Positions 1 to 64,000 of a DNA stretch of 64,000 bases are shown piece by piece. This DNA comes from Branchinecta lynchi. Its lineage: Eukaryota > Arthropoda > Branchiopoda > Anostraca > Branchinectidae. The stretch covers positions 5,270,001 through 5,334,000 of the forward strand of contig JAKZAP010000011.1 in NCBI GenBank assembly GCA_023053575.1. Direction: 5' to 3'. Both the position numbers and the translations under genes were made by a program. Under the pieces are notes generated by a model. That model made no database searches and was not told the origin of the DNA. It saw nothing but the letters and a program-made list of their open reading frames with translations. How positions within the stretch are numbered: position 1 is the first letter of the stretch; every line of letters begins with the position of its first letter.

Positions 1-357
1 CTTTTAACCAGAATTCCGGTTTTCGCCAGATTTCGGGCGAACTACTTGTCGGGCGAGAAAATGGTATTCATATTCATGTACATCATGTCTTCTTACCCCA
101 TAATCGACCATCACATTAGTTGTTTAAAAAAAAATTGTTTGCCACTTAATTTGAACCCCCTCCCCCACCCCGAAATGTACGGCTACAAAGCCGATCTACG
201 AACTTGACCTTACCCTTGACCCAAAGAATCTCAAAATATATCATACGTTCGAGAGTTACCGTGCTAACAGACGGACAGACGAACAGACGGACAACTTTTG
301 CAATGTCATAGGTATCCCTCCACTTACATTTTGGGATCCCAAAAAGTTAAGTCCGAA
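1..357 (-). repeat. Family A repeat, fragment in minus orientation
   Basis: This is the left part of a non-coding dispersed repeat that recurs throughout the window. It holds the diagnostic pieces: a block ending GGCGAACTACTTGTC, the TAATCGACCATCACATTAG block, the stretch resembling CTCGACCTTACCCTTGACC, a run of CCGTCTG-type primer-like sequence, and the terminal GGGATCCCAAAA at the right. Compared with the other copies it is in reverse orientation, and its left end is cut by the window edge. No open frame is conserved between copies, so I infer it is a non-autonomous mobile or satellite-like repeat rather than a gene. Confidence 0.8.
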
Positions 358-470
358 TCTGTAAACTCCTGTCGGTCGAAGACCAGATGTCCGTTACCTC
401 CGTAAATACGGATTTTTATTTATTTTTAAAGTCACTGGTAAACCTGTCTTCCTCGTTTTGTTTCTGAATA

Positions 471-640
471 CACTGTAACAAGTTTCTCCGTGTGAAGATT
501 AAAGTTAACTGCAGTATTTGATACTCGGATTCATCTTATCTCTATTTGGTATTAATCTTATCTGTGTAGAGATAAGAATAATCTGATTAGCAAATATAGC
601 ACTTAACTTTAATCTTTATATGGAAAAACTTTTTACACTG
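471..640. mobile_element. Tc1/mariner-like MITE (copy 1)
   Basis: A 170-bp element starts CACTGTAACAAG and ends with a near-inverse of it (TTTTTACACTG, one mismatch). It is flanked by TA on both sides (469-470 and 641-642). The inside is an imperfect palindrome built of AATCTTATCT and its complement. Two relatives are at 4053-4210 and 13516-13688. The TA duplication and short inverted ends fit a non-autonomous Tc1/mariner derivative. It has no coding capacity. Confidence 0.8.
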
Positions 641-660
641 TAAGCGTGTCTTTAACATAA

Positions 661-2015
661 AAATCACTTTTCGGGATCCAAAACGTAAGATAAGATAGAT
701 AAGATAAGATTTAATTGCACAAAAAAGCCAAAAGGCCATGGCAACAAGATAAACAAAACAAAAAATAAAGAACAAAGATCTATACCGTAACCTACTTACT
801 CTAGGCATAATTTTCGGTGTTGAAAAGCGACCCTGAGGAATCTTGCCAGCCTCCTCACATCACCAAACTGCCGGCTACCAATCATACTACACATCCATTC
901 CTCATCGAACACCCTCACGCATTCTCCGAACACTTCATTCCTTAACTCTCTTAATTCTTCACATTCACACATGACATGCACCACACTTTCATTCTCATCT
1001 CCACACATTGGACAGGAGAAATACTGACCAGAACGTTCGGAAGAACTTCCAATATATGTTCTTCTTCTCCCAAGCGGTAAACAATCTGCCCTGAGACACC
1101 ACACCAACTTTACTTCCTCCTTTTTTAAAAACACCTTGAAAAATATTTCCTCCCCCCACACCTCTTTAGCCTTAGCATAATACCTCAATGAATGTGACAG
1201 ATCCTTTGCAACCTGCCAACTCTGAATTTCTTGGTCTAAAAGCCTAGCCTCCACCTCTTTTTTTTATTTTTCCCAATTGCAAACCAGGACCTACGCCATC
1301 ATTCCACCACATTGACAATCCACAACCATCTAAAATACATCTTATTTGTGAAGACCACGAATCTATTCTAGTATCTAAAATACTCTCTTTATAAGCCGCC
1401 TTGAAGATCCTTACTCTCGGCAGCATCAAAATCTTTTCCCAAAAACCTATCATAGCTACCCATCTATGTCTACGCATGCTTGCTAAACCTAAATCCCCCT
1501 TACCTACTAATGAATTCATTTTTTTCACTAACCCCTAAAATTCTTTTGAAATAACTGGTGGAGGGAAACCTATGACTTAGTAAAAGTTGCCCGTCGGTCT
1601 GTAAGCACGATAACTCTCGAAGGGAATGGGTTCTTGGTGTGAGGATTCTTTCGGTCAGGGGAAAGGTCGAGTTCGTAGATAGACTCCATAGCTATATATT
1701 TAGGGAAGGGGGCCGGAGGGGTTTCAAACTAAGGGGCGAAATAAAATATTTTTAAAAGCTTATAAAATATTCGATTTAGAGGTAAGGAGGCATGCTGAAC
1801 ATGAAATTTATTTTCTCGCCGGAGAAGTAGTTCAACCGGAATCCGACAAAATTCGGGAAATTTGTGAAAGTAAAAGTTGAATCTCAAGTTGATTCGATGT
1901 ACGACTCTCAGGTAAGAGGACATGCTGAATCCGAATATTAAAATTATTTTTTGGCCGGACAGGTAGTTCGCCCGTAATCCTGAAGTTTAGCCTGAAATTT
2001 AAGAACCCGATGGAG
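661..2015 (+). repeat. Family A repeat copy split by a LINE insertion
   Basis: The left end is the family A terminus GGGATCCAAAACGTAAG (663-682). The next family A motif, GTGGAGGGAAACC, resumes near 1558. Between them lies a 5'-truncated LINE. The right portion runs through the usual CTGTAAGCACGATAACTCT block, the TCGAGTTCGTAGAT block and two roughly 120-bp internal repeats (GACATGCTGAA, CGGACAGGTAGTTCG), then fades near 2015. Both sides of the insertion point match uninterrupted copies such as 48716-49768, which makes the insertion reading firm. Confidence 0.75.
683..1555 (-). pseudogene. Non-LTR retrotransposon (LINE), 3' end, 5'-truncated and frameshifted
   Basis: Read on the minus strand, two overlapping frames (about 1528-1244 and 1254-796) make the C-terminal part of a LINE ORF2. 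The upstream part has the GKGDLGLASMRRHRWVA motif typical of the region after the reverse transcriptase. The downstream part has a Cys/His cluster (CPMCGDENESVVHVMCEC) and ends with the segment LARFLRVAFQHRKLCLE before a stop. The frame changes near 1250, so the copy is dead. The 3' untranslated tail ends in an (ATCTT)-type microsatellite at 683-715, next to GTTTTGGGATCC. Related C-termini are at 47.7, 54.3 and 54.8 kb. The exact LINE clade is not determined. Confidence 0.8.
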
Positions 2016-2440
2016 GATATAGTCGATATGGAGTGTATGCGATCAGTTTAGTTATCTTCAGAGTCGCAAACGGCATTTCTTGTGTCAAAAAGGCAGAGTG
2101 TACCCCGTCTGGTGTGCAATTAAATGAAAAGTTGTCGACCAATTTTCGAAGAACACCAGTCCCTACCCTACCCCTTTATCCATACAAGCGAAAGCTCTAT
2201 GTCGATGACAACGCATCTTACTCCTAGCGTACGCATTCTTTGGTTTTCGTCATGGCGGCAGACATATCTTGGCACACTTGTTTCATGGGTCTCCTGTCAT
2301 TTGAATTCGGATGGATTTTCCATTATGTTTAAAAATTCCATGAAATCAAAGTTTGACCAACAATCCATGCACATAACCTTGTCTCCTCGCTTTTGGTCTA
2401 CAAGGTATATTGAGATTTGAGTTATCCAGTCAGACTTCAC
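2016..2440. other. No gene recognised
   Basis: This is unique-looking sequence between two family A pieces. Short ORFs on both strands overlap one another and show no recognisable domain, splice context or similarity to other parts of the window. Confidence 0.4.
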
Positions 2441-2495
2441 TTTAACATGTATGTATGTATGTATGTCTGTCGAGTCTGTCGTGTCGTGTCGGGGG
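2441..2495. repeat. Short microsatellite, (ATGT)n then GTCGT-rich
   Basis: At least four tandem ATGT units run into irregular GTCTGTC and GTGTC repeats. The run sits where family A normally carries its CCGTCTGTCCGTC stretch, so it may be an expanded form of that stretch. Confidence 0.7.
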
Positions 2496-2499
2496 GTCG

Positions 2500-3215
2500 A
2501 AAGGGTTGGGATATTGTGTTCAAACTTCGTGTGAGGATTCAGTGGCAAAGTACAGGCCAAGTTGTAGATGGGTCCTTCAGATATTAAGAGGCAGGCGAGG
2601 GCGTCTCGAATTAAGGGTAATAAAAATAAGCTAATGAGATAGTCTGAACTTAGTTTTCTTGTCGGACAAATGGCTCACCCCACATTCGGCCGACACTGAA
2701 AATTTGGTTGAGCTCAAGTCGTTTCTGAAGTCGATTCGAGATTCGGTATCGAGATAAGGAGACATGCTGAATTGAATTTTAACTTTATTTCAATGACAGA
2801 TAAGCTGACAAAATTTGCTAGAACCCGGAAATTTGTAAGGAAAGGTTCTCCTTTCAATGTCACTAGATCTTTTGCTCTGCATGCAGTTCGCCGGGAGTGC
2901 TGCTAAAATACTAAGAATTTTGTTGAAGTAAAAGATCTTTCTGAAGTCGATCATTGGCTATATCATTAGCTGTTTTAACTATTTTGTGTGCCCCTTCATT
3001 TGAACCCCCACCCCTAAATGTAGGGCTACAGTACATCTACGTAATGTACATCTACGAACTCGACCTTTCCCTTGCCACAAAGGATCCTCCCACGAAGTTT
3101 CATCAAAATATCTCATTTCCTTCGAGAGTTATCGTGCTCACAGACAGACGGACATACAGATGGACATGCGGACAACTTTTGCGATGTCCTCCACTGGGAT
3201 CCCAAAAAGTAGAGA
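2500..3215. repeat. Two family A fragments in opposite orientation
   Basis: The left part (about 2500-2860) is plus-oriented and carries GTGTGAGGATTC and the GACATGCTGAA repeats. The right part (about 2985-3210) is minus-oriented. It has CCACCCCTAAATGTAGGGCTACA, then the CTCGACCTT and TCATCAAAATATCTCATT blocks, and ends at GGGATCCCAAAAAG near 3205. The pair is a degraded inverted arrangement similar to the better-preserved one at 36.1-37.8 kb. Confidence 0.65.
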
Positions 3216-3478
3216 AATAAACCAATTACTTATCGCCAGATTGACTACTTTTTCTGATATACTTGAATTTCAACACAGACCTGACCCTCGTATTACCTTT
3301 CTTTCCCAGTCTTCACCTTAAACTATACTGAATTAATGACCGCTAAATGACTAACTGCGATAAAAGATTATTTATTTTAGTAGTAACTGGAAGGATCAAA
3401 AGCTAGGATCCAAATTCCCTTGGGTAGTTATCTTTTTTTTTTTAGATTTCTTTTTACCTAAAATATTAGTTCTATGGC
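3216..3478. other. No gene recognised
   Basis: This is AT-rich spacer with a T run near 3430. I see no repeat shared with the rest of the window and no plausible exon. Confidence 0.4.
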
Positions 3479-3645
3479 GAGATGACCATGTGGCCAGTAG
3501 GTCGTGTGGCGAAATGTCCCTACGGAGAGTCGTCCTTCTGGTGAACTGACACTGTGGCAAGTTGTCGGTGTGGCGGCATGTCAGTGTGGCAACTTGTCGG
3601 TTCCCAGTTGTCTCTATGGCAAGATATCTTGCGGTGAGTTGTCAT
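3478..3645. repeat. Degenerate minisatellite with GTGTGGCAAGTTGTCG-like units
   Basis: About ten imperfect units of roughly 16 bp follow the pattern (G)TGTGGCAANTTGTCNG. Examples are TGTGGCCAGTAGGTCG, TGTGGCAAGTTGTCGG, TGTGGCGGCATGTCAG and TGTGGCAACTTGTCGG. Units differ at many positions, which suggests an old array. No coding frame runs through it. Confidence 0.7.
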
Positions 3646-3781
3646 CGAATCTTCGGAGCAATCAAAGATGTGAATCCTGATCCGACCCTCCTAAGTTATG
3701 GCTAAATTAGTTGTTGCTCCTAAATTGATGTCTGCATGCAGAAATACGCATGAATATCTTCATCTTATACGTGAATTTACG

Positions 3782-4004
3782 GGATCGACTAAAAAGAGGC
3801 ACGGCATGGCACAGGAGGCATGAGTAATTAAAATAGATTAGCCAGTAGTAGAAGTAGAAAAGTTAGGAAGAGTTCGTAACTCCAGAGCTCCTGCCCCTCG
3901 CTCTGAAGCCTGAAAGGGCCCTTTTAGTTTTCGTGCCTCTTTTTAGTGCTTCTGCCTCCTATGCTATGTCGTACCGTGCCGTGCCTCTTTTTAGTTGATC
4001 CCTC
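3782..4004. mobile_element. GGATCGACTAAAA-type MITE, hAT-like (copy 1)
   Basis: The element has inverted ends: GGATCGACTAAAAAGAGGCA on the left and the near-complement TGCCTCTTTTTAGTTGATCC on the right. The 8-bp flank AATTTACG is repeated at 3774-3781 and 4005-4012. Better copies at 39015-39253 and 43388-43645 also have 8-bp duplications. An 8-bp duplication is the signature of hAT transposases (established knowledge). The 223-bp inside has no transposase. Confidence 0.85.
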
Positions 4005-4052
4005 AATTTACGGAACTGAGTTGTTTGAGAAGAGGAATGTATGGAGTAAATA

Positions 4053-4210
4053 CACTGTAAAAAAAAATCTTGCAGTATTTGCTACTGGGATTAATCTTAT
4101 CTTTATTGAGATAAGATTACCCCTAATTCGGATAAATCTTATCTGAATAAAGATAAGAGTAATCTCAGTAGTAAATACTGCATCCTTATTCGGAGAAACT
4201 TTTTACAGTG
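4053..4210. mobile_element. Tc1/mariner-like MITE (copy 2)
   Basis: A 158-bp element has perfect short inverted ends, CACTGTAAAAA and TTTTTACAGTG, and is flanked by TA (4051-4052 and 4211-4212). The inside is a palindrome of GATAAGAT/ATCTTATC motifs. It is the cleanest of the three copies in the window. It has no ORF. Confidence 0.9.
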
Positions 4211-4212
4211 TA

Positions 4213-4840
4213 TGTGTGATCAGGAATGGATGCAAATGTTGAAGAGTGGGTGATACATTTCAATAAAGAAAGTAGTTAGATTTCCCAAGCTGCCAATGAT
4301 ACACAGAGTCTTGAGTGGTGTTTAGCACAAATTTTCTAGTTTTGTTTTGTTTGTATCGCCATGGTCATTCGGCTTTTAGCGTAATAAATATTGTATCATA
4401 TCATACCATATTTGTCAGGTTTTGGGTTTTATTATATTGCCGTTCAAAGTTTTGCGAAATTCAAAGAAGCATATCTCCACTGTACCCCAACAAAGGTCAA
4501 GAGTAGTTCCCTCATTTTCACACGTGGAAATTTTATTGCCAGGTCTGGAAATACGTGAGTTTACCAAGATTATCCTCGCTTTTGCAGCTTATCACGACTA
4601 ATTGAGTTTGTCTCATCAGTCGGGACCCTCGATATTTACGACCCAACGACTGACACTTGAAATAGGACTCTTTTGAAGAAGAGAGACAGGTTGCTGTTGG
4701 CTCAAATTTTCTAGAAAAAAACACGAGGAGTATCTGTCACATCGTAAAAAGGGAGAATATGCGTTATTAATGATGTAATGGTCGGTGGTTTTGACCTCTT
4801 TAGAGAACCATGTGTCTGGGATGTGGAAAGTAACTAAGTG
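4213..4840. other. No gene recognised
   Basis: Short ORFs occur on both strands (for example 4315-4506 plus and 4533-4724 minus). None shows a domain, repeat match or convincing splice sites. Confidence 0.4.
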
Positions 4841-4844
4841 GATT

Positions 4845-5180
4845 CTTACAGGGTCATACCAGCGAAATAAAGCCAGGCAAAAAATTACTTTCTCAGATTT
4901 TGACGGAAATTTTTTAGAATGGTCTACCCCGGCCCAGGACCTTCCCCACAAAAATTTTCGGCGAAATTCTTTTTTATTTTAATTTTTGAAATTTTCGGCG
5001 AATGTTCCATTGTTGATGGTCGAAAAAGGCAATATTTTTCAAGAGTCCAGACAATTTTTTTTTGCCGAGAAAATTTGGGAAAGGTCCTGGACCCTGATAG
5101 ATCATTCTGAGAATTTTCGTCAAAAGCTGAGAAACCAATTTTTGGCCTGGCTTTATCTTGCTGGAATGACCCTATACAGA
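4845..5180. repeat. Inverted repeat with about 120-bp arms
   Basis: The left arm, about 4849-4970 (AGGGTCATACCAGCGAAATA and onward to TTTTCGGCGAAA), is the approximate reverse complement of about 5058-5175 (AAAATTTGGGAAAGGTCCTG and onward to CTGGAATGACCCT). Arms differ by scattered changes and small indels. The spacer is about 90 bp. Overlapping ORFs on both strands are explained by the hairpin. It is probably an old foldback or TIR element. Outer flanks (TGTGTCTG/CAGACACA) hint that it extends a little further. Confidence 0.7.
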
Positions 5181-5339
5181 CACAACCTCTTAATGGGCCC
5201 CTGAGCGTAAGAAACCGGTAACACTTCACCGCGTCAACCCAAACATTTAGTTGCCTGGTGACTTTACAAAGCAAAACATATTACGTCCACCCAGTGTTTT
5301 TCCGATCCTTTTGTTTTTCCGAACCGCTCATTTACAGTC

Positions 5340-5416
5340 AAGGCCATATCAAGGGGGATAGGGTATTCGCCCCCCCCCAAACAAAAAAATAAAAATAATA
5401 TTTTTTTTTTTTTTTT
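5340..5416. repeat. C-tract and T-tract low-complexity stretch
   Basis: The sequence AAGGCCATATCAAGGGGG leads into a C9 run and then A/T runs. The same 'AAGGCCGTATCCAGGGG ... CCCCC' arrangement recurs at 7020-7170, and G/C runs next to a GGGGCGT-type motif recur at 57.1 and 63.9 kb. It appears to be the end of an interspersed repeat. Confidence 0.6.
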
Positions 5417-6690
5417 TGGGATCCCAGAACGTAAGTAGGTAGGTAGGTAGGTAGGTAGTTTTTATTTATAACAAATTTAACCAACTTCTAACAAACAACG
5501 CAAATGCCTCACGACATACTTAAGCGCGTAAATTAACTCCAATAAAAGAAAAATAACCGTCTTAACCTAGCCTAAACAAAATAAATAAGTGGAGGGATAC
5601 CTATGACATCGCAAAAGTTGTCCGTCTGTCCGTCCGTCTGTAAGCACTATAACTCTCGAAGGGAATGATATATTTGGATGAAACTTGGTGTGAGGATTCA
5701 ATGGGTCGTTGGACCAGTCGAGTTCGTAGATGGGCTTTGTAGCCCAACATTTAGGGGTGGGGGTTCAAATTAAGGGGCAAACAAAATATTTTGAAACAGC
5801 TAATGTGATAGTCGATTATGGGGTAAGAAGACATGCTGAGCACGATGGTGAAAACCATTTTGTCATCGGACAAGTAGTTCGTCCGGAATCCTGCCAAAAC
5901 CGGAAAGTTTGTCAAAAGTAGAATTTTTACTTGAAGTTGATTAGATGTTCGATTAGGGGTGGGAAGACATACTGAAGACGACGGTGAAAACCATTTTCTC
6001 GACGGACAAGTAGTTCGCCCGGAATCCGGCCCACACCGAAAAGTTTGTTAAAATTAAAAGTTTTATTTGGAGTTGATTAGATGTTCGATTTAGGGCAAGA
6101 AGACATGCTGAACACATAATGTGAAAACAATTTTCTACCCGGACATGTAGTTCGCCCGGAATTCGGCTAAAACCGGAAAATGGTTAGAAGTTCAAGTTTT
6201 ATTTCTAGTTGATTAGATAACGGATTTAGGGGTAAGAAGAGATGCTGAATCCGTGTGTGACAATCGTATTTTACCCGGACATATAGTTCGACCGGAATCC
6301 GGCTGGAGTCGGAAAATTTGTTATACGTTAGATTTTTATTTGAAGATGTTCAGTATTGGGGGAAGACGGTACCCTGAGTTAGTTTTTGAGCTTTCTTTTT
6401 TCGCCGGACAATTAGTTCCGGAGTTCGGACGAAACCGAGAAGTTGGCAGAAGTGGCAGGAAGTTTTCGTCAAAACAGATATGACTTATAGGGGTAAATAC
6501 ACATGCTTAATCCATATCTGAACTTGGTTTTCTCAGATGATTAGCTATTTGGCCTTAATCTGTTTCTGAATTTTAATTGTAACAATGTTCAAGGAGTCTG
6601 GCGATGACGGGATCTGGCTAAGACAAGACCCTGTTGTCTGGATCATTTTTGGGATCCCATCGAAACCTTTGGCCTTATTTTGTTGGTAAC
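5417..6690 (+). repeat. Family A repeat, near full length, split by a LINE tail
   Basis: The left terminus TTTGGGATCCCAGAACGTAAG is at 5416-5439. After an inserted LINE tail the copy resumes with TGGAGGGATACC at 5589. It then shows the CCGTCTG run, the GAACTCTCGAAGG-type block, the GTGGGGGTTCAAATTAAGG block, four to five roughly 125-bp repeats each containing GACATGCTGA and CGGACAAGTAGTTCG, and the right terminus TTTGGGATCCCATCGAAACC near 6650-6675. There is no shared ORF. This copy and 48716-49768 best show the full layout. Confidence 0.8.
5440..5588 (-). mobile_element. LINE 3' tail, 5'-truncated, inside family A
   Basis: On the minus strand this reads as a short 3' untranslated region with TTGTTATAAATAAAAACTAC followed by (CTAC)n, then the family A sequence TTACG. 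It is bounded by ACGTAAG on the left and TGGAGGG on the right, the same two boundaries that flank the LINE at 683-1555. No coding part remains. Confidence 0.75.
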
Positions 6691-7020
6691 ATGACAAAGA
6701 CAAATTTTGGAAGATTAAAACCACCAATATCTGACCGGCTCCTTTGGGGCCACCCGCTTGCAGCAATCATTCACTAGCTGAAATAATTAGATCTTAATTA
6801 CTGCTTCCAGTCGATATGAATTTCACAGATAATTTATTAATAATTTCTAATCGACGCATACTCACAAGTTACAGAAACCAACTCCAACTCTTGAGAGCGA
6901 TTCATAACCTTTTCTGGTCAGCTCAAATCGTTTGGCCGGCTAGTAGATTTGTAAGCAGAAATGTAAAAAAACTGAAACAATTAATGAAAGAAATAAAACT
7001 ATGTAATTGAATGTTTGTAT
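6691..7020. other. No gene recognised
   Basis: A small plus-strand ORF (6816-7010) is AT-rich. It has no recognisable domain, signal or splice context. Confidence 0.4.
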
Positions 7021-7195
7021 CTATACTTTTGTACAAGGCCGTATCCAGGGGAGGTCAACCCCCTCCCCCCCTCCCCCCGAAACATACAAAAATAATCATT
7101 TTATAGGCTTTCCCCTCTGATCTGTGTCTTTTTTGTCCGACCCGCAGGCAACCCCCCCCCCCCCCCCCTATGTAAATTCCTGGATATGGGCCTGC
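7021..7195. repeat. C-tract repeat related to 5340-5416
   Basis: It begins AAGGCCGTATCCAGGGGAGG, contains long C runs at 7060-7078 and 7150-7170, and ends with CCTGGATATGGGCCT, roughly the inverse of the start. The inverted ends suggest a small element whose C runs are unstable. Confidence 0.55.
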
Positions 7196-8472
7196 TTTTG
7201 TAACCCCTTTTTCTCCTAGAGTATCTTCAGGTCTACCTAATCCATACGAAAAGGTGTTAAAAGAAGAGCATAGATGAGAGGTTAAAGCTTATAAAAAACA
7301 AAAAAAAAAAGAATTGTATGTTTCTGGTGGGTTTAAATTTATCTATTATAAATGATTATAAAGGGATATTATGTATACAAGAATAACTTTCAAAGTCATT
7401 ACTCTTGTGAAAATACCAAACTTCATGAAATAATAATGGTCTCCTGTTTCTCTTCAATCGGCACCTTTCCTTCGAGTAAAAAAACAAACAAACATAAACC
7501 AATCAAGGAACTTGTCCCCAAGGACTTTCGTTAATTTTTGCCATGTGGTCCTCCGCACGTGCTGTTCACCCCGACCTCCTCAAACTTACAACTCAAATTT
7601 GCATCACAACTCGACCTCCGTGGGTTATCTCCTTACCACGTGTTGATCCTACGGCCGGAACGCTTAGAGGAACAGGTGCATTTTTTCTAACCCTACAATC
7701 CCTAGGTTTCGGGGACAACAACAACTTCTGGAACTGATCATCCGAGTGAATTGCACCTACATGTCTAATGAAAACCAAACCGTTCATAAAGATGACAGGA
7801 CTGAACAACTGGCGAAGCTAGAATTACCAGATGCTGCCTGATTCGCGTTAAGATTCATCATCCAATTAATTTGAAGCCAGGATTACCCGTTGAATGATGA
7901 GGGGTCACATAGGCTCGAGAAAGTGGTGGTGTAGTCCGAAAACCTAAGCAGATAAGATCCACCACCACACTACACGGCTGCTCCCTGGGGGTCTAGGCGA
8001 GAACCCATCGGCGACCCACCCCCCTCCCCCGGTGCGAAAGGAGAATTTTTTGGCGATCCCAAATAAAAGCTAAGACTACCTATGAAATCACAGATCCGTC
8101 CGTCAATAAAAGTAGTGGACGTGAACAATAAAGTAAAAACAAAGTAATGAAAGTATACTTGTTCTGAATTTACATCAAAAAAGTAGTTTTCACGTTAAAA
8201 GACATGAGTAGTGCAATCACCAGTTCAGTCATTTACTCTTCGAGCTTACAGACCACAGGAAGAAGTGACCAAGAAAAGAAATAAGGATCCCAATCGCATG
8301 AACCGCTCAGCAGGGGCATAACTCTCATCCTAGGGTGGGGGGGGGGAACCCAAAATGGGCCGATAAGTTTCCGGGATCGTCGGTAAAAGGTCGTAATAAT
8401 GAGGGACTACAAATTTTAGGCAGGCGCATCATGCCAGCTTTTGGTGGATGATTTTTAGGGCAATTGCAGTCT
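7196..8472. other. No gene recognised
   Basis: Overlapping ORFs on opposite strands (7543-7737 plus and 7593-7808 minus) lack any domain. There is a small imperfect palindrome around GTGGTGGTGTAGTCC / CCACCACCACACTACAC (7923-7975). A G10 run lies at 8336-8346. Nothing here supports a gene. Confidence 0.4.
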
Positions 8473-10378
8473 CTGGCTCAAGTGCCACATACCGATCGCA
8501 ATCCCGTCTGTCGGTATGTCGGTCGGTCCAGTTTCTTGTCTCACTTTTCGAGTTAGGGTACTTCCAGATGTGCTAGGACGATGAAACTTGGCAGGCATAT
8601 CAGGGACCCGACCAAACTAGCCTGCAAATAATCAGTTTCCCGATACGACCATCTGCGGGGAGTAAAGGGCGGTGGAAACTGGAAAATTGAGGGGAATTTG
8701 TCGCACTTTTTCGAGTTAGGGTACTAACAGATGTGCTAGGACGAAGAAACTTGGCAGGTATATCAGGGACCCGACCAAACTAGCTTAGAAATAATCAGTT
8801 CCCCATCTGACCATCTAAGGAGGAGTGGAGGGCGGGGGACTCCAGAAAATTGAGTAGTGTGTCACTTTCGAACGGATGATCAGATTGGAATGAAACTTAA
8901 TAGGAATTCCGGATTCCCGGAATTCCGGTGATGGCAGTTTGGGGGATTTTCACGACGAAATCTGGCAGGCATAGCAGGGGCTGAAACTGACTTGGAAATA
9001 CAAATTTCTTGATCCGCTAATCGTGGGGGGGGGGGGGACTGGAGTGAGGGGGAAACTGGAACAAATATTCTTTGAGCCCAAGCTGACTTTGAAACATTTA
9101 TTCAAACAATGTTTACAACGGATACGTCAGCTATGATTCTTCGTCAGCGATATTTCGGCCCTTCGGACCATTGCCAAGAAGGGCCGAAATATCGCTGACG
9201 AAGAATCATAGCTGACGTATCCGTTGTAAACATTGTTTGAATAAAAGGAAACTGGAACATTTGAGTCATGCGTAACTTTAGAACTGGTGATTTGATTCGA
9301 GTGAAATTTAGTGACCAAACTAACTATGAAAAAGTCTACTTCTCGACCCGGCCATCTGGGGGAGGGGGGCTTAGGGAGGGGGAATCCGGAAAATTTAGTA
9401 GTGCGTAACTCTCGAACGGGTGGTCGGATTGGAATGAAACTTAATAACTGAACAGATGAGATATCTCTGATATCCCATTTGAAGTCCAGACCGGATTCGC
9501 CAGCTAGCGGGGAGTTTGGGGAGACCGAAAATCTAGAGAAACGGTTAGAATGGAGGGATCAGAGTGAAACAATTCTGGGAAGAACAAACATCTGCTCCAG
9601 GTAAATCGTTTACACGACTGGACTGGATCCTGACACTTGGGAAGGGGTTTCCGGGAATTCCGGTGTGGCAGTTTTGCGGATTTTCATGAGGAAACTTGGC
9701 AGGCCGATCAAACTGACTTGGAAATAAAATTCCCTCGTTGTGATAATCGTGGAGGGAGGGGGAATCCGGAAATTGAGTCATGCGTAACTTCGGAACGGGT
9801 GATCGGGTTCGAGTGAAATTTAATAATTGAACAGAGGACATTTCTCTGGTGATCTTTTTCATGTCCGGACCGGATCCGACAACTATGTGGGGGGGGGGGG
9901 AAATACCTGACCCGCTTTTACTGGAGAGATCGGGATGGAACTTTGTGGGAATAGCACAAAGATGCTCTGGATAAATCATTTACAGAACCGGATTGGCTCC
10001 GGGCACTGTGGGGGGAGTTGGAGGGGGGAATTCAGAATTCCGTGATCGCGAGTTACGGTATTTACAGATGTCGTAGGATGATGAAACTTCACTGGAATCT
10101 TGGAGATTCGACAAGACTGGCTTAGAAGTCACCACTTCCCAAATCCGATTATTCCTTAAAGTACCAATCTTGACCGCAAAGTAAGAAAAGTTCTTTTAAG
10201 CAAAATATACATTTTCCTGATCCCCATCAGCCCAATATCATTTTTTTCCTACAGGGTTTTGCTTACGTTCTAGCTCCCTTAGGTTGCGCATCTTCACAGC
10301 CAAGTCGAAACTTACTTTTGATCAAACAATACATTTCAACCCATGCAAGTGCCATATGAGCTTACAGCTCTTGTTTTT
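8473..10378 (-). repeat. Family B repeat, about 1.9 kb, minus orientation
   Basis: The left end is CAAGTGCCACATACCGATCG and the right end is CAAGTGCCATATGAGCTTAC. Inside are repeated blocks with GATGAAACTTGGCAGG, ATCAGGGACCCGACCAAACT, CTGACTTGGAAATA, GAACGGGTGATCGG and runs of G or C. The same blocks occur at 25.1, 27.5, 31.0, 55.8 and 57.8 kb. ORFs inside are not conserved between copies. A hairpin element is inserted at 9098-9244. Confidence 0.75.
9098..9244. mobile_element. GGATACGTCAGCT hairpin element
   Basis: An almost perfect palindrome. The left arm (TTATTCAAACAATGTTTAC and onward through GGATACGTCAGC to GATATTTCGGCCC) is followed by a short loop and the full reverse complement. Relatives lie at 62283-62404, 53101-53390 and 57518-57786, with single-arm fragments at 24.3, 47.4, 51.8 and 52.6 kb. 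No ORF belongs to it. The flanks match family B, so it inserted into that copy. Confidence 0.8.
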
Positions 10379-10610
10379 TAAAGGTAAGGTTAACAGTTAA
10401 CAGCAGTTAACAGCAGATTTTTTCTTTTTATTTAGCGTAAACTCTAAAGTCCCACGCGTCAACCGACAGAAATGACACAAGTTAAAGTGAACAGGCGGAC
10501 TTTCTGTATTCGTCTTTTTTTCTACCAAAATCCAACTAGATGAGCTAGAAATTTTAGTTTTACCAGAAGGTTCAGAATCTCAAACGTCAACCCACGTAAA
10601 TAAATACGAA
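10379..10610. other. Spacer with short GTTAACAGCA repeats
   Basis: Three imperfect copies of TTAACAGCAGTTAACAG lie near 10390-10420. No gene is visible. Confidence 0.4.
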
Positions 10611-11025
10611 AGGCGTATTCTCGCCGTTCCCCGAGTACTTCTCGGGGAATCGAAGGGAACGGCGAGAATAGAGGGAGTCACTCCACACGGACTCCGCCTC
10701 GGAAAACAACGAGAACACGGGGAATGCTTCTAAAATGTATTTTGTTCTTAAAAAAGAATGTACAGCTGACAAAACTAGTCTGGCTCCACTTTATTTTTGT
10801 TTTTGTTTATTCTGATTCTTTTTAATTAATTTTACATGCACCAACACCAGCAAAAACTGATTCCCCTCCGAATATAAAAGGGAGTCCTTTCTGATGATGG
10901 TGATGATAATCGGAGCATTTCCCGTCTGTGGGGACTCGCGAGAATACGGAGAGTGAGTCCCCGGGACAAACAAAAACGCAGGGGCTCCTCAAGTGGAGTC
11001 CTCGGGGAACGACGAGAATATGCCT
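10611..11025. mobile_element. AGGCGTATTCTCG-type TIR element (copy 1)
   Basis: A 415-bp element has inverted ends AGGCGTATTCTCGCCGTTCC and GGGAACGACGAGAATATGCCT. It is followed by TAA and preceded by GAA, an imperfect 3-bp duplication. The middle contains the conserved piece TTAATTAATTTTACATGCAC and an ATGATGGTGATGATAATCGG stretch seen in the copies at 35852-36066 and 46990-47356. ORFs on both strands come from the inverted ends. A 3-bp duplication suggests a PIF/Harbinger-like source, but that is inference. Confidence 0.85.
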
Positions 11026-11640
11026 TAAGAGAGGCGTCGCAGGCAAAAACTTCTGGGAAACTTGACACATTTCGGCGGCGCTGCGTGCAGGACAATGCTT
11101 ATTGTAGGAAAATCCTGCCAAAGGATTCCTCGAAAGTATTCCTATCCGTTTGACTGAAAGTAGAAACTGAAGTACGAAATTACTCCAATTTTATTTTACA
11201 GACAAGTTGGATTTGAAGCAGAAATCCAACAAGCTTTTGTCAGTAGGTGATTTGTGTAGAAGAACTTGCCAGCTAATTTTTGGTCTATTTTTTCGGGCGC
11301 TTCGCTTCCAGAAAATAACTTATTTCTGACAAACAGTGGCGATTTCCTTAGGAGTAGGTTTATTTGTGTTCGTATGATTCGATTTAACTGTAAGGCCCCC
11401 TTTTGGGGCGAGTACGCGACAGACGGTCGAAGTGAGGTTAATGACCCCGGTAAGGTCTACTGAGCTTCGGTGACGTGACATGTATGGCATCGGTGTTGAC
11501 TTGAAATGTTCATTCATTCGTAAAGACAAAATATTGATGAGGCATTTTAAGTGCAACCGACCTGGCCGGTATCGTGCTCAGCTGAAAATAAACCTGTCAG
11601 GATTTCTGGATTTGTAATTTTCCTTGTAGGTTAATCCAGG
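11026..11640. other. No gene recognised
   Basis: ORFs at 11266-11463 (plus) and 11320-11556 (minus) overlap and have no domain. No window-internal repeat matches were seen. Confidence 0.4.
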
Positions 11641-12830
11641 GGCCTCGCTAGCCAAAACTCTGGGGGGGGGGGGGGGTGGCAGGGCACCTGCCGGCGCCCT
11701 GCCGCCCATTTTACCTTTTCGTCGCACATGTAGTACGATACCTTGCAAGCGTTGAAGTCTGCCTAGTCGTATCTAAAGACCTCAGGGGTGGTTTGAAGGG
11801 CTTGGGCGTGGAGGGCTTGGGGCTTGAGGACTACCTCAAAATATACGACAGATTTTCAGCAAGGCTCAAGAGTCATATCATTTGAAAAAAATTGCCAAGA
11901 AACACAGTATCGCATGCTGGAAACTGCAAAGTTACATAATCTTAAGGTGAACGTCGTTTTTAATAACAGGAATTTGCTAACGCAATAGCCCGTCCCACAG
12001 CAGTTCCTAATGACTGTTGATCAGAGAGAATGAAAATGAGCGCCGCAGGCGAAATTTTGTAAGTAGGCTATGACTTTTTTCGGGCAAACTATTGCTTCGG
12101 CCAATAAAATCTAGATTTGAAGGTGATCCAAGCCCCAAATTCCAAGCCTAAAACATGAATGAAATGACGCGAGCTTCCAGTAAATAGAGCCTACTACAAA
12201 AGGCGCTTCCGGCAAACTTATTTTGTGAAATCCTGTATGATCAGAATACGTCTTTTCGGATCCAAAATCAAATCAAGGGGAATGGCGAATGCGAATCCCG
12301 AAAATTTAGCTTGAAGTTGACAATGTGCTTCAATTTATCCCTTTCAGATGAATTATCAAAAAAAACAACGTGAAAGACTTGTTCTTTCCAGTTAAAAATG
12401 TTGTTTCCAGTTAAAAAAACAAAATAAAAAGCAAATGACATGTTGCAACAATCAGGCCCGTCATTACACTGTCACTCATTTCTCACGAAGCCAATTTATT
12501 TTTGTAACTAACTAACTAGAAACTAACAAATTAAATTGTACGCCACAAGCAAAATCGGCCTGATTTTTAGATGAATTAAGAGAAACTGGTACACAACAAA
12601 TCGTGTTAAAATTTTCAATCTGGCAAGCTCGAAACATGCGGCTGAGAATCCTATTCCTGAAGTCTCAAACGCTCAAGAACCCAGAACGGCCTTTCCTGGG
12701 TGAGCGCCCGTTTAGCTGCACTTTTGTGTTCAGGCGCTCTGCGAGCGCCCAGATTAGCTTTTTTCTTTCTTCGAGGGGGGGGGGGGGGGGGTACGCGATG
12801 CCCCTGGGTTAATCTGCTTGTAACGGAATT
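11641..12830. repeat. G-tract interspersed repeat region
   Basis: GGGGCCTCGCTAGCCAAAACTC leads into a G14 run at 11664-11677. A second G run (12775-12790) precedes TACGCGATGCCCCTGGG. Between them are GAGCGCCGCAGGCGAAATTT (12039-12058), similar to GAGCGCCACAGACGAAAAT at 29043, and CTGCGAGCGCC. Such motifs typically belong to degraded interspersed repeats. No gene is supported. Confidence 0.5.
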
Positions 12831-13515
12831 TGACGTTCACGTGTTCAATAGATATGGTTCCGTAAAATAAGTGGCAAATAGTACATCAACTAAACATCAA
12901 ATAATGAAGACGACTGTACTTCCCTTACAAAACAGACTTAAGAGAATTGACGTTACCATTAATTTCAGTATTTTGAACTGAATAGTTGAGAAATAACAAA
13001 TTGTTGAAAAATAAGGAGCATGGACATTATTTTAAAACTGAAAAATAAAAAAGAAATTAGTTGTTCAGAATATATCGTTACCGAGTGAAGAAAAAATTTA
13101 ATTTGTGGGCCCGAATCACTTCCATACACTGTGGGTATTTTGAACGAATTTTTTGTTCCGGGACTTCCCCGTCTGTACACCAGGGTTTCGTATACTTTTT
13201 CAATTTATTCTGACTTCTCTTCTCCGAACGACCCCCGGTCGATCCTTTAGCAGTTATCATAAACACGTGGACTATTCTGGAGATAACAAATATGAAACCC
13301 GATATCCTGGTATTACGAGATGGTGACGGTCGCGCTCATTCATAACCATGCTGTCATCCTCGGTCGAAGCGTGAGGAGAGACAAGGACAGGTGCTGCTAT
13401 AAAATGCTGACGGGTTATATTTCTAGAGACTAAATCCACAAATGAGCCCTCATCGCCGTTTTTGTGACCAAAGCAGGACATTGATGTCGCGTCCCCTGCT
13501 TGTTTTCTACCGTAA
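12831..13515. other. No gene recognised
   Basis: The minus-strand ORF that covers 13272-13799 runs straight through the Tc1/mariner-like MITE at 13516-13688, so it is not accepted as a gene. The remainder is AT-rich spacer. Confidence 0.4.
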
Positions 13516-13688
13516 TCTACTGTACAAAGTTTGTCCGAGTAAGGATTAAAGTTAACTGCAGTATTTTCTACTGGGATTAATCTTATCTCTACTGGGATGA
13601 GATTAATCCGAATTAGAGTTAATCCTATCTTAGTAGAGACAAGGTCAATCCCAGTAGCAAAAACTGCAAGATTTTTTTTTTTACAGTG
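13516..13688. mobile_element. Tc1/mariner-like MITE (copy 3)
   Basis: It shares GATTAAAGTTAACTGCAGTA with copy 1 and the AATCTTATCTCTACTGGGAT / ATCCCAGTAGCAAAAACTGC palindrome with copy 2. The right end TTACAGTG is followed by TA (13689-13690). The left end has diverged (CTACTGTACAAAG). Confidence 0.8.
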
Positions 13689-13825
13689 TATCTTCACCAT
13701 TTCCTCGCCCAAAACCAATTTACCGCTCGAGTTTCTCCTGCACTGACAGAATGCGAAACTTTTCTTCCATAGGACACACAAAAACTGCTTGCTGAACAAG
13801 ACGAAGGTTTGATGGGATCCGAAGG

Positions 13826-14110
13826 TGAATATTTATTTATTTATTGTCACCAAAAGTGGTAAGTCTTCAGACTTGTCACTAGAGTACAATAATGAACATA
13901 GTGACACTTCCAACGTAATAACTGTAGAATAATGACAAATAATAAAATTAGATTTAAGTTGGCAAAAATGGGTCGGCAAAAACGCTCGAATAAAATGTTA
14001 ACAAAACAATATTTTGAAGACATCAGCATTTTCAGACATAACAGTCTCAGCTGGTAGTACGTTCTAGTCTTTACAGACCGTATTTTAAAAGCTTCACTAG
14101 CCAACACGTC
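13826..14110 (-). pseudogene. LINE 3' end fragment
   Basis: On the minus strand one frame ends LPAETVMSENADVFKILFC before a stop, a form typical of the extreme C-terminus of LINE reverse-transcriptase proteins. After it come AT-rich 3' untranslated sequence, CACCACTTTTGGTGACAATAAATAAATA-type sequence and an ATTT microsatellite. No catalytic region remains. It is a different lineage from the copies at 0.7, 47.7 and 54 kb, judged by the C-terminus. Confidence 0.6.
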
Positions 14111-14164
14111 GATTTGGCTTTGGATGATACAGTTTAAATCTACGCTGACGCGTTGACGGGTAAT

Positions 14165-15452
14165 TTGAACAAGACCAAAGGTTTCGATGGGATCTAAAAA
14201 ATTTAATATCTCATCCAGACAATTGGTTCCTGTCTTCTTTCCCTGTCATTTTTACTACATAAATTCAGAAACAAATTAAGGCCAAATACATAATCATCTG
14301 AGAAAACCAAGTTCAGATATGGATTCATCATGTGTGTTTACCCCTGTAAGTCATAGTAGTTTTGACGAAAGTGATCGAAACTTCCTGCCTTAGCATAGTT
14401 CTGCCAAATTTCTGGTTCCTGCCGAATTCGGGAACTACTTATCCGACAAAATAACAAAGCTCAAAAACGAATTCACCGTATCTCCTTACTTTACCCCTAT
14501 ATCGAACATATAATCAGCTTCAAATAAAGCTTTAACTCATCCAAAATTTTCCGATTAGCCGGATTCCGGGCGAACTATACGTCCGGGTAAAAAACAATTA
14601 TCATACACGGATTCAGCATCTCTTCTTGCCCCTCAATAGCTGCGTTCGTTGCACTCCGGTCTGTCTCTGGTGTTTTGTCACCAGTCTCCGGTTCTCCTCT
14701 TAAAACGCGTTTGTTTTGTTCACTGGTGAGTTGATGAATACTGGCTAACTCCTCGCTGAAGCCGGACTCGCTAGTAGGTTTTGATTAGTCCGCACCGGTG
14801 AGATAAAACCGGACACTGGTTAGTTCAAAAACGGGTTATAAGACAAGTGAGTAGTCACCGGTGGATGCAAAAAAGGCTTATAAGAAAAACCAGAGACCAC
14901 CGGTGAGTACTCCCGTTACGAAGAACGCAGCTAATCGGAATCTAATCAACTACAAATAAGACTTTTGCTTTTAACAAATTTTCCAGATTTGGCCGGATTC
15001 CGGACGAACTACTTGTCCGGCGAGGAAATAGTTTTCATAATCGTATTTAACATGTTTTTTTTTTACCCCGGAATCAAACATCTGATCAAGTTCAAATTAA
15101 ACTTTTACTTTTAACAAACTTTCCGGTTCTGGCCGGATTCCGGGCGAACTACTTGTCCGGCGAAAAAAAAAGTTTTCGCCGTCGTGCTCAGCATGTCTTC
15201 TTATCCTATAATTGACCATCACATTAGCTGTTTAAAAATATTTTGCTTGCCCTTTAATTTAAACACCCTCCCCCATCCCCTAAATATAGGACTACAGAGC
15301 CCGTCTACAAACTCGACCTTACTCTTGACTCAAAGAAACCTCACCCCAAGTTTCATCAAAATTTCTCATTCCCTTCGAGAGTTATCGTGCTTACAGACGG
15401 ACGGACAACTTTATAGGTATCCGTCCACTTACGTTTTGGGATCCCAAAAAGT
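14165..15452 (-). repeat. Family A repeat, near full length, minus orientation
   Basis: The left terminus is AACAAGACCAAAGGTTTCGATGGGATC and the right terminus is TTTTGGGATCCCAAAAAG near 15435-15452. Inside are about 125-bp repeats with CGGGCGAACTACTTGTCCGG and CAGCATGTCTTCTTA. A 293-bp TIR element interrupts it at 14639-14931, and the flanks rejoin cleanly. No ORF is conserved with other copies. Confidence 0.8.
14639..14931. mobile_element. GCTGCGTTCGT-type MITE with TA duplication
   Basis: The left end is GCTGCGTTCGTTGCACTCC and the right end is GTTACGAAGAACGCAGC. TA flanks it on both sides (14637-14638 and 14932-14933). Removing the element and one TA restores the family A sequence (CCCCTCAA + TA + ATCGGAATCTAATC, compare CCCCTAAATCGGACATCTAATC in other copies). 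Internal CACCGGTGAG/CTCACCGGTG motifs form further hairpins. No ORF. Confidence 0.85.
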
Positions 15453-15545
15453 AAAGAAATCCTGAGAGGGAAATCGAAGAGTCTAGAATCGCTCTGCATA
15501 AAATCTCGCGAAAACAACAATATCTGCAATAATTTCGGAAACGAG

Positions 15546-16130
15546 TGTAACGGATGTTCGTAACACTTGTATGTAATGTTCCGCATGTCACAACTTCCTC
15601 GGTATACGTCACCACGATTAAGCTTTTGATGACGAGTGCAGAGCTAGGGTTTCGCGCAAGCGCAAGATTGCTAAATGTTCCTACACATTTAAGGTAAGCA
15701 ATCTTGGGTTCATTTGAGTAAAATATTGCTAAATGCTTATACACAATTAAGGTAAGCACAACCAGGATCAAGGAAAGTTATATAAACCGGGAGTTGGTAC
15801 TCGCGGAGTGAGTTCTAGTTCGAGTTTTAGTTTTGAGTGTCAGTCTTTAGTTTGGAGTTCTTCAATTTGGAGTTTTAGTCTGAGGGCTGAGTCTTCGTCT
15901 TCACTATTCGTTCCTCGCCAATACTCGTATTTAGTGAGTTCAAGTATTCATCGTCAGTGCTAGGTAGTGGAATTAGTAACGCCGTTTAAGTTAAAATAAA
16001 CATACATTTATAAATCAACCTGTGTTGTATATAGCTCTACCACCAAAGGTAACCGCCATACACCATACACCGCCTCCGCGCTACCATTTTATATACCCCA
16101 GGTATACCATTAATACTCTCTACCGCTACA
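15546..16130 (+). mobile_element. Solo LTR of an LTR retrotransposon, 585 bp
   Basis: The segment starts TGTAACGG and ends CCGCTACA, the canonical TG...CA ends as part of an imperfect inverted repeat. CGAG is repeated on both sides (15542-15545 and 16131-16134). Inside are two direct repeats (TGCTAAATG then ACACATTTAAGGTAAGCA, near 15668 and 15728), a TATA box with ATATAA near 15780, a likely transcript-start region rich in AGTTTTAG and GAGTTC, and AATAAA near 15994. No gag/pol sequence flanks it, so I read it as a solo LTR left by LTR-LTR recombination. Its clade cannot be judged without internal genes. Confidence 0.75.
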
Positions 16131-19100
16131 CGAGGCCAATGCCCCATCCTTAGCCTTCGCCAATACACAGCACATCTAGCAACAGCTATACTTTGCCAAA
16201 CGAATTTCGTGATTAACGGATTAAAGACGTAGGTGAACTACCATCCTTTGCCCGAACCACCACACGACATATTTCCTCTGCCTTCTTAATTAACGCATTA
16301 AAGACGTGCATGATATACCACCCTTTGCCTGAACCACCAAACGACATATCTAGCCACAACTATCCTCTGCCTTTGTGATTAACGCATTAATGACTTGGAT
16401 GATTTACCATCCTTTGCCCGAACCACCACACGACACATCTAGCCACAACTATCCTCTGCCTTCGTGATTAACGTATTAAAAATGTGGATGCTATACCATC
16501 CTTTGCCCAAACCACCACGCGGCATATCTAGCCACAACTATCCTCTGCCTTCCAGATTAACGCATTAAAGACGTGGATGATATACCATTCTTTGCCCGAA
16601 CCACCAAACGACAAATCTAGCCACAACTATCCTCTGCCTTCGTGATTAACGCATTAAAGACATGGATGATATACCATCCTTTGCCCGAACCACCGAACGA
16701 CACATCTAGCCAGAACTATCCTCTGCCTTCGTGATTAACGCATTAAAGACGTGGATGATATACCATCCTTTGCCCGAATCACCATATGACATAACTAGCT
16801 ACAAGTATCCTCTGCCTTCGTGATTAACGTATTAAAGACGTGGATGATATAGCATCCTTTGCTCGAACCACCACACGACAAATCTAGCCACAACTATCAT
16901 CTGCCTTCGGCATTAACGTATTAAAGATGTGGATGCTATACCATCCTTTGCCCAAACCACCACGCGGCATATCTAGCCACAAATATCCTCCGCCTTTCAG
17001 ATTAACGCATTAAAGACGTGGATGATATACCATTCTTTGCCCGAACCACCAAACGACAAATCTAGCCACAACTATCCTCTGCCTTCGTGATTAACGCATT
17101 AAAGACATGGATGATATACCATCCTTTGCCCGAACCACCGAACGACACATCTAGCCAGAACTATCCTCTGCCTTCGTGATTAACACATTTAAAACGTGGA
17201 TGATATACCATCCTTTGCCCAAACCACCACGCGGCATATCTAGCCACAACTATCCTCTGCCTTCCTGTTTAACGCATTAAAGACGTGGATAATATAGCAT
17301 CCTTTGCTCGAACCACCACACGACATATCTAGCCACAACTATCATCTGCCTTCGTCATTAACGTATTAAAGATGTGGATGCTATACCATCCTTTGCCCAA
17401 ACCACCACGCGGCATATCTAGCCACAGCTATCCTCTGCCTTCCAGATTAACCCATTAAAGACGTGGATGATATACCATTCTTTGCCCGAACCACCAAACG
17501 ACACATCTAGCCACAACTATCCTCTGCCTTCGTGATTAACGCATTAAAGACATGGATGATATACCATCCTTTGCCCGAACCACCGAACGACACATCTAGC
17601 CAGAACTATCCTCTGCCTTCGTGATTAACACATTTAAAACGTGGATGATATACCATCCTTTGCCCAAACCACCACGCGGCATATCTAGCCACAACTATCC
17701 TCTGCCTTCCTGTTTAACGCATTAAAGACGTGGATGATATACCATCCTTTGCCCGAACCACCGAACGACACATCTAGCCAGAACTATCCTCTGCCTTCGT
17801 TATTAATGCATTAAAGACGTGGATGATATACCATTATTTGCCCGAACCAGCACACAACACATCTAGCCAGAACTATGCTCTGCGTTCGTGATGCCTTCGT
17901 AGGATACCATCCTTTGCCCGAACCACCAAACGACACATCTAGCCACAACTATCCTCTACCTTCGTGATTAACCCATTCAAGACGTGGATGATATACCATC
18001 CTTTGCCCGAACCAGCACACAACACATCTAGCCAGAACTATCCTCTGCCTTCGTGATTAATGCATTACAGACGCGGATGATATACCATCCTTTGCCCGAA
18101 CTACCACATGAAATATTTAGCTACAACTATCCTCTGCCTTCGTGATTAACGCATTTAAGACGTGGATGATATACCATCCTTTGCCCGCACCAGCACACAA
18201 CACATCTAGCCAGAACTATTCTCTGCCTTCGTGATTAATGCATTACAGACGTGGATGATATACCATCCTTTGCCCGAACTACCACATGAAATATTTAGCT
18301 ACAACTATCCTCTGCCTTCGTGATTAACGCATTTAAGACGTGGATGATATACCATCCTTTGCCCGCACCAGCACACAACACATCTAGCCAGAACTATTCT
18401 CTGCCTTCGTGATTAATGCATTACAGACGTGGATGATATACCATCCTTTGCCCGAACTACCACATGAAATATTTAGCTACAACTATCCTCTGCCTTCGTG
18501 ATTAACGCATTTAAGACGTGGATGATATACCATCCTTTGCCCGAACCACCACACGACACATCTAGCCACAACTATCCTCTACCTTCGTGATTAACCCATT
18601 CAAGATTAGGATGATATACCATCATTTGCCCGAACTACCACATGAAATATTTAGCTACAACTATCCTCTGCCTTCGTGATTAACGCATTTAAGACGTGGA
18701 TGATATACCATCCTTTGCCCGAACCAGCACACAACACATCTAGCCAGAACTATTCTCTGCCTTCGTGATTAATGCATTACAGACGTGGATGATATACCAT
18801 CCTTTTCCCGAACTACCACATGACATATCTAGCTACAACTATCCCCGCCTTCGTGATGAACGCATTTAAGACGTGGATGATATACCATCCTTTGCCTGAA
18901 CCACCACACGTCTACCTTCGTGATTAACGCATTAAAGAGGTGGATGATATACCATCCTTTGCCCGAACCACCACACAACACATCTAGCCAGAACTATCCT
19001 CTGCCTTCGTGATTAATGCATTACAGACGTGGATGATGTACCATCCTTTGCCCGAACGACCACATGACATATCTAGCTACAACCATCCTCTGCCTTTGTG

Positions 19101-21740
19101 ATTAACGCATTTAAGACGTGGATGATATACCATCCTTTGCCCGAACCACCACAAGACATATCTAGCCGAAACTATCCTCTGCCTTCATGATTAACGCATT
19201 ATAGATGTGGATGATATACCATCCTTTGCCCGAACCACCACAAGACATATCTAGCCGCAACTATCTTCTGCCTTCGTGATTAACACATTAAAGACGTCGA
19301 TGATATACCATACTTTGCCCGAACCACCCCGCGACACATCTAGCCACAACTATCCTCTGCCTTCGTGATTAACGCATTAAAGACGTGGATGACATACCAT
19401 CCTTTGCCCGAACCACCACACAACACATCTAGCCAGAACTATCCTCTGCCTTCGTGATTAATACAGTACATACGTGGATGATATACCATCCTTTGCCCGA
19501 ACTACCACATGACATATCTAGCTACAACTATCCTCTGCCTTCGTGATTAACGCATTTAAGACGTGGATGATATACCATCCTTTGCCCGAACAACCACAAG
19601 ACAGATCTAGCCGCAACTATCTTCTGCCTTCGTGATTAACACATTAATGACTTGGATGATTTACCATCCTTTGCCCGAACCACGACACGATACACTAGCC
19701 ACAACTACCCTCTGCCTTCGTGATTAACGCATTAAAGACGTGGATGACATACCATCCTTTGCCCGAACCACCACACAACACATCTAGCCAGAACTATCCT
19801 CTGCCTTCGTGATTAATACATTACATACGTGGATGATATACCATCCTTTGCCCGAACCACCACAAGACATATCTAGCCGCAACTATCTTCTGCCTTCGTG
19901 ATTAACACATTAATGACTTGGATGATTTACCATCCTTTGCCCGAACCACAACACGACACACTAGCCACAACTACCCTCTGCCTTCGTGATTAACGCATTA
20001 AAGATGTGGATGATATACCATCCTTTGCCCGAACCACCACACAACACATCTAGCCAGAACTATCCTCTGCCTTCGTGATTAATGCATTACAGACGTGGAT
20101 GATGTACCATCCTTTGCCCGAACGACCACATGACATATCTAGCTACAACTATCCTCTGCCTTCGTGATTAACGCATTTAAGACGTGGATGATATACCATC
20201 CTTTGCCCGAACAACCACAAGACATATCTAGCCGCAACTATCTTCTGCCTTCGTGATTAACACATTAATGACTTGGATGATTTACCATCCTTTGCCCGAA
20301 CCACGACACGATACACTAGCCACAACTACCCTCTGCCTTCGTGATTAACGCATTAAAGACGTGGATGACATACCATCCTTTGCCCGAACCACCACACAAC
20401 ACATCTAGCCAGAACTATCCTCTGCCTTCGTGATTAATACATTACATACGTGGATGATATACCATCCTTTGCCCGAACCACCACAAGACATATCTAGCCG
20501 CAACTATCTTCTGCCTTCGTGATTAACACATTAATGACTTGGATGATTTACCATCCTTTGCCCGAACCACAACACGACACACTAGCCACAACTACCCTCT
20601 GCCTTCGTGATTAACACATTAAAGATGTGGATGATATACCATCCTTTGCCCGAACCACCACACAACACATTTAGCCAGAACTATCCTCTGCCTTCGTGAT
20701 TAATGTATTACAGACGTGGAGGATACACCATCCTTTCCCCGAACCACCATATGACATATCTAGCTACAAGTATCCTCTGCCTTCGTGATTAACTTATTAA
20801 AGACGTTGATATAGCATCCTTTGCCCGAACCACCACACGACATATCTAGCCACAACTATATTCTGCCTTCGTGATTAACGCAATAAAGACGTGGATGATA
20901 TACCATCCTTTGGCCGAACCACCACACAACACATCTAGCCAGAACTATCATCTGCCTTCGTGATTAACGCATTAAAGACGTGGATGGTATACCAACCTTT
21001 GCCCGAAACACCACACGACACATCTAGCCACAACTATTCTCTACCTTCGTGATTAACGCATTAAAGGCGTGGATGATATACCATACTTTGCCCGAACCAC
21101 CACGCGACACATCTAGCTACAACTATCCTCTGCCTTCGTGATTAACGCATTTAAGACGTGGATGATATAGCATCCTTTGCCCGAACCACCACACGACATA
21201 TCTAGCCACAACTATCTTCTGCCATCGTGATTAACGCGTTAAAGTCGCGGATGATATACCATCCTTTGCCCAAACCACCACACGACATACCTAACCACAA
21301 CTATCCTCTGCCTTCCTGATTAACGCATTAAAGACTTGGATGATATACTATCATTTGCCCGAACCACCACACGACAGATCTAGCCACAACTATCCTCTGC
21401 CTTCGTGATTCATACATTAAAGACGCGGATGATATACCATCCTTTGCCCAAACCACCACAAGACACATCTAGCCGCAAGTATCCTCTGCCTTCGTGATTA
21501 ATACATTTATGACGTGGATGATATACCATCCTTTGCCCGAACCACCACAAGACACATCTAGCCGCAACTATCCTCTGCCTTCGTGATTAATACATTTAAG
21601 ACGTGGATGATATACCATCCTTTGCCCGAACGACCACATGACATATCTAGTCACAACTATCCTCTGCCTAACGCCACAAATCTATCCTTTGCCTAACGCC
21701 ACAACTATCCTTGCCCAGACACGCGGATGACATACCATTC
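16131..21740. repeat. Satellite array, 89-bp monomer, about 63 copies
   Basis: The monomer runs CCATCCTTTGCCCGAACCAC, CACACGACACATCTAGCCAC, AACTATCCTCTGCCTTCGTG, ATTAACGCATTAAAGACGTG, GATGATATA. Anchors at 16318, 16407 and 16496 give a period of 89. Divergent units lie at both ends; at 21.66-21.74 kb only short TATCCTTTGCCTAACGCCAC pieces remain. Higher-order repeats are visible: a 178-bp dimer with GAACTACCACATGAAATATT starts at 18098, 18276, 18454 and 18632, and a seven-monomer block repeats 621 bp apart (19588 and 20209). Stop codons close all frames because 89 is not a multiple of 3, so it is not coding. Confidence 0.95.
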
Positions 21741-22202
21741 TTTGTACACAACACATCTACACAACACATCTATAGCCGTTAAACAAATTTGTTGATAGAC
21801 GGATTAGTCCTGGAAACTTTTTGATGACCAAAAATTTTGAAGCAATGAGTTTACGAGTCTGTGCTCTGTTCTTTGTAAGAACAGTACTAACCCGTACTTC
21901 TTTTTTTTTTTTAAGTACAAATTTAATCTTGTACCACACAAAATGACCAGCAGTTAGCTTGGGCTGAAGGAGGCTACTCACCTACAGCTCAAGTAGGCTA
22001 CACCTCAAGCTTGATGGCCCTTGGTGGAACTGACAGCAAAGAGTCTACATGTCACGCAAGTCCTGAAGTGCTCTCGAACCTTCCGTTGGCCAGCTCAGGT
22101 GGGAAACTTTTTCCTCGGACAGACATCTTCAGCGCAGAAACTAAGGCTAGGACTAAGTCAGAAAAAGGGTACTCGAGAATTCCGTTGTCACAGTTCATTG
22201 CC
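21741..22202 (+). other. Spacer and likely 5' region of the elevenin-type gene
   Basis: The satellite fades by about 21.77 kb. AT-rich sequence with a T11 run follows, then a stretch (21950-22000) with AGCTTGGGCTGAAGGAG that resembles the flank of the hairpin family. The open frame continues upstream of the proposed start codon but is low in coding character. A possible 5'-UTR splice acceptor TTGTCACAG lies at 22183-22191, 12 bases before the ATG. I cannot place a promoter. Confidence 0.4.
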
Positions 22203-22303
22203 ATGTCGGGCATGAAGCAAGTGGTGACAGTACTTCTAGTAGTTTTTGCCTTGGCGTTTGCAGTTCTAGCAAACCCAGCGTGGCCAAAGCGGAGGGACTG
22301 CAG
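22203..22303 (+). CDS. elevenin: Elevenin-type neuropeptide precursor, coding exon 1
   Basis: This exon encodes residues 1-33 plus two bases of codon 34. I chose the ATG at 22203 because it opens directly onto a signal peptide: MSGMKQ, then a hydrophobic core (VVTVLLVVFALAFAVLA), with likely cleavage after A23. NPAWP and the dibasic KR (29-30) follow, then RDC with the first cysteine of the mature peptide at residue 33. The exon ends TGCAG/GTAAGC, a good donor in phase 2. A second in-frame ATG (residue 4) could also serve. The longer upstream reading frame has no signal-peptide character. Joined to the exon at 33442, the peptide matches the elevenin (Aplysia L11) family, a secreted neuropeptide acting on a G-protein-coupled receptor. 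Confidence 0.85.
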
Positions 22304-22506
22304 GTAAGCCCTGTTGCCTATTTAGGTGGAAGTTAGGATCCGCTAAAGTCGTGCCGACGTTACCTTCCGGTAACGCCTTGCACCCCGAAGCTAGGGGAAG
22401 TTTTCACGTGGATCGCTCTGGTCCCCAACGACCTCCCGTCCAGCTCGACGGACATTTTCTCGTGGATACCGTCGGTCTTTTTGTCAGTTTCGGGTGAACG
22501 GATGAG

Positions 22507-23070
22507 CACGTGAACAGGCCATACAGCTCGTTCGACGCCTCCCGTTCAACGCCTCTCCGAGGGCAGCGTTCAGCTGAACTAGGATACCATGTGGACCTTC
22601 CCACTCATATGCTCCCATCCAGTTGAATGGGCATTTTCGCGTGGACGGAACCCATCTTCCTCAGTCGTCCAACGACCCGATCGATTTTCTCATTTTCGCG
22701 TAGACGGGATCACCCGTTCAGATCTACAGCCATCCAAGTGAAAACTTGCCCCTAATCGCTAAAACAATAGAAAACATGTTCTGGAACCAAAGTCGACTAT
22801 GGGGACGTTTTCGCGTTGATGGCTGTAGAGCTGAACGGGTAACCCCATCCACGCAAAAATCAGAAAATCGATTGGGCGTTGAACGGCCGAGGAAGATGGG
22901 TTCCGTCCACGCGAAAATTCCCATTCAGCTGGATGGGAGCATATCAGTGGAACGTTCTAATTTTGTCTGTTATTAATCTGTCCAGACCTTTTTTCTATCC
23001 ATCTCAACGCTCCCCTCGGAGCTGTGTTGAGCGGGAGGCGTCCATCGATTTGGATGGCCCATTCACCTAT
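22507..23070. repeat. Inverted repeat / foldback element in intron 1
   Basis: The left arm, about 22507-22740, and right arm, about 22800-23068, are approximate reverse complements. The inner 125 bp are the best match: CATATGCTCCCATCCAGTTG to TCTACAGCCATC, against GATGGCTGTAGAGCTGAACG to GGATGGGAGCATAT. The outer parts pair GACGCCTCCCGTTCAAC with GTTGAGCGGGAGGCGTC. The TTTTCGCGTGGA motif is repeated within each arm. ORFs here are mirror shadows of the arms. Confidence 0.75.
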
Positions 23071-23745
23071 TCCCCCATACCCAAAAAAAAACACAGATAT
23101 GTAAAGCACGCCTCGCACTATTTACTGTTTCCGTAAAATTATTCCACAACTGTTGAATACTTTAAAACGAAGTACTACTTTAAATAACTTTTCCATGGCT
23201 TTCACCGTCTTAATCCTTTCTGCTGGCCCACTGACTTCAAGCAGAAACAGGGAAATTTACATAACCGGTTACTCTCACCGAGCGAGATTTTCCTAGACAG
23301 TCGTCGGAAGCATGCTCCGTGGCGAAAATAGGGACACACGGTAAGTGTCAAAATCACTGAGTTTTCATTAGGGGGGTTGAGGTATAAGATATCAAATTCG
23401 GATCTCCGGGTTTAAGACCAGACGGACAGATTACGGAAGTACTGGTTCTGCTGGAGAATTTTAAGATATTTGTCGACGTTAAACTCAGCTCTGTTTTCAA
23501 CACATTACAAATAGCTCCGGCTGTTCTTAGCTCCAGGCTTCGACGACAGACGCTGGAAAAATTTGCATAGCCGGTCTTCTGACCAATGAACTTCTCGGGA
23601 ATTGAATTATAATCCCTTAGTACCATGCATCTCAAAAAAAGGCAAACACATCAAGCCTCAAATCATTGTGCGTCCGAACGGTCCAAAAAGGTGATGTGTG
23701 TCACCCTAAGAAATGCGAATCTTGAAAGTTAACAAATTCAGTGAT
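23071..23745. other. No gene recognised
   Basis: A minus-strand ORF of 93 codons (23354-23635) is open, but it lacks a domain, signal peptide or splice context I can defend. Confidence 0.35.
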
Positions 23746-23749
23746 TCGC

Positions 23750-23800
23750 TGACACAAAACAAACAAGAGCTGGAAGCTGATATGGCACTTGTAAGGCTAG
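23750..23800. repeat. Family B terminal fragment
   Basis: AACAAGAGCTGGAAGCTGAT then ATGGCACTTGTAAGGC matches the terminus AACAAGAGCTCATATGGCAC found at 25853 and 57790. The rest of the repeat is absent. Confidence 0.6.
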
Positions 23801-23924
23801 TTCAAAGGATCAAATATAGATTTTGCTTTTCCATGGGTTTGTTCTAATCATTTGTTACATTGTCGTTGTGTTGTGAGTTGTGAGAGTTAATATTGCACTC
23901 TGACGTCTTTCTTATATTTTCTTT

Positions 23925-24085
23925 GTTTACTCCATCTAGGTCCTACTGGGCCAATGTTTATAGACAGTAAACTTTTTCTTTTGTTCGTTAACACTGGACA
24001 AAAACAAACAAATATTACATTTTCCTACCATGGCCCGACGGGCTTTTTGGAAATAAATTCATTCATTCATTCATTCATTCATTTG
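23925..24085 (+). mobile_element. LINE 3' tail with (ATTC)n
   Basis: The stretch contains GGCCCGACGGGCTTTTTGG, then AAATAAATTC and six ATTC units. The pattern 'TATGGCCCATGGGC...AAATAAA + microsatellite' is shared with the LINE tails at 54.5, 55.1 and 47.9 kb. The coding part is not recognisable. Confidence 0.65.
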
Positions 24086-24289
24086 TTCAGCACGGTTATC
24101 TTATTTTCCCCGCAACGCTCAGCCCAGTGGTGCAAGTCTGAGGGAAGATCAGTTATTAATTCGCGTTTTTACAACACGTACCATTTTGAAAAGAACACAA
24201 ACGAAGAGACATGTGACTCGAAAACCAAAATGCAGAAGAACCTCTACCCTTTGGACAACCCAATCAAACAGCATAACAGCAGCTCTAAT

Positions 24290-24350
24290 AAAATGTAGCC
24301 GATTTATTCTTTTTGCACCGTCAAATATGATTCGCAGTCACCTTGGGCTG
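24290..24350. repeat. Hairpin-family flank fragment
   Basis: It contains TTTTTGCACCGTCAAATATG, ATTCGCAGTCACCTTGGGC and TGAAGGAATAT, the flank of the hairpin family seen at 53.37-53.41 kb. Only one side is present. Confidence 0.6.
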
Positions 24351-24479
24351 AAGGAATATCTGGACCATATTCTACGTGGTAACAGCAAGATCAAACACAA
24401 CGCAACGCACCCATCTATTGAAGTGGTTCCCAATCTTTTCCGTACGGCGTACCCCTAAGCCAAAGTTACGGCATAGACC

Positions 24480-24625
24480 CTTGAGAGAAGAAAGATCATG
24501 GACTTGAAAATCACGAGAATGTATCGCTCGGTAAAAAGTATTTTATTGCTAGAACTTAATTTGTCAGCAAAACCTTTGAGGCAAAAATGATAATGGACTC
24601 ATAGAAATCATGAAAATGTATATGT
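24480..24625. repeat. Fragment of the AATCACGAGAATGTATCG repeat
   Basis: Two imperfect units share ATCATGGACT, AATCACGAGAATGTATCG, CAGCAAAACC and TTGAGGCAAAAATGATAATG. The same unit is tandemly repeated at 55345-55800. Confidence 0.6.
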
Positions 24626-25089
24626 TGCTTAAAGGACACCTGAATGAAGAGTACCAAGTATCATCCCTGTCTGTATGACTTCCGTTAACATTGCCTGCAG
24701 AAAACCTAATCCAAATACGAAATAGTGTTTCCAAGCTGTGATTTTTGCTCCACTTTGCACCTGTCCTTATTTCAGTACCGAACAATTTTAGAAACCCTTT
24801 TAAACCAATTTTATCAACCCTTCTTATGGAATATTTTTTTATCAGTTAAGCCCAAACGTATATCTAGAAGAAATTCCAACACGATCCGGCCAGCGCTGTA
24901 CAAGATTTGAATGAATTGCGCTTTTTGTCTTGGAGTCTGCATATGTAAACCTCCAGAAACGAACATCCATACTTTGAAAACGTCACGCTAAGGAGAAGAA
25001 TGCTCTCCCTGGCCATGTTTGTAAATGTATTCTCCATGGTGTGTTCAAGTATGGTTTCATTGTTCAGGTGTCCTTTAAAAGTATTTTCT
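24626..25089. other. No gene recognised
   Basis: This is AT-rich spacer. AAAGGACACCTGAATG (24632) and its inverse CATTGTTCAGGTGTCCTTT (25059-25077) flank about 430 bp, so this may be an old TIR element, but no other copy is seen. Confidence 0.4.
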
Positions 25090-25885
25090 TACTTTGCGGT
25101 CAAGATTGGTACTTTAAGGAATAGTCGGATTTGGGAAGTGGCGATTTCTAAGCCAATCTTGTCGGATCTGTAACATTCCAGCCAAGTTTCGTCGTCTTAA
25201 CCCATCTGGAAGTACTTTAACTCGCGATCACCGGCATTCTGGACCCCTTGCCACAGCAACCCCCCCCCCCCCAGTGGCCGGAGCCAATCCGGTTCTGTAA
25301 ATGATTTATCTAGAGCGTCTGTTTGATATTCCCACAAAGTTCTATCCCGATCTCTCCAGTCTAAGCGGGTCACGTATTTTCCGGTCCCCCCAGTAGTTGT
25401 CGGACCGGGTCCAGACATGAAAACATCACCGGAGACGTGTCCCCTGTTCAAGCATAAAATTTCATTGGAATCCTATCACCTGTTCCAAAGCTACGCATGA
25501 CTAAATATTCCGGATACCCCTCCCTCCACTCCCCTCACGATGATCGGATCGAGGAGTCAGTTTGATAGGATTCTTGATATGCCTGCCAAGTTTCGTCGTG
25601 AAAAGCACCGAGACCACCATCACCGAAATTCCATACCTCCCCCCCCCCCCCCCGAAGTGTCCGGTTTCAGTCCGATTGTGTAGACGATATTCATCTAGAG
25701 CAGATGCTTGTTCTTCTCAGCCAGTGTCACTCCGATCCCTCCATTCTAACCGTTTCTCGAGATTTCCGACCCCCCCCCCCCCGCTCCCCCATAGCTGTCG
25801 AACGGTCTGGACTTCAAACGGGATATGAGATGCGAGACCTGTGCGCTAAGATAACAAGAGCTCATATGGCACTTGTTACGAGTGG
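25090..25885 (-). repeat. Family B repeat
   Basis: It starts with TTACTTTGCGGTCAAGATTGG, the same sequence in inverse as at 10150-10170 in the first copy. It includes CCAAGTTTCGTCGT blocks, C runs, TGTCGGACCGGGTCC, CGATCCCTCC and the terminus AACAAGAGCTCATATGGCAC TTGTTACGAG at about 25853-25883. It has no conserved ORF. A family A copy begins 25 bp further on. Confidence 0.75.
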
Positions 25886-25907
25886 ATGGTCAAGAAGCGC
25901 CCTCAAC

Positions 25908-27020
25908 AACAAGACCAAAGGTGTCGATGGGATTCCAAAAATCTAAGATTTGATCCAGACAATTGGGTCTTGTCTTCGCCAGATCCATTCTTCGCCAGGC
26001 TAATCATCAAAGAAAACCGAGTTCAGACATTCAATCTATCTATCAATCTATACCTCTATAGGCCATATCTATTTTGACGATACTGACCGAAACTTCCTGC
26101 TTTACTTCTGCCAAATTTGCGGTTTCGCCCGAATTCCGTGCGAACTATAGTCAAGCAAAAAAAGAAAGTTCAGAAACGAATCCAGCGTATCTCCTTATCC
26201 CTATGAAGAACATGTAATCAGCATTAAATAAAACTCTGACTTAAAAAAAATGCGGGTACAACCGGATTCCGGACTAATTATATGTCCGGATAAATAATGA
26301 TTGTCATATACAGACTCAGCGTCTCTTCCTACCCCTAAATCTAACATCTAATCAACTTCAGATAAAACTTTTGCTTTTGACATATTTTCCGGCTTTGGCC
26401 GGATTCCAGGCGAACTAGTTTTCCGGCGAGAAAATGGTTTTCAACATCGTGTTCAGCATATCTGCTTACCTCTAAATCAAACATTTAATCAACTTCAAAT
26501 TAAACTTTTACTTCTAACCAACTTTCCGGTTTTTGCCGGATTCCGGACGAACTACTTGTCCAACGAGAAAATGGTTTTCATTATCGTGTTCAGCATGTCT
26601 TCTTACCCCTACATCAAAAATTTAATCAACTTGAAATGAAACTTTTACTTTTAACAAACTTTCCGTTTTTTGCCGGATTCCGTACGAACTACTTGTCCGG
26701 CGAGAAAATGATTTTCACCATCGTGCTCAGCATGTCTCCTTACCCCATAATCGACTATCACATTAGCTGTTTAAAAATATTTCGTTTGTCCCTAAATTTG
26801 AATCCCCTAAACCCACCCCCAAATTTAGGGCTACAGAGCCCATCTACGAACTCGACCTTACCCTTGACCCAAACAATCCTCACACCAAGTTTCATCAAAA
26901 TATCTCATTCCCTTCGAGAGTTATCGTGCTTACAGATGAACGGACGGACAGACGGACGGACGAACAACTTTTGCTATGTCATAGGTATCCCTCCACTTAC
27001 GTTTTGGGATCCCAAAAAGG
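25908..27020 (-). repeat. Family A repeat, full length, minus orientation
   Basis: The left terminus is AACAAGACCAAAGGTGTCG and the right terminus is GTTTTGGGATCCCAAAAAGG (27000-27019). About six internal units carry CCGGATTCCG, CGAACTACTTGTCC, GGCGAGAAAATG and CAGCATGTCTTCTTACC. An ACTCGACCTTACCCTTGACC block follows, then GGACGGACAGACGGACGG. This is the least interrupted minus-oriented copy. A 146-codon ORF across it is not conserved in other copies. Confidence 0.85.
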
Positions 27021-27179
27021 ACTTCTTTTTTAATTCGATTTTTTTGCGCCGTCAGTTTGGTATGTACTACCGTTAGATATCCGAATTCGAACAACCTCAT
27101 TTCCTTCAAGCGAGCAGCGAAAGGTCATTACAGGAAATTTGTTTAGTATTATTCTCCTTTAGACCCCCCTCCCCCGTTT

Positions 27180-27225
27180 TTCTTTTGTTTTCTTTCTTTC
27201 TTTCTTTCTCGTTCCTTCTTTCCCT
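27180..27225. repeat. (TTTC)n microsatellite
   Basis: TTTTCTTTTG leads into four to five tandem TTTC units with a pyrimidine-rich surround. Confidence 0.8.
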
Positions 27226-27349
27226 TATTTTCTCTCTCCTTTTATTTAAAGTTAGAACCATAGATTATTTTTTTTTCCTCTCATTCCTGTTTCATTAAAT
27301 AGAATATTCAGCTAGTAGGTTCTGTCTGGTGTTTAAATTAATACAGGTT

Positions 27350-27475
27350 ATTTCCCTGCCTTAGCCAAGCACTACATTTCTGCTTTCCTGGCAGGAATGT
27401 AAATTGTGTATTGTTTTGTCTTTAAATATAGTCCAATGAAACTGAAATGAAAAAATGAAACTGAAAGTAGATGAG
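27350..27475 (+). mobile_element. LINE-like 3' tail
   Basis: The stretch TTGTCTTTAAATATAGTCC is followed by AATGAAACTGAAATGAAAAA and a second AATGAAACTGAAAG. It looks like a 3' tail with a degenerate AATGAAAC repeat. No coding region is visible. Confidence 0.45.
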
Positions 27476-27479
27476 AACG

Positions 27480-28830
27480 TCACAAAACCCCCGTCATCCA
27501 AAATATGGTTCGGACCTATAAATAGGATATATACTTCCTATTTCCTATATAGTTCTCCTATAGTCTGAGCATATCCGGCATCACGTTATATCATCTGTGG
27601 CAAATGATTTTTCTACCTCCGAAGTTTCAACCCAGTAGATCCATAGGTTTGGTCCCTAGACGTGCTACACGATTTCAGGTACCCCTTCCTACTCCTTCTA
27701 CCGCACCCGAATCCGGTTTGGACTCCAAAATGGAACATCTAAAGCATTTTATCTTACCAACTATCAAGTTTCACTTGAAGGTATGGTCCCCCCCCACACC
27801 GTGGTCGGATCAGATTTGAGCCCCAAAGTAAGTCATCCAGGGCATATGATCCGTCTACATTCCAAGTATCATCCAAACCCCTGCACTATTCAACCCCTAT
27901 GCGAGCCACAACATTTCTGAGATTCCCCTTTCAACTCCTCCACTGTGGTCGAATACGACTCGGAACTATAAATGTCGCATCTCTGACATCTCCTATTCCT
28001 GTCCGTCAGGTTTGACTGGAATCGGAGCATATCCTATCTGCAAATTGCCCGCTACAACCCCCCCCCCCCACACACACCTTGGTTGGATCTGTTCCGGACG
28101 CAAAATAAAAAATCAAAGCCGCAAAAACTCGGTAGCCTACTCTCCAACTTGCATCCCATTCTGTCCATCCGTATGGTTGTCAAAAAGTTTCCGGACCCCT
28201 CCCCCCCCCATCAACAGTGGCCGCATGTGGTTCAAACGCATGTTTTGCTTGTCTAAGTCATCAGTTTTTATCACCGCGAAATTTTATTCGAATCGGACCA
28301 CCCGTTCGGAACTTACGGAATTCCTTCAACTCCACCAAAGATGGTTGGATCCAGGAACAGAATTTTTTCTAGGGCATTGTGTTAAAGTCACTAATATGCC
28401 TGCAAAGTTTCATACTAAATGGCGATCACAGGATTTCTGGCAAAGACCCTCCAACTCCGCCCCCAGGACCCCGATCTGGTTCTGTCGATTACATATCTGG
28501 GGCTAGTGCTTGTTCTTCCCACCAAGTTTGATGCCGATCCCTCCACTCTAAGCGTTTCCAAAGATTTCCGGTTCCCCCCTCCAACTCCCCCAATGTCAAT
28601 GGATCCTGTCCTGATTTAAAATGGGAAGTCTGAGGCACGAGGTCTTTCTAAATATCAAGTTTCATTTAAATCCCATCACCTGTTCAATAACTAGCTCAGC
28701 CATTATATTACGAATCCATCCCTCCACTTCCCCCACGATGGTCAGATTGAAGAAAGTACATTCTCAAGTCAATCTATTCGGGTCCCTGACAGGCCTGCCA
28801 CATTTCATCGTCCTAGCACATTAGGAAGTA
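27480..28830 (+). repeat. Family B repeat, plus orientation, diverged
   Basis: It includes repeated CCAAGTTTCATCC-type blocks, CCCCTCCACTCCC-type pyrimidine blocks, the GGATCTGTTCCGG and GGTCGGAT motifs, CTAAATATCAAGTTTCATT and finally TTCATCGTCCTAGCACATTAGGAAGTACC near 28825. About five units of 250-290 bp are discernible. ORFs are pyrimidine-rich and not shared with other copies. Confidence 0.65.
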
Positions 28831-28839
28831 CCGACAGGG

Positions 28840-29200
28840 ACGTCGCAAGTGCATTTTCGTTGGGGGGGGGGGGGGGGGGGGGGCAAAAGTCTTACCGAAT
28901 CTCTCACAAATTTTATCGGCAACGCGAAAGACGATAGGCCAACTATTAGGCGGCGTTTTGGCGAAGCCCATTTAGAGAATATATTGCCGGGCACGATTAC
29001 AGTATCAGCTTCTATCTATTATACCCAAGTGAAAATTAAATCGAGCGCCACAGACGAAAATGAACTCCAATTTTTGTTTGTTTCCTGTAGGCTAAAATTT
29101 AACGGCTGCTCTTGCAAATGCTACCATTTGCGGTGGATTAAATACCGAGACTATTAGAAGTTCAAGAAACCGACGGAGCGACGTTCCAGCAGCAGCAGCT
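28840..29200. repeat. G-tract interspersed repeat
   Basis: GGGACGTCGCAAGTGCATTT precedes a run of about 22 G (28861-28882), then unique sequence ending near the GAGCGCCACAGACGAAAATG motif. The general layout (GGGGCGTC-like start, G run, GAGCGCCNCAGGCGAAAAT) matches 11.64-12.06 kb and the C/G runs at 57.1 and 63.9 kb. Confidence 0.5.
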
Positions 29201-29411
29201 TCTGCGGTCTAGTCAATATTACCCATAAACACATACAGTGAGCGCCGGAGTCGAGATTCTTTTTCAATCCTGCCAAATTTAACTATTTCCATCCAGATTC
29301 TAGCTTTCAATGTTTCGAAATCCCAGTCCTAAAACTGGTTTAAAACCCCAGTCAAAATTAAGCGCCCTTCCACAAAACAGAGAATATTACGAAAAGAGCC
29401 GCAGGCAGAAT

Positions 29412-30178
29412 TTTCGGGGATCGACTAAACCAGGAAGGGAAGGGAACACGAGAGAAGCAGGAAGGCATACTAAAACCAGGAAGGGCATACTAAAACGAGG
29501 AAGGGCATACTAAAACGAGGAAGGCTGTCGTCAGAATTCGCCGCACCTTTCCTTTCCTCTATTTAGTGTTCTTTGAGGGGTTGGCAACTTTCGAATTCAA
29601 AGTTCACCTTTCCTCCCTCGCTTTAGTATCCTGACATTGGGTAGGCATTAAGTTCATTGAGGGGTCGATAACTATAAAAATTATAATTCTCCTTTTCATT
29701 TCTCGTTCTGACGGAAGGCGACAAAAATCCTCCGAGTCCAGAGAGGGGTCGGCAACCAAGATATTTCAAGTCCACCATTTCCTTCCTCGTTTTAGTACCT
29801 TGAAAGTACTAAAACAAGGAAGGAAATAGGAAATTATTATCCTTTGCAACTCGGCAACTAAAATCCGTTGCCTACCCGACCCCTCGCTGGACTCAGAGGA
29901 TGTTAGTCGCCTATACCGTCAGAACGAGAAATGAAAAGGTGAATTACAATTTTATATTTGCAGACCCCTCACTGAAGATAATGCATATCCATGTCAGGAT
30001 ACTAAAACGAGGGAGGGATGGTGAACTTTGAATTTGAAAAGTTGCCGACCGAAAAGTTGCGATGTGGCCAATTCTGGCGACAGCCTTCTTCGTTTTAGTA
30101 GCCCTTCCTGGTTTTAGTACGCCTTCCTGCTTTTCTGGCGTTCCCTTCTCTTCCTGGTCTTAGTCGATCCCGAATTTC
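29412..30178. mobile_element. Foldback element with GGGATCGACTAAA ends, about 760 bp
   Basis: Long inverted ends: the left runs GGGATCGACTAAACCAGGAA, AGGCATACTAAAACCAGGAA and AAAACGAGGAAGG; the right mirrors them (CTTCGTTTTAGTAGCCC, TTCCTGGTTTTAGTACGCC, TCTTAGTCGATCCC). Inner arms (29575-29810 and 29820-30060) also pair, around ACCTTGAAAGTACTAAAACAAGGA. AATTTTCG lies before it and GAATTTCG after it, a plausible degenerate 8-bp duplication. The terminal motif is shared with the small MITEs at 3.8, 39.0 and 43.4 kb. There is no transposase. Confidence 0.8.
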
Positions 30179-30195
30179 GAAACATATATGATTAA

Positions 30196-30965
30196 ACCTT
30201 CTTTTTGGGATTCAGAAAGTGAGGACTGGCGATGAATCATAGATCAGTCCTCTTGTCTGCAACCAGTGCTTTCACTGGACCTCTTCCGAGTTTGCTGTAA
30301 CTCCAGAAGCCTGGCAACTATACCGAATAAATGACCGAATTCCAGTTAATATACCGAATAAGTTTAGACCGATAGCATGTTAAGCAGGCGGAATTTTCAA
30401 AACATATATGATTAGACCTTCTTTGAAATCATAGATCAGTCCTTTTGTCTGCAACCAGTGCTTCACTCGACCTCTTCCGAGTTTCGTGGCAACTGCAGAA
30501 TCCTGGCAACTATACCGAATAAATTACCGTATCCCGGTTATTACACCGAATTGTTTTGGAGTCGAAAGACTACCGAAAAATACTCGTATTCGGGTTAATT
30601 TCGTCGAAACTGGAGCAAAAGCCGGAATTCGTGGTAATTACCGTATCCTGAAAGGTATACCGAATCCCAATCATGATACCGAACTGGACCGATAGCTTAT
30701 CCGGGATTCTGTGTAGCTACCGAATCTCCATAAATATAACGAATAATCCTGGCATCGAAAAATGACCAAATAATTATAGTAAATTCTCTCACCCAATTCG
30801 GGATAACTACCGAATGCTGGCAATTACACCAAATCCCGATCAGTATACCGAATAGATTTGTACCGATATCCTATTTGGGATTCTGTATTACTACAAAATC
30901 CCCGTAAATATACCAAATAGTTTTGCTGCCGAAAAAATACCGAACAATTTTAGTAAAGTTTTGGG
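30196..30965. repeat. TACCGAAT-rich repeat region
   Basis: ATACCGAAT or near variants occur more than twenty times with irregular spacing. A larger segment is tandemly duplicated: ATCATAGATCAGTCC, TTGTCTGCAACCAGTGCTT and CCTCTTCCGAGTTT occur at about 30235-30320 and again at 30428-30510. It may be the inside of one repeat whose unit is 'TACCGAATCCCGATCAGTA'. No gene. Confidence 0.65.
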
Positions 30966-31029
30966 CCTCCGGTCCAAAGTTTTACCGAATCTCAAAAAGT
31001 TGCGGGGAGGGTCCCCGAGTTCCGAACTC

Positions 31030-31962
31030 ACGGTATCACTAGAAATTCGCCCCCCCCCCCCCTGCCCAATCTCCCCACAGTGACCGGATCCGGTCCGGTT
31101 GTGTCATTCACGTATTTAGGACTTGTGGTTGTTCTTCCCACCAAGTTTCATCCCGGACCCTCCACTCTAAGCGTTTCCCGAGATTTCTGGTTCCCCCCTC
31201 CAACTCCCCCTAATATCACCGGATCCGGTCAGGATTTGAAATGGGGCGTCTGAGACACGAGGCCTTTCTGTATATCAAGTTTCATTAGATACGATCACCT
31301 TTTTGTAAGTTAAATACCTCACTTTTACGGATTCCCCCTACTTCCACCCCCATCCCCCCAAAATGTTCGGAGTGGGGAAATGACTATTCTCAAGTCAATC
31401 TGTTCGGGTCCCAGACACGCCCCCCAAATTTCATTGTCATAGCACATCAGGAAGTATAGAACTGGAGGTATCACTAGAAATTTGGACCACTCCCCCCCAA
31501 CTCCCCCAAAGTGATCGGATCCGGTCCGGTTATGTTAATCACGTTTCTAGGACTCGTGCTTGTTCTTTCCACCAAGTTTCATCCCGATCACTCTAAGTGT
31601 TTCCCAAGATTTTCGGTTCCCCCCTCCAGCTTCTCCCAATGTCACCGGATCCGGTTTGGATTTAAAGTAGGACGTCTAAGATACGAGGTCTTTCTATATA
31701 TCAAGTTTCATTAAGATCCTATCACCCGGTCGTTAAAAATACCTAATTTTTTCGAATTCCGCCTCCCACCACTACCCCCTCCCCCAGATGGTCGGATGGG
31801 GAAGTGACTATTTCCAACTTAATCTGGTCGGGTCCGCGATGGCTGCCAAGTTTCATCGTCCTGGCCCGAACCAGCAAAACCGGGTCGAGAGACAGGCGGA
31901 CTGACAGAAATTGCGATTGCTAAATGGCACTTGGACGAAGGATAAGTGCTATAAAACCACTA
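31030..31962 (+). repeat. Family B repeat, plus orientation
   Basis: Two to three units carry GTGACCGGATCCGGTCCGG, TTCCCACCAAGTTTCATCCC, ACTCTAAGCGTTTCCC, CTCCAACTCCCCC, CTATATATCAAGTTTCATTA and GGAAGTGACTATT. The end is CTGACAGAAATTGCGATTGC then TAAATGGCACTTGG. The repeat spacing is about 400 bp between the two GGATCCGGTCCGGTTNTGT sites (31086 and 31516). Confidence 0.8.
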
Positions 31963-32700
31963 GGGGAACTACGATAAATAATCACAGAGTCTGACGTAGC
32001 AAGTTGTTTGAATTTCCTAAGTCGACCTATTTATAAAAGCTTGGAAACAGAAGATTTGAGAAAGGCCTAAAGTGAGTAAGTCTTTTGAGGGACAAATAGG
32101 GTATGATCATATTTTAGGAGAATTTTATTTTCCTTTTCTCCTGTTTTTGCAATTGCCGGAACAGGCGGTAAACAGACCGATCAATAGGTACTTCCTAAAG
32201 CCACAGTTCGTAGTGTTAACCTCGTCAATGTGTAATTTGCAATAGGGGAGCTCGGGGTTGACACGGACACTAATTTTTCTTTTCTTGCTAGGCCGCCAAT
32301 TCTTGGCGGATTTACATCATTTTTGTTGTCAAACGTGTAGAATGTCTGAGGGAATAGCTGGTATTTTTTCAGATTTTCTTCTACATCATATTTTTTAGTA
32401 AATACTTTTTTCTGTTTTTCAATTTGTCCACCAACCACGTACCCATGGGGTTGATTCGGACAAGCTCCGGGTTGGTTCGGTTATTATATTTAATGTAATA
32501 TTTTTTAATCGACTTTATTTGAACATGTGAAAAAGTGGAAATTTATATTGCACCTCAAAAGTATATACAAAACTAAAGTTAACACATGTTTCAATAGCCG
32601 AGGTTGCATTAAAGTTAAAATCCTTTTACTTTCAGTTAACCTAGCAATCCCAGGGGCTGGCAACTTCAAACTTATGTAAGTAAAGATTCTACAGAAATAT
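31963..32700. other. No gene recognised
   Basis: This is AT-rich spacer. The minus-strand ORFs at 32181-32438 and 32505-32714 carry no recognisable domain. Confidence 0.35.
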
Positions 32701-32704
32701 GATT

Positions 32705-32890
32705 TTAGTCCCACTATTGTGCAGAAAGAATATATTCAAGCCCCCCAATGGGTTTCCTTTCAACGAACCTCCCTTCCAGATATTATATGTTTATGTGTGT
32801 ATATTTATGTGTTTTATTTACTTTCTTCATTTACTCCGCTTTCTGAAAACGGCGGGTTATAAATAAATTACTTACTTATTACTTACATTG
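32705..32890 (+). mobile_element. LINE 3' tail
   Basis: The stretch has TCCGCTTTCTGAAAACGGCG, then GGTTATAAATAAATTACTTA and an (ACTT)n-like tail. 'GCGGGTTATAAATAAA' parallels GGTGGGTCATAAATAAA at 49.86 kb and GGCGGTCATAAATAAA at 61.85 kb. The coding part is not recognisable. Confidence 0.6.
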
Positions 32891-33204
32891 GTTTGACCTT
32901 TCCCCAAACTGAACTTCACAAGGACGAATTCGCGTTGTTTCACCTCCTTGAAAATATCGTAAATATTAAATTCAACTTTTTTTATTTTTTTGTATTTATT
33001 GTAGACAGTTCTACTAACTAAGTTTCTTTGGTTGTGGCCTATCCTTTTTAGCATTCATTTTCTCGATTTTGATAATTAATTCTGTTCACTAACAACACGA
33101 TAAGGATTCTGATAATATCTTTTGTATTTTTCTAACAAAGACTGTCCGAACAAACCCCACCCTCACTAAAATAACAAAATGGCGTACTCTACTACTTGCT
33201 GATC

Positions 33205-33270
33205 TCTTTTATTACTCGTGCCTACTGTGCCAAGCCGTGCCTTGCCGACCCTCTGTCTAGTCGATCCCAC
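33205..33270. repeat. Fragment of the GGATCGACTAAAA MITE family
   Basis: TTACTCGTGCCTACTGTGCC, AAGCCGTGCCTTGCC and CTAGTCGATCCC match the right part of the MITE at 39015-39253. Only one end survives. Confidence 0.55.
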
Positions 33271-33441
33271 CAGATGATGGATAACTAGACTGTCGTCTCT
33301 CAGCCCTTTCGGTCAAAATTTCAGCGGTATGCGATATATGCATTAGGGAATTTGTTTTGGTTGGAACATTGGCTAACGAAATCGTGTTAAAAAAATGTGA
33401 ATATAAACCCATGGGTAATTCTATATTTTTACTCTCTTCAG

Positions 33442-33546
33442 GCGATATGTTTTCGCACCTCTGTGCAGAGGCGTGATTTCAAAGAAGCGATCGGACTCTC
33501 CACCACTATTCAGCGCGGACCGAGACGAGCAAAGAAGTTCGACCAG
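33442..33546 (+). CDS. elevenin: Elevenin-type neuropeptide precursor, coding exon 2
   Basis: It is preceded by ATTTTTACTCTCTTCAG, a strong acceptor, and followed by GTAAGT. In phase 2 it completes R34 and continues RYVFAPLCRGVIS, then the KKR cleavage site (48-50), then SDSPPLFSADRDEQRSST. The mature peptide is predicted as RDCRRYVFAPLCRGVIS. It has cysteines at precursor residues 33 and 42, eight residues apart, and the FAPxCRGV core known from molluscan and annelid elevenins. It should form one disulfide ring. Reading through the donor would give a stop two codons later (TAA at 33548), so a 68-69 residue product without exon 3 is formally possible. Family precursors are usually longer, and the donor is strong, so I expect another exon. 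Confidence 0.85.
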
Positions 33547-33892
33547 GTAAGTTTGTTTAGATAGTGGTTACACTAAAATGATAGGACGCAATGAGTTTAC
33601 CCGTTGAAAAGGATGTCTAATGCTCCAGGAGGAGCGGTAGCAACTTACAGTTCGACGACTCGACGCAATCCGTAGCTCCCAAACTCCCCCACAAACCGCT
33701 TGAGTTCTTGCAGGAGTTGGTTCTAGCTTCCGGCTTTTCTCGGGGACTTGACTCGGGGAGCTAGCTGACATATCAAGAATGTACCCTGAGTTTATATCGA
33801 GAGTAAGAAAAATTCTCGTTACGACCATTCCAGTTTCCGGGCAGTTTCCGAGAATTTGACTTTTGAGTTTGTAGAAAAAAGCAAAAGGTTCG

Positions 33893-33966
33893 TCTGCCGG
33901 GAGTAGGAATCGAACACACGACCTCTTGACTACTATCCCGATGTGTTAGTCAACACGGCCCAAAGC
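33893..33966 (-). repeat. tRNA-derived SINE head
   Basis: On the minus strand it has an A-box-like GGCCGTGTTGACTAACAC and a B-box-like GTGTGTTCGATTCC about 30 bp further on, with CTACTCCCGG after it. Cloverleaf pairing is incomplete: the acceptor stem does not close and the T stem has a mismatch. I therefore call it a tRNA-related SINE or tRNA pseudogene, not a tRNA gene. Confidence 0.55.
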
Positions 33967-35851
33967 AAACTTTTTCAGTGCATAGGTGCATAATTACAGT
34001 GCATAAGGGGCAAGAGCCTGCCAGCTAGCTTTCGGAACACTAAGGAGGGGGTTCAAGATAACAAAGACGGGGGGGGGGGGGGGGGTTCTGTCGACAATGA
34101 TTCCATGTATCTTTATCTAAACCCCCAGGTAAAAGTTGCGTAATCAAGTTTTCTGTGCCTTAAACTTGATATCTTGCGGGCTGATTCGTTTCAACACAAG
34201 TTAAACCTATGGCGATATGGCGAACAACTTCGTCAGAGTTCACATTTACAACACTGTGTCACCCACTGCAGGATGCCACCCTTTCGACGTCATGCCACTA
34301 TGTTACTAACATCCTACTTCTGGAGCTTACGACAAGCCCAGCAACCCAGTTGATGCGGGTTAACTCAAAATGGCCAGCTGATACTAATTTTGTAATAACT
34401 GTAGCTCCTTAAAATGATATTTGTGTTAAAACCTGACACTAACTCGGACTCGGTCTCAGCTAAAATCGTTAAGAAAGGAACCCAATGCCTTAAACACAAG
34501 ATCAGGGTCGGGTGCTGGAGTCCGGGCTGGAATTCCTGTCTGGATTTTTGGCCCAGTCATCACTTTCATATGGAGAAAGCTGACATTTTTTCAACTTTAT
34601 GATGAAAGTGAAGAAAATCCGTCCGTGGAAACCCTTATCGTGTGTTTGCGGTATGTTCACTTTCGATACTGAAAATCGATCTATCGGTATTTCGGAAAAT
34701 TTCTCACTCTCATTTACGTATCGTTTCACTAAAATTTAAGAAAGAAAATTGAAGCGCAATGGCATTATGCATCATCTCTTGTGAAGAACTACGAATATTA
34801 TAAGAATTCAATCACGAAAAATGTATTGCTCCAACTTCGAATATATAACAATCAGTTATGTTAGATTTTTTAGAACAATTAGAAAATAAATAAAAATTTC
34901 AAAATATCGTTTTCGACATTTTCGGTTTGATATTCTAGCTCGAAATATCGGACCAAAAACCACTACTGGGAACCACTCAGCTTCTGGTTCAGCCAAAAAG
35001 CTAGGCGGATTGACGGAAACAACAAAACAAATTATTCCTTGAGATCTACTACGAGCGTCTTCTGGGAAGTGCTTACACCCTCACCTGATCCCTGGACCGG
35101 GTCAAATTGTTATAGATCAGGATTGTGGCGTCATGTTCTAAATGGAAATGCTATTTGTTGACTGTGATCTCCGCAGTCCAATTCCTTAAGCCGTCTTATT
35201 CAAAGGATATGGAGTAGGCTCTCCATATTGTGTCCGACTTTCTAGTCAAAAATAAAAGCACTACAGGAGGGTTTTCGCGAGATTCCGGAATCACTTTCCA
35301 GCGAGCGAAGCAAATCGCGAAATCTGTTGAAAACCGATTTGCTGTCAATTTTGCCGTTGGATCGATCACGAAAAATCATGGACTTCTACTCTCATATGCT
35401 ACAATGACTCCTCCAGCGAAGTCGTCATTGATGACGCTTGTCGTGTTTTGTTAACAATTTCAAAATTTCTGCCGAAGCATCCAAGTTACCGCGAGCTTTC
35501 CACGAACTTTCTCGAATAACATTCCGCGAAAGCGGCTTCGGTTTCCGACGCGCGAAAGCCGATACGAAAAGCTCCACAACTTTCCGAAGCACCGGGAAAA
35601 CCACTGGAAAATGATGACGGTTGGGAGATTCTAGCAATCTCACGGATTCACTTTCCAAAAAGCAAAGCGAGGATCCGCCGAGCGGCAGAACAAACAGAGA
35701 GTCATTGTGACTTCACAGAAGCTTTCTACGTCACTTACCAAAACTAGGGGAATGCAAAGACCGCACGGAAAGAGAACCGAGTCTTAGCACGAACGCACGG
35801 CGCAGAAACCCGAGGAGCTTTCCAGGTCGCCGGAATCGCCCTATAGAAGAA
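33967..35851. other. Downstream of exon 2: no further gene recognised
   Basis: It contains a G18 run at 34069-34086. A sequence at 35264-35660 has CGCGAGATTCCGGAATCACT near its left end and TCTCACGGATTCACTTTCC near its right end, and may be an old inverted element. An acceptor-like CACTGCAG at 34265-34272 could open a 27-codon phase-2 exon, but it has no cysteine and no supporting evidence. Confidence 0.35.
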
Positions 35852-36066
35852 AGGCGTATTCTCGTCGTTCCCCGAGGACTCGACTTGAGGAGTCCCCGCG
35901 TTTTTGTTTGTTCAGGGGACTCACTCCCCGTATTCGCGAGTCCCCATGGACGGCAAATGCTCCGATTATCATCACCATCATCAAAAAGGACTCCTTTCAG
36001 ATTCGGAGGGGAATCGATTTTTGCTGGTGTTGTGTGCAATGTAAGATTAATTAAAAAGAATCCGAA
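35852..36066. mobile_element. AGGCGTATTCTCG-type TIR element, truncated (copy 2)
   Basis: It starts AGGCGTATTCTCGTCGTTCC and continues with GGAGTCCCCGCGTTTTTG, TCCGATTATCATCACC and AAGATTAATTAAAAAGAATC. It stops at 36066, where family A begins (AACAAGACCAAAG). It is in the opposite orientation to the copies at 10.6 and 47.0 kb and lacks its right end. Confidence 0.8.
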
Positions 36067-37830
36067 TAAGAACAAGACCAAAGTTGTTGATGGGTTCCCA
36101 AAAATCTAATATTTGATTCAGACAATTGGGTCTCGTTTTCGCCAGATCCAGTCTTCGCCAGGCTAATCATCAGAGAAAACCAAGTTCAGATATACCTCTA
36201 TAAGCCATATCTATTTTGGCGATACTGACCAAGACTTCCTGCTTTACTTCTGCCAAGTTTCCGGTTTTGCCCGAACTCCGAGCGAACTACTAGTCCAGCA
36301 AAGAAGAAAATTCAGAAACGAATCCAGCGTATATCCTTATCCTTGTAAAGAACATCTAATCATCTTTTGACTTAAAAATAAATCCGGTTCCAACTGGATT
36401 CCGGACTAATTATATGTCCGGGTAAAAAACGATTGTAATATACAGGCTCAGCCTCTCTTCTTACCCCTTAATCTGTCATTTAATCAAACTTTCGCTTTTA
36501 ACAAATTTCCCGGTTTTGGCCGGATTCCGGGCGAACTAGTTGTTCGGCGAGAAAATGGTTTTCACCACCATGTTAAGCATGTCCTTTTACCCTATATCGA
36601 ACTTTCGATCAACGTCAAATTAAACTTTTACTTTTAACCAACTTTCCGGTTTTCGCCGGATTCCGGACGAACTACTTGTTCGGCAAGAAAATGGTTTTCA
36701 CCGTGGTGTTCAACATGTTTTCTTACCCCTAAACCGAACATTTAATCAACTCTCGAAGGGAATGAGATATTTTGATGAAACTTGGTGGGAGGATCCTTTT
36801 GGGAAAGGGAAAGGTCGAGTTCGTAGATGGGCTCTGTAGCCCTACATTTAGGGGTGGGGCAGGGGGTTCAGATTAAGGGACAAAGAAAATATTTTTAAAC
36901 AGCTAATGAGATAGTCAATTAAGGGGTAAGAAGACATTCTGAACACGAATACGAAAACCATTTTCTCGCCGGACAAGTCCGTCCTAAACCGTAAAGTTTG
37001 TTAAAAGAAAAAGTTTTATTTGAAGTTGATTAGATGTTCGATTTAGGGGTAAGAAGGCATGCTGAACGCTTATGTGAAAATCATTTCTACACGAACAAGT
37101 AGTTTTCCCGGAATCCGGCCAAAACCGGAAAATTTGTTAAAAGAAAAAGTTGTATTTGTAGTTCATTAGATATCCGATTTAGGTGTAAGAGGGGATGCTG
37201 AGTCCATATATCTCAATAATTTTTTAGCCGGTGTACTTCGACCGAAATCCGGCTGAAGCCGGAAACTTTGTGATAAATTAAATCTTCTTTTGAAGTGAAT
37301 TAGATGTTGGATGTAGGGGTAAGGAGATATGCTGAATTCGCTTTTTAGCTTTATTTTTCGCCAGACAAGTGTCCGTTCGTCTGTCTCTCGAAGGAAACTA
37401 GATATATGTATGAAACTTGGTATGAAGATTCTTTGGGTCAAGGGACAGATCCGAGTTCGTAGATGGGTTCTGTAGCTCCCGATCGGCCGATATCCAAGCT
37501 GGATGTCAACTCAGTTTGTTGGTGCCCTAAGCTGAACTTACTGATTTTATCGGACGCACTGCCAGACCCCCATTTGGTTTCCTGGTTAGCCCCCCCCCCT
37601 CTCCTCAAGATAGATATGTCTTATAGAGGTAAACATACATGCTGAATCCATATCCGAACTTGTTTTTCTCAGATGATTAGCTATTTGGCCTGAATCTGTT
37701 TCTAAATTTGAATAGTAAAAATATTCAAGGAGTCTGGCCAAGACTGGATCTGGCAAAGACAAAACCCAATTGTCTGTATCGAAAATTAAATTTTTGACAT
37801 CCCATCGAAACCTTTGGTCTTGTTTAAGTT
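36063..37830. repeat. Inverted pair of family A repeats (palindrome about 1.76 kb)
   Basis: The left half (36063-36750) is minus-oriented, from AACAAGACCAAAGTTG to units ending TTACCCCTAAACCGAACATT. The right half (36751-37830) is plus-oriented. It begins in the TCTCGAAGGGAATGAGATAT block, runs through several GACATGCTGAA-type units and ends CATCCCATCGAAACCTTTGGTCTTGTT. Both outer ends are therefore the same family A terminus pointing outward, and the GGGATCCCAAAACG ends are missing at the junction near 36750. Confidence 0.75.
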
Positions 37831-38155
37831 GCAGAGTGTAAAGGGGTCTGGTATCTCATAATTTGCGTAAAAAAAACAATTTGTACTGACGTATGTCCTT
37901 CTGTCCTTCCGTATGAAAAGACATGAAACCGACAGGAGAGGGTCTCAAGTTCGAAGGTTTCAAAGTTGTCCCCCGGACCTGCAACACATACGCGGTACCA
38001 GAAAAGCTTCGTTCCGAGTTTCACAAAAATTATAATGACGGCGGTAGCTGTCTCTGATATTATTCCAACGTCCGTGTTTTATTTTTTGTTCTTATTTGTA
38101 TACTTTAGTAGGCCTGTGATCACGAATTGATGATTAATTGTATATATTATATACG
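37831..38155. other. No gene recognised
   Basis: The minus-strand ORF at 37824-38024 has no domain. The sequence includes CCTTCTGTCCTTCCGTATG, which may be another primer-like repeat fragment. Confidence 0.35.
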
Positions 38156-38157
38156 GA

Positions 38158-38310
38158 AAAGTAGCATTGCAGTACGAACTGATGCTACTACATGCTTCTA
38201 TGTCAAGGCTACCGTGTTACTGCATTCTTCTGCTTGCTACTATTAGCAAGACTGGATGCTACTGTAGCAAGACGGGATGCTACTAGATTTTACTACTTAA
38301 GATTGGCCGA
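38158..38310. repeat. Degenerate GATGCTACT minisatellite
   Basis: Units with TGATGCTACTACATG, TTGCTACTATTAGC, AAGACTGGATGCTACTGT and AGCAAGACGGGATGCTACTA follow each other at roughly 20-25 bp. The array is short and diverged. Confidence 0.6.
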
Positions 38311-38439
38311 GTCTGAGGCACATTAAATAATAGTATTCTTTACAATTACGTATCAATACATAACTTTTTCGCACAACTATCATACGACTACGCAGGCGAC
38401 ACATTTTTCACCGGGGGTTATTAAGTAGTATTCCGTGGC

Positions 38440-38618
38440 TCCGTACTGATAATCCGGTCATAACCTAGGCTAGACCTGGAATTGAACTCGGGAAAGATGT
38501 ACATTATACTTGACATAATACCCAAATTCGGCATTGCCATGATAGTTGGTTTTTTGAAAAAAAAATCGTTACTTACTTACTTACTTAAACGACGCATAAC
38601 GCAACCTTTTATTTCTAG
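38440..38618. repeat. SINE-like fragment and (ACTT)n tail
   Basis: The minus strand reads CCCGAGTTCAATTCCAGG (38478-38495), like a tRNA B box. Further right, ACTTACTTACTTACTTAAACG (38570-38590) resembles a LINE/SINE tail. The remainder is unassigned. Confidence 0.4.
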
Positions 38619-39014
38619 TCGTGGTCTACCCGAAGGAAGCGCTCGAACTCAGATCAAAAGTATACCCGTAAAAAGGGCTTTCACCAAGCATCGACCAGCA
38701 AGGAAGGTTCGAGACAAAACGCTAACCCTATACCCATGGGGGGACAGATTAGAGGGCTGAGCATTAGACGTTCTGTGATAAATTAAGAAAAATATATTCG
38801 TTTATTTCTGCAAACGAACCATACATGTTTACATGTGTAAATATATCGATTAACAACTTGATTGTCTTCCATGCAACTGTAATGTCCGTAGAGATACTAT
38901 TTCCGCTCTACAAAGGGAACAACATCGCGAAAATGACACGTGGTATACATCCTGTTGGAACAGCCAAGCTTTAACGGGGATTATTGTTATACAGTATCTC
39001 TAGGGACATAACGG

Positions 39015-39253
39015 GGGGATCGGTTTAAAAGAGGCCCGGCGTGGCACAGGAGGCACGAGTAATAAAAGGGATTAGCAAGTAGTGCAAGCAGACAAGTAAG
39101 TGTGAGTTCGTAACTCCAAAGCCTAAAAGAAGGCGTGTCAGAACATAGTTCCTGCCCTCACTCTGAAGCCTTATAAGAGCCCTTTTGGTTTTTGTGCCAC
39201 TTTCTAGTACTCATGCCTCCTACACTACGTCGTGCCTCTTTTCAGTTGATCCG
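39015..39253. mobile_element. GGATCGACTAAAA-type MITE, hAT-like (copy 2)
   Basis: A 239-bp element is flanked by an exact 8-bp duplication, CATAACGG (39007-39014 and 39254-39261). The ends are GGGGATCGGTTTAAAAGAGG and CCTCTTTTCAGTTGATCCG. The inside (ACAGGAGGCACGAGTAAT, AGTTCGTAACTCC, CTCTGAAGCC) matches the copies at 3782 and 43388. No ORF. Confidence 0.9.
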
Positions 39254-39538
39254 CATAACGGTTCGATGTGTGTACGATCTGTCCTCTACACTGGTGTAGC
39301 CTACACCAAAAAAATAGGGAGGAGGTACGATTACACCAGCAATGTCCTTTTCCACCGAAGCACTCACTGGTGGTCTCTGGTTTTGCGTATAAAGCCATCT
39401 GCGATTTACCATCCTGCCACGAGTTTCATAATAGATAACACATGGATGCGCGGTTTCAACAGAAAACACTTACGGTGGTGTCTGTTATGATTTCCAAATG
39501 TTATGCATAGAATGTAATGCACAACAAGCATTGCCAAG

Positions 39539-39704
39539 AAGGGTAGAAAAAGCATCTGCTGACTTTTTCGATAGTGATGATAAACTGGAAAGGCAGCAAA
39601 TGTTTTTTCCGGCGGAAAATCAAACACCTGACGTGTATAGTGACTGCTTCCAGGTGCTGTGGAGTTTCTGGCAGGCTCATCTGTGTCTGTTTGATCCTCA
39701 CTAA
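39539..39704 (+). CDS. Possible 3' coding exon of the elevenin-type gene (weak)
   Basis: Entered in phase 2 (AG from exon 2 plus A), this segment reads RRVEKASADFFDSDDKLERQ and continues to a stop at 39702. It contains PDVYSDCFQVLWSFWQ and one more cysteine near the end. With exons 1 and 2 it would make a precursor of about 123 residues, a normal length for a small neuropeptide precursor. Weak points: the acceptor (TTGCCAAG) has a poor pyrimidine tract, the minus strand is also open over the same stretch, and I cannot recall a conserved C-terminal motif to match. An alternative with a better acceptor is at 38619-38760. Confidence 0.2.
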
Positions 39705-40407
39705 AACTGCCTTACCGGAATCCGGCCGGGAAGGTTCTGATGTGGAGGTCACCGTAGAGACAAAATCTCCTCACAGGGGAAATGTCAAACACTTTAAAGT
39801 AAAAAACAGAAACTTCTAGGAGTGCGACGATCGTGCCTAACATACTTGATCAACATTTGGGTTAGATAGTTAATTTTGTTCATGATTCAGGGCAACCGAC
39901 AAACCGCACACGATAATTAGCACTTTTAAATAGTAAAGGTTTACTAGTCTGGTCCGATACTTTTTTCGCACAACGACTTTAGCACTGGTTTCTAAAGTGA
40001 ACAGGGCATTTTCTGGGCCAAGTTGCTATTTCTTATTTTATTTACCACTTGGCAAAAAGCAGCCACCTCCAAAAGTTCAATAACCGTCCGTAAACTCCAG
40101 TAAACCTTTGCCCTTCAAATACTAATTAAGAGCGGTTGCAGGGCCCATCCAAGTTGGCCACTGTGTGTTAGAGATCACCAAATACCAAAACTTGTACTAA
40201 ATTAACCTTAAAGAACAAGGGATAATTAACACTTATGAAACAGCAACAGGAATGTATACGAATAATAAGGACGGAGCGAACTGAAAATATGAGCAACTGT
40301 TCTAGCTGCTTTTCAAATCCAACAAGATTAACATCGTACCATTAATATGGACAAGTGCACAATTTTAAGATACAGTAGAGCTTCATTGAACGTTAGTTAA
40401 CCTTGAA
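39705..40407. other. No gene recognised
   Basis: Overlapping ORFs on both strands near 39.5-39.8 kb have no domain. The rest is AT-rich spacer. Confidence 0.35.
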
Positions 40408-40749
40408 CAGTGCAAAATAACACTAGGGGGTAGCGCCAAGACTTGAAAAAAGTGACACACTTGAATAGTAGCGACACTAGCTCCACTAGTGATACACAAC
40501 GTCCTTATTGTAACTCAATCCGTCGTGCACCAGCGCTGGCTCGAATGCAACTGCAAAAAAAAGATACAAGCACGCCTGTTTCTGCGATGTGCACAGACCG
40601 CATCTTAGCTTTACTAGAACTTTCTAAACCCGCAAGTTTGTCTCGCTTCAAACTCCACAAGGGTACTGGGCGGCGCTACAAGTATGGCCCAATGGTGAAG
40701 CATGGAAAGCATACGTCTTGACGCTACTCCCTAGCGTTATTTTGCTCTG
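40408..40749. mobile_element. hAT-like MITE with CAGNGCAAAATAAC ends (copy 1)
   Basis: The left end is CAGTGCAAAATAACACTAGG and the right end CCTAGCGTTATTTTGCTCTG. The flanks ACCTTGAA (40400-40407) and AGCTTGAA (40750-40757) are an 8-bp duplication with one change. A 92-codon ORF inside (40443-40721) is similar to a minus-strand ORF at 51.2-51.4 kb, because both belong to copies of this element. CAG-start ends and an 8-bp duplication suggest hAT. There is no transposase. Confidence 0.85.
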
Positions 40750-43387
40750 AGCTTGAATAACTTTTCTCGAACAGGTACAGAATCAGGGTTGCCACATCAA
40801 CAAATTTTAGAGAGTAACTTTGGTCGAAAACAGAGTTTGAAATTTTATTTTCATGGAAAAAGTGAAACGGTAACTTTTGGTCAGAATCAGTGCTGCAAAA
40901 ATGTCAGATCTTAATTTTGTTTTCACGAAAAAACCGTGAAATAGTCACTTCTGGTCGGAATCACTGCTGGAAAATGATACATCTGGACGTTTTCTGAAAT
41001 AGAGTGAATATTATGTCCTATGTAGGACAACCGTAACAAAAACAAAACAGAGTGACAACCCACACTAAGGAATCACAAAATTTGATAAGGAGTCACAAGG
41101 TCGACGGCCATTTAGAAGTATGAACCTCGCAGCGCTCGCTAGATATTTGTCATAATTTCCGTCGCCTTCAGGTCGGATAGATTATTTTTTAATGGACAAC
41201 TCGATGTTATTTTCCAATCGATGTCGGAAGTTAACCTTTAATAGTGACATTTTCACCCACTCGCCGTCCAGTTAAAGAAGCTAGTCAATGGCTCCTGAGA
41301 GCATCTGCATTGGTGTTTTAGGTCTTCATTTTACCATTCACCCCAACACTGCACTGTTTAAGGTAAAAAAAATAAAAAAAAATCGTATTATAGCTGAAGT
41401 ATCCGTTTATGTGTAGTTTGAATATCTGTTCACGGTTAACTTGCATCCCAAGAAGCATATATAACTATACTGTACCGCAGATAAAGCGCGAACTCCAAGT
41501 TCGCACAGACTGCGTATATCGGTTATAGCACTGCATTTGTGCATTTTACTCGAAAAGGTGCGTATTTGCATGTGTTTGCATTGCGAAGCAACAGCTTTCC
41601 ATCGCATTTCGATAATACTATTGATGACTAACTCTTCGTGCCAAGAAGAATCGCCCGGTGCCCAGCGAAGTGGCAGAAACGTCATCACAACAAAGTTTGT
41701 TTAACATTGTTTATTGGTTTACATAAGATTTGAGTCAGTTTTGAGGGTACGTTTCTCGTTCTTCGGTAGGAGTACTGGCGAGTTTCGGACTTAGCCACAT
41801 AGAGTATTCTCCGACTGCGACTTATAGAGTATTCTTGCAGTCTGTGTTGACCTGGGTACAAAAATGCAACTAAGTCCATACTAACATGTAGTGGCGCAGG
41901 CAGACTTTTTTTTGGCAGCTAATGACTGTTGAGTGCTGAAAGGCTGCTCAACCAGTACAGTCTTTATTAGCCTGACCCCAACTATCATACTCGACATAGC
42001 GTGAATTTTACCCACTCACCACCTTGTTCGGATTCCGACACTCGAAACTTTGAAGGCCGCCCCTTCTTAACCCTGGGAAACGGTATTTTACGTCGGATTC
42101 ACTAGGGATTCTTTGGTTTAAAGACTGTACCTGTGAAACAACCCAACTACTTTTCCATTGCTTTCGAACGGTTGGTACCCTTGAACGATATTCGAACAGG
42201 AAAGGTAGTCTCATTTGGACGTTATTTATCTCATACAAGTGCCATTTTGATTCAGTTTCTGCGGCAAAGGTAAACTGCTGCACTGTCAGAATTTAATACT
42301 GTTTAACTATAGATGCACATTTTCAACAGACAACAATTTGGATGTTAGCTGCAAGTATTACAGAATGTTTTATTATTAACTTTTAGAGTGTTAACGTTAC
42401 AATCATTTTTTACGGAAACATAGTACTTATACACACCTAACAAAGGCTTATGAAATGAACTTTCGTTAAGACTATCAGGTAACATCCGTAGGTGTAGTCT
42501 GTTCCAATTACGCATCTTTATGTTAAATGATATCAAACTTCTTAGATAGTAGCGAGCCCCAGTAGTTTCCTAGGGTCTCACAGTGTTTTCCAGTCCAAAA
42601 TAGCATGCCTCTTCTCTATACATATCTACTCAACTCTAAAAATAAAAAAACTCTTGGCTGTTAGGTAACTATATAGACTAAGGGGGGACGCCCACTTGCT
42701 GGAAGATTAACATTAAACAACTTACTAGTTAATCACACATATAGAACACGACAAACAAGAAAGGACTCCCGACACCCCACTTGGGTGGTGGCTTAAAAGT
42801 GCGGGAGGGGTTTAGGTAGCATTCACAATTGCAATGTTCCAACAGACAATACTTGTTCATATTTCAACTCGTGTAAAAAAAAAAAAAAAAAAGCTGCAAA
42901 GGAAGCACCCAACAAATTTCACAACCTAACACATCCGAAAATGTTCACGACACATATTACTTCGTCAAACCCCGATTCCCACTAGGATTTTCGGTTCAAT
43001 CTGCAAATTTCGCTTCGACCTTTTCACGCATTTCTGCCAATCTCGAAGCCTTTTTTCTGTTCAAGTGTACCACTGAAAATGATTTTTAGTCTTAGTGATT
43101 CTGAATCTGAGCTTCAGAAGTTTCTCACAGCTACTGAGATTCCTAAAAGAAACATTTTCAAAGTTTCATATATTCTTTCACTCGCACCTATTCTTCGTCA
43201 ACTTCAGACTAAAATCGGTTCGGAAGTTGGATTTTTTTTTTTTTTTTCTATAACGCAGGATTTGTCGACTTTGTCGACGCACCGGCTGATTTTTTGAACT
43301 TTGAAGTTTCCAAAAGATAGGTGTCAAGATTGGCGAATACGTGTGACCATGTCTTGCTGATTTCAGCGAACTGAAGGGCGAAGCGAG
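40750..43387. other. Mostly unassigned spacer
   Basis: A tandem pair of about 110 bp (CAGTGCTGCAAAAATG / CACTGCTGGAAAATG, with GTAACTTTTGGTCAGAATCA and GTCACTTCTGGTCGGAATCA) lies at 40.80-40.99 kb. A minus-strand segment at 42011-42270 is open (91 codons), with a possible acceptor CTGACAGTGCAG upstream and a possible donor GGTGAGTGG at its end. I do not recognise the peptide and give it low weight. An A18 run lies at 42877-42893 and a T run at 43230-43246. Confidence 0.35.
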
Positions 43388-43645
43388 CGGGATCGACTAA
43401 AAAGAAGCACGGCACGGGACAGCATGTTGCAGGAGTCACGAGTAATAAAAACAGATTTGCAAGTAGTAGAAGTAGACAAGGAAGTGAGAGTTCGTAACTT
43501 TAAAGCCTAAATGAGGGCACGTTGAACATTGTTCCTGCCCCTCGCTTTGAAGCCTGAAAGGGCCCTTTTAGTTTTCCTGCCTCTTTTAGTGATCGTGCCT
43601 CCTACCCTATATCGTACAGTGCCGTGCCTCTTTTTAGTGGATCCC
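43388..43645. mobile_element. GGATCGACTAAAA-type MITE, hAT-like (copy 3)
   Basis: A 258-bp element is flanked by GAAGCGAG (43380-43387) and GAACCGAG (43646-43653), an 8-bp duplication with one change. The ends are GGGATCGACTAAAAAGAAGC and GCCTCTTTTTAGTGGATCCC. The inside matches the copies at 3782 and 39015. Confidence 0.9.
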
Positions 43646-43662
43646 GAACCGAGCTTTTTCAG

Positions 43663-43965
43663 AGGGAAACAGGGCAATTGCCACAGCAGACGAAGTTCGG
43701 CGACGTTAACAAAATATTTCCATATTTCACGATCCAGCGTTGGAGGACTGATATGAATCTTGCACGTCGCACCGGCTCTGTTTCTAAAACGTATATAGCG
43801 AAAATCCGTAGAAGTCGATCTTCGCTCAGCATTATGATCTCAACGGATGTTAGCTACGCAACTTACTTCAGCCAGGGCAAGCTAATACAATCAGACACTA
43901 AATATGTGGGATGGGGTCACTTTAACGTTAAAGGAAATGAAGTACTCTGTGTCAAGGAATCGTAA
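43663..43965 (+). CDS. Unassigned open segment, possible exon
   Basis: Immediately right of the MITE, an open stretch of about 100 codons starts after an acceptor-like AGCTTTTTCAG (43652-43662). It contains FPYFTIQRWRTDMNLARR, then KTYIAKIRRSRSSLSIMI, and ends ...VLCVKES with a stop, or alternatively with a donor (GAATC/GTAAGT) at 43963. Codon use is not obviously repeat-like and the stretch has no copy elsewhere in the window. I do not recognise a family. It could be an exon, a transposon remnant or chance. Confidence 0.2.
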   Translation, partial: RETGQLPQQTKFGDVNKIFPYFTIQRWRTDMNLARRTGSVSKTYIAKIRRSRSSLSIMISTDVSYATYFSQGKLIQSDTKYVGWGHFNVKGNEVLCVKES

Positions 43966-44084
43966 GTGCTCTCTCTTAGCTAGACTTCGTGACTCGAGTT
44001 ACACGGTTTCTGAAATATGTGGGTTCCTCCTACCTTGACAAGCGATTCCAAAGGCTAGCAAGAATCTAAATATCCTTTTTATTG

Positions 44085-44255
44085 ATTGTTTTATTGTTTT
44101 ATTGATTTTCTTTTATGGAAGGGTCTGAACCATTCGATGTTTTTCTTCTCTCCGGTTCAAACCCTGAAATAATTGTAAGTGCAGAGTATAGTATTGTTAA
44201 TGTTTATGTATTATATAAAGTAAGAATAAAAAAAACCTTGAACCTTGAACCACGT
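44085..44255 (+). mobile_element. LINE 3' tail with (CCTTGAA)n
   Basis: A pyrimidine-rich stretch with GGGTCTGAACCATTCGATG is followed by TGTTAATGTTTATGTATTA, an A-rich run and CCTTGAACCTTGAACC. A related tail (AAAACTTTAACTTGAACTTG) lies near 50505. No coding part is seen. Confidence 0.5.
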
Positions 44256-44976
44256 TGTCACTGACGGAGTTGAGAACGGTCGACTTATTTTGTAAATACA
44301 GACACATGCGCTGTTCACAATTTAAGTTTGCCTATTCGTCTTTAATTTGCCCCTCCTTTATCTATTCTATCAGGGGTGCGGACAGAGAGTCAGGTTTTCC
44401 TGCCGGATTTTCTCTACTTTCCCCATTAAGCTGACTAATAAAAAAATATGACGATGCCTGAAATCCTAACAAGAATTCCAGTCACGATCGCTCAACCCTG
44501 ACCGTCTTTACGATCTATATCTCATTCAGAGAGGAACTAAAGGTCTTGAAAAGTAGAAACTGCTAAACCCGTAGCTATTTTTCGGTTCGTTTTGTGCACA
44601 TCTCTGGTACTTCATTTCCTTTAGGGTAGCAGGAAACAGGGTACAACTAAAAAGGCCTTTCTCACAGCACACGTTATTACACACATTCAAATAACACCCG
44701 GGACGTATTTCTCTCTAAGGCACAGTGGGAGGGACTAAGTGAGTGCTACCACTAAATTTCTCACTAGTTTGTACTAAGGTGGGGGCGCTAGAAGACGTAC
44801 ATGGGTCTGTTGTGTTTATACTTTTACCATAGAGAAGAAGTTCGGGAACGGCAGCGTAGCGACGGGCTTTGCGCTCGGTCGCAGGCGACGCTGGGATAAT
44901 TTGTGATCTAAACAAATAAACAAAACTCAGCTTAAAAGTATAAAACGATTATGCGTTCTCCTTGGACAGCGACATG
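44256..44976. other. No gene recognised
   Basis: A minus-strand ORF at 44715-44915 has no domain. I see no internal repeat. Confidence 0.35.
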
Positions 44977-45278
44977 GAGCGTGTTCCACCCTTCTAACAA
45001 TAGTAACTATTAGTTACTATTTTCGTACCAACCACGTAAAAAGTTACTACGCTGACCGTTCCAACCTTCTCGAAATAGTAACTAACAGTAACTATTTGCT
45101 TACAACGCTCGGGAGCGTAGTTAGCGTGGTAACTACGAATCTCTGTGATGTGATTGGCCTGATTAGCCCGTGGCACGATATTTTGGTGCAAATAGCAAAA
45201 TGCGTTCCAATCTTGACTAAAAGGCAGAATTCGCGACGTCATGCGTAGTAACTACGGTAAGTAGGGTGGAACACGCTC
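44977..45278. mobile_element. GAGCGTGTTCCACC-type TIR element (copy 1)
   Basis: A 302-bp element has ends GAGCGTGTTCCACCCTTCTA and TAGGGTGGAACACGCTC and is flanked by ATG on both sides (44974-44976 and 45279-45281). Inside, AGTAACTAT/ATAGTTACT motifs form sub-hairpins. A second copy is at 53962-54256. The 3-bp duplication suggests PIF/Harbinger-like mobilisation, by inference. Confidence 0.85.
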
Positions 45279-46315
45279 ATGGTTTCGAAATAACAATAAA
45301 AACAAACTACAAAATCCTCGGCGACGATATATCAGATCACCGCACCAAGAAGTGCCAATGCTTGATCAACAATACCAAAAGTTTCAATGGGATCCCAAAG
45401 GGAAAGATTTGTTTGACTTGCCTTATACAGACAATCCTTAAGGCTGTTTGTACGGACTAATATATAATAGACGTTTCCCCTTGACCCTACAGTGAAACGA
45501 GTGTTTCAACGACCGCTTGAATGAACCAGATGCCTGTTTCCGCGAAGAACAAGGTGTTGGTGACGCGAACTGTCGCTCAAATTTGATCAACAGCTCTCGA
45601 GATGATTTTTGAAACTTGGCGGGAAATTCACACTTGACAGCAAATTCAAATCTAATAAATGGAATGTAGTATTTTTGTTTGTTGAGAGGATGGACACGGC
45701 ATTTTTCTGTTACATAATGGCAAGGGCGTAAGCCTGATGTTCTTTCTACCGAGATTTCTTGCGTGCGAAATATCACCTAAGACAAACACAAATGGCGTTT
45801 CCGCGAGTTTTTACTTGCGGCTGTAGCGTGCCGAACACAAATGTTTGTTATTGACGACCGAAAATAATAACCCCAAGTATACCATATGTAACTTTTGAAC
45901 ACCTGTTAACATGTTTAGCTGTTATTTATTGCCGTTTTGAGAAGTTTGTCCCATTATTGTTAACCGGTCTTTTCTGTCCCTGGTTTCAAATAATAATCAT
46001 ATTTGCCTCTGTTCCCAGACTGCATTTAATCTTCTAAACCTTCATAACTTTACACCAAACTAACCACGCACAGATTCATAACTTGTTGACGCAAAATCAA
46101 AGACAATGAATTGGAACTTCGCGTTCCAAGATTTCCAAGTGGACTGGATCCGACCAAGACAAATTCCATCGTACTCAACTTGGAACAGAAATAAAATTAA
46201 ATGGAATCACCAAGCACCCTAAGTTGTTCACCTACTCGTATTTCGAAATTCTGACGCCTTTACTGGGATAGATTTAGTCATACGGTAATTACAGCGAGTA
46301 CAGATAAATTGCTCT
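45279..46315. other. Mostly unassigned; small family A end fragment
   Basis: AACAATACCAAAAGTTTCAATGGGATCCCAAAG at 45368-45400 resembles the family A terminus. A 112-codon minus-strand ORF (45438-45776) lacks domains and splice support. Confidence 0.4.
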
Positions 46316-46803
46316 GAGCGTGTCCGAAAGCTCCGAAACGAACGAAAATGCTGAATTAATTCAGCATTTTGCTTTCGGACTTAAATTTTCGCTCAATTAA
46401 TGCAGCATTAATTCAGCATAAAATTCATCAAGAAACTCAGCAAGAATGCTGAATTTTCAAGAAGAAACTGGGGAATATGGCGATTCTCTCAGTGTTTTCG
46501 GCGGCAAACATAACAAAATCAAAACGACAACTGACAATTCGGCAAACATTCCAAATTCTAAGACAACTGGCGATCATGGCCAACGAAGAAAGGAAAGATA
46601 AGAAGGTTGGATATCAGTAGCTGATCCATTTTGTCAGCTTTATACAGCTAATTCGTTTTTCTTCTTCTTCTTCCTGACTTAAATTTTGGTATTCTAGAAG
46701 TGTCAGAGAAGAAAAAAACGGTAACAGCTTTCGGACAAAAAAAAATAAAAAATGCAGCATTAATGCAGCATTTACAGCACCGAAAAGCTTTCGGAAACGT
46801 TCT
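46316..46803. mobile_element. TIR element with CCGAAAGCT ends and GCTGAATTAATTCAGC palindromes
   Basis: The left end GAGCGTGTCCGAAAGCTCCG and right end AAAAGCTTTCGGAAACGTTCTC are approximate inverses. Subterminal AATGCTGAATTAATTCAGCA and TGCAGCATTAATGCAGCATT are palindromic and repeated. About 488 bp. No other copy is in the window and no flank duplication is certain, so the class is left open. Confidence 0.6.
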
Positions 46804-46989
46804 CTATAAATCCTAAACACGACAGCTTAATTGTTCGGAGCAGTATTGGCATGATCCCAAATGTTTCTCCAGTTTGCGTGATTCAAGGAGGGATATTTTA
46901 ACAGGGTATGAGGAGGATTGGTTAGTTCAAACGATGGGGACAACAGTTTGTGACGAAATATGAGGACTAGGGAGATTCCCGACGATATA

Positions 46990-47356
46990 AGGCGTATTCT
47001 CGCCGTTTCCCGAGGACTCCTTGTAGAATCGAAAGGAACGGCGAGAACACGGGAATGCTTCCAAAATGGATTTTGTTCGAAAAAGTAATATGCAGTTGAC
47101 GAAATTAGTCGGGATCCACTTTATTTTTCGTTTTGTTTATTCTGATTGTTTTTAATTAATTTTACATTGCACCAACACCAGCAAAAATTGATTCCCCTCC
47201 GAATCTGAAAGGGAGTCCTTATTGATGATGGCGATGATAATCGGAGTATTCCCCGTCCGTGGGGACTCGCGAGAATACGGGGAGTGAGTCCCCGGGACAA
47301 ACAAAAACGCGGGGACTCCTCAAGTGGAGTCCTCGGGGAACGGCGAGAATACGCCT
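46990..47356. mobile_element. AGGCGTATTCTCG-type TIR element (copy 3)
   Basis: A 367-bp element has ends AGGCGTATTCTCGCCGTTTC and GGGAACGGCGAGAATACGCCT and is flanked by ATA on both sides (46987-46989 and 47357-47359). It has the same internal order as the copy at 10611. No ORF is conserved. Confidence 0.9.
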
Positions 47357-47404
47357 ATAGCTACGGAACATCAAGATATTTTTTCACATTCGATTGATAT
47401 TAAT

Positions 47405-47550
47405 TGTATTAAATACTCCTTCAGCCCAAGCCGACTGGGAATAATAAATAAAGAATTATTCAAAGCGGTAAAGTCAGCTACGACAAACTTCAGCGATACT
47501 TCGGCCCTTCTTGGCAAGGGACCTCTTTAGGAACCTTCAGTTACCTTAGG
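47405..47550. repeat. Hairpin-family single-arm fragment
   Basis: It has CTTCAGCCCAAGCCGACTGG, GTCAGCTACGAC and CGATACTTCGGCCCTTCTTGG then CAAGGGACCTCTT, matching one arm of the hairpins at 9.1 and 62.3 kb. The second arm is absent. Confidence 0.65.
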
Positions 47551-47689
47551 CAATAATGAGGTAGAATTCCGATGAGTAGCAACGAGCCTGCAAACCATAG
47601 CTGACAAATATCCTAGCTAACTTTTCCGTTTTGAATCACTTTTATACATTAAAATGTATTGGTTATTCTTTATTATCTCTGAAAGATTT

Positions 47690-47940
47690 GATGGGTAGTA
47701 AAGTTTTCCAAGTGTTGCGGCGTCGATTAGGTAGATCCCTGAAGGTTGCCATGGAGCACCGTGAACGTTTTATTATAGGTTGATGTTATGGTAGGGATAG
47801 GTATTAGTTTGTTTGATATTTATTTAGTTACCACAATTATCAGTTGAGTGTTGAACATTTGGAATGGTACATTGCTATGGCCGCTATAGCCTACAGGGCT
47901 TCTTCGGGAATGCATTCATTCATTCATATTTTACATGGTT
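47690..47940 (+). pseudogene. LINE 3' end with (ATTC)n tail
   Basis: One plus-strand frame reads SKVFQVLRRLGRSLKVAMEH, then RERFIIG before a stop. It matches the LINE C-termini at 0.8 kb (LARFLRVAFQHR) and 54.4 kb (LAWFLRVASLHR). The 3' untranslated region includes GCTATGGCCGCTATAGCC and an (ATTC)n tail at 47911-47924. It is strongly 5'-truncated. Confidence 0.7.
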
Positions 47941-48715
47941 GTTGTGTAGTTGATTTGTTTCATTATGGCCCAATCAGCTATCTTCTGGAATTATATCATG
48001 CAATTCTTGACTTGCGACTCTTTGCTTACACCTAATCACCATAAACATTCCTCCCCAAAATTCGAATAAAATGGTTTCACTTGTACAATTTGAACTCAAT
48101 ATACGGTTTGGTGAAGGACCGATTTCTTGCTACCTTCAAGAGTTAAAATCCCTTTCATCTTTGGTTTCATTATCCAGGAGGTCTTTCATGTTCGGCTCCA
48201 TTCTTCAGGAGAAGAAGCGCCTTCTACAGAACAAACAATACACTCACTTTACCTTTGTGATACGCAACACTAGTGTGAAGGGGGGCGTAAGAATATATTA
48301 GTTTAAGACTCCTTGTTTTATTAATTAATTAATAATTGTATTACCCATCGTAATGTATAAATACACAAAAAATGGAGTAGGAAAAATAAGGAAAAGCTAC
48401 ACAATACACAACACTACGTTATCAACAACACATAATCAACTATTTCAGGAGCTTGTCGCTTGTCGGATCAAGGTCTTCCCTGTACCGCAGCAAACGTTTC
48501 TGCACAGCAATTATGGGCTGGGCTACTCCGTACTTCCTTGATATGCTGGAGTTACTTGCCAAGGCGGGAGTCTCAACAGATATTTTGCAAACTTATAATA
48601 GAGATCCTTCTAACCACCTTTGAAACTTTTGTTCTAATTCTGGTTTTGCTGTTGTTCTTTCTTTTTATTTTTTGGTTCATTATTAGGTTAATTGGTTAGA
48701 AGTTAGTATCTCGTT
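47941..48715. other. No gene recognised
   Basis: Three short plus-strand ORFs occur (48071-48301 and 48353-48699). The last ends in a hydrophobic stretch, but there is no start or splice context that would make a gene. Confidence 0.35.
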
Positions 48716-49768
48716 TTTGGGATCCCAAAACGTTAATGGAGGGATAGCTATGACATCGCAAAAACGTCCGCCTGTCCGTCTATCTGTAAGCACGATAACT
48801 CTCGAGGGGAATGAGATATTTTGATGAAACTTAGTGTGAGGATTCATTGGGTCAAGGGTAAGGTCAAGTTCGTAGATGGGCTCTTTAGCCCCACATTTAG
48901 GGGTGGGGGTTCAAATTAAGGGACAAACAAAATATTTTTAAACAGATAATGTGATAGTCGATTATGTGGTAAGAAGGCATTATGAGCACGATCTTGAAAA
49001 TCATTTTGTCGCCGGACCAGCAGTTCGTCCGGAATCCGGTAAAAACCGGAAAGTTGGTTAAAAGTAAAAGTTTTATTCGAAGTTGACTAAATGTTCGGTT
49101 CAGAGATAAGAAGACATGCTGAACACCATGGTGAAAACCATTTTCTCGCCGAACAAGTAGTTCGTCCGGAATCGGGCGAAAGCCGGAAAGTTGGTTAAAA
49201 GTAAAAGTTGCATTTAATGTTGATTAAATGTTCAATTTAGGGGTAAAAGGACATGCTGAACACGACGGTGGAAACCATTTTCTCGCCGAACAACTAGTTC
49301 GCCCGGAATCCGGCCAAAACTGAAAAATTTGTTAAAAGCAAAAGTTTGATTAGATGACAGATTAAGGGGCAAGACGAGAGGCTGATTCTATATATGACAA
49401 AAGATTTTTACTCAGAAATATAATTAGTCAGGAATCCAGTTGTAACCGGAATTTTTTTAAGTCAAAGTTTTATTTAAAGTTGATTATATGTTCGATAAGG
49501 AGATACGCTGGATTCGTTTCTGAATTTTCTTTTTTCGCTGGACTAGTAGTTCGCTCGGAATTCGGGCGAAACCAGAAACTTGGAAGAAGTAAAGCAGGAA
49601 GTCTTGGTCAGTTTCGTCAAAATAGATATGGCTTATAGAGGTATATCTGAACTCGGTTTTCTCGGATGATTAGCCTGGCGAAGATTGGATCTGGCGAAGA
49701 CCAGACCCAATTGTCTGAATAAAATATTAGATTTGGGATCCCATCGACACCTTTGGTCTTGTTTTTGT
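48716..49768 (+). repeat. Family A repeat, full length, plus orientation
   Basis: This is the best uninterrupted plus copy. The left terminus is TTTTTGGGATCCCAAAACG and the right terminus is GGGATCCCATCGACACCTTTGGTCTTGTT. In order it has GGAGGGATAGC, a CGTCCGCCTGTCCGTC run, CTCTCGAGGGGAATGAGATA, the GTGGGGGTTCAAATTAAGG block, and units of about 125 bp with AAGAAGACATGCTGAACACC and CGGACCAGCAGTTCGTCCGG. No ORF. Confidence 0.85.
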
Positions 49769-49880
49769 ATGGTGTTAAGTCTTTCCGTAAACCACTTTCT
49801 TCTTTTTTTTTTGTTGGTATTTATACTCCGTCTTTCTCTTTGTGAGTGTATGGTGGGTCATAAATAAATTATTATCACTG
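49769..49880 (+). mobile_element. LINE 3' tail between two family A copies
   Basis: TTTGTGAGTGTATGGTGGGTCATAAATAAATTATTATC is the tail pattern also seen at 32.86 and 61.85 kb. It ends directly at the next GGGATCCCAAAACG. Confidence 0.6.
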
Positions 49881-50095
49881 GGATCCCAAAACGTAAGCGG
49901 AGGGATACCTATGACATCGCAAAAGCTGTCCGTCTGCCCGTTCAGCTGAAGGCAAGATAACCCTCGAACGGAATGAGATATTTTGATGAAAATTGGTGTC
50001 AGGATTCTTTGGTTCAAGGGAAAGGTCGAGTTCGTAGATGGGCTCTCTAGCCACAAATTTAGGGGTGGTGGTTCAGATTAAGGTACAAACCAGGA
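49880..50095 (+). repeat. Family A repeat, left-end fragment
   Basis: It starts GGGATCCCAAAACGTAAGCG and follows the usual order (GAGGGATACC, CTGTCCGTCTGCCCGTTC, CTCGAACGGAATGAGAT, TCGAGTTCGTAGATGGG, GGTTCAGATTAAGG), then stops abruptly near 50092. Confidence 0.8.
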
Positions 50096-50640
50096 TTCTG
50101 CTACCGGTTCCTTACGCAGTAAGCACAAAAATGAAGCAAAAAAGAAGATGACAAAGTGAGGTCTCTCGTTAATACTTGGTAAAAGGCCCCAGTTTCGTTC
50201 GCACGAATGTCAAAGGTCTTTGCTGCCAAAATCACAGGTATACCATCAGAGAAAGGTGCAACACTGGGTGCAGGGCAGATTGAATCGTTTCCTGGCGGGA
50301 GGAGAGTTGAGTATACGCTACCTGGAGGGGGGAGTTGAGTATTGATGATTGAGAGAGATTGGATTTTTTTCTTTTTTTCCTTAAATAAGTAAGTACGTAG
50401 TTATGTGGACTTTCGCGCGAATTTAAGCTCTCATAGGTTTTATTCTCCAGCGCGAAAGTGTTGTTTTTTATTTATTTATTTGTGAATGTTGAAAATAAAA
50501 ACTTTAACTTGAACTTGCTTATCACGAAACTGAAAGTAAAAGCTGGACCAATAGGCCATGTCTACCCCCAACTCTAAATACGCACATTCGTTCCCGAAGG
50601 TCAACACTTGTCACTAAAGTAGATAAATAAATAAACTTTC
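50096..50640. other. Spacer downstream of the minus-strand gene
   Basis: There is no clear gene. ATTTATTTATTTG and TTGAAAATAAAAACTTTAACTT at 50460-50515 look like a LINE 3' tail. The minus-strand gene's poly(A) signal would lie here; AATAAAT-type sequence occurs near 50623-50632 on the plus strand, but a minus-strand signal was not pinned down. Confidence 0.4.
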
Positions 50641-50814
50641 TTACGCGGACGGAGAGACGGAGGGGAAGTTCGTGGACAAACTGAGGAAAGACTCGAAGTT
50701 TGAGAGGCCGCTGAGTCCATCGCCGTCGTTTTCAAGCATATTATAAACTTCCATATCCGAGTTTACCAGAACGTGCTGGAGCAACTGCTGGTGAATGACG
50801 TTGTTTTGCTTTTC
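50641..50814 (-). CDS. Unrecognised gene, terminal coding exon
   Basis: Minus strand, 57 codons plus TAA. The acceptor is CTTTTCTCAG/GAAAAG. It reads EKQNNVIHQQLLQHVLVNSD, then MEVYNMLENDGDGLSGLSNF, then a short serine-rich end. It is in phase 0 with the exon at 53749-53910. The sequence is acidic and helical in its first half, with Leu/Val spacing, and has a serine-rich disordered tail. Codon usage is balanced, unlike the repeats around it, and no copy occurs elsewhere in the window. I do not recognise the family. Confidence 0.7.
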   Translation of the reverse strand, partial: EKQNNVIHQQLLQHVLVNSDMEVYNMLENDGDGLSGLSNFESFLSLSTNFPSVSPSA

Positions 50815-50904
50815 CTGAGAAAAGATGGACGCAATTTAATCAGATTTTATCGTCCTTTGCCTCGTTAACAAACACTTCGAACTTGCATATATCATACCTG
50901 TTTC

Positions 50905-51240
50905 CAGATCAAAATAATACTAGGGAGTGGCACAGAGTAAAATAACACTAGAGCGCCAATACCTTCGCTCTCCATGCTTTGCAAACGGGCAATACTCATG
51001 GCGCCGGCCCCTAAGCTTGCGGTATTTAAAGCGAGACAAACTATTCGGTTCAGAACTTTCTAGTAAAGCAAAGGTGCGGTTTGCACACACCAAGGAAACA
51101 ATGGGGGCTGTTTTGCTGTGTTCAGAGCATAAAGTTTCGGGGCCAGCGCTGGTGATTAACTGATAAGAGTACTGGTGCTAGTGTCCGTGCTATTCGAGTG
51201 TGTCAATTTTGTCAAGTCTTGGTACTACTCCCTAGTGGTA
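50905..51240. mobile_element. hAT-like MITE, CAGNGCAAAATAAC family (copy 2, degraded)
   Basis: The left side shows CAGAGTAAAATAACACTAG (50933) preceded by an overlapping CAAAATAATACTAGGGAGTG. The right side ends near CTACTCCCTAGTGGTATTTGG. The inside has AAGCGAGACAAACT and TTTCTAGTAAAGC motifs in reverse relative to copy 1. Confidence 0.7.
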
Positions 51241-51583
51241 TTTGGCTCTTGAGTGGCGTCAAGACCGAATGCTTCACAATCGGGCGACACTTGTAGCGCC
51301 ACCCACTACGCTTGTGGCATTTAAAGCGAGACAAACTTGCGGGCTTAGAAATTTCTAGTAAAGCTAAGATGCAGTCTGCAGACATCGAAGAAACAGGGGA
51401 GGTCATATCTTTTTTTGCTGTGTTGAGGATTTGAAGTTATTTCAGCCAGCGCTGATGATTAACTGATTGAGTTTCAGTAGGGATGTTCACTAACGCTAGT
51501 GGTGCTAGTATCGCTGCTGTTCGAGTGTGTGACACTTTTTCAAGTCTTGGCGCTACTCCCTAGTGTTTTAATTTGCTCTGCGT
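51241..51583. mobile_element. hAT-like MITE, CAGNGCAAAATAAC family (copy 3)
   Basis: It is the reverse orientation of copy 1: GTGGCGTCAAGACCGAATGC at the left, then AAGCGAGACAAACTTGC and CTAGTAAAGCTAAGATGC, and the right end CGCTACTCCCTAGTGTTTTA with ATTTGCTCTG. The internal minus-strand ORF resembles that of copy 1 because the element is shared. Confidence 0.75.
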
Positions 51584-51654
51584 GACTGCGTGTTTCTCAT
51601 TTCAAATATTCTAAGTTTCGTATTACATTAGGTCCGTGTCCACCAATTTTACAG

Positions 51655-51720
51655 CAAAGGATAAAGTAAGTAAGTAAGTATATTTATAACCCACAAAATG
51701 TTTTACAACAAAAGAGTGTT
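51655..51720 (-). mobile_element. LINE 3' tail with (CTTA)n on the minus strand
   Basis: The plus strand reads AAAGTAAGTAAGTAAGTATATTTATAACCC. In reverse this is GGGTTATAAATATACTTACTT, the LINE tail type seen at 32.86 kb. No coding part is recognisable. Confidence 0.55.
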
Positions 51721-51789
51721 GAATAAAGATAAATAAAGACAAAAAAGGAACAAAATAAAACAGGGAAATCAGGATTTTATCGTTATTAT

Positions 51790-52760
51790 TATTCCCTATT
51801 TCGACACTTCTCGGCAAGGGTCCTGTTCAGGCTCAAGCCGCTCAAACTAGAAAATGAACTTGTGGAGGAACATCCAAAGATTCTAGCTTAAAGTTTAACT
51901 GAAAATCCAACTTATTTTTGTGTCGTTTAGTTGAATATACTAAACAATTTCAATTCTGTTAAGAGATTTTATTATTTTCCACTATCTGCTCTAGTTATGA
52001 CGTTCAGAATATCTGCGGCCATCCTCACAACCTAAATTCTACTATGACGCGGGAGATTTTAATCTTAACAGACACGCGGCTTTCCGATGGGCAGCGGTGA
52101 GCTTGGTGAAGACTGCTTAGTGCCTGAACAAAAAGAAAATCGTAAATCTTTCTGGTAAGGCATACAACACAGTATCACACCTAAATTCCACTATTTGAAA
52201 ATCGATCATTCGTGAATAGCGGAACAACGAAGTAACGCAATTTCAGTGCGTCTTCAAGCCAATTTAAGTGAATAAGTGATGTATAAGTATATTGTCCCTT
52301 CCCCATGCAGCCCTCTTCAGTCAAACCTGAAGTATCTGATTTTGTGAATTTCTTCGTGAAAGTTGCTTGGAATTAAAGCTGGTGCTGCAATTTTGGTCTG
52401 GACGCGGCTGCTGTTTTTGCTGCTCGATTGGGTCGTTGAGAGAGTAGAATATTTCCGCATTTTGGTTTTTGTATCTCTTGGCTTTTCTCCAGGTAAGATG
52501 TATACTTGTCGGCATGTCTGGGCTATGGAAATTCCAAAATTCGTGGATATATATTTCTTTCAGCCCAAGCTTACTGCGAATCATATTTGACAGTGCAAAA
52601 CGGATACGTCACCTGCATTGTACAGGAGCTATATTTTGGCGCTTCTTAGCAAGGGTCCTCTTCAGGCTCAAGCCGCTCAGGCTGGAAAATGAAGTTGTGG
52701 AAAAATAACGAAAGATTCTAGCTTAAGTATCTGATTTTCTCCGTGAAGTTTGCTGGGAGA
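51790..52760. repeat. Three hairpin-family fragments
   Basis: CTTCTCGGCAAGGGTCCTGT and CAGGCTCAAGCCGCTCAAAC lie at 51807-51850. ATTCTTCGTGAAAGTTGCTTGG with AATTAAAGCTGGT lies near 52345-52383. A longer piece at 52558-52760 has TTTCAGCCCAAGCTTACTGC, AAAACGGATACGTCACCTGC, TTCTTAGCAAGGGTCCTCTT and the same AAAGCTGGT end. Each is one arm only, so they are broken relatives of the full hairpin at 53101-53390. Confidence 0.65.
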
Positions 52761-53100
52761 TAAAGCTGGTTATGCGGTTTTATCGCACACAAGGGAGAGA
52801 ACGTGTATATTCACTTGTTTATCAAAATACAAATTAGATTTTATGTTGATATCAACAGTAGGCTACAATCGTTTATTCAGTTTTTACTATTAAAATACAA
52901 ACCATGAAAGAAAAGTCACCTTAAAATCTCTACAGGTTAGTTGCATCTTCAGAAAATTAGAATCCTCAAATTAAAAAGGTTCAATTTCTGGCTTTTTCTG
53001 TTTACCCAAAGTTAATTATTTAAAACGAACACTGAGCCGAGAAGGGCCGAAAAACCGCTAAAATATATCTTAGCTGTCTTGTCGATTAAGAGCAGTCAAA

Positions 53101-53390
53101 AATGATTCGTATATTTTACGGTGCAAAACGGATACGTCAGCTGAATTTTATTGGATCTATATTTCGGCCCTTCTTGGCAAGGGTCCTCTTCAGGCTCAAA
53201 ACCGCTCAAGTTGGAAAAACGAACTTGTGGGAAACACAAGCGTGGAACTTGTGGAGTTTCCCACAAGTTCGTCTTTCCAACTTGAGCGGTTTTGAGCCTG
53301 AAGAGGACCCTTGCCAAGAAGGACCGAAATATAGCTCCAATAAAATTCAGCTGACGTATCCGTTTTGCACCATCAAATATGATTCGCAGT
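53101..53390. mobile_element. GGATACGTCAGCT hairpin element, long form
   Basis: The left arm (GGTGCAAAACGGATACGTCA, then TTCGGCCCTTCTTGGCAAGG, then GCTCAAGTTGGAAAAACG and AACTTGTGGGAAAC) and its near-perfect reverse complement meet near 53250. Arms are about 130 bp with few mismatches. The flank ATGATTCGCAGTCAACTTGG recurs at other hairpin sites. A 137-codon plus ORF and a 73-codon minus ORF both run through the palindrome and are artefacts of it. Confidence 0.85.
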
Positions 53391-53748
53391 CAACTTGGGC
53401 CGAAGGAATATTTATAATGATTCGCAGTCAGCTTTGGCAGAATGAATATTTACAGATTACGAATAAAACTATTTTTTCATCTCCTTTAAAACATCATTGC
53501 AAAATAATGATGTAAAATGTAAAACAACATTATTTTTCTCCCGTCAAAAATGGCATCCCGACGATAAATCGTAACCCCGTGTCGTGACGATGATGCCATT
53601 ATGTCCAATTCTGAAGACAAAACACTGTCCTATATCTACATCTGTTGAAGAGACCTCCACGGTGACACTTTAACCCCACGAAAAAGACGTTAAAGCTCCC
53701 TAAGCACATCTGTTAGCACGAAATTATCCGAATTTGTCCCTCTCTTAC

Positions 53749-53910
53749 CTGATTAAGCATTGTTTCTAATTCCATCGTTTCCATCTCACGCTGGGAGCTC
53801 GAATTTCCAAAGTCCACACACAGAGCGAGGAGCCGTTTGACGACAGCGCGAAAGCCGTCAACACTCATTTCCGAAAGCAGTTCGTTCAAGAAGGCGCCGT
53901 CGACCATTTC
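53749..53910 (-). CDS. Unrecognised gene, penultimate coding exon
   Basis: Minus strand, 54 codons, phase 0 at both ends. The acceptor is CTCCTCTTCTTCAG/GAAATG and the donor is AATCAG/GTAAGAG. It reads EMVDGAFLNELLSEMSVDGF, then RAVVKRLLALCVDFGNSSSQ, then an acidic helix ending ETMLNQ, and continues into the exon at 50814. Good splice sites at both ends, phase compatibility and alpha-helical composition make it a convincing exon. The start of the gene lies to the right (higher coordinates), but I found no third exon up to 64 kb, so the next intron may be long. Confidence 0.75.
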
Positions 53911-53961
53911 CTGAAGAAGAGGAGGAATCTTATATTATTGATTCTTGTTCTTGTTCATTTA

Positions 53962-54256
53962 GAGCGTGTTCCACCCTTCTACAAATAGTAATTATTAGTT
54001 AATATTTCCGTTCGAACCTCACCGAAAGTTACTACGCTGACCGTTCCAACTTTCTCGAAATAGTAACTAATAGTAACTATTTGCTCACCACGCTCGGGAG
54101 CGTGGTAACTACGGATCTCTGTACCGTGATTGGCCGGATTCGCCCGTGGTATGATATTCTGCTGGAAAATAGAAAAATCGTTCCAGCCTTGACGGCAAAA
54201 AGCCAGAATTCGTGACGTCATGTGTAGTAACTACGGTAAGTAGGATGGAACACGCT
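53962..54256. mobile_element. GAGCGTGTTCCACC-type TIR element (copy 2)
   Basis: It has the ends GAGCGTGTTCCACCCTTCTA and TAGGATGGAACACGCTT. TTA precedes it, and the last bases are degraded. The inside matches 44977-45278 at most positions (AATAGTAACTAATAGTAAC, CTCGGGAGCGTGGTAACTAC). It lies 51 bp upstream of the minus-strand exon, inside that gene's next intron. Confidence 0.85.
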
Positions 54257-54299
54257 TAACAGACAATTAAGGCACAAATGAGACGTGAAGCAATTACTG

Positions 54300-54540
54300 T
54301 TTATATTGTCTATGGGAGGAAGTGGTTGTTAAATATTATGCGGAGTAGGGATTTTCTTAGTATAAGAAACCTGGCATGGTTCCTCAGAGTGGCCAGCCTT
54401 CACAGGGAAAAGTGTTTGAGCGAGGTTTAGTGTGAAATAGTAGTGTGACCGTTTATTTTTGTATTTACATGTACTTATTTATGTTTGTTTGTTATGGCCC
54501 ATGGGCTTTCAAGGCAAATAAATATCACATCAGGCCCAGA
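54300..54540 (+). pseudogene. LINE 3' end
   Basis: A plus-strand frame includes IRNLAWFLRVASLHREKCLS before a stop at about 54428, the same C-terminal segment as at 0.8 kb (LARFLRVAFQHR) and 47.7 kb. The 3' untranslated region carries ATGGCCCATGGGCTTTCAAG and AAATAAATA. It is 5'-truncated. Confidence 0.7.
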
Positions 54541-54759
54541 GGACCACTCCCACTTAATGAAACAGTCCGAACTTGCTATAAGCGACCAGGAGATACAAAG
54601 TTGGCGTGGGACAATTCGAACGTCTGAGACTCTAAATTACTACAAATTACTGAAGTGAACTTTTCATATGGAATTTTATTTTAAGTTAGGTCTACCAGCA
54701 CAGACTCTGAAACTTTGGTTCCAGCTCCGAACAAACTCATCATCAGTCACCACTCGGTT

Positions 54760-55130
54760 TTAGAAAAAAGGTGTTTGAGAGACGGAAAAACAGGGATGGG
54801 TTAATCATTGGTAATTACAGGTGTCCGATTTGTCTTGTTGGAGAGGACACTGTTGCCCACCTCCCAGGGCGGTGCCAGGAGTCTCCTCTACCGGATCAGT
54901 TTGGGGGAGGGTTGCTCTTCCCTGGTATATTGACACCGACAAAAGACAACGATATTAAAACGGTGGTAGATTATGTGAGTATGAATTTAAATAGAAGGTG
55001 TTTTTTGCACGTGTCCTAGGATCGTAATGTTTTCAATGCATTAATATATTTGTATGCCGTGTTTATGAAAATCTGAGTATGGCCCATTGAGGCTAAATAA
55101 ACACTATTCTATTCTATTCTATCATATCAA
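54760..55130 (+). pseudogene. LINE 3' end with Cys/His cluster and (ATTCT)n tail
   Basis: An 82-codon frame contains YRCPICLVGEDTVAHLPGRC, the C-x2-C-x8-H-x4-C motif of LINE ORF2 C-termini, like CPMCGDENESVVHVMCEC at 0.9 kb. The untranslated region has ATGGCCCATTGAGGCTAAAT and ends in (ATTCT)n at 55106-55125. It is not a free-standing zinc-finger gene. Confidence 0.7.
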
Positions 55131-55344
55131 CACGGAAAAACCTGTTGCTGAGGTAGGTTTTCTCACAAGTCAGAACTCGTTAAGGAAGACTCTTCTTCGT
55201 TATTTTTTACGCCCGCGTAGCTTTTTTTCCTTTTTTCTTTTTTTTTTCTTTTGTCCCTCTCAACCGAGGGAACTTATGGGAGTGGCTACGTCTCCACCTC
55301 CAATAAGTAACGCTGATAATATTTGTAAAGCAAAACCCGATAAG
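55131..55344. other. No gene recognised
   Basis: This is a T/C-rich stretch (55218-55256) and spacer. The overlapping ORFs on both strands have no domain. Confidence 0.35.
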
Positions 55345-55800
55345 ATAAGAATGATCGGCCTTGGAAATCACGAGAATGTATCGTTTGGTAAACAGTATTA
55401 AGGGATTCAGTTGTAAGCAAAACCCTTGGGCCAAAAATTATCATGGGCCCTTGGGGATCATGAATATATGTCGTTTGGTCAAAAGTAATTTTTCACTTTT
55501 CGGTTAAGATCCGCGCTTTAAGGGTACTACAAATTCATCTTAGAAAAATCTTTGCGGCCCAAACATGGGCCCTCGGGGACCAGGAATGTATCGTTTGGTC
55601 AAAAGTTTTTCTCACTCTTCGGTTAAGATGCGCCCTTTGAGGGTACGGTACTAGAAATTCAGTTCAAGCAGAACCCTTACGGCACAAGCACCATGGGCCC
55701 TCGGGGATCACGAAATGTATCGTTTGGTCAAAAGTATTTTTTTTTTACTGTGCGGTTAAGATCATGTTCTGTTTTTACTGTGCGGTTAAGATCATGTTCG
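55345..55800. repeat. Tandem repeat, about 115-130 bp unit, four copies
   Basis: Units share GGGCCCTCGGGGATCACGAA, ATGTATCGTTTGGTCAAAAG, TTCGGTTAAGATGCGCC and AAATTCAGTTCAAGCAGAAC. Starts are near 55358, 55445, 55567 and 55692. The last unit has a further short duplication (TTTTTACTGTGCGGTTAAGA, twice, 55746-55795). A two-unit relative is at 24480-24625. Confidence 0.75.
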
Positions 55801-55834
55801 CGAACCTTGTCCAACTTTTGTTTTCTTGCAGCGA

Positions 55835-56255
55835 TCCCACCAAGTTTCATCCCGATCGCTCCACTATTGGTCTATGCTTTATTTAAGAATTCCAATTTTT
55901 AGTTGAATTGGCACACTGCAGTGTCACATGATATCCGGGTCCCCCCTCCGACTTCCCCCATATTAACCGGATCCTGTCCGGACTTAAACTGGATATCGAA
56001 GACACGTATACCCATATTAACCGGATCCTGTCCGGACTTAAACTGGATATAGAAGACACGTGGTCTTCCTAAATATCAAGTTTTATGAAGATCCGATCAC
56101 CCGTTCCAAAGTTATGCATGCCACTGAATTCCGGATTCCGGCTCCCCTCCCTCCCCCCACGATGGTCGCATCGGGTAAGAGACTATTTCCAAGTTATTTT
56201 GGTCGGGTCCCTCCCTAATACGCCTGCCAAGTTTCATCGTCTTTTTTTTTATAAC
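55835..56255 (+). repeat. Family B repeat, plus orientation
   Basis: It has ACCAAGTTTCATCCCGATCG and CTCCGACTTCCCCC. A 57-bp tandem duplication (ACCGGATCCTGTCCGGACTT, 55963 and 56020) follows, then CCTAAATATCAAGTTTTATG, GATGGTCGCATCGGG and CAAGTTTCATCGTC. It has about 1.5 units. Confidence 0.75.
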
Positions 56256-57517
56256 TGATTAACCTGAAGAGGGAATTTGGAGGATATTACGAACTGGAGA
56301 TAAACAACCTATAACACAAATGTTGAGGGATTCAGTTTAGGGGACTGTAAAAACAGTGCAAATGATCTATATGTGGGAACGGTCTCTTTCTGGGGTTAAT
56401 TTTTCGTGGGGATCATCTTTGTCCGGAAACACGTGTTGCCGGAGGTATTTTGAAGTGGAACGATCAGTATAGGGAACATTTTGCTGCTGGGGACTTATCT
56501 TGTCAAGGGCCTTTCACAGCTCAGTCTAAAACGAATGTTGTCAGGACGAAGGGGCTTTTGTCAATCGACCTTGTGTCTCCGACTTGACCCTCTTATTATC
56601 ATATTATACAGAAGTCTATAAATTAAAACCTTGAATCGGTTCTTCATAAATTTAGTAAGAGAAGATGAGACTTAGTAACACTGGAGTAGGTTCAATTTCA
56701 TTTTTGATTAAGGTTAATCGAAAAGGGCTGACATAGGACAATCTAATTACCCATTACTTATTCAATTAAAAGGAGTTAAAGACCGGATAATTTTTTTTTA
56801 CTTCGTTTCAAATATCAGCTAGTTACCCCTCCAAGATGATGGGCGAGGGATAAATACAATTTCGGATATTTCGGTTGCACTTCCTGCAAACCGTCGTCAG
56901 CGAAAGAAACAAAACTAAATCATAAAATCCACCGCAATAACAACAGGAAAACGATGCGGAACCAACAAACAATAAGACGACATGTAACTAAAAACCAGAA
57001 GAACGATGCATACTGAACGACATGCAGATAAAAGTAAAATAACGAAAGATAAAATGTGCGTGTTCAAAGTGTATATGTACAAACAGGGGCGTCCCGATAT
57101 CTTCCTGATAGAGGGGGGGGGGGGGGCAGCTTCAGAATTTTATCGGAGTTTTCAGGTTTTACCAGAAATGTCTCCGTAATGACATTTCTGCAGAAACTCT
57201 AGAATAGGCTTACTATTGTGTTCTCACTTCTATTATGTGTTAAAAATAACACAGCATAGGCTCGTTAAAGTTTTACTGACAAGGCAGCTGAAATATTTTA
57301 AACACATGAGCGATTTTTTAATTTTCTTAATAACGTTCAGAGCGTGGGCTGCTTGCATGGCAAACCAACATTCATCCATATGTGGAGAATTTGAATATAA
57401 ACAAAGGACTGCCTCTCCAGGGCTGAAGATGCGAAAAGTAGAAAACTACTTTTCCTGTAGAAAAGTAGGAAAATGATTTTAAATATTCCTTCAGCCGAAG
57501 CTGACTGCGAATCATAT
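56256..57517. other. Mostly unassigned spacer with a G-tract repeat
   Basis: ATTTCGGATATTTCGGTTGCAC then TTCCTGCAAACCGTCGTCAGCGAAAG (56855-56905) is like the hairpin-family arm. GGGGCGTCCCGATATCTTCC and a G14 run at 57110-57126 match the C-run element at 63.87-63.91 kb in reverse. No gene. Confidence 0.4.
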
Positions 57518-57786
57518 TGGATAGTGCAAAACGGATACTTCAGCTGAATTTTATTTACAGCTATATTTCGGTTCTTCTTGGCAAGGGTCCTCTTCAGGCT
57601 CAAAGCCGCTCAAGTTGGAAAAACGAAGTGGGAAAAAAAACTTGTGGAAAACGAACTTGTTGGTTTTCCCACTAGGTCGTTTTTTCCACTTGAGCGGCTT
57701 TGAGCCAGAAGAGGACCGTTGCCAAGAAGGGCCGAAATATAGCTCTAATAAAATTCAGCTGACGTATCCGTTTTGCACTATCAAAT
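57518..57786. mobile_element. GGATACGTCAGCT hairpin element, long form (copy 2)
   Basis: The left arm TGGATAGTGCAAAACGGATA through CTTGGCAAGGGTCCTCTTC and AAGTTGGAAAAACGAAG is followed by its reverse complement ending CCGTTTTGCACTATCAAA. It resembles 53101-53390 closely, with a longer AACTTGTGG spacer. Flank GCCGAAGCTGACTGCGAATC. Confidence 0.85.
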
Positions 57787-59336
57787 AAGACAAGAGCTAC
57801 GAGCTCATATGGCACTTGTTACGAGTAGGCACGGCTCGGTTATGTCAATGATATATCTAGTGATTGCTAGGTGTCTTCCCACCAAGTTTCATCTCGATCC
57901 CTCCACTCATAGCGTTTTCCAATATTTCCGGTTCTCCCCTCCAGTTCCCCCCAAAAGTCACCGGATCCGGTCCGGATTTTAAGTGGGTCGTCTGAGGCAT
58001 GAGGTCTTTCCAAATATCAAGTTTCCTCGAGATCCGGTCACCCGTTCAAAAGTTATAAATACCTCAAGATTCCGGATTCCCCCTCCCTCCACTCCCCCGA
58101 CAGTGCCCGAATTGGCTCGGTTATGTCAATGATATATCTAGTGTTTGCTAGGTGTCTTCCCACCAAGTTTCAGCTTGATCCCTCCACTCATAGCGTTTCC
58201 CAAGATTTCCGGTTGCCCCCTCCAGCTCCCCCCAAAAGTCAACGGATCCGGTCCGGATTTTAAGTGGGTCGTCTGAGGCACGAGGTCGTTCCAAATATCA
58301 GGTTTCATCGAGATCCGGTCACCCGTTCAAAAGTTATAAATACCTCAAGATTCCGGATTCCCCCTCCCTCCACTCCCCCGACAGTGCCCGAATCGGCTTG
58401 GTCATGTCAATGATGTATCTAGTGTGTCTTCCCACCAAATTTCATCTCGACCCCTCCACTCATAGCATTTCCCAAGATTTCCGGTTGCCCCCTCCAGCTC
58501 CCCCCAAAAGTCACCGGATCCGGTCCGGATTTTAAGTGGGTCGTCCGAGGCATGAGGTCTTTCCAAATATCAAGTTCCATCGAGATCCGATCACCCGTTC
58601 AAAAGTTATAAATACCTCAAGATTCCGGGTTCCCCCTCCCTCCAACCCCCCACAGTGCCCGAATCGGCTCGGTTATGTCAATGATGTATCTAGTGTCTGC
58701 TAGGTGTCTTCCCACCAAGTCTCATCTCGATCCCTCCACTCATAGCGATTCCAAAGATTTCCGGTTGCCCCCTGCAGCTCCCCCCAAAAGTCACCGGATC
58801 CGGTCTAGATTTTAAGTGGGTCGTCTGAGGTATGAGGTCTTTCCAAAATATCAAGTTCCATCGAGATCCGATCACCCGTTCAAAAGTTATGAATACCTCA
58901 AGATTCCGGATTCCCCCTCCCTCCACTCCCCCCACAGTACCCGAATCGGCTCGGTTATGACAATGATGTATCTAGTGTATGCTAGGTGTCTTCCCACAAG
59001 TTTCATCTCGATCCCTCCACTCATAGCGTTTCCCAAGATTTTCGGTTGCCCCCTCCAGCTCCCCCCAAAAGTCACCGGATCCGGTCCGGATTTTAAGTAG
59101 GTCGTCTGAGGCATGAGGTCTTTCAAGATTCCGGATTCCCCCTCCCTCCACTCCCCCCACGGTGCTCGGATCGGGGAAGTGACTATTTCCAACTTAATCA
59201 TTTGGGGTCCCTGATACGCCTGCCAAGTTTTATCGTCCTAGCTTATGTGGAAGTGCCCGAACTAGCAAAACCTGGACAGACCGACAGACCGACGGACGGA
59301 CAGAAATTGCGATCGCTATATGGCACTTGGCCAACA
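57787..59336 (+). repeat. Family B repeat, plus orientation, with about 280-bp tandem units
   Basis: It starts ACAAGAGCTACGAGCTCATA then TGGCACTTGTTACGAG. Five units follow, each with TCGGCTCGGTTATGTCAATG, TATCTAGTGTTTGCTAGGTG, TCCCACCAAGTTTCATCTCG, CACCGGATCCGGTCCGG and CCCTCCCTCCACTCCCC. Unit starts are near 57825, 58110, 58388, 58662 and 58941, a period of about 280. It ends with CCGACGGACGGACAGAAATT, GCGATCGC and TATATGGCACTTGG. ORFs of 60-100 codons are not conserved across units. Confidence 0.85.
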
Positions 59337-59836
59337 ATGAATCTGATATTTTTATGTCATTTTTCAGCATTGGCTTACATTTATAGTTGGTGAACATTCC
59401 AAGCTTAGAGGGTCAAGCACATATAGGTATCAGAAATTCGAAAAATAAGTTCATTCCATGAAATCGATTATCCTGGGATAACGAAGAAGCGAAGTAACGC
59501 ATTTCTATGGGGTTTTCAGGGATATTTAAGCGAATAAGTGATATGTTACTAGACGTGTTGGACCTTAGACCTATTCGGTTAAACTTTAGTATTGTTAATT
59601 AAGACTAAAAAGTCCTCGACCTCCAACCCACCCTACACTTTTTTCATCACGTTTTCCATTTGTTCACAACACATCCTATTTCACATTTGTCAACTAGATC
59701 GGTTTCAAATTCGATTAGCAACAGATGCTGGTCAGCCAATGTTGAATGCGAAGTGGCCTTAACCAACGCTCATCTTGCTAAAACGTCTTTCCTCTTTTGC
59801 TGAGGTAACAGGGATTAGATGCGTTTTTGTTCGACT
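59337..59836. other. No gene recognised
   Basis: This is spacer. GATAACGAAGAAGCGAAGTAACGCATTTC (59477-59505) resembles AGCGGAACAACGAAGTAACGCAATTTC at 52219-52245, so a small repeat may be shared. Confidence 0.4.
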
Positions 59837-59837
59837 T

Positions 59838-60275
59838 TTCACTCGCCTTTTCGACGGCTTTTTACTTTTTTTGCGTTTTTGTAAAATGGTCCCAAGCACT
59901 GTTTAACAATGTCCCGTTTTTGTCAAAAAGGCAAACGCCGACTTTCGCTTTTTCCCTCGGCTTTTTACAGAAAGGCAAACTTGGTAGGTGACCAAGTTAC
60001 GCTCTCCTTTTGGCTTTTGCTTTGCGATTTTAATCAGTTTACCCCAAAATCCAACAGATGGATTTGAGTCAAAATCATTATCAGTATTTGGAGACTATCC
60101 CGGATATTTAAGATGGACGGTATATAGTACAGATAAAATACAAGTAAAGTGGCACTTGTCAAAATTGTGTTTTCGTCCAAGAAAAGAGAGAAGTCCTTAG
60201 TAGAAACGGCGACTTGCAAAAACGCAAAAATTTTCAAAAGGGCCTGAAAAATGCTAGAAGCTAAAGCCAACGATT
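59838..60275. mobile_element. Left arm of a large inverted-repeat element
   Basis: Starts TGCGTTTTTGTTCGACTTTT and carries GTTTTTGTCAAAAAGGCAAA, GGCTTTTTACAGAAAGGCAA, CTCTCCTTTTGGCTTTTGCT and CAAAATTGTGTTTTCGTCC. It is the approximate reverse complement of 61884-62282, with pairing arms of roughly 400 bp. Small minus and plus ORFs are mirrored in the other arm. A LINE remnant separates the two arms. Confidence 0.8.
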
Positions 60276-60289
60276 TATAATGATTTATT

Positions 60290-61868
60290 TTCAAAGAAAT
60301 TTCCTAAGGCACATGATGATTTTGATACAGAATTTGAGCTGGAGCTGAGTAAACATGAGCAAAAAAATATAGTAATTCATGCTTCTGAGGTAGAGGTTGG
60401 ATTGACAAAACTTAACGAGTAAAAGTTCTTACGACAAGGATGGATTGCATTCTAATCACCTTAAGTGGATGTCAGCTAACAGCATGATTTTGATTTCCAT
60501 GCTTTTTACTATTATTTTGAAAACCGGTATTATTCCTAGTAGTTTTAAAAAGTCGACAACAATCCCAATTTTAAAGAAAGGATCTAATTTAAATGATCGG
60601 AAGTCATATAGGCCAATAACTACATCATGCCAACTTAGTAAACTTTTTGAATTGGTCTTTTTACCAGATCTTATTATTTGTAACCAAGGTTTGAATCAGA
60701 TGGGCTTCCGTAAAGATTTAAATATTGATGTTTGTCATAGTGTCCTAGCTCGTATTTTAAGTTTTTCAAATTTTTGAATAGAGTTTTTATTTTAGCATTA
60801 GATATAGCGTCAGCATCTGATACCATTATTCATTCGAGGGCTTTAGCATCTCTCCTGCTTAATGGTGTTCCCCCTTCAACTGTTTTGGTTTTGCAGAATT
60901 GGTTTTCTTCTTCTCGTATCCGAGTTGCATGGAAAGGAGAATTTTCTGATTTTAGTGTTGTTTTAAATAGGGGTCTGAGGCAAGGTGGAATTCTGTCACC
61001 GACGATTTTCAATATTACTTTAGCTGCATGTTTAGATAATATCCCTATTTCTTTTCTTTTTAATTCTAGATCATTTCTGTCATGGGTTGCTTATGCTGAT
61101 GATATTCTTTTAATAAGCCGGTCTTTGAAATCCCTTCAAATTAATGTTGATTATGTTTGCCAAGTTTTTAAAACCCACGGATTGCTTTTATCTCCGCATA
61201 AATGCCAGCTTCTTGTTTTGGGTATACATTTTTCTGATTTAGTACAGTCTATTTTTATTAAGATTGATGATTTTATTTTGAAACCGTTTTTTTCTCTAAA
61301 ATACTTAGGTTTGCCTATTAGTTCGTCAATGGTACTAACTCGTTCTTTGATAATAGCTGATCTAGAAAAAAGAATTGCGAGAAGTTTTGGTAGTATTGTT
61401 TGCCTAAGAGATTATCTGTCTAAGAAGCGACTGGCAAAGATTTTTAATAGTGTAGTTTTACCACATGTTTTACTGGGTTCTCCTTTTTTGCCATATTTTT
61501 TTAAAGTTGATTTAACTTCCCTGAAAACAACTTTTTTTAAATTTGGGAAATTCTTATGTCGTTTCTCGAAATTTGAATCTTCTTCTTTGATGATGAAAGA
61601 TTATAATACAAAAATTCCGGTTGAAATCTTGAAGCAGAAACACGCTAAGTTCAGGATTAAGCTTGATAGCCTAAAGCATAACCTGGGTCAAGCTTTGAAA
61701 TAGATTGTGTCTGTTAGTATGGTATGTTCTTTTTCATTTGTTTTTCTCAAAATTTGTTGAGTATATGATTGTGCAAGTGTTGGGCCACGTTTAATGTATT
61801 TTTTGGCCGTGTTGTATTCTTATTTCTTTTTTATACTCGCCAGCTTTGGCGGTCATAAATAAATGAAA
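60290..61868 (+). pseudogene. Non-LTR retrotransposon reverse transcriptase, broken
   Basis: Two frames overlap: 60445-60777 and 60774-61703. The first has KSYRPITTSCQLSKLFE and NQMGFRKDLN, the fingers region of LINE reverse transcriptases. The second has motif A (LALDIASASDT, catalytic Asp; the usual Phe after Ala is Ser), motif B (LRQGGILSPTIFN) and motif C (YADDILL). About 250 residues follow, ending HNLGQALK. The join at 60774-60778 is a stop/frameshift, so the protein cannot be made whole. No endonuclease is seen. The 3' region has TTGGCGGTCATAAATAAATG and an (ATGAA)n tail. It is inserted between the arms of the inverted-repeat element. Confidence 0.85.
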
Positions 61869-61883
61869 TGAAATGAAAGGCAA

Positions 61884-62282
61884 AAGTTGAACAAAAACGC
61901 AACTATTGCCTTCCGTTTTCGGCTTTAGCTTTTAGCATTTTTCAGGCCTTTTTGAACATTTCCGCGTTTTTGCAAGTCGCCGTTTCTACTAAGGGGTTCT
62001 CTCTTTTCTTGGATGAAAACACAATTTTGACACATGCCATTTTACTTGTATTTTATTCGTACTACAAACTGTCCATCTTATATATCCGGGATAGTTTTCA
62101 AATACGGCTAATGATTTTGACTCAAATCCATCTTTTCTTGGATTTTGGGGTAAACTGATAAAAATCACGAAGCAAAAGCCAAAAGGAGAGCGTAACTTGA
62201 TCACCTAACAAGTTTGTCTTTTTGCAAAAAGCCGAGGGAAAAGGCGAAAGTCGGCGTTTGCCTTTTTGACAAAAACGGGACA
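61884..62282. mobile_element. Right arm of the large inverted-repeat element
   Basis: It is the reverse complement of the left arm: CTTTTAGCATTTTTCAGGCC, TTCTACTAAGGGGTTCTCTC, GGTAAACTGATAAAAATCAC, GAAAGTCGGCGTTTGCCTTT, GACAAAAACGGGACATT. A hairpin element interrupts it at 62283, and the arm resumes with GGGACATTGTCAAACAGTGC at 62453 and ends near 62516 (AGAACAAAAACGCAACTATT). Confidence 0.8.
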
Positions 62283-62452
62283 TTTATTCAAACAATGTTT
62301 ACAACGGATACGTCAGCTATGATTCTTCATCAGCGATATTTCGGCCCTTCTTGGCAAGGGTCCTCGTCAGCCTGACGTATCCGTTGTAAACATTGTTTGA
62401 ATAAATGTTTCAAAGTCAGCTTGGGCTCAAAGAATATTTATCTACGGGACAT
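62283..62452. mobile_element. GGATACGTCAGCT hairpin element, short form, in the right arm
   Basis: TTATTCAAACAATGTTTACA, ACGGATACGTCAGC and GATATTTCGGCCCTTCTTGG lead into the reverse complement GACGTATCCGTTGTAAACAT, TGTTTGAATAAA, with the flank GTCAGCTTGGGCTCAAAGAA. It splits ACGGGACATT from a second copy, ACGGGACATTGTC (62446-62458), so ACGGGACATT may be its target duplication or its insertion scar. It is similar to 9098-9244. Confidence 0.8.
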
Positions 62453-62516
62453 TGTCAAACAGTGCTTAGGAGCATTTTACGAAAACGCAAAAAAGAACAA
62501 AAACGCAACTATTGTC

Positions 62517-62688
62517 TTGGCCAGCTTGAAAGCTTTCCATACTTGTGAAGACATCTTTCAATTCACGAAAAACTTCAAATATTTTCTTTTTGTTTGTTTC
62601 GAGGCTCTCCTGGCGACTTTTAAGGTCATCCTGGTAAGCTGTGGGTCTATACTAATCCGTAAGCAACAAAATTCCGGTATATTCGCCT
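62517..62688. other. No gene recognised
   Basis: This is short spacer between the inverted-repeat element and the minisatellite. Confidence 0.35.
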
Positions 62689-63795
62689 GAGCCAAATTCT
62701 GATTGATTCCGTGGAGCAAAGTCCGGTAGATTCCCCGATCCAGCCTCTAGTAAATTCCCCGAAACAAGTTCCAATGAATTACTTGAGAAAGACTTTGGTA
62801 GATTCCTTGAAAAAGACTTCGGTAGATTCTTGAGCAAAATTCTGGTAGATTCCCGAGTAAAATTCCGATAGATCGCAAAATTCTAGTAGATTCCGTTGGG
62901 CAAAATCCGGTAGATCTTCTGATCCAGCCTCCAGTAAGCTCCGGTAGATTTTTTAGCAAGATTTCGGAAGATGCCCTGATCAAAAGTCCGGTAGGTTCCG
63001 TGAGCAAAATTCCGGTAGATTCTCTGTACAAAGTTCAGGTAGATTTCCTGAGCAAAATTCCGGTAGATTCCCGGAGCAAAATTCCGGTGGATTCTCTGAG
63101 CAAAATTCTGGTAGATTCCCTGAGTAAAATTCCTGTAGATTCCAAAATTCCTGTAGATTCCGTGGGTCAAAATCCGGTAGATCTCTTGATCCAGCGTCCA
63201 GTAAATTCCCTGAGATAAGTTCCGGTAGATTCCTTGAGCAAGATATCGGTAGATGCCCTGAGCAAAATTCCGGTAGATTCCTGACCGAAATTTCGGTAGG
63301 TTCCCTCAAAATTCCGGTAGATTCCCTGAGCAAAATTCCGGTAGATTCTCTGAGCAAAATTCCGATAGAATCCCTAAGCAAAATTCCGGAAGATTCCAAA
63401 ACTCTAGTAGATCCCCTGATCCCGCCTGAGACAAGTTCTGGTAGATTCCTTGAGCAAGATTTCGGTAGATGCCCTGAGCAAAATTCCGGTAGGTTCCCTG
63501 AGCAAAATTCCGGTTGATTCCCGGACAAGATTCCGATAGATTTCCTGAGCAAAATTCCGGTAGATTCTCTGAGGAAAATTCCGGTAGGTTCCCTGAGCGA
63601 AATTCCGGCAGATTCCAAAATTCCAGTAGATTCCATGGGACAAAGTCCGGTACATCCCCTGACCCAGCCTCCGGTAAATTTCCTGAGACAAGTTCCGGTA
63701 GATTCCTTGAGCAAGATTTTGATAGATGCCCTGAGCAAAATTCCGGTAGGTTCCCTGAGCAATAATCCGATAGATTCCATACAAATCATCAAGTT
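62689..63795. repeat. Minisatellite, 24-bp unit AAAATTCCGGTAGATTCCCT + GAGC
   Basis: About 45 units, many imperfect. Variants contain AGATGCCCTGAGC, ATCCAGCCTCCAGTAA and AAGTTCCGGTAGATTCC. A larger block (CCAGCCTCCAGTAAATTCC ... GAGCAAGATTTCGGTAGATG) recurs at about 62.74, 62.93, 63.19, 63.42 and 63.66 kb, so there is higher-order structure. Since 24 is divisible by 3, several frames on both strands remain open for long stretches (up to 270 codons on the minus strand), encoding 8-residue repeats such as STGILLRE, LPEFCSGN or IYRNFAQG. Confidence 0.9.
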
Positions 63796-63799
63796 CAGG

Positions 63800-64000
63800 T
63801 GAATTTGACAAATTTCGACTGGCGCGGCTTCGCCGCACCATTCAAAATTTACCGGAATGTTTTTCCAAAGACCTTCTAGGCCCCCCCCCCCCCCACCGGG
63901 ACGCCCCTGTGAAATCTGTGATTATTTATAATTCTGCATTCTGTGTTTATTTACACAGCTCCATAGTTCTGTGGAAGGTTTTATTCAAAGTGTTGAAAAA
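63800..64000. repeat. C-tract interspersed repeat end
   Basis: GGCGCGGCTTCGCCGCACCA (63820-63839) is palindromic. A run of C's (63872-63889) precedes ACCGGGACGCCCCTGTG. The same motif in inverse, CAGGGGCGTCCCGATATC, is at 57089-57106 next to a G run. It is one end of an interspersed repeat, cut near the window edge. The last 100 bp are AT-rich. Confidence 0.6.

Follow-up and report, generated by a model that had tools for sequence, protein, structure and literature searches.

Two 5′ coding exons of a probable elevenin neuropeptide gene, separated by an 11.1-kb intron

An elevenin gene very probably has its first two coding exons in the window, by which we mean the whole 64,000-nucleotide stretch of DNA that was analysed. 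Elevenin is a small ring-shaped nerve hormone of invertebrates, and the initial annotation had proposed a neuropeptide gene of this type, a proposal that is supported here by the peptide core, a signal peptide, basic cleavage sites, the lack of an amidation Gly and a phase-2 intron inside the peptide. Reading from the sequence, we hold with high confidence that the locus is the 5′ portion of a functional protostome elevenin gene, covering two coding exons out of a probable three. The parts of the gene placed in the window are:

22203..22303, plus strand: coding exon 1, with the signal peptide, the NPAWP spacer, the KR site, the RDC start of the putative mature peptide and the first 2 nt of an Arg codon
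22304..33441, plus strand: intron 1, 11,138 bp, phase 2, GTAAGC...TTCAG, interrupting the codon that follows the first Cys
33442..33546, plus strand: coding exon 2, encoding RRYVFAPLCRGVIS (its first R shared with exon 1), the KKR cleavage site and the start of the C-terminal flanking peptide, SDSPPLFSADRDEQRSST
33547..33552, plus strand: second phase-2 donor, GTAAGT after CAG (CAG/GTAAGT), closing exon 2

Exon 1 is 101 nt long and exon 2 is 105 nt long, and when joined they give a stop-free frame of 68 residues plus 2 nt whose translation reads MSGMKQVVTVLLVVFALAFAVLANPAWPKRRDC RRYVFAPLCRGVISKKRSDSPPLFSADRDEQRSST. Much of what had been claimed for these exons is borne out. The described 33-residue signal-peptide exon ending in KR-RDC is found as 33 codons plus 2 nt with the end PKR-RDC; the phase-compatible second exon does lie 11.1 kb away, across a GT...AG intron, and the joined frame stays open and reaches RRYVFAPLCRGVIS-KKR; and the spliced peptide contains both the Cys-x8-Cys spacing, at C33 and C42 of the joined frame, and the FAPxCRGV core, as FAPLCRGV. 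Splice sites were scored on the plus strand of the window with a simple consensus matrix, and by this measure the exon 1 donor ranks 4 and the exon 2 donor ranks 1 of 3329 GT sites, while the exon 2 acceptor ranks 10 of 3483 AG sites. The frame of exon 1 is open upstream to 21927 and holds a further in-frame ATG at 22014, 189 nt upstream of 22203. We take 22203 as the likely start codon, without certainty, because only 22203 or 22212 gives an N-terminal hydrophobic stretch.

The 8 residues that separate the two cysteines of the spliced peptide agree with the published elevenin spacing, and the residues listed as conserved in elevenins in PMC9963005 and PMC10175484 are present, namely the Asp before the first Cys and, around the second, the Ala-Pro before it and the Arg-Gly after it (DC...APLCRG). 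A signal peptide, recognised by composition only, is followed by a peptide that ends in KKR after GVIS, with no amidation Gly before the KKR in a precursor whose C-terminal part is missing. The C-terminal Ala19 of elevenin is given as 83% conserved among the sequences compared in PMC9963005, and a Ser stands at this position here; since conservation of 83% means that the residue is not invariant in the family, we have not taken it as defining. The Ser is nevertheless counted against the elevenin reading, as are the seven-residue spacer NPAWPKR that separates RDC from the likely signal-peptide cut, the doubt over the start codon and the unplaced third exon. The joined 68 residues matched no Pfam family at E ≤ 1, and the protein collection, which appears to be poor in animal proteins, yielded one word-sharing candidate and none at E ≤ 1. 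A PDB sequence search returned one chance match only, to an aquaporin (E 1.5); elevenin-Vc1 (PDB 8F04), at 19 residues, falls below the 20-residue limit of the tool.

That both exons are short and that the searched protein collection gave no homologue would fit a chance event, in which two unrelated short ORFs happen to join into an elevenin-like peptide. We consider this exceedingly improbable. When the Aplysia core RFVFAPACRGVSA, as given in PMC10175484, was scored against all six frames of the window, the exon-2 site scored 51 and the best site in any other frame of the window scored 23, and the score of 51 lies above every best score obtained when the window was shuffled 200 times with its dinucleotides preserved (mean 27.2, sd 2.9, maximum 37). 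Exon 1, moreover, is the sole candidate of its design. A search of both strands for ORFs of 20 to 70 codons running from an ATG to a Cys plus 2 nt and a GTRAG donor found a single donor in the window, at 22304, served by two in-frame ATGs (22203 and 22212), with zero ORFs of this design on the minus strand of the whole window. The hydrophobic core of exon 1 is 3.27 (Kyte-Doolittle, 12 residues); shuffled single strands contained 0.16 ORFs of the exon-1 design on average, and 0 of 300 held one whose core reached 2.4 or more, a threshold set once exon 1 had been seen. Published elevenin genes agree independently, both in having an intron within the peptide and in the phase of that intron, which further argues for a genuine elevenin gene over a chance join.

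The gene structure does not depend on the peptide sequence and for that reason is the strongest test of elevenin identity. Elevenin genes are described as having a characteristic intron inside the peptide, which has been likened to the phase-2 intron of NPF (PMC6585902), and as well conserved in structure, with the intron in mid-peptide (PMC4237046). For the cone snail Lautoconus ventricosus, the elevenin gene is given as three exons with two phase-2 introns in PMC9963005; the genome paper cited there, PMC8152183, does not mention elevenin in its main text. Here we find, comparing published positions by description only, a phase-2 intron inside the peptide, with exon 1 stopping 2 nt into the codon after the first Cys. 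A second phase-2 donor, the top-ranked of all 3329 GT sites, is present as a structure like that of Lautoconus would require, and of the 37 candidates for the third exon none stands out. The initial annotation had also held that such an intron would hide the peptide from ordinary ORF searches; this is already in print for elevenin (PMC4237046, PMC6585902).

A phase-2 intron 1 together with a second phase-2 donor after exon 2 implies that the gene as initially annotated is partial. The frame had been taken to end at 33546, and this part of the annotation does not stand: exon 2 contains no stop and closes at a consensus phase-2 donor. We set aside an unspliced end at 33546 (AGG TAA, 69-residue product), since a stop will be read at every phase-2 GTAA donor that follows AG and since no donor in the window ranks above this one. 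Downstream of 33546 we expect one or more additional coding exons, because the top-ranked donor of the window sits at 33547 and because the 68-residue precursor is shorter than published ones, which are given as 99-170 residues in Polyneoptera (PMC7179676) and 151 aa in Aplysia (PMC10175484) and which measure 113 and 122 residues in Raphitoma. We scanned 1782 AG sites on the plus strand between about 33,600 and 63,800 for third-exon candidates, which had to score 5.5 or more as acceptors and to open a phase-2 frame reaching a stop after 25 to 130 codons. Thirty-seven passed, 22 of them with less than 20% of their length in repeats, and none of the 37 was singled out, so that the third exon and its stop codon were not located in this interval on the plus strand. 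A shorter exon, or one itself spliced onward, would be missed by such a scan; the third exon may be shorter, may have another exon after it or may lie beyond the window.

The initial annotation described intron 1 as repeat-filled. Sequence that is repeated elsewhere in the window does cover 45.6% of it, but this is not special, the figure for the whole window being 43.9%, and with a repeat load so close to that of the window the intron is typical of its surroundings. Repeat cover reaches 53.8% upstream of exon 1 and 36.3% downstream of exon 2 and is 0% in both exons, and we count the repeat-free state of the two exons amid repeat-bearing surroundings in favour of the elevenin reading.

Several repeats were characterised in and around the intron. 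About 0.2 kb into intron 1 lies a nested fold-back (inverted) repeat (22510-23066) with arms of 67, 84 and 83 nt that are 79-88% complementary, and the intron also carries copies of dispersed repeat families. One dispersed family, which contains a tandem of 136-137 bp, is found at 5812-6345, 26316-26746 and 48970-49346; for its intron-1 copy, the three longest matches in the window are 79-83% identical and occur in both orientations. A tandem array at 57832-59124, consisting of 4.6 copies of a 281-bp unit, is about 67-82% identical to the intron 1 stretches 28447-28736, 31054-31351 and 31487-31934. Upstream of the gene, a satellite array at 16274-21669 repeats an 89-bp unit about 60 times, 178 and 267 bp being found as periods too; it has a strong C-over-G skew, and 533 bp lie between its end and the elevenin start codon.

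Features of this kind could speak for a decayed or mis-assembled copy, one that descends from a true elevenin gene but has ceased to yield a working precursor by splicing: the satellite array stops 533 bp short of the start codon, intron 1 holds the fold-back element and dispersed repeats, and the plus-strand scan of about 33,600-63,800 found no third exon. Against this, both exons are free of frameshifts and stops, all three splice sites are in the top ten of the plus-strand GT or AG sites, and the peptide core is intact. We regard decay or mis-assembly as highly unlikely and prefer to read the locus as a functional elevenin gene.

The other ORFs of the window were surveyed by a Pfam comparison that covered 22 of the 27 stop-to-stop ORFs of at least 120 codons, including all 4 inside intron 1, and those 4 had no Pfam match. 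A reverse transcriptase (Pfam RVT_1) was identified at 60741-61703, above the curated cut-off (E 4.4e-19). Counting an ORF that overlaps it in a different frame (60406-60777) and has no Pfam family, the reverse transcriptase fragment spans 60406-61703; the fragment had 22 protein matches at E ≤ 0.001, the top one at 32% identity. A minus-strand Cornifin match at 62983-63921, likewise above the curated cut-off (E 2e-09), sits on a 24-bp tandem array, a minisatellite at 62940-63921 with long ORFs on both strands; the match is likely spurious, as both Cornifin and the array are short repeats. Three matches fell below the curated Pfam cut-off: zf-RVT (796-1263, minus strand, E 0.0047), NAR2 (43558-43962, plus strand, E 0.0076) and Cornifin (62826-63215, plus strand, E 0.011). 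Searches of the window for tRNAs and for Rfam families at gathering score found none.

Elevenins have also been recruited outside the nervous system, and a duplicated copy might, for example, have a part in the secretion of saliva or venom, as it does in conoidean snails. The salivary gland of Raphitoma has two elevenins, at about 35% identity, one of which is about 80% identical to a cone-snail form, and elevenin-Vc1 is described as present in venom (PMC9963005). No second copy is found in the window, where the best core score in other frames is within the shuffle range, and we judge a duplicate with such a use to be very unlikely at this locus.

For a neuronal elevenin, the course of events from transcription to reception can be proposed as follows. 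The transcript would be spliced across the 11.1-kb intron and then on to the third exon, and the precursor would enter the secretory pathway, where it would be cut at KKR and perhaps also at the KR before RDC. The two cysteines would close into a ring, and RDCRRYVFAPLCRGVIS, or a longer form keeping NPAWPKR, would be released as a neurohormone to act on an elevenin-type G-protein-coupled receptor. We allow for both mature forms because cleavage does not necessarily occur at a KR that lies just after the signal peptide, as described in PMC7179676, and the KR in question may stay uncut here. For Aplysia, disulfide-bridged elevenin is reported to activate three GPCRs with an EC50 of 1.2-25 nM, the unbridged form being inactive (PMC10175484). 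The roles of elevenin summarised in PMC9963005 are olfactory plasticity in C. elegans, cuticle melanisation in planthoppers and salivary secretion in ticks.

The gene is a genuine, ordinary member of the elevenin family, of a structure already described, and it offers little beyond annotation. One clean elevenin gene is added, in which both the splitting of the peptide by an intron and the phase of that intron follow the insect and cone-snail descriptions. Such agreement fits a gene structure that protostomes share by common descent, and the gene serves as a reminder that genes split within the mature peptide need a splice-aware search; neither point is new. Elevenin is named from molluscs, annelids, nematodes, arthropods and velvet worms in PMC4237046 and PMC9963005, and a paper on nemerteans, brachiopods and phoronids lists it among its abbreviations (PMC8557429). 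There is a slim chance that the source animal belongs to a phylum for which elevenin has yet to be reported, in which case the family and its phase-2 intron would be extended to a new protostome branch.

Compared by eye with Aplysia elevenin (L11 precursor; peptide RPRIDCTRFVFAPACRGVSA, as printed in PMC10175484), the peptide described here is identical at 11 of 16 residues from DC on. The two share Cys-x8-Cys, DC, VFAP and CRGV; from Aplysia to this peptide, T is changed to R, F to Y, A to L and the C-terminal SA to IS, and a KR site takes the place of the N-terminal RPRI-. The Aplysia precursor is 151 aa long, as against the 68 residues, incomplete, seen here. Oyster elevenins are described as showing little conservation even inside the mature peptide, and one printed sequence is without the first Cys (PMC4200219). 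The insect elevenins of PMC4237046, PMC6585902 and PMC7179676 likewise have an intron within the peptide, a KR or KKR C-terminal end and no amidation, and their peptide is likewise close behind the signal peptide (PMC7179676). In the Polyneoptera layout given in the last of these papers, the peptide ends at KR, RKR or KKR, is not amidated and directly follows the signal peptide, whereas here the NPAWPKR spacer intervenes, and the C-terminus reads CRGVAA in most polyneopteran taxa and CRGVIS here. With the elevenin gene of Lautoconus ventricosus, as its structure is stated in PMC9963005, the comparison is between two exons located here and three there; the two genes share two phase-2 intron boundaries, and hence three coding exons are expected in the gene described here.
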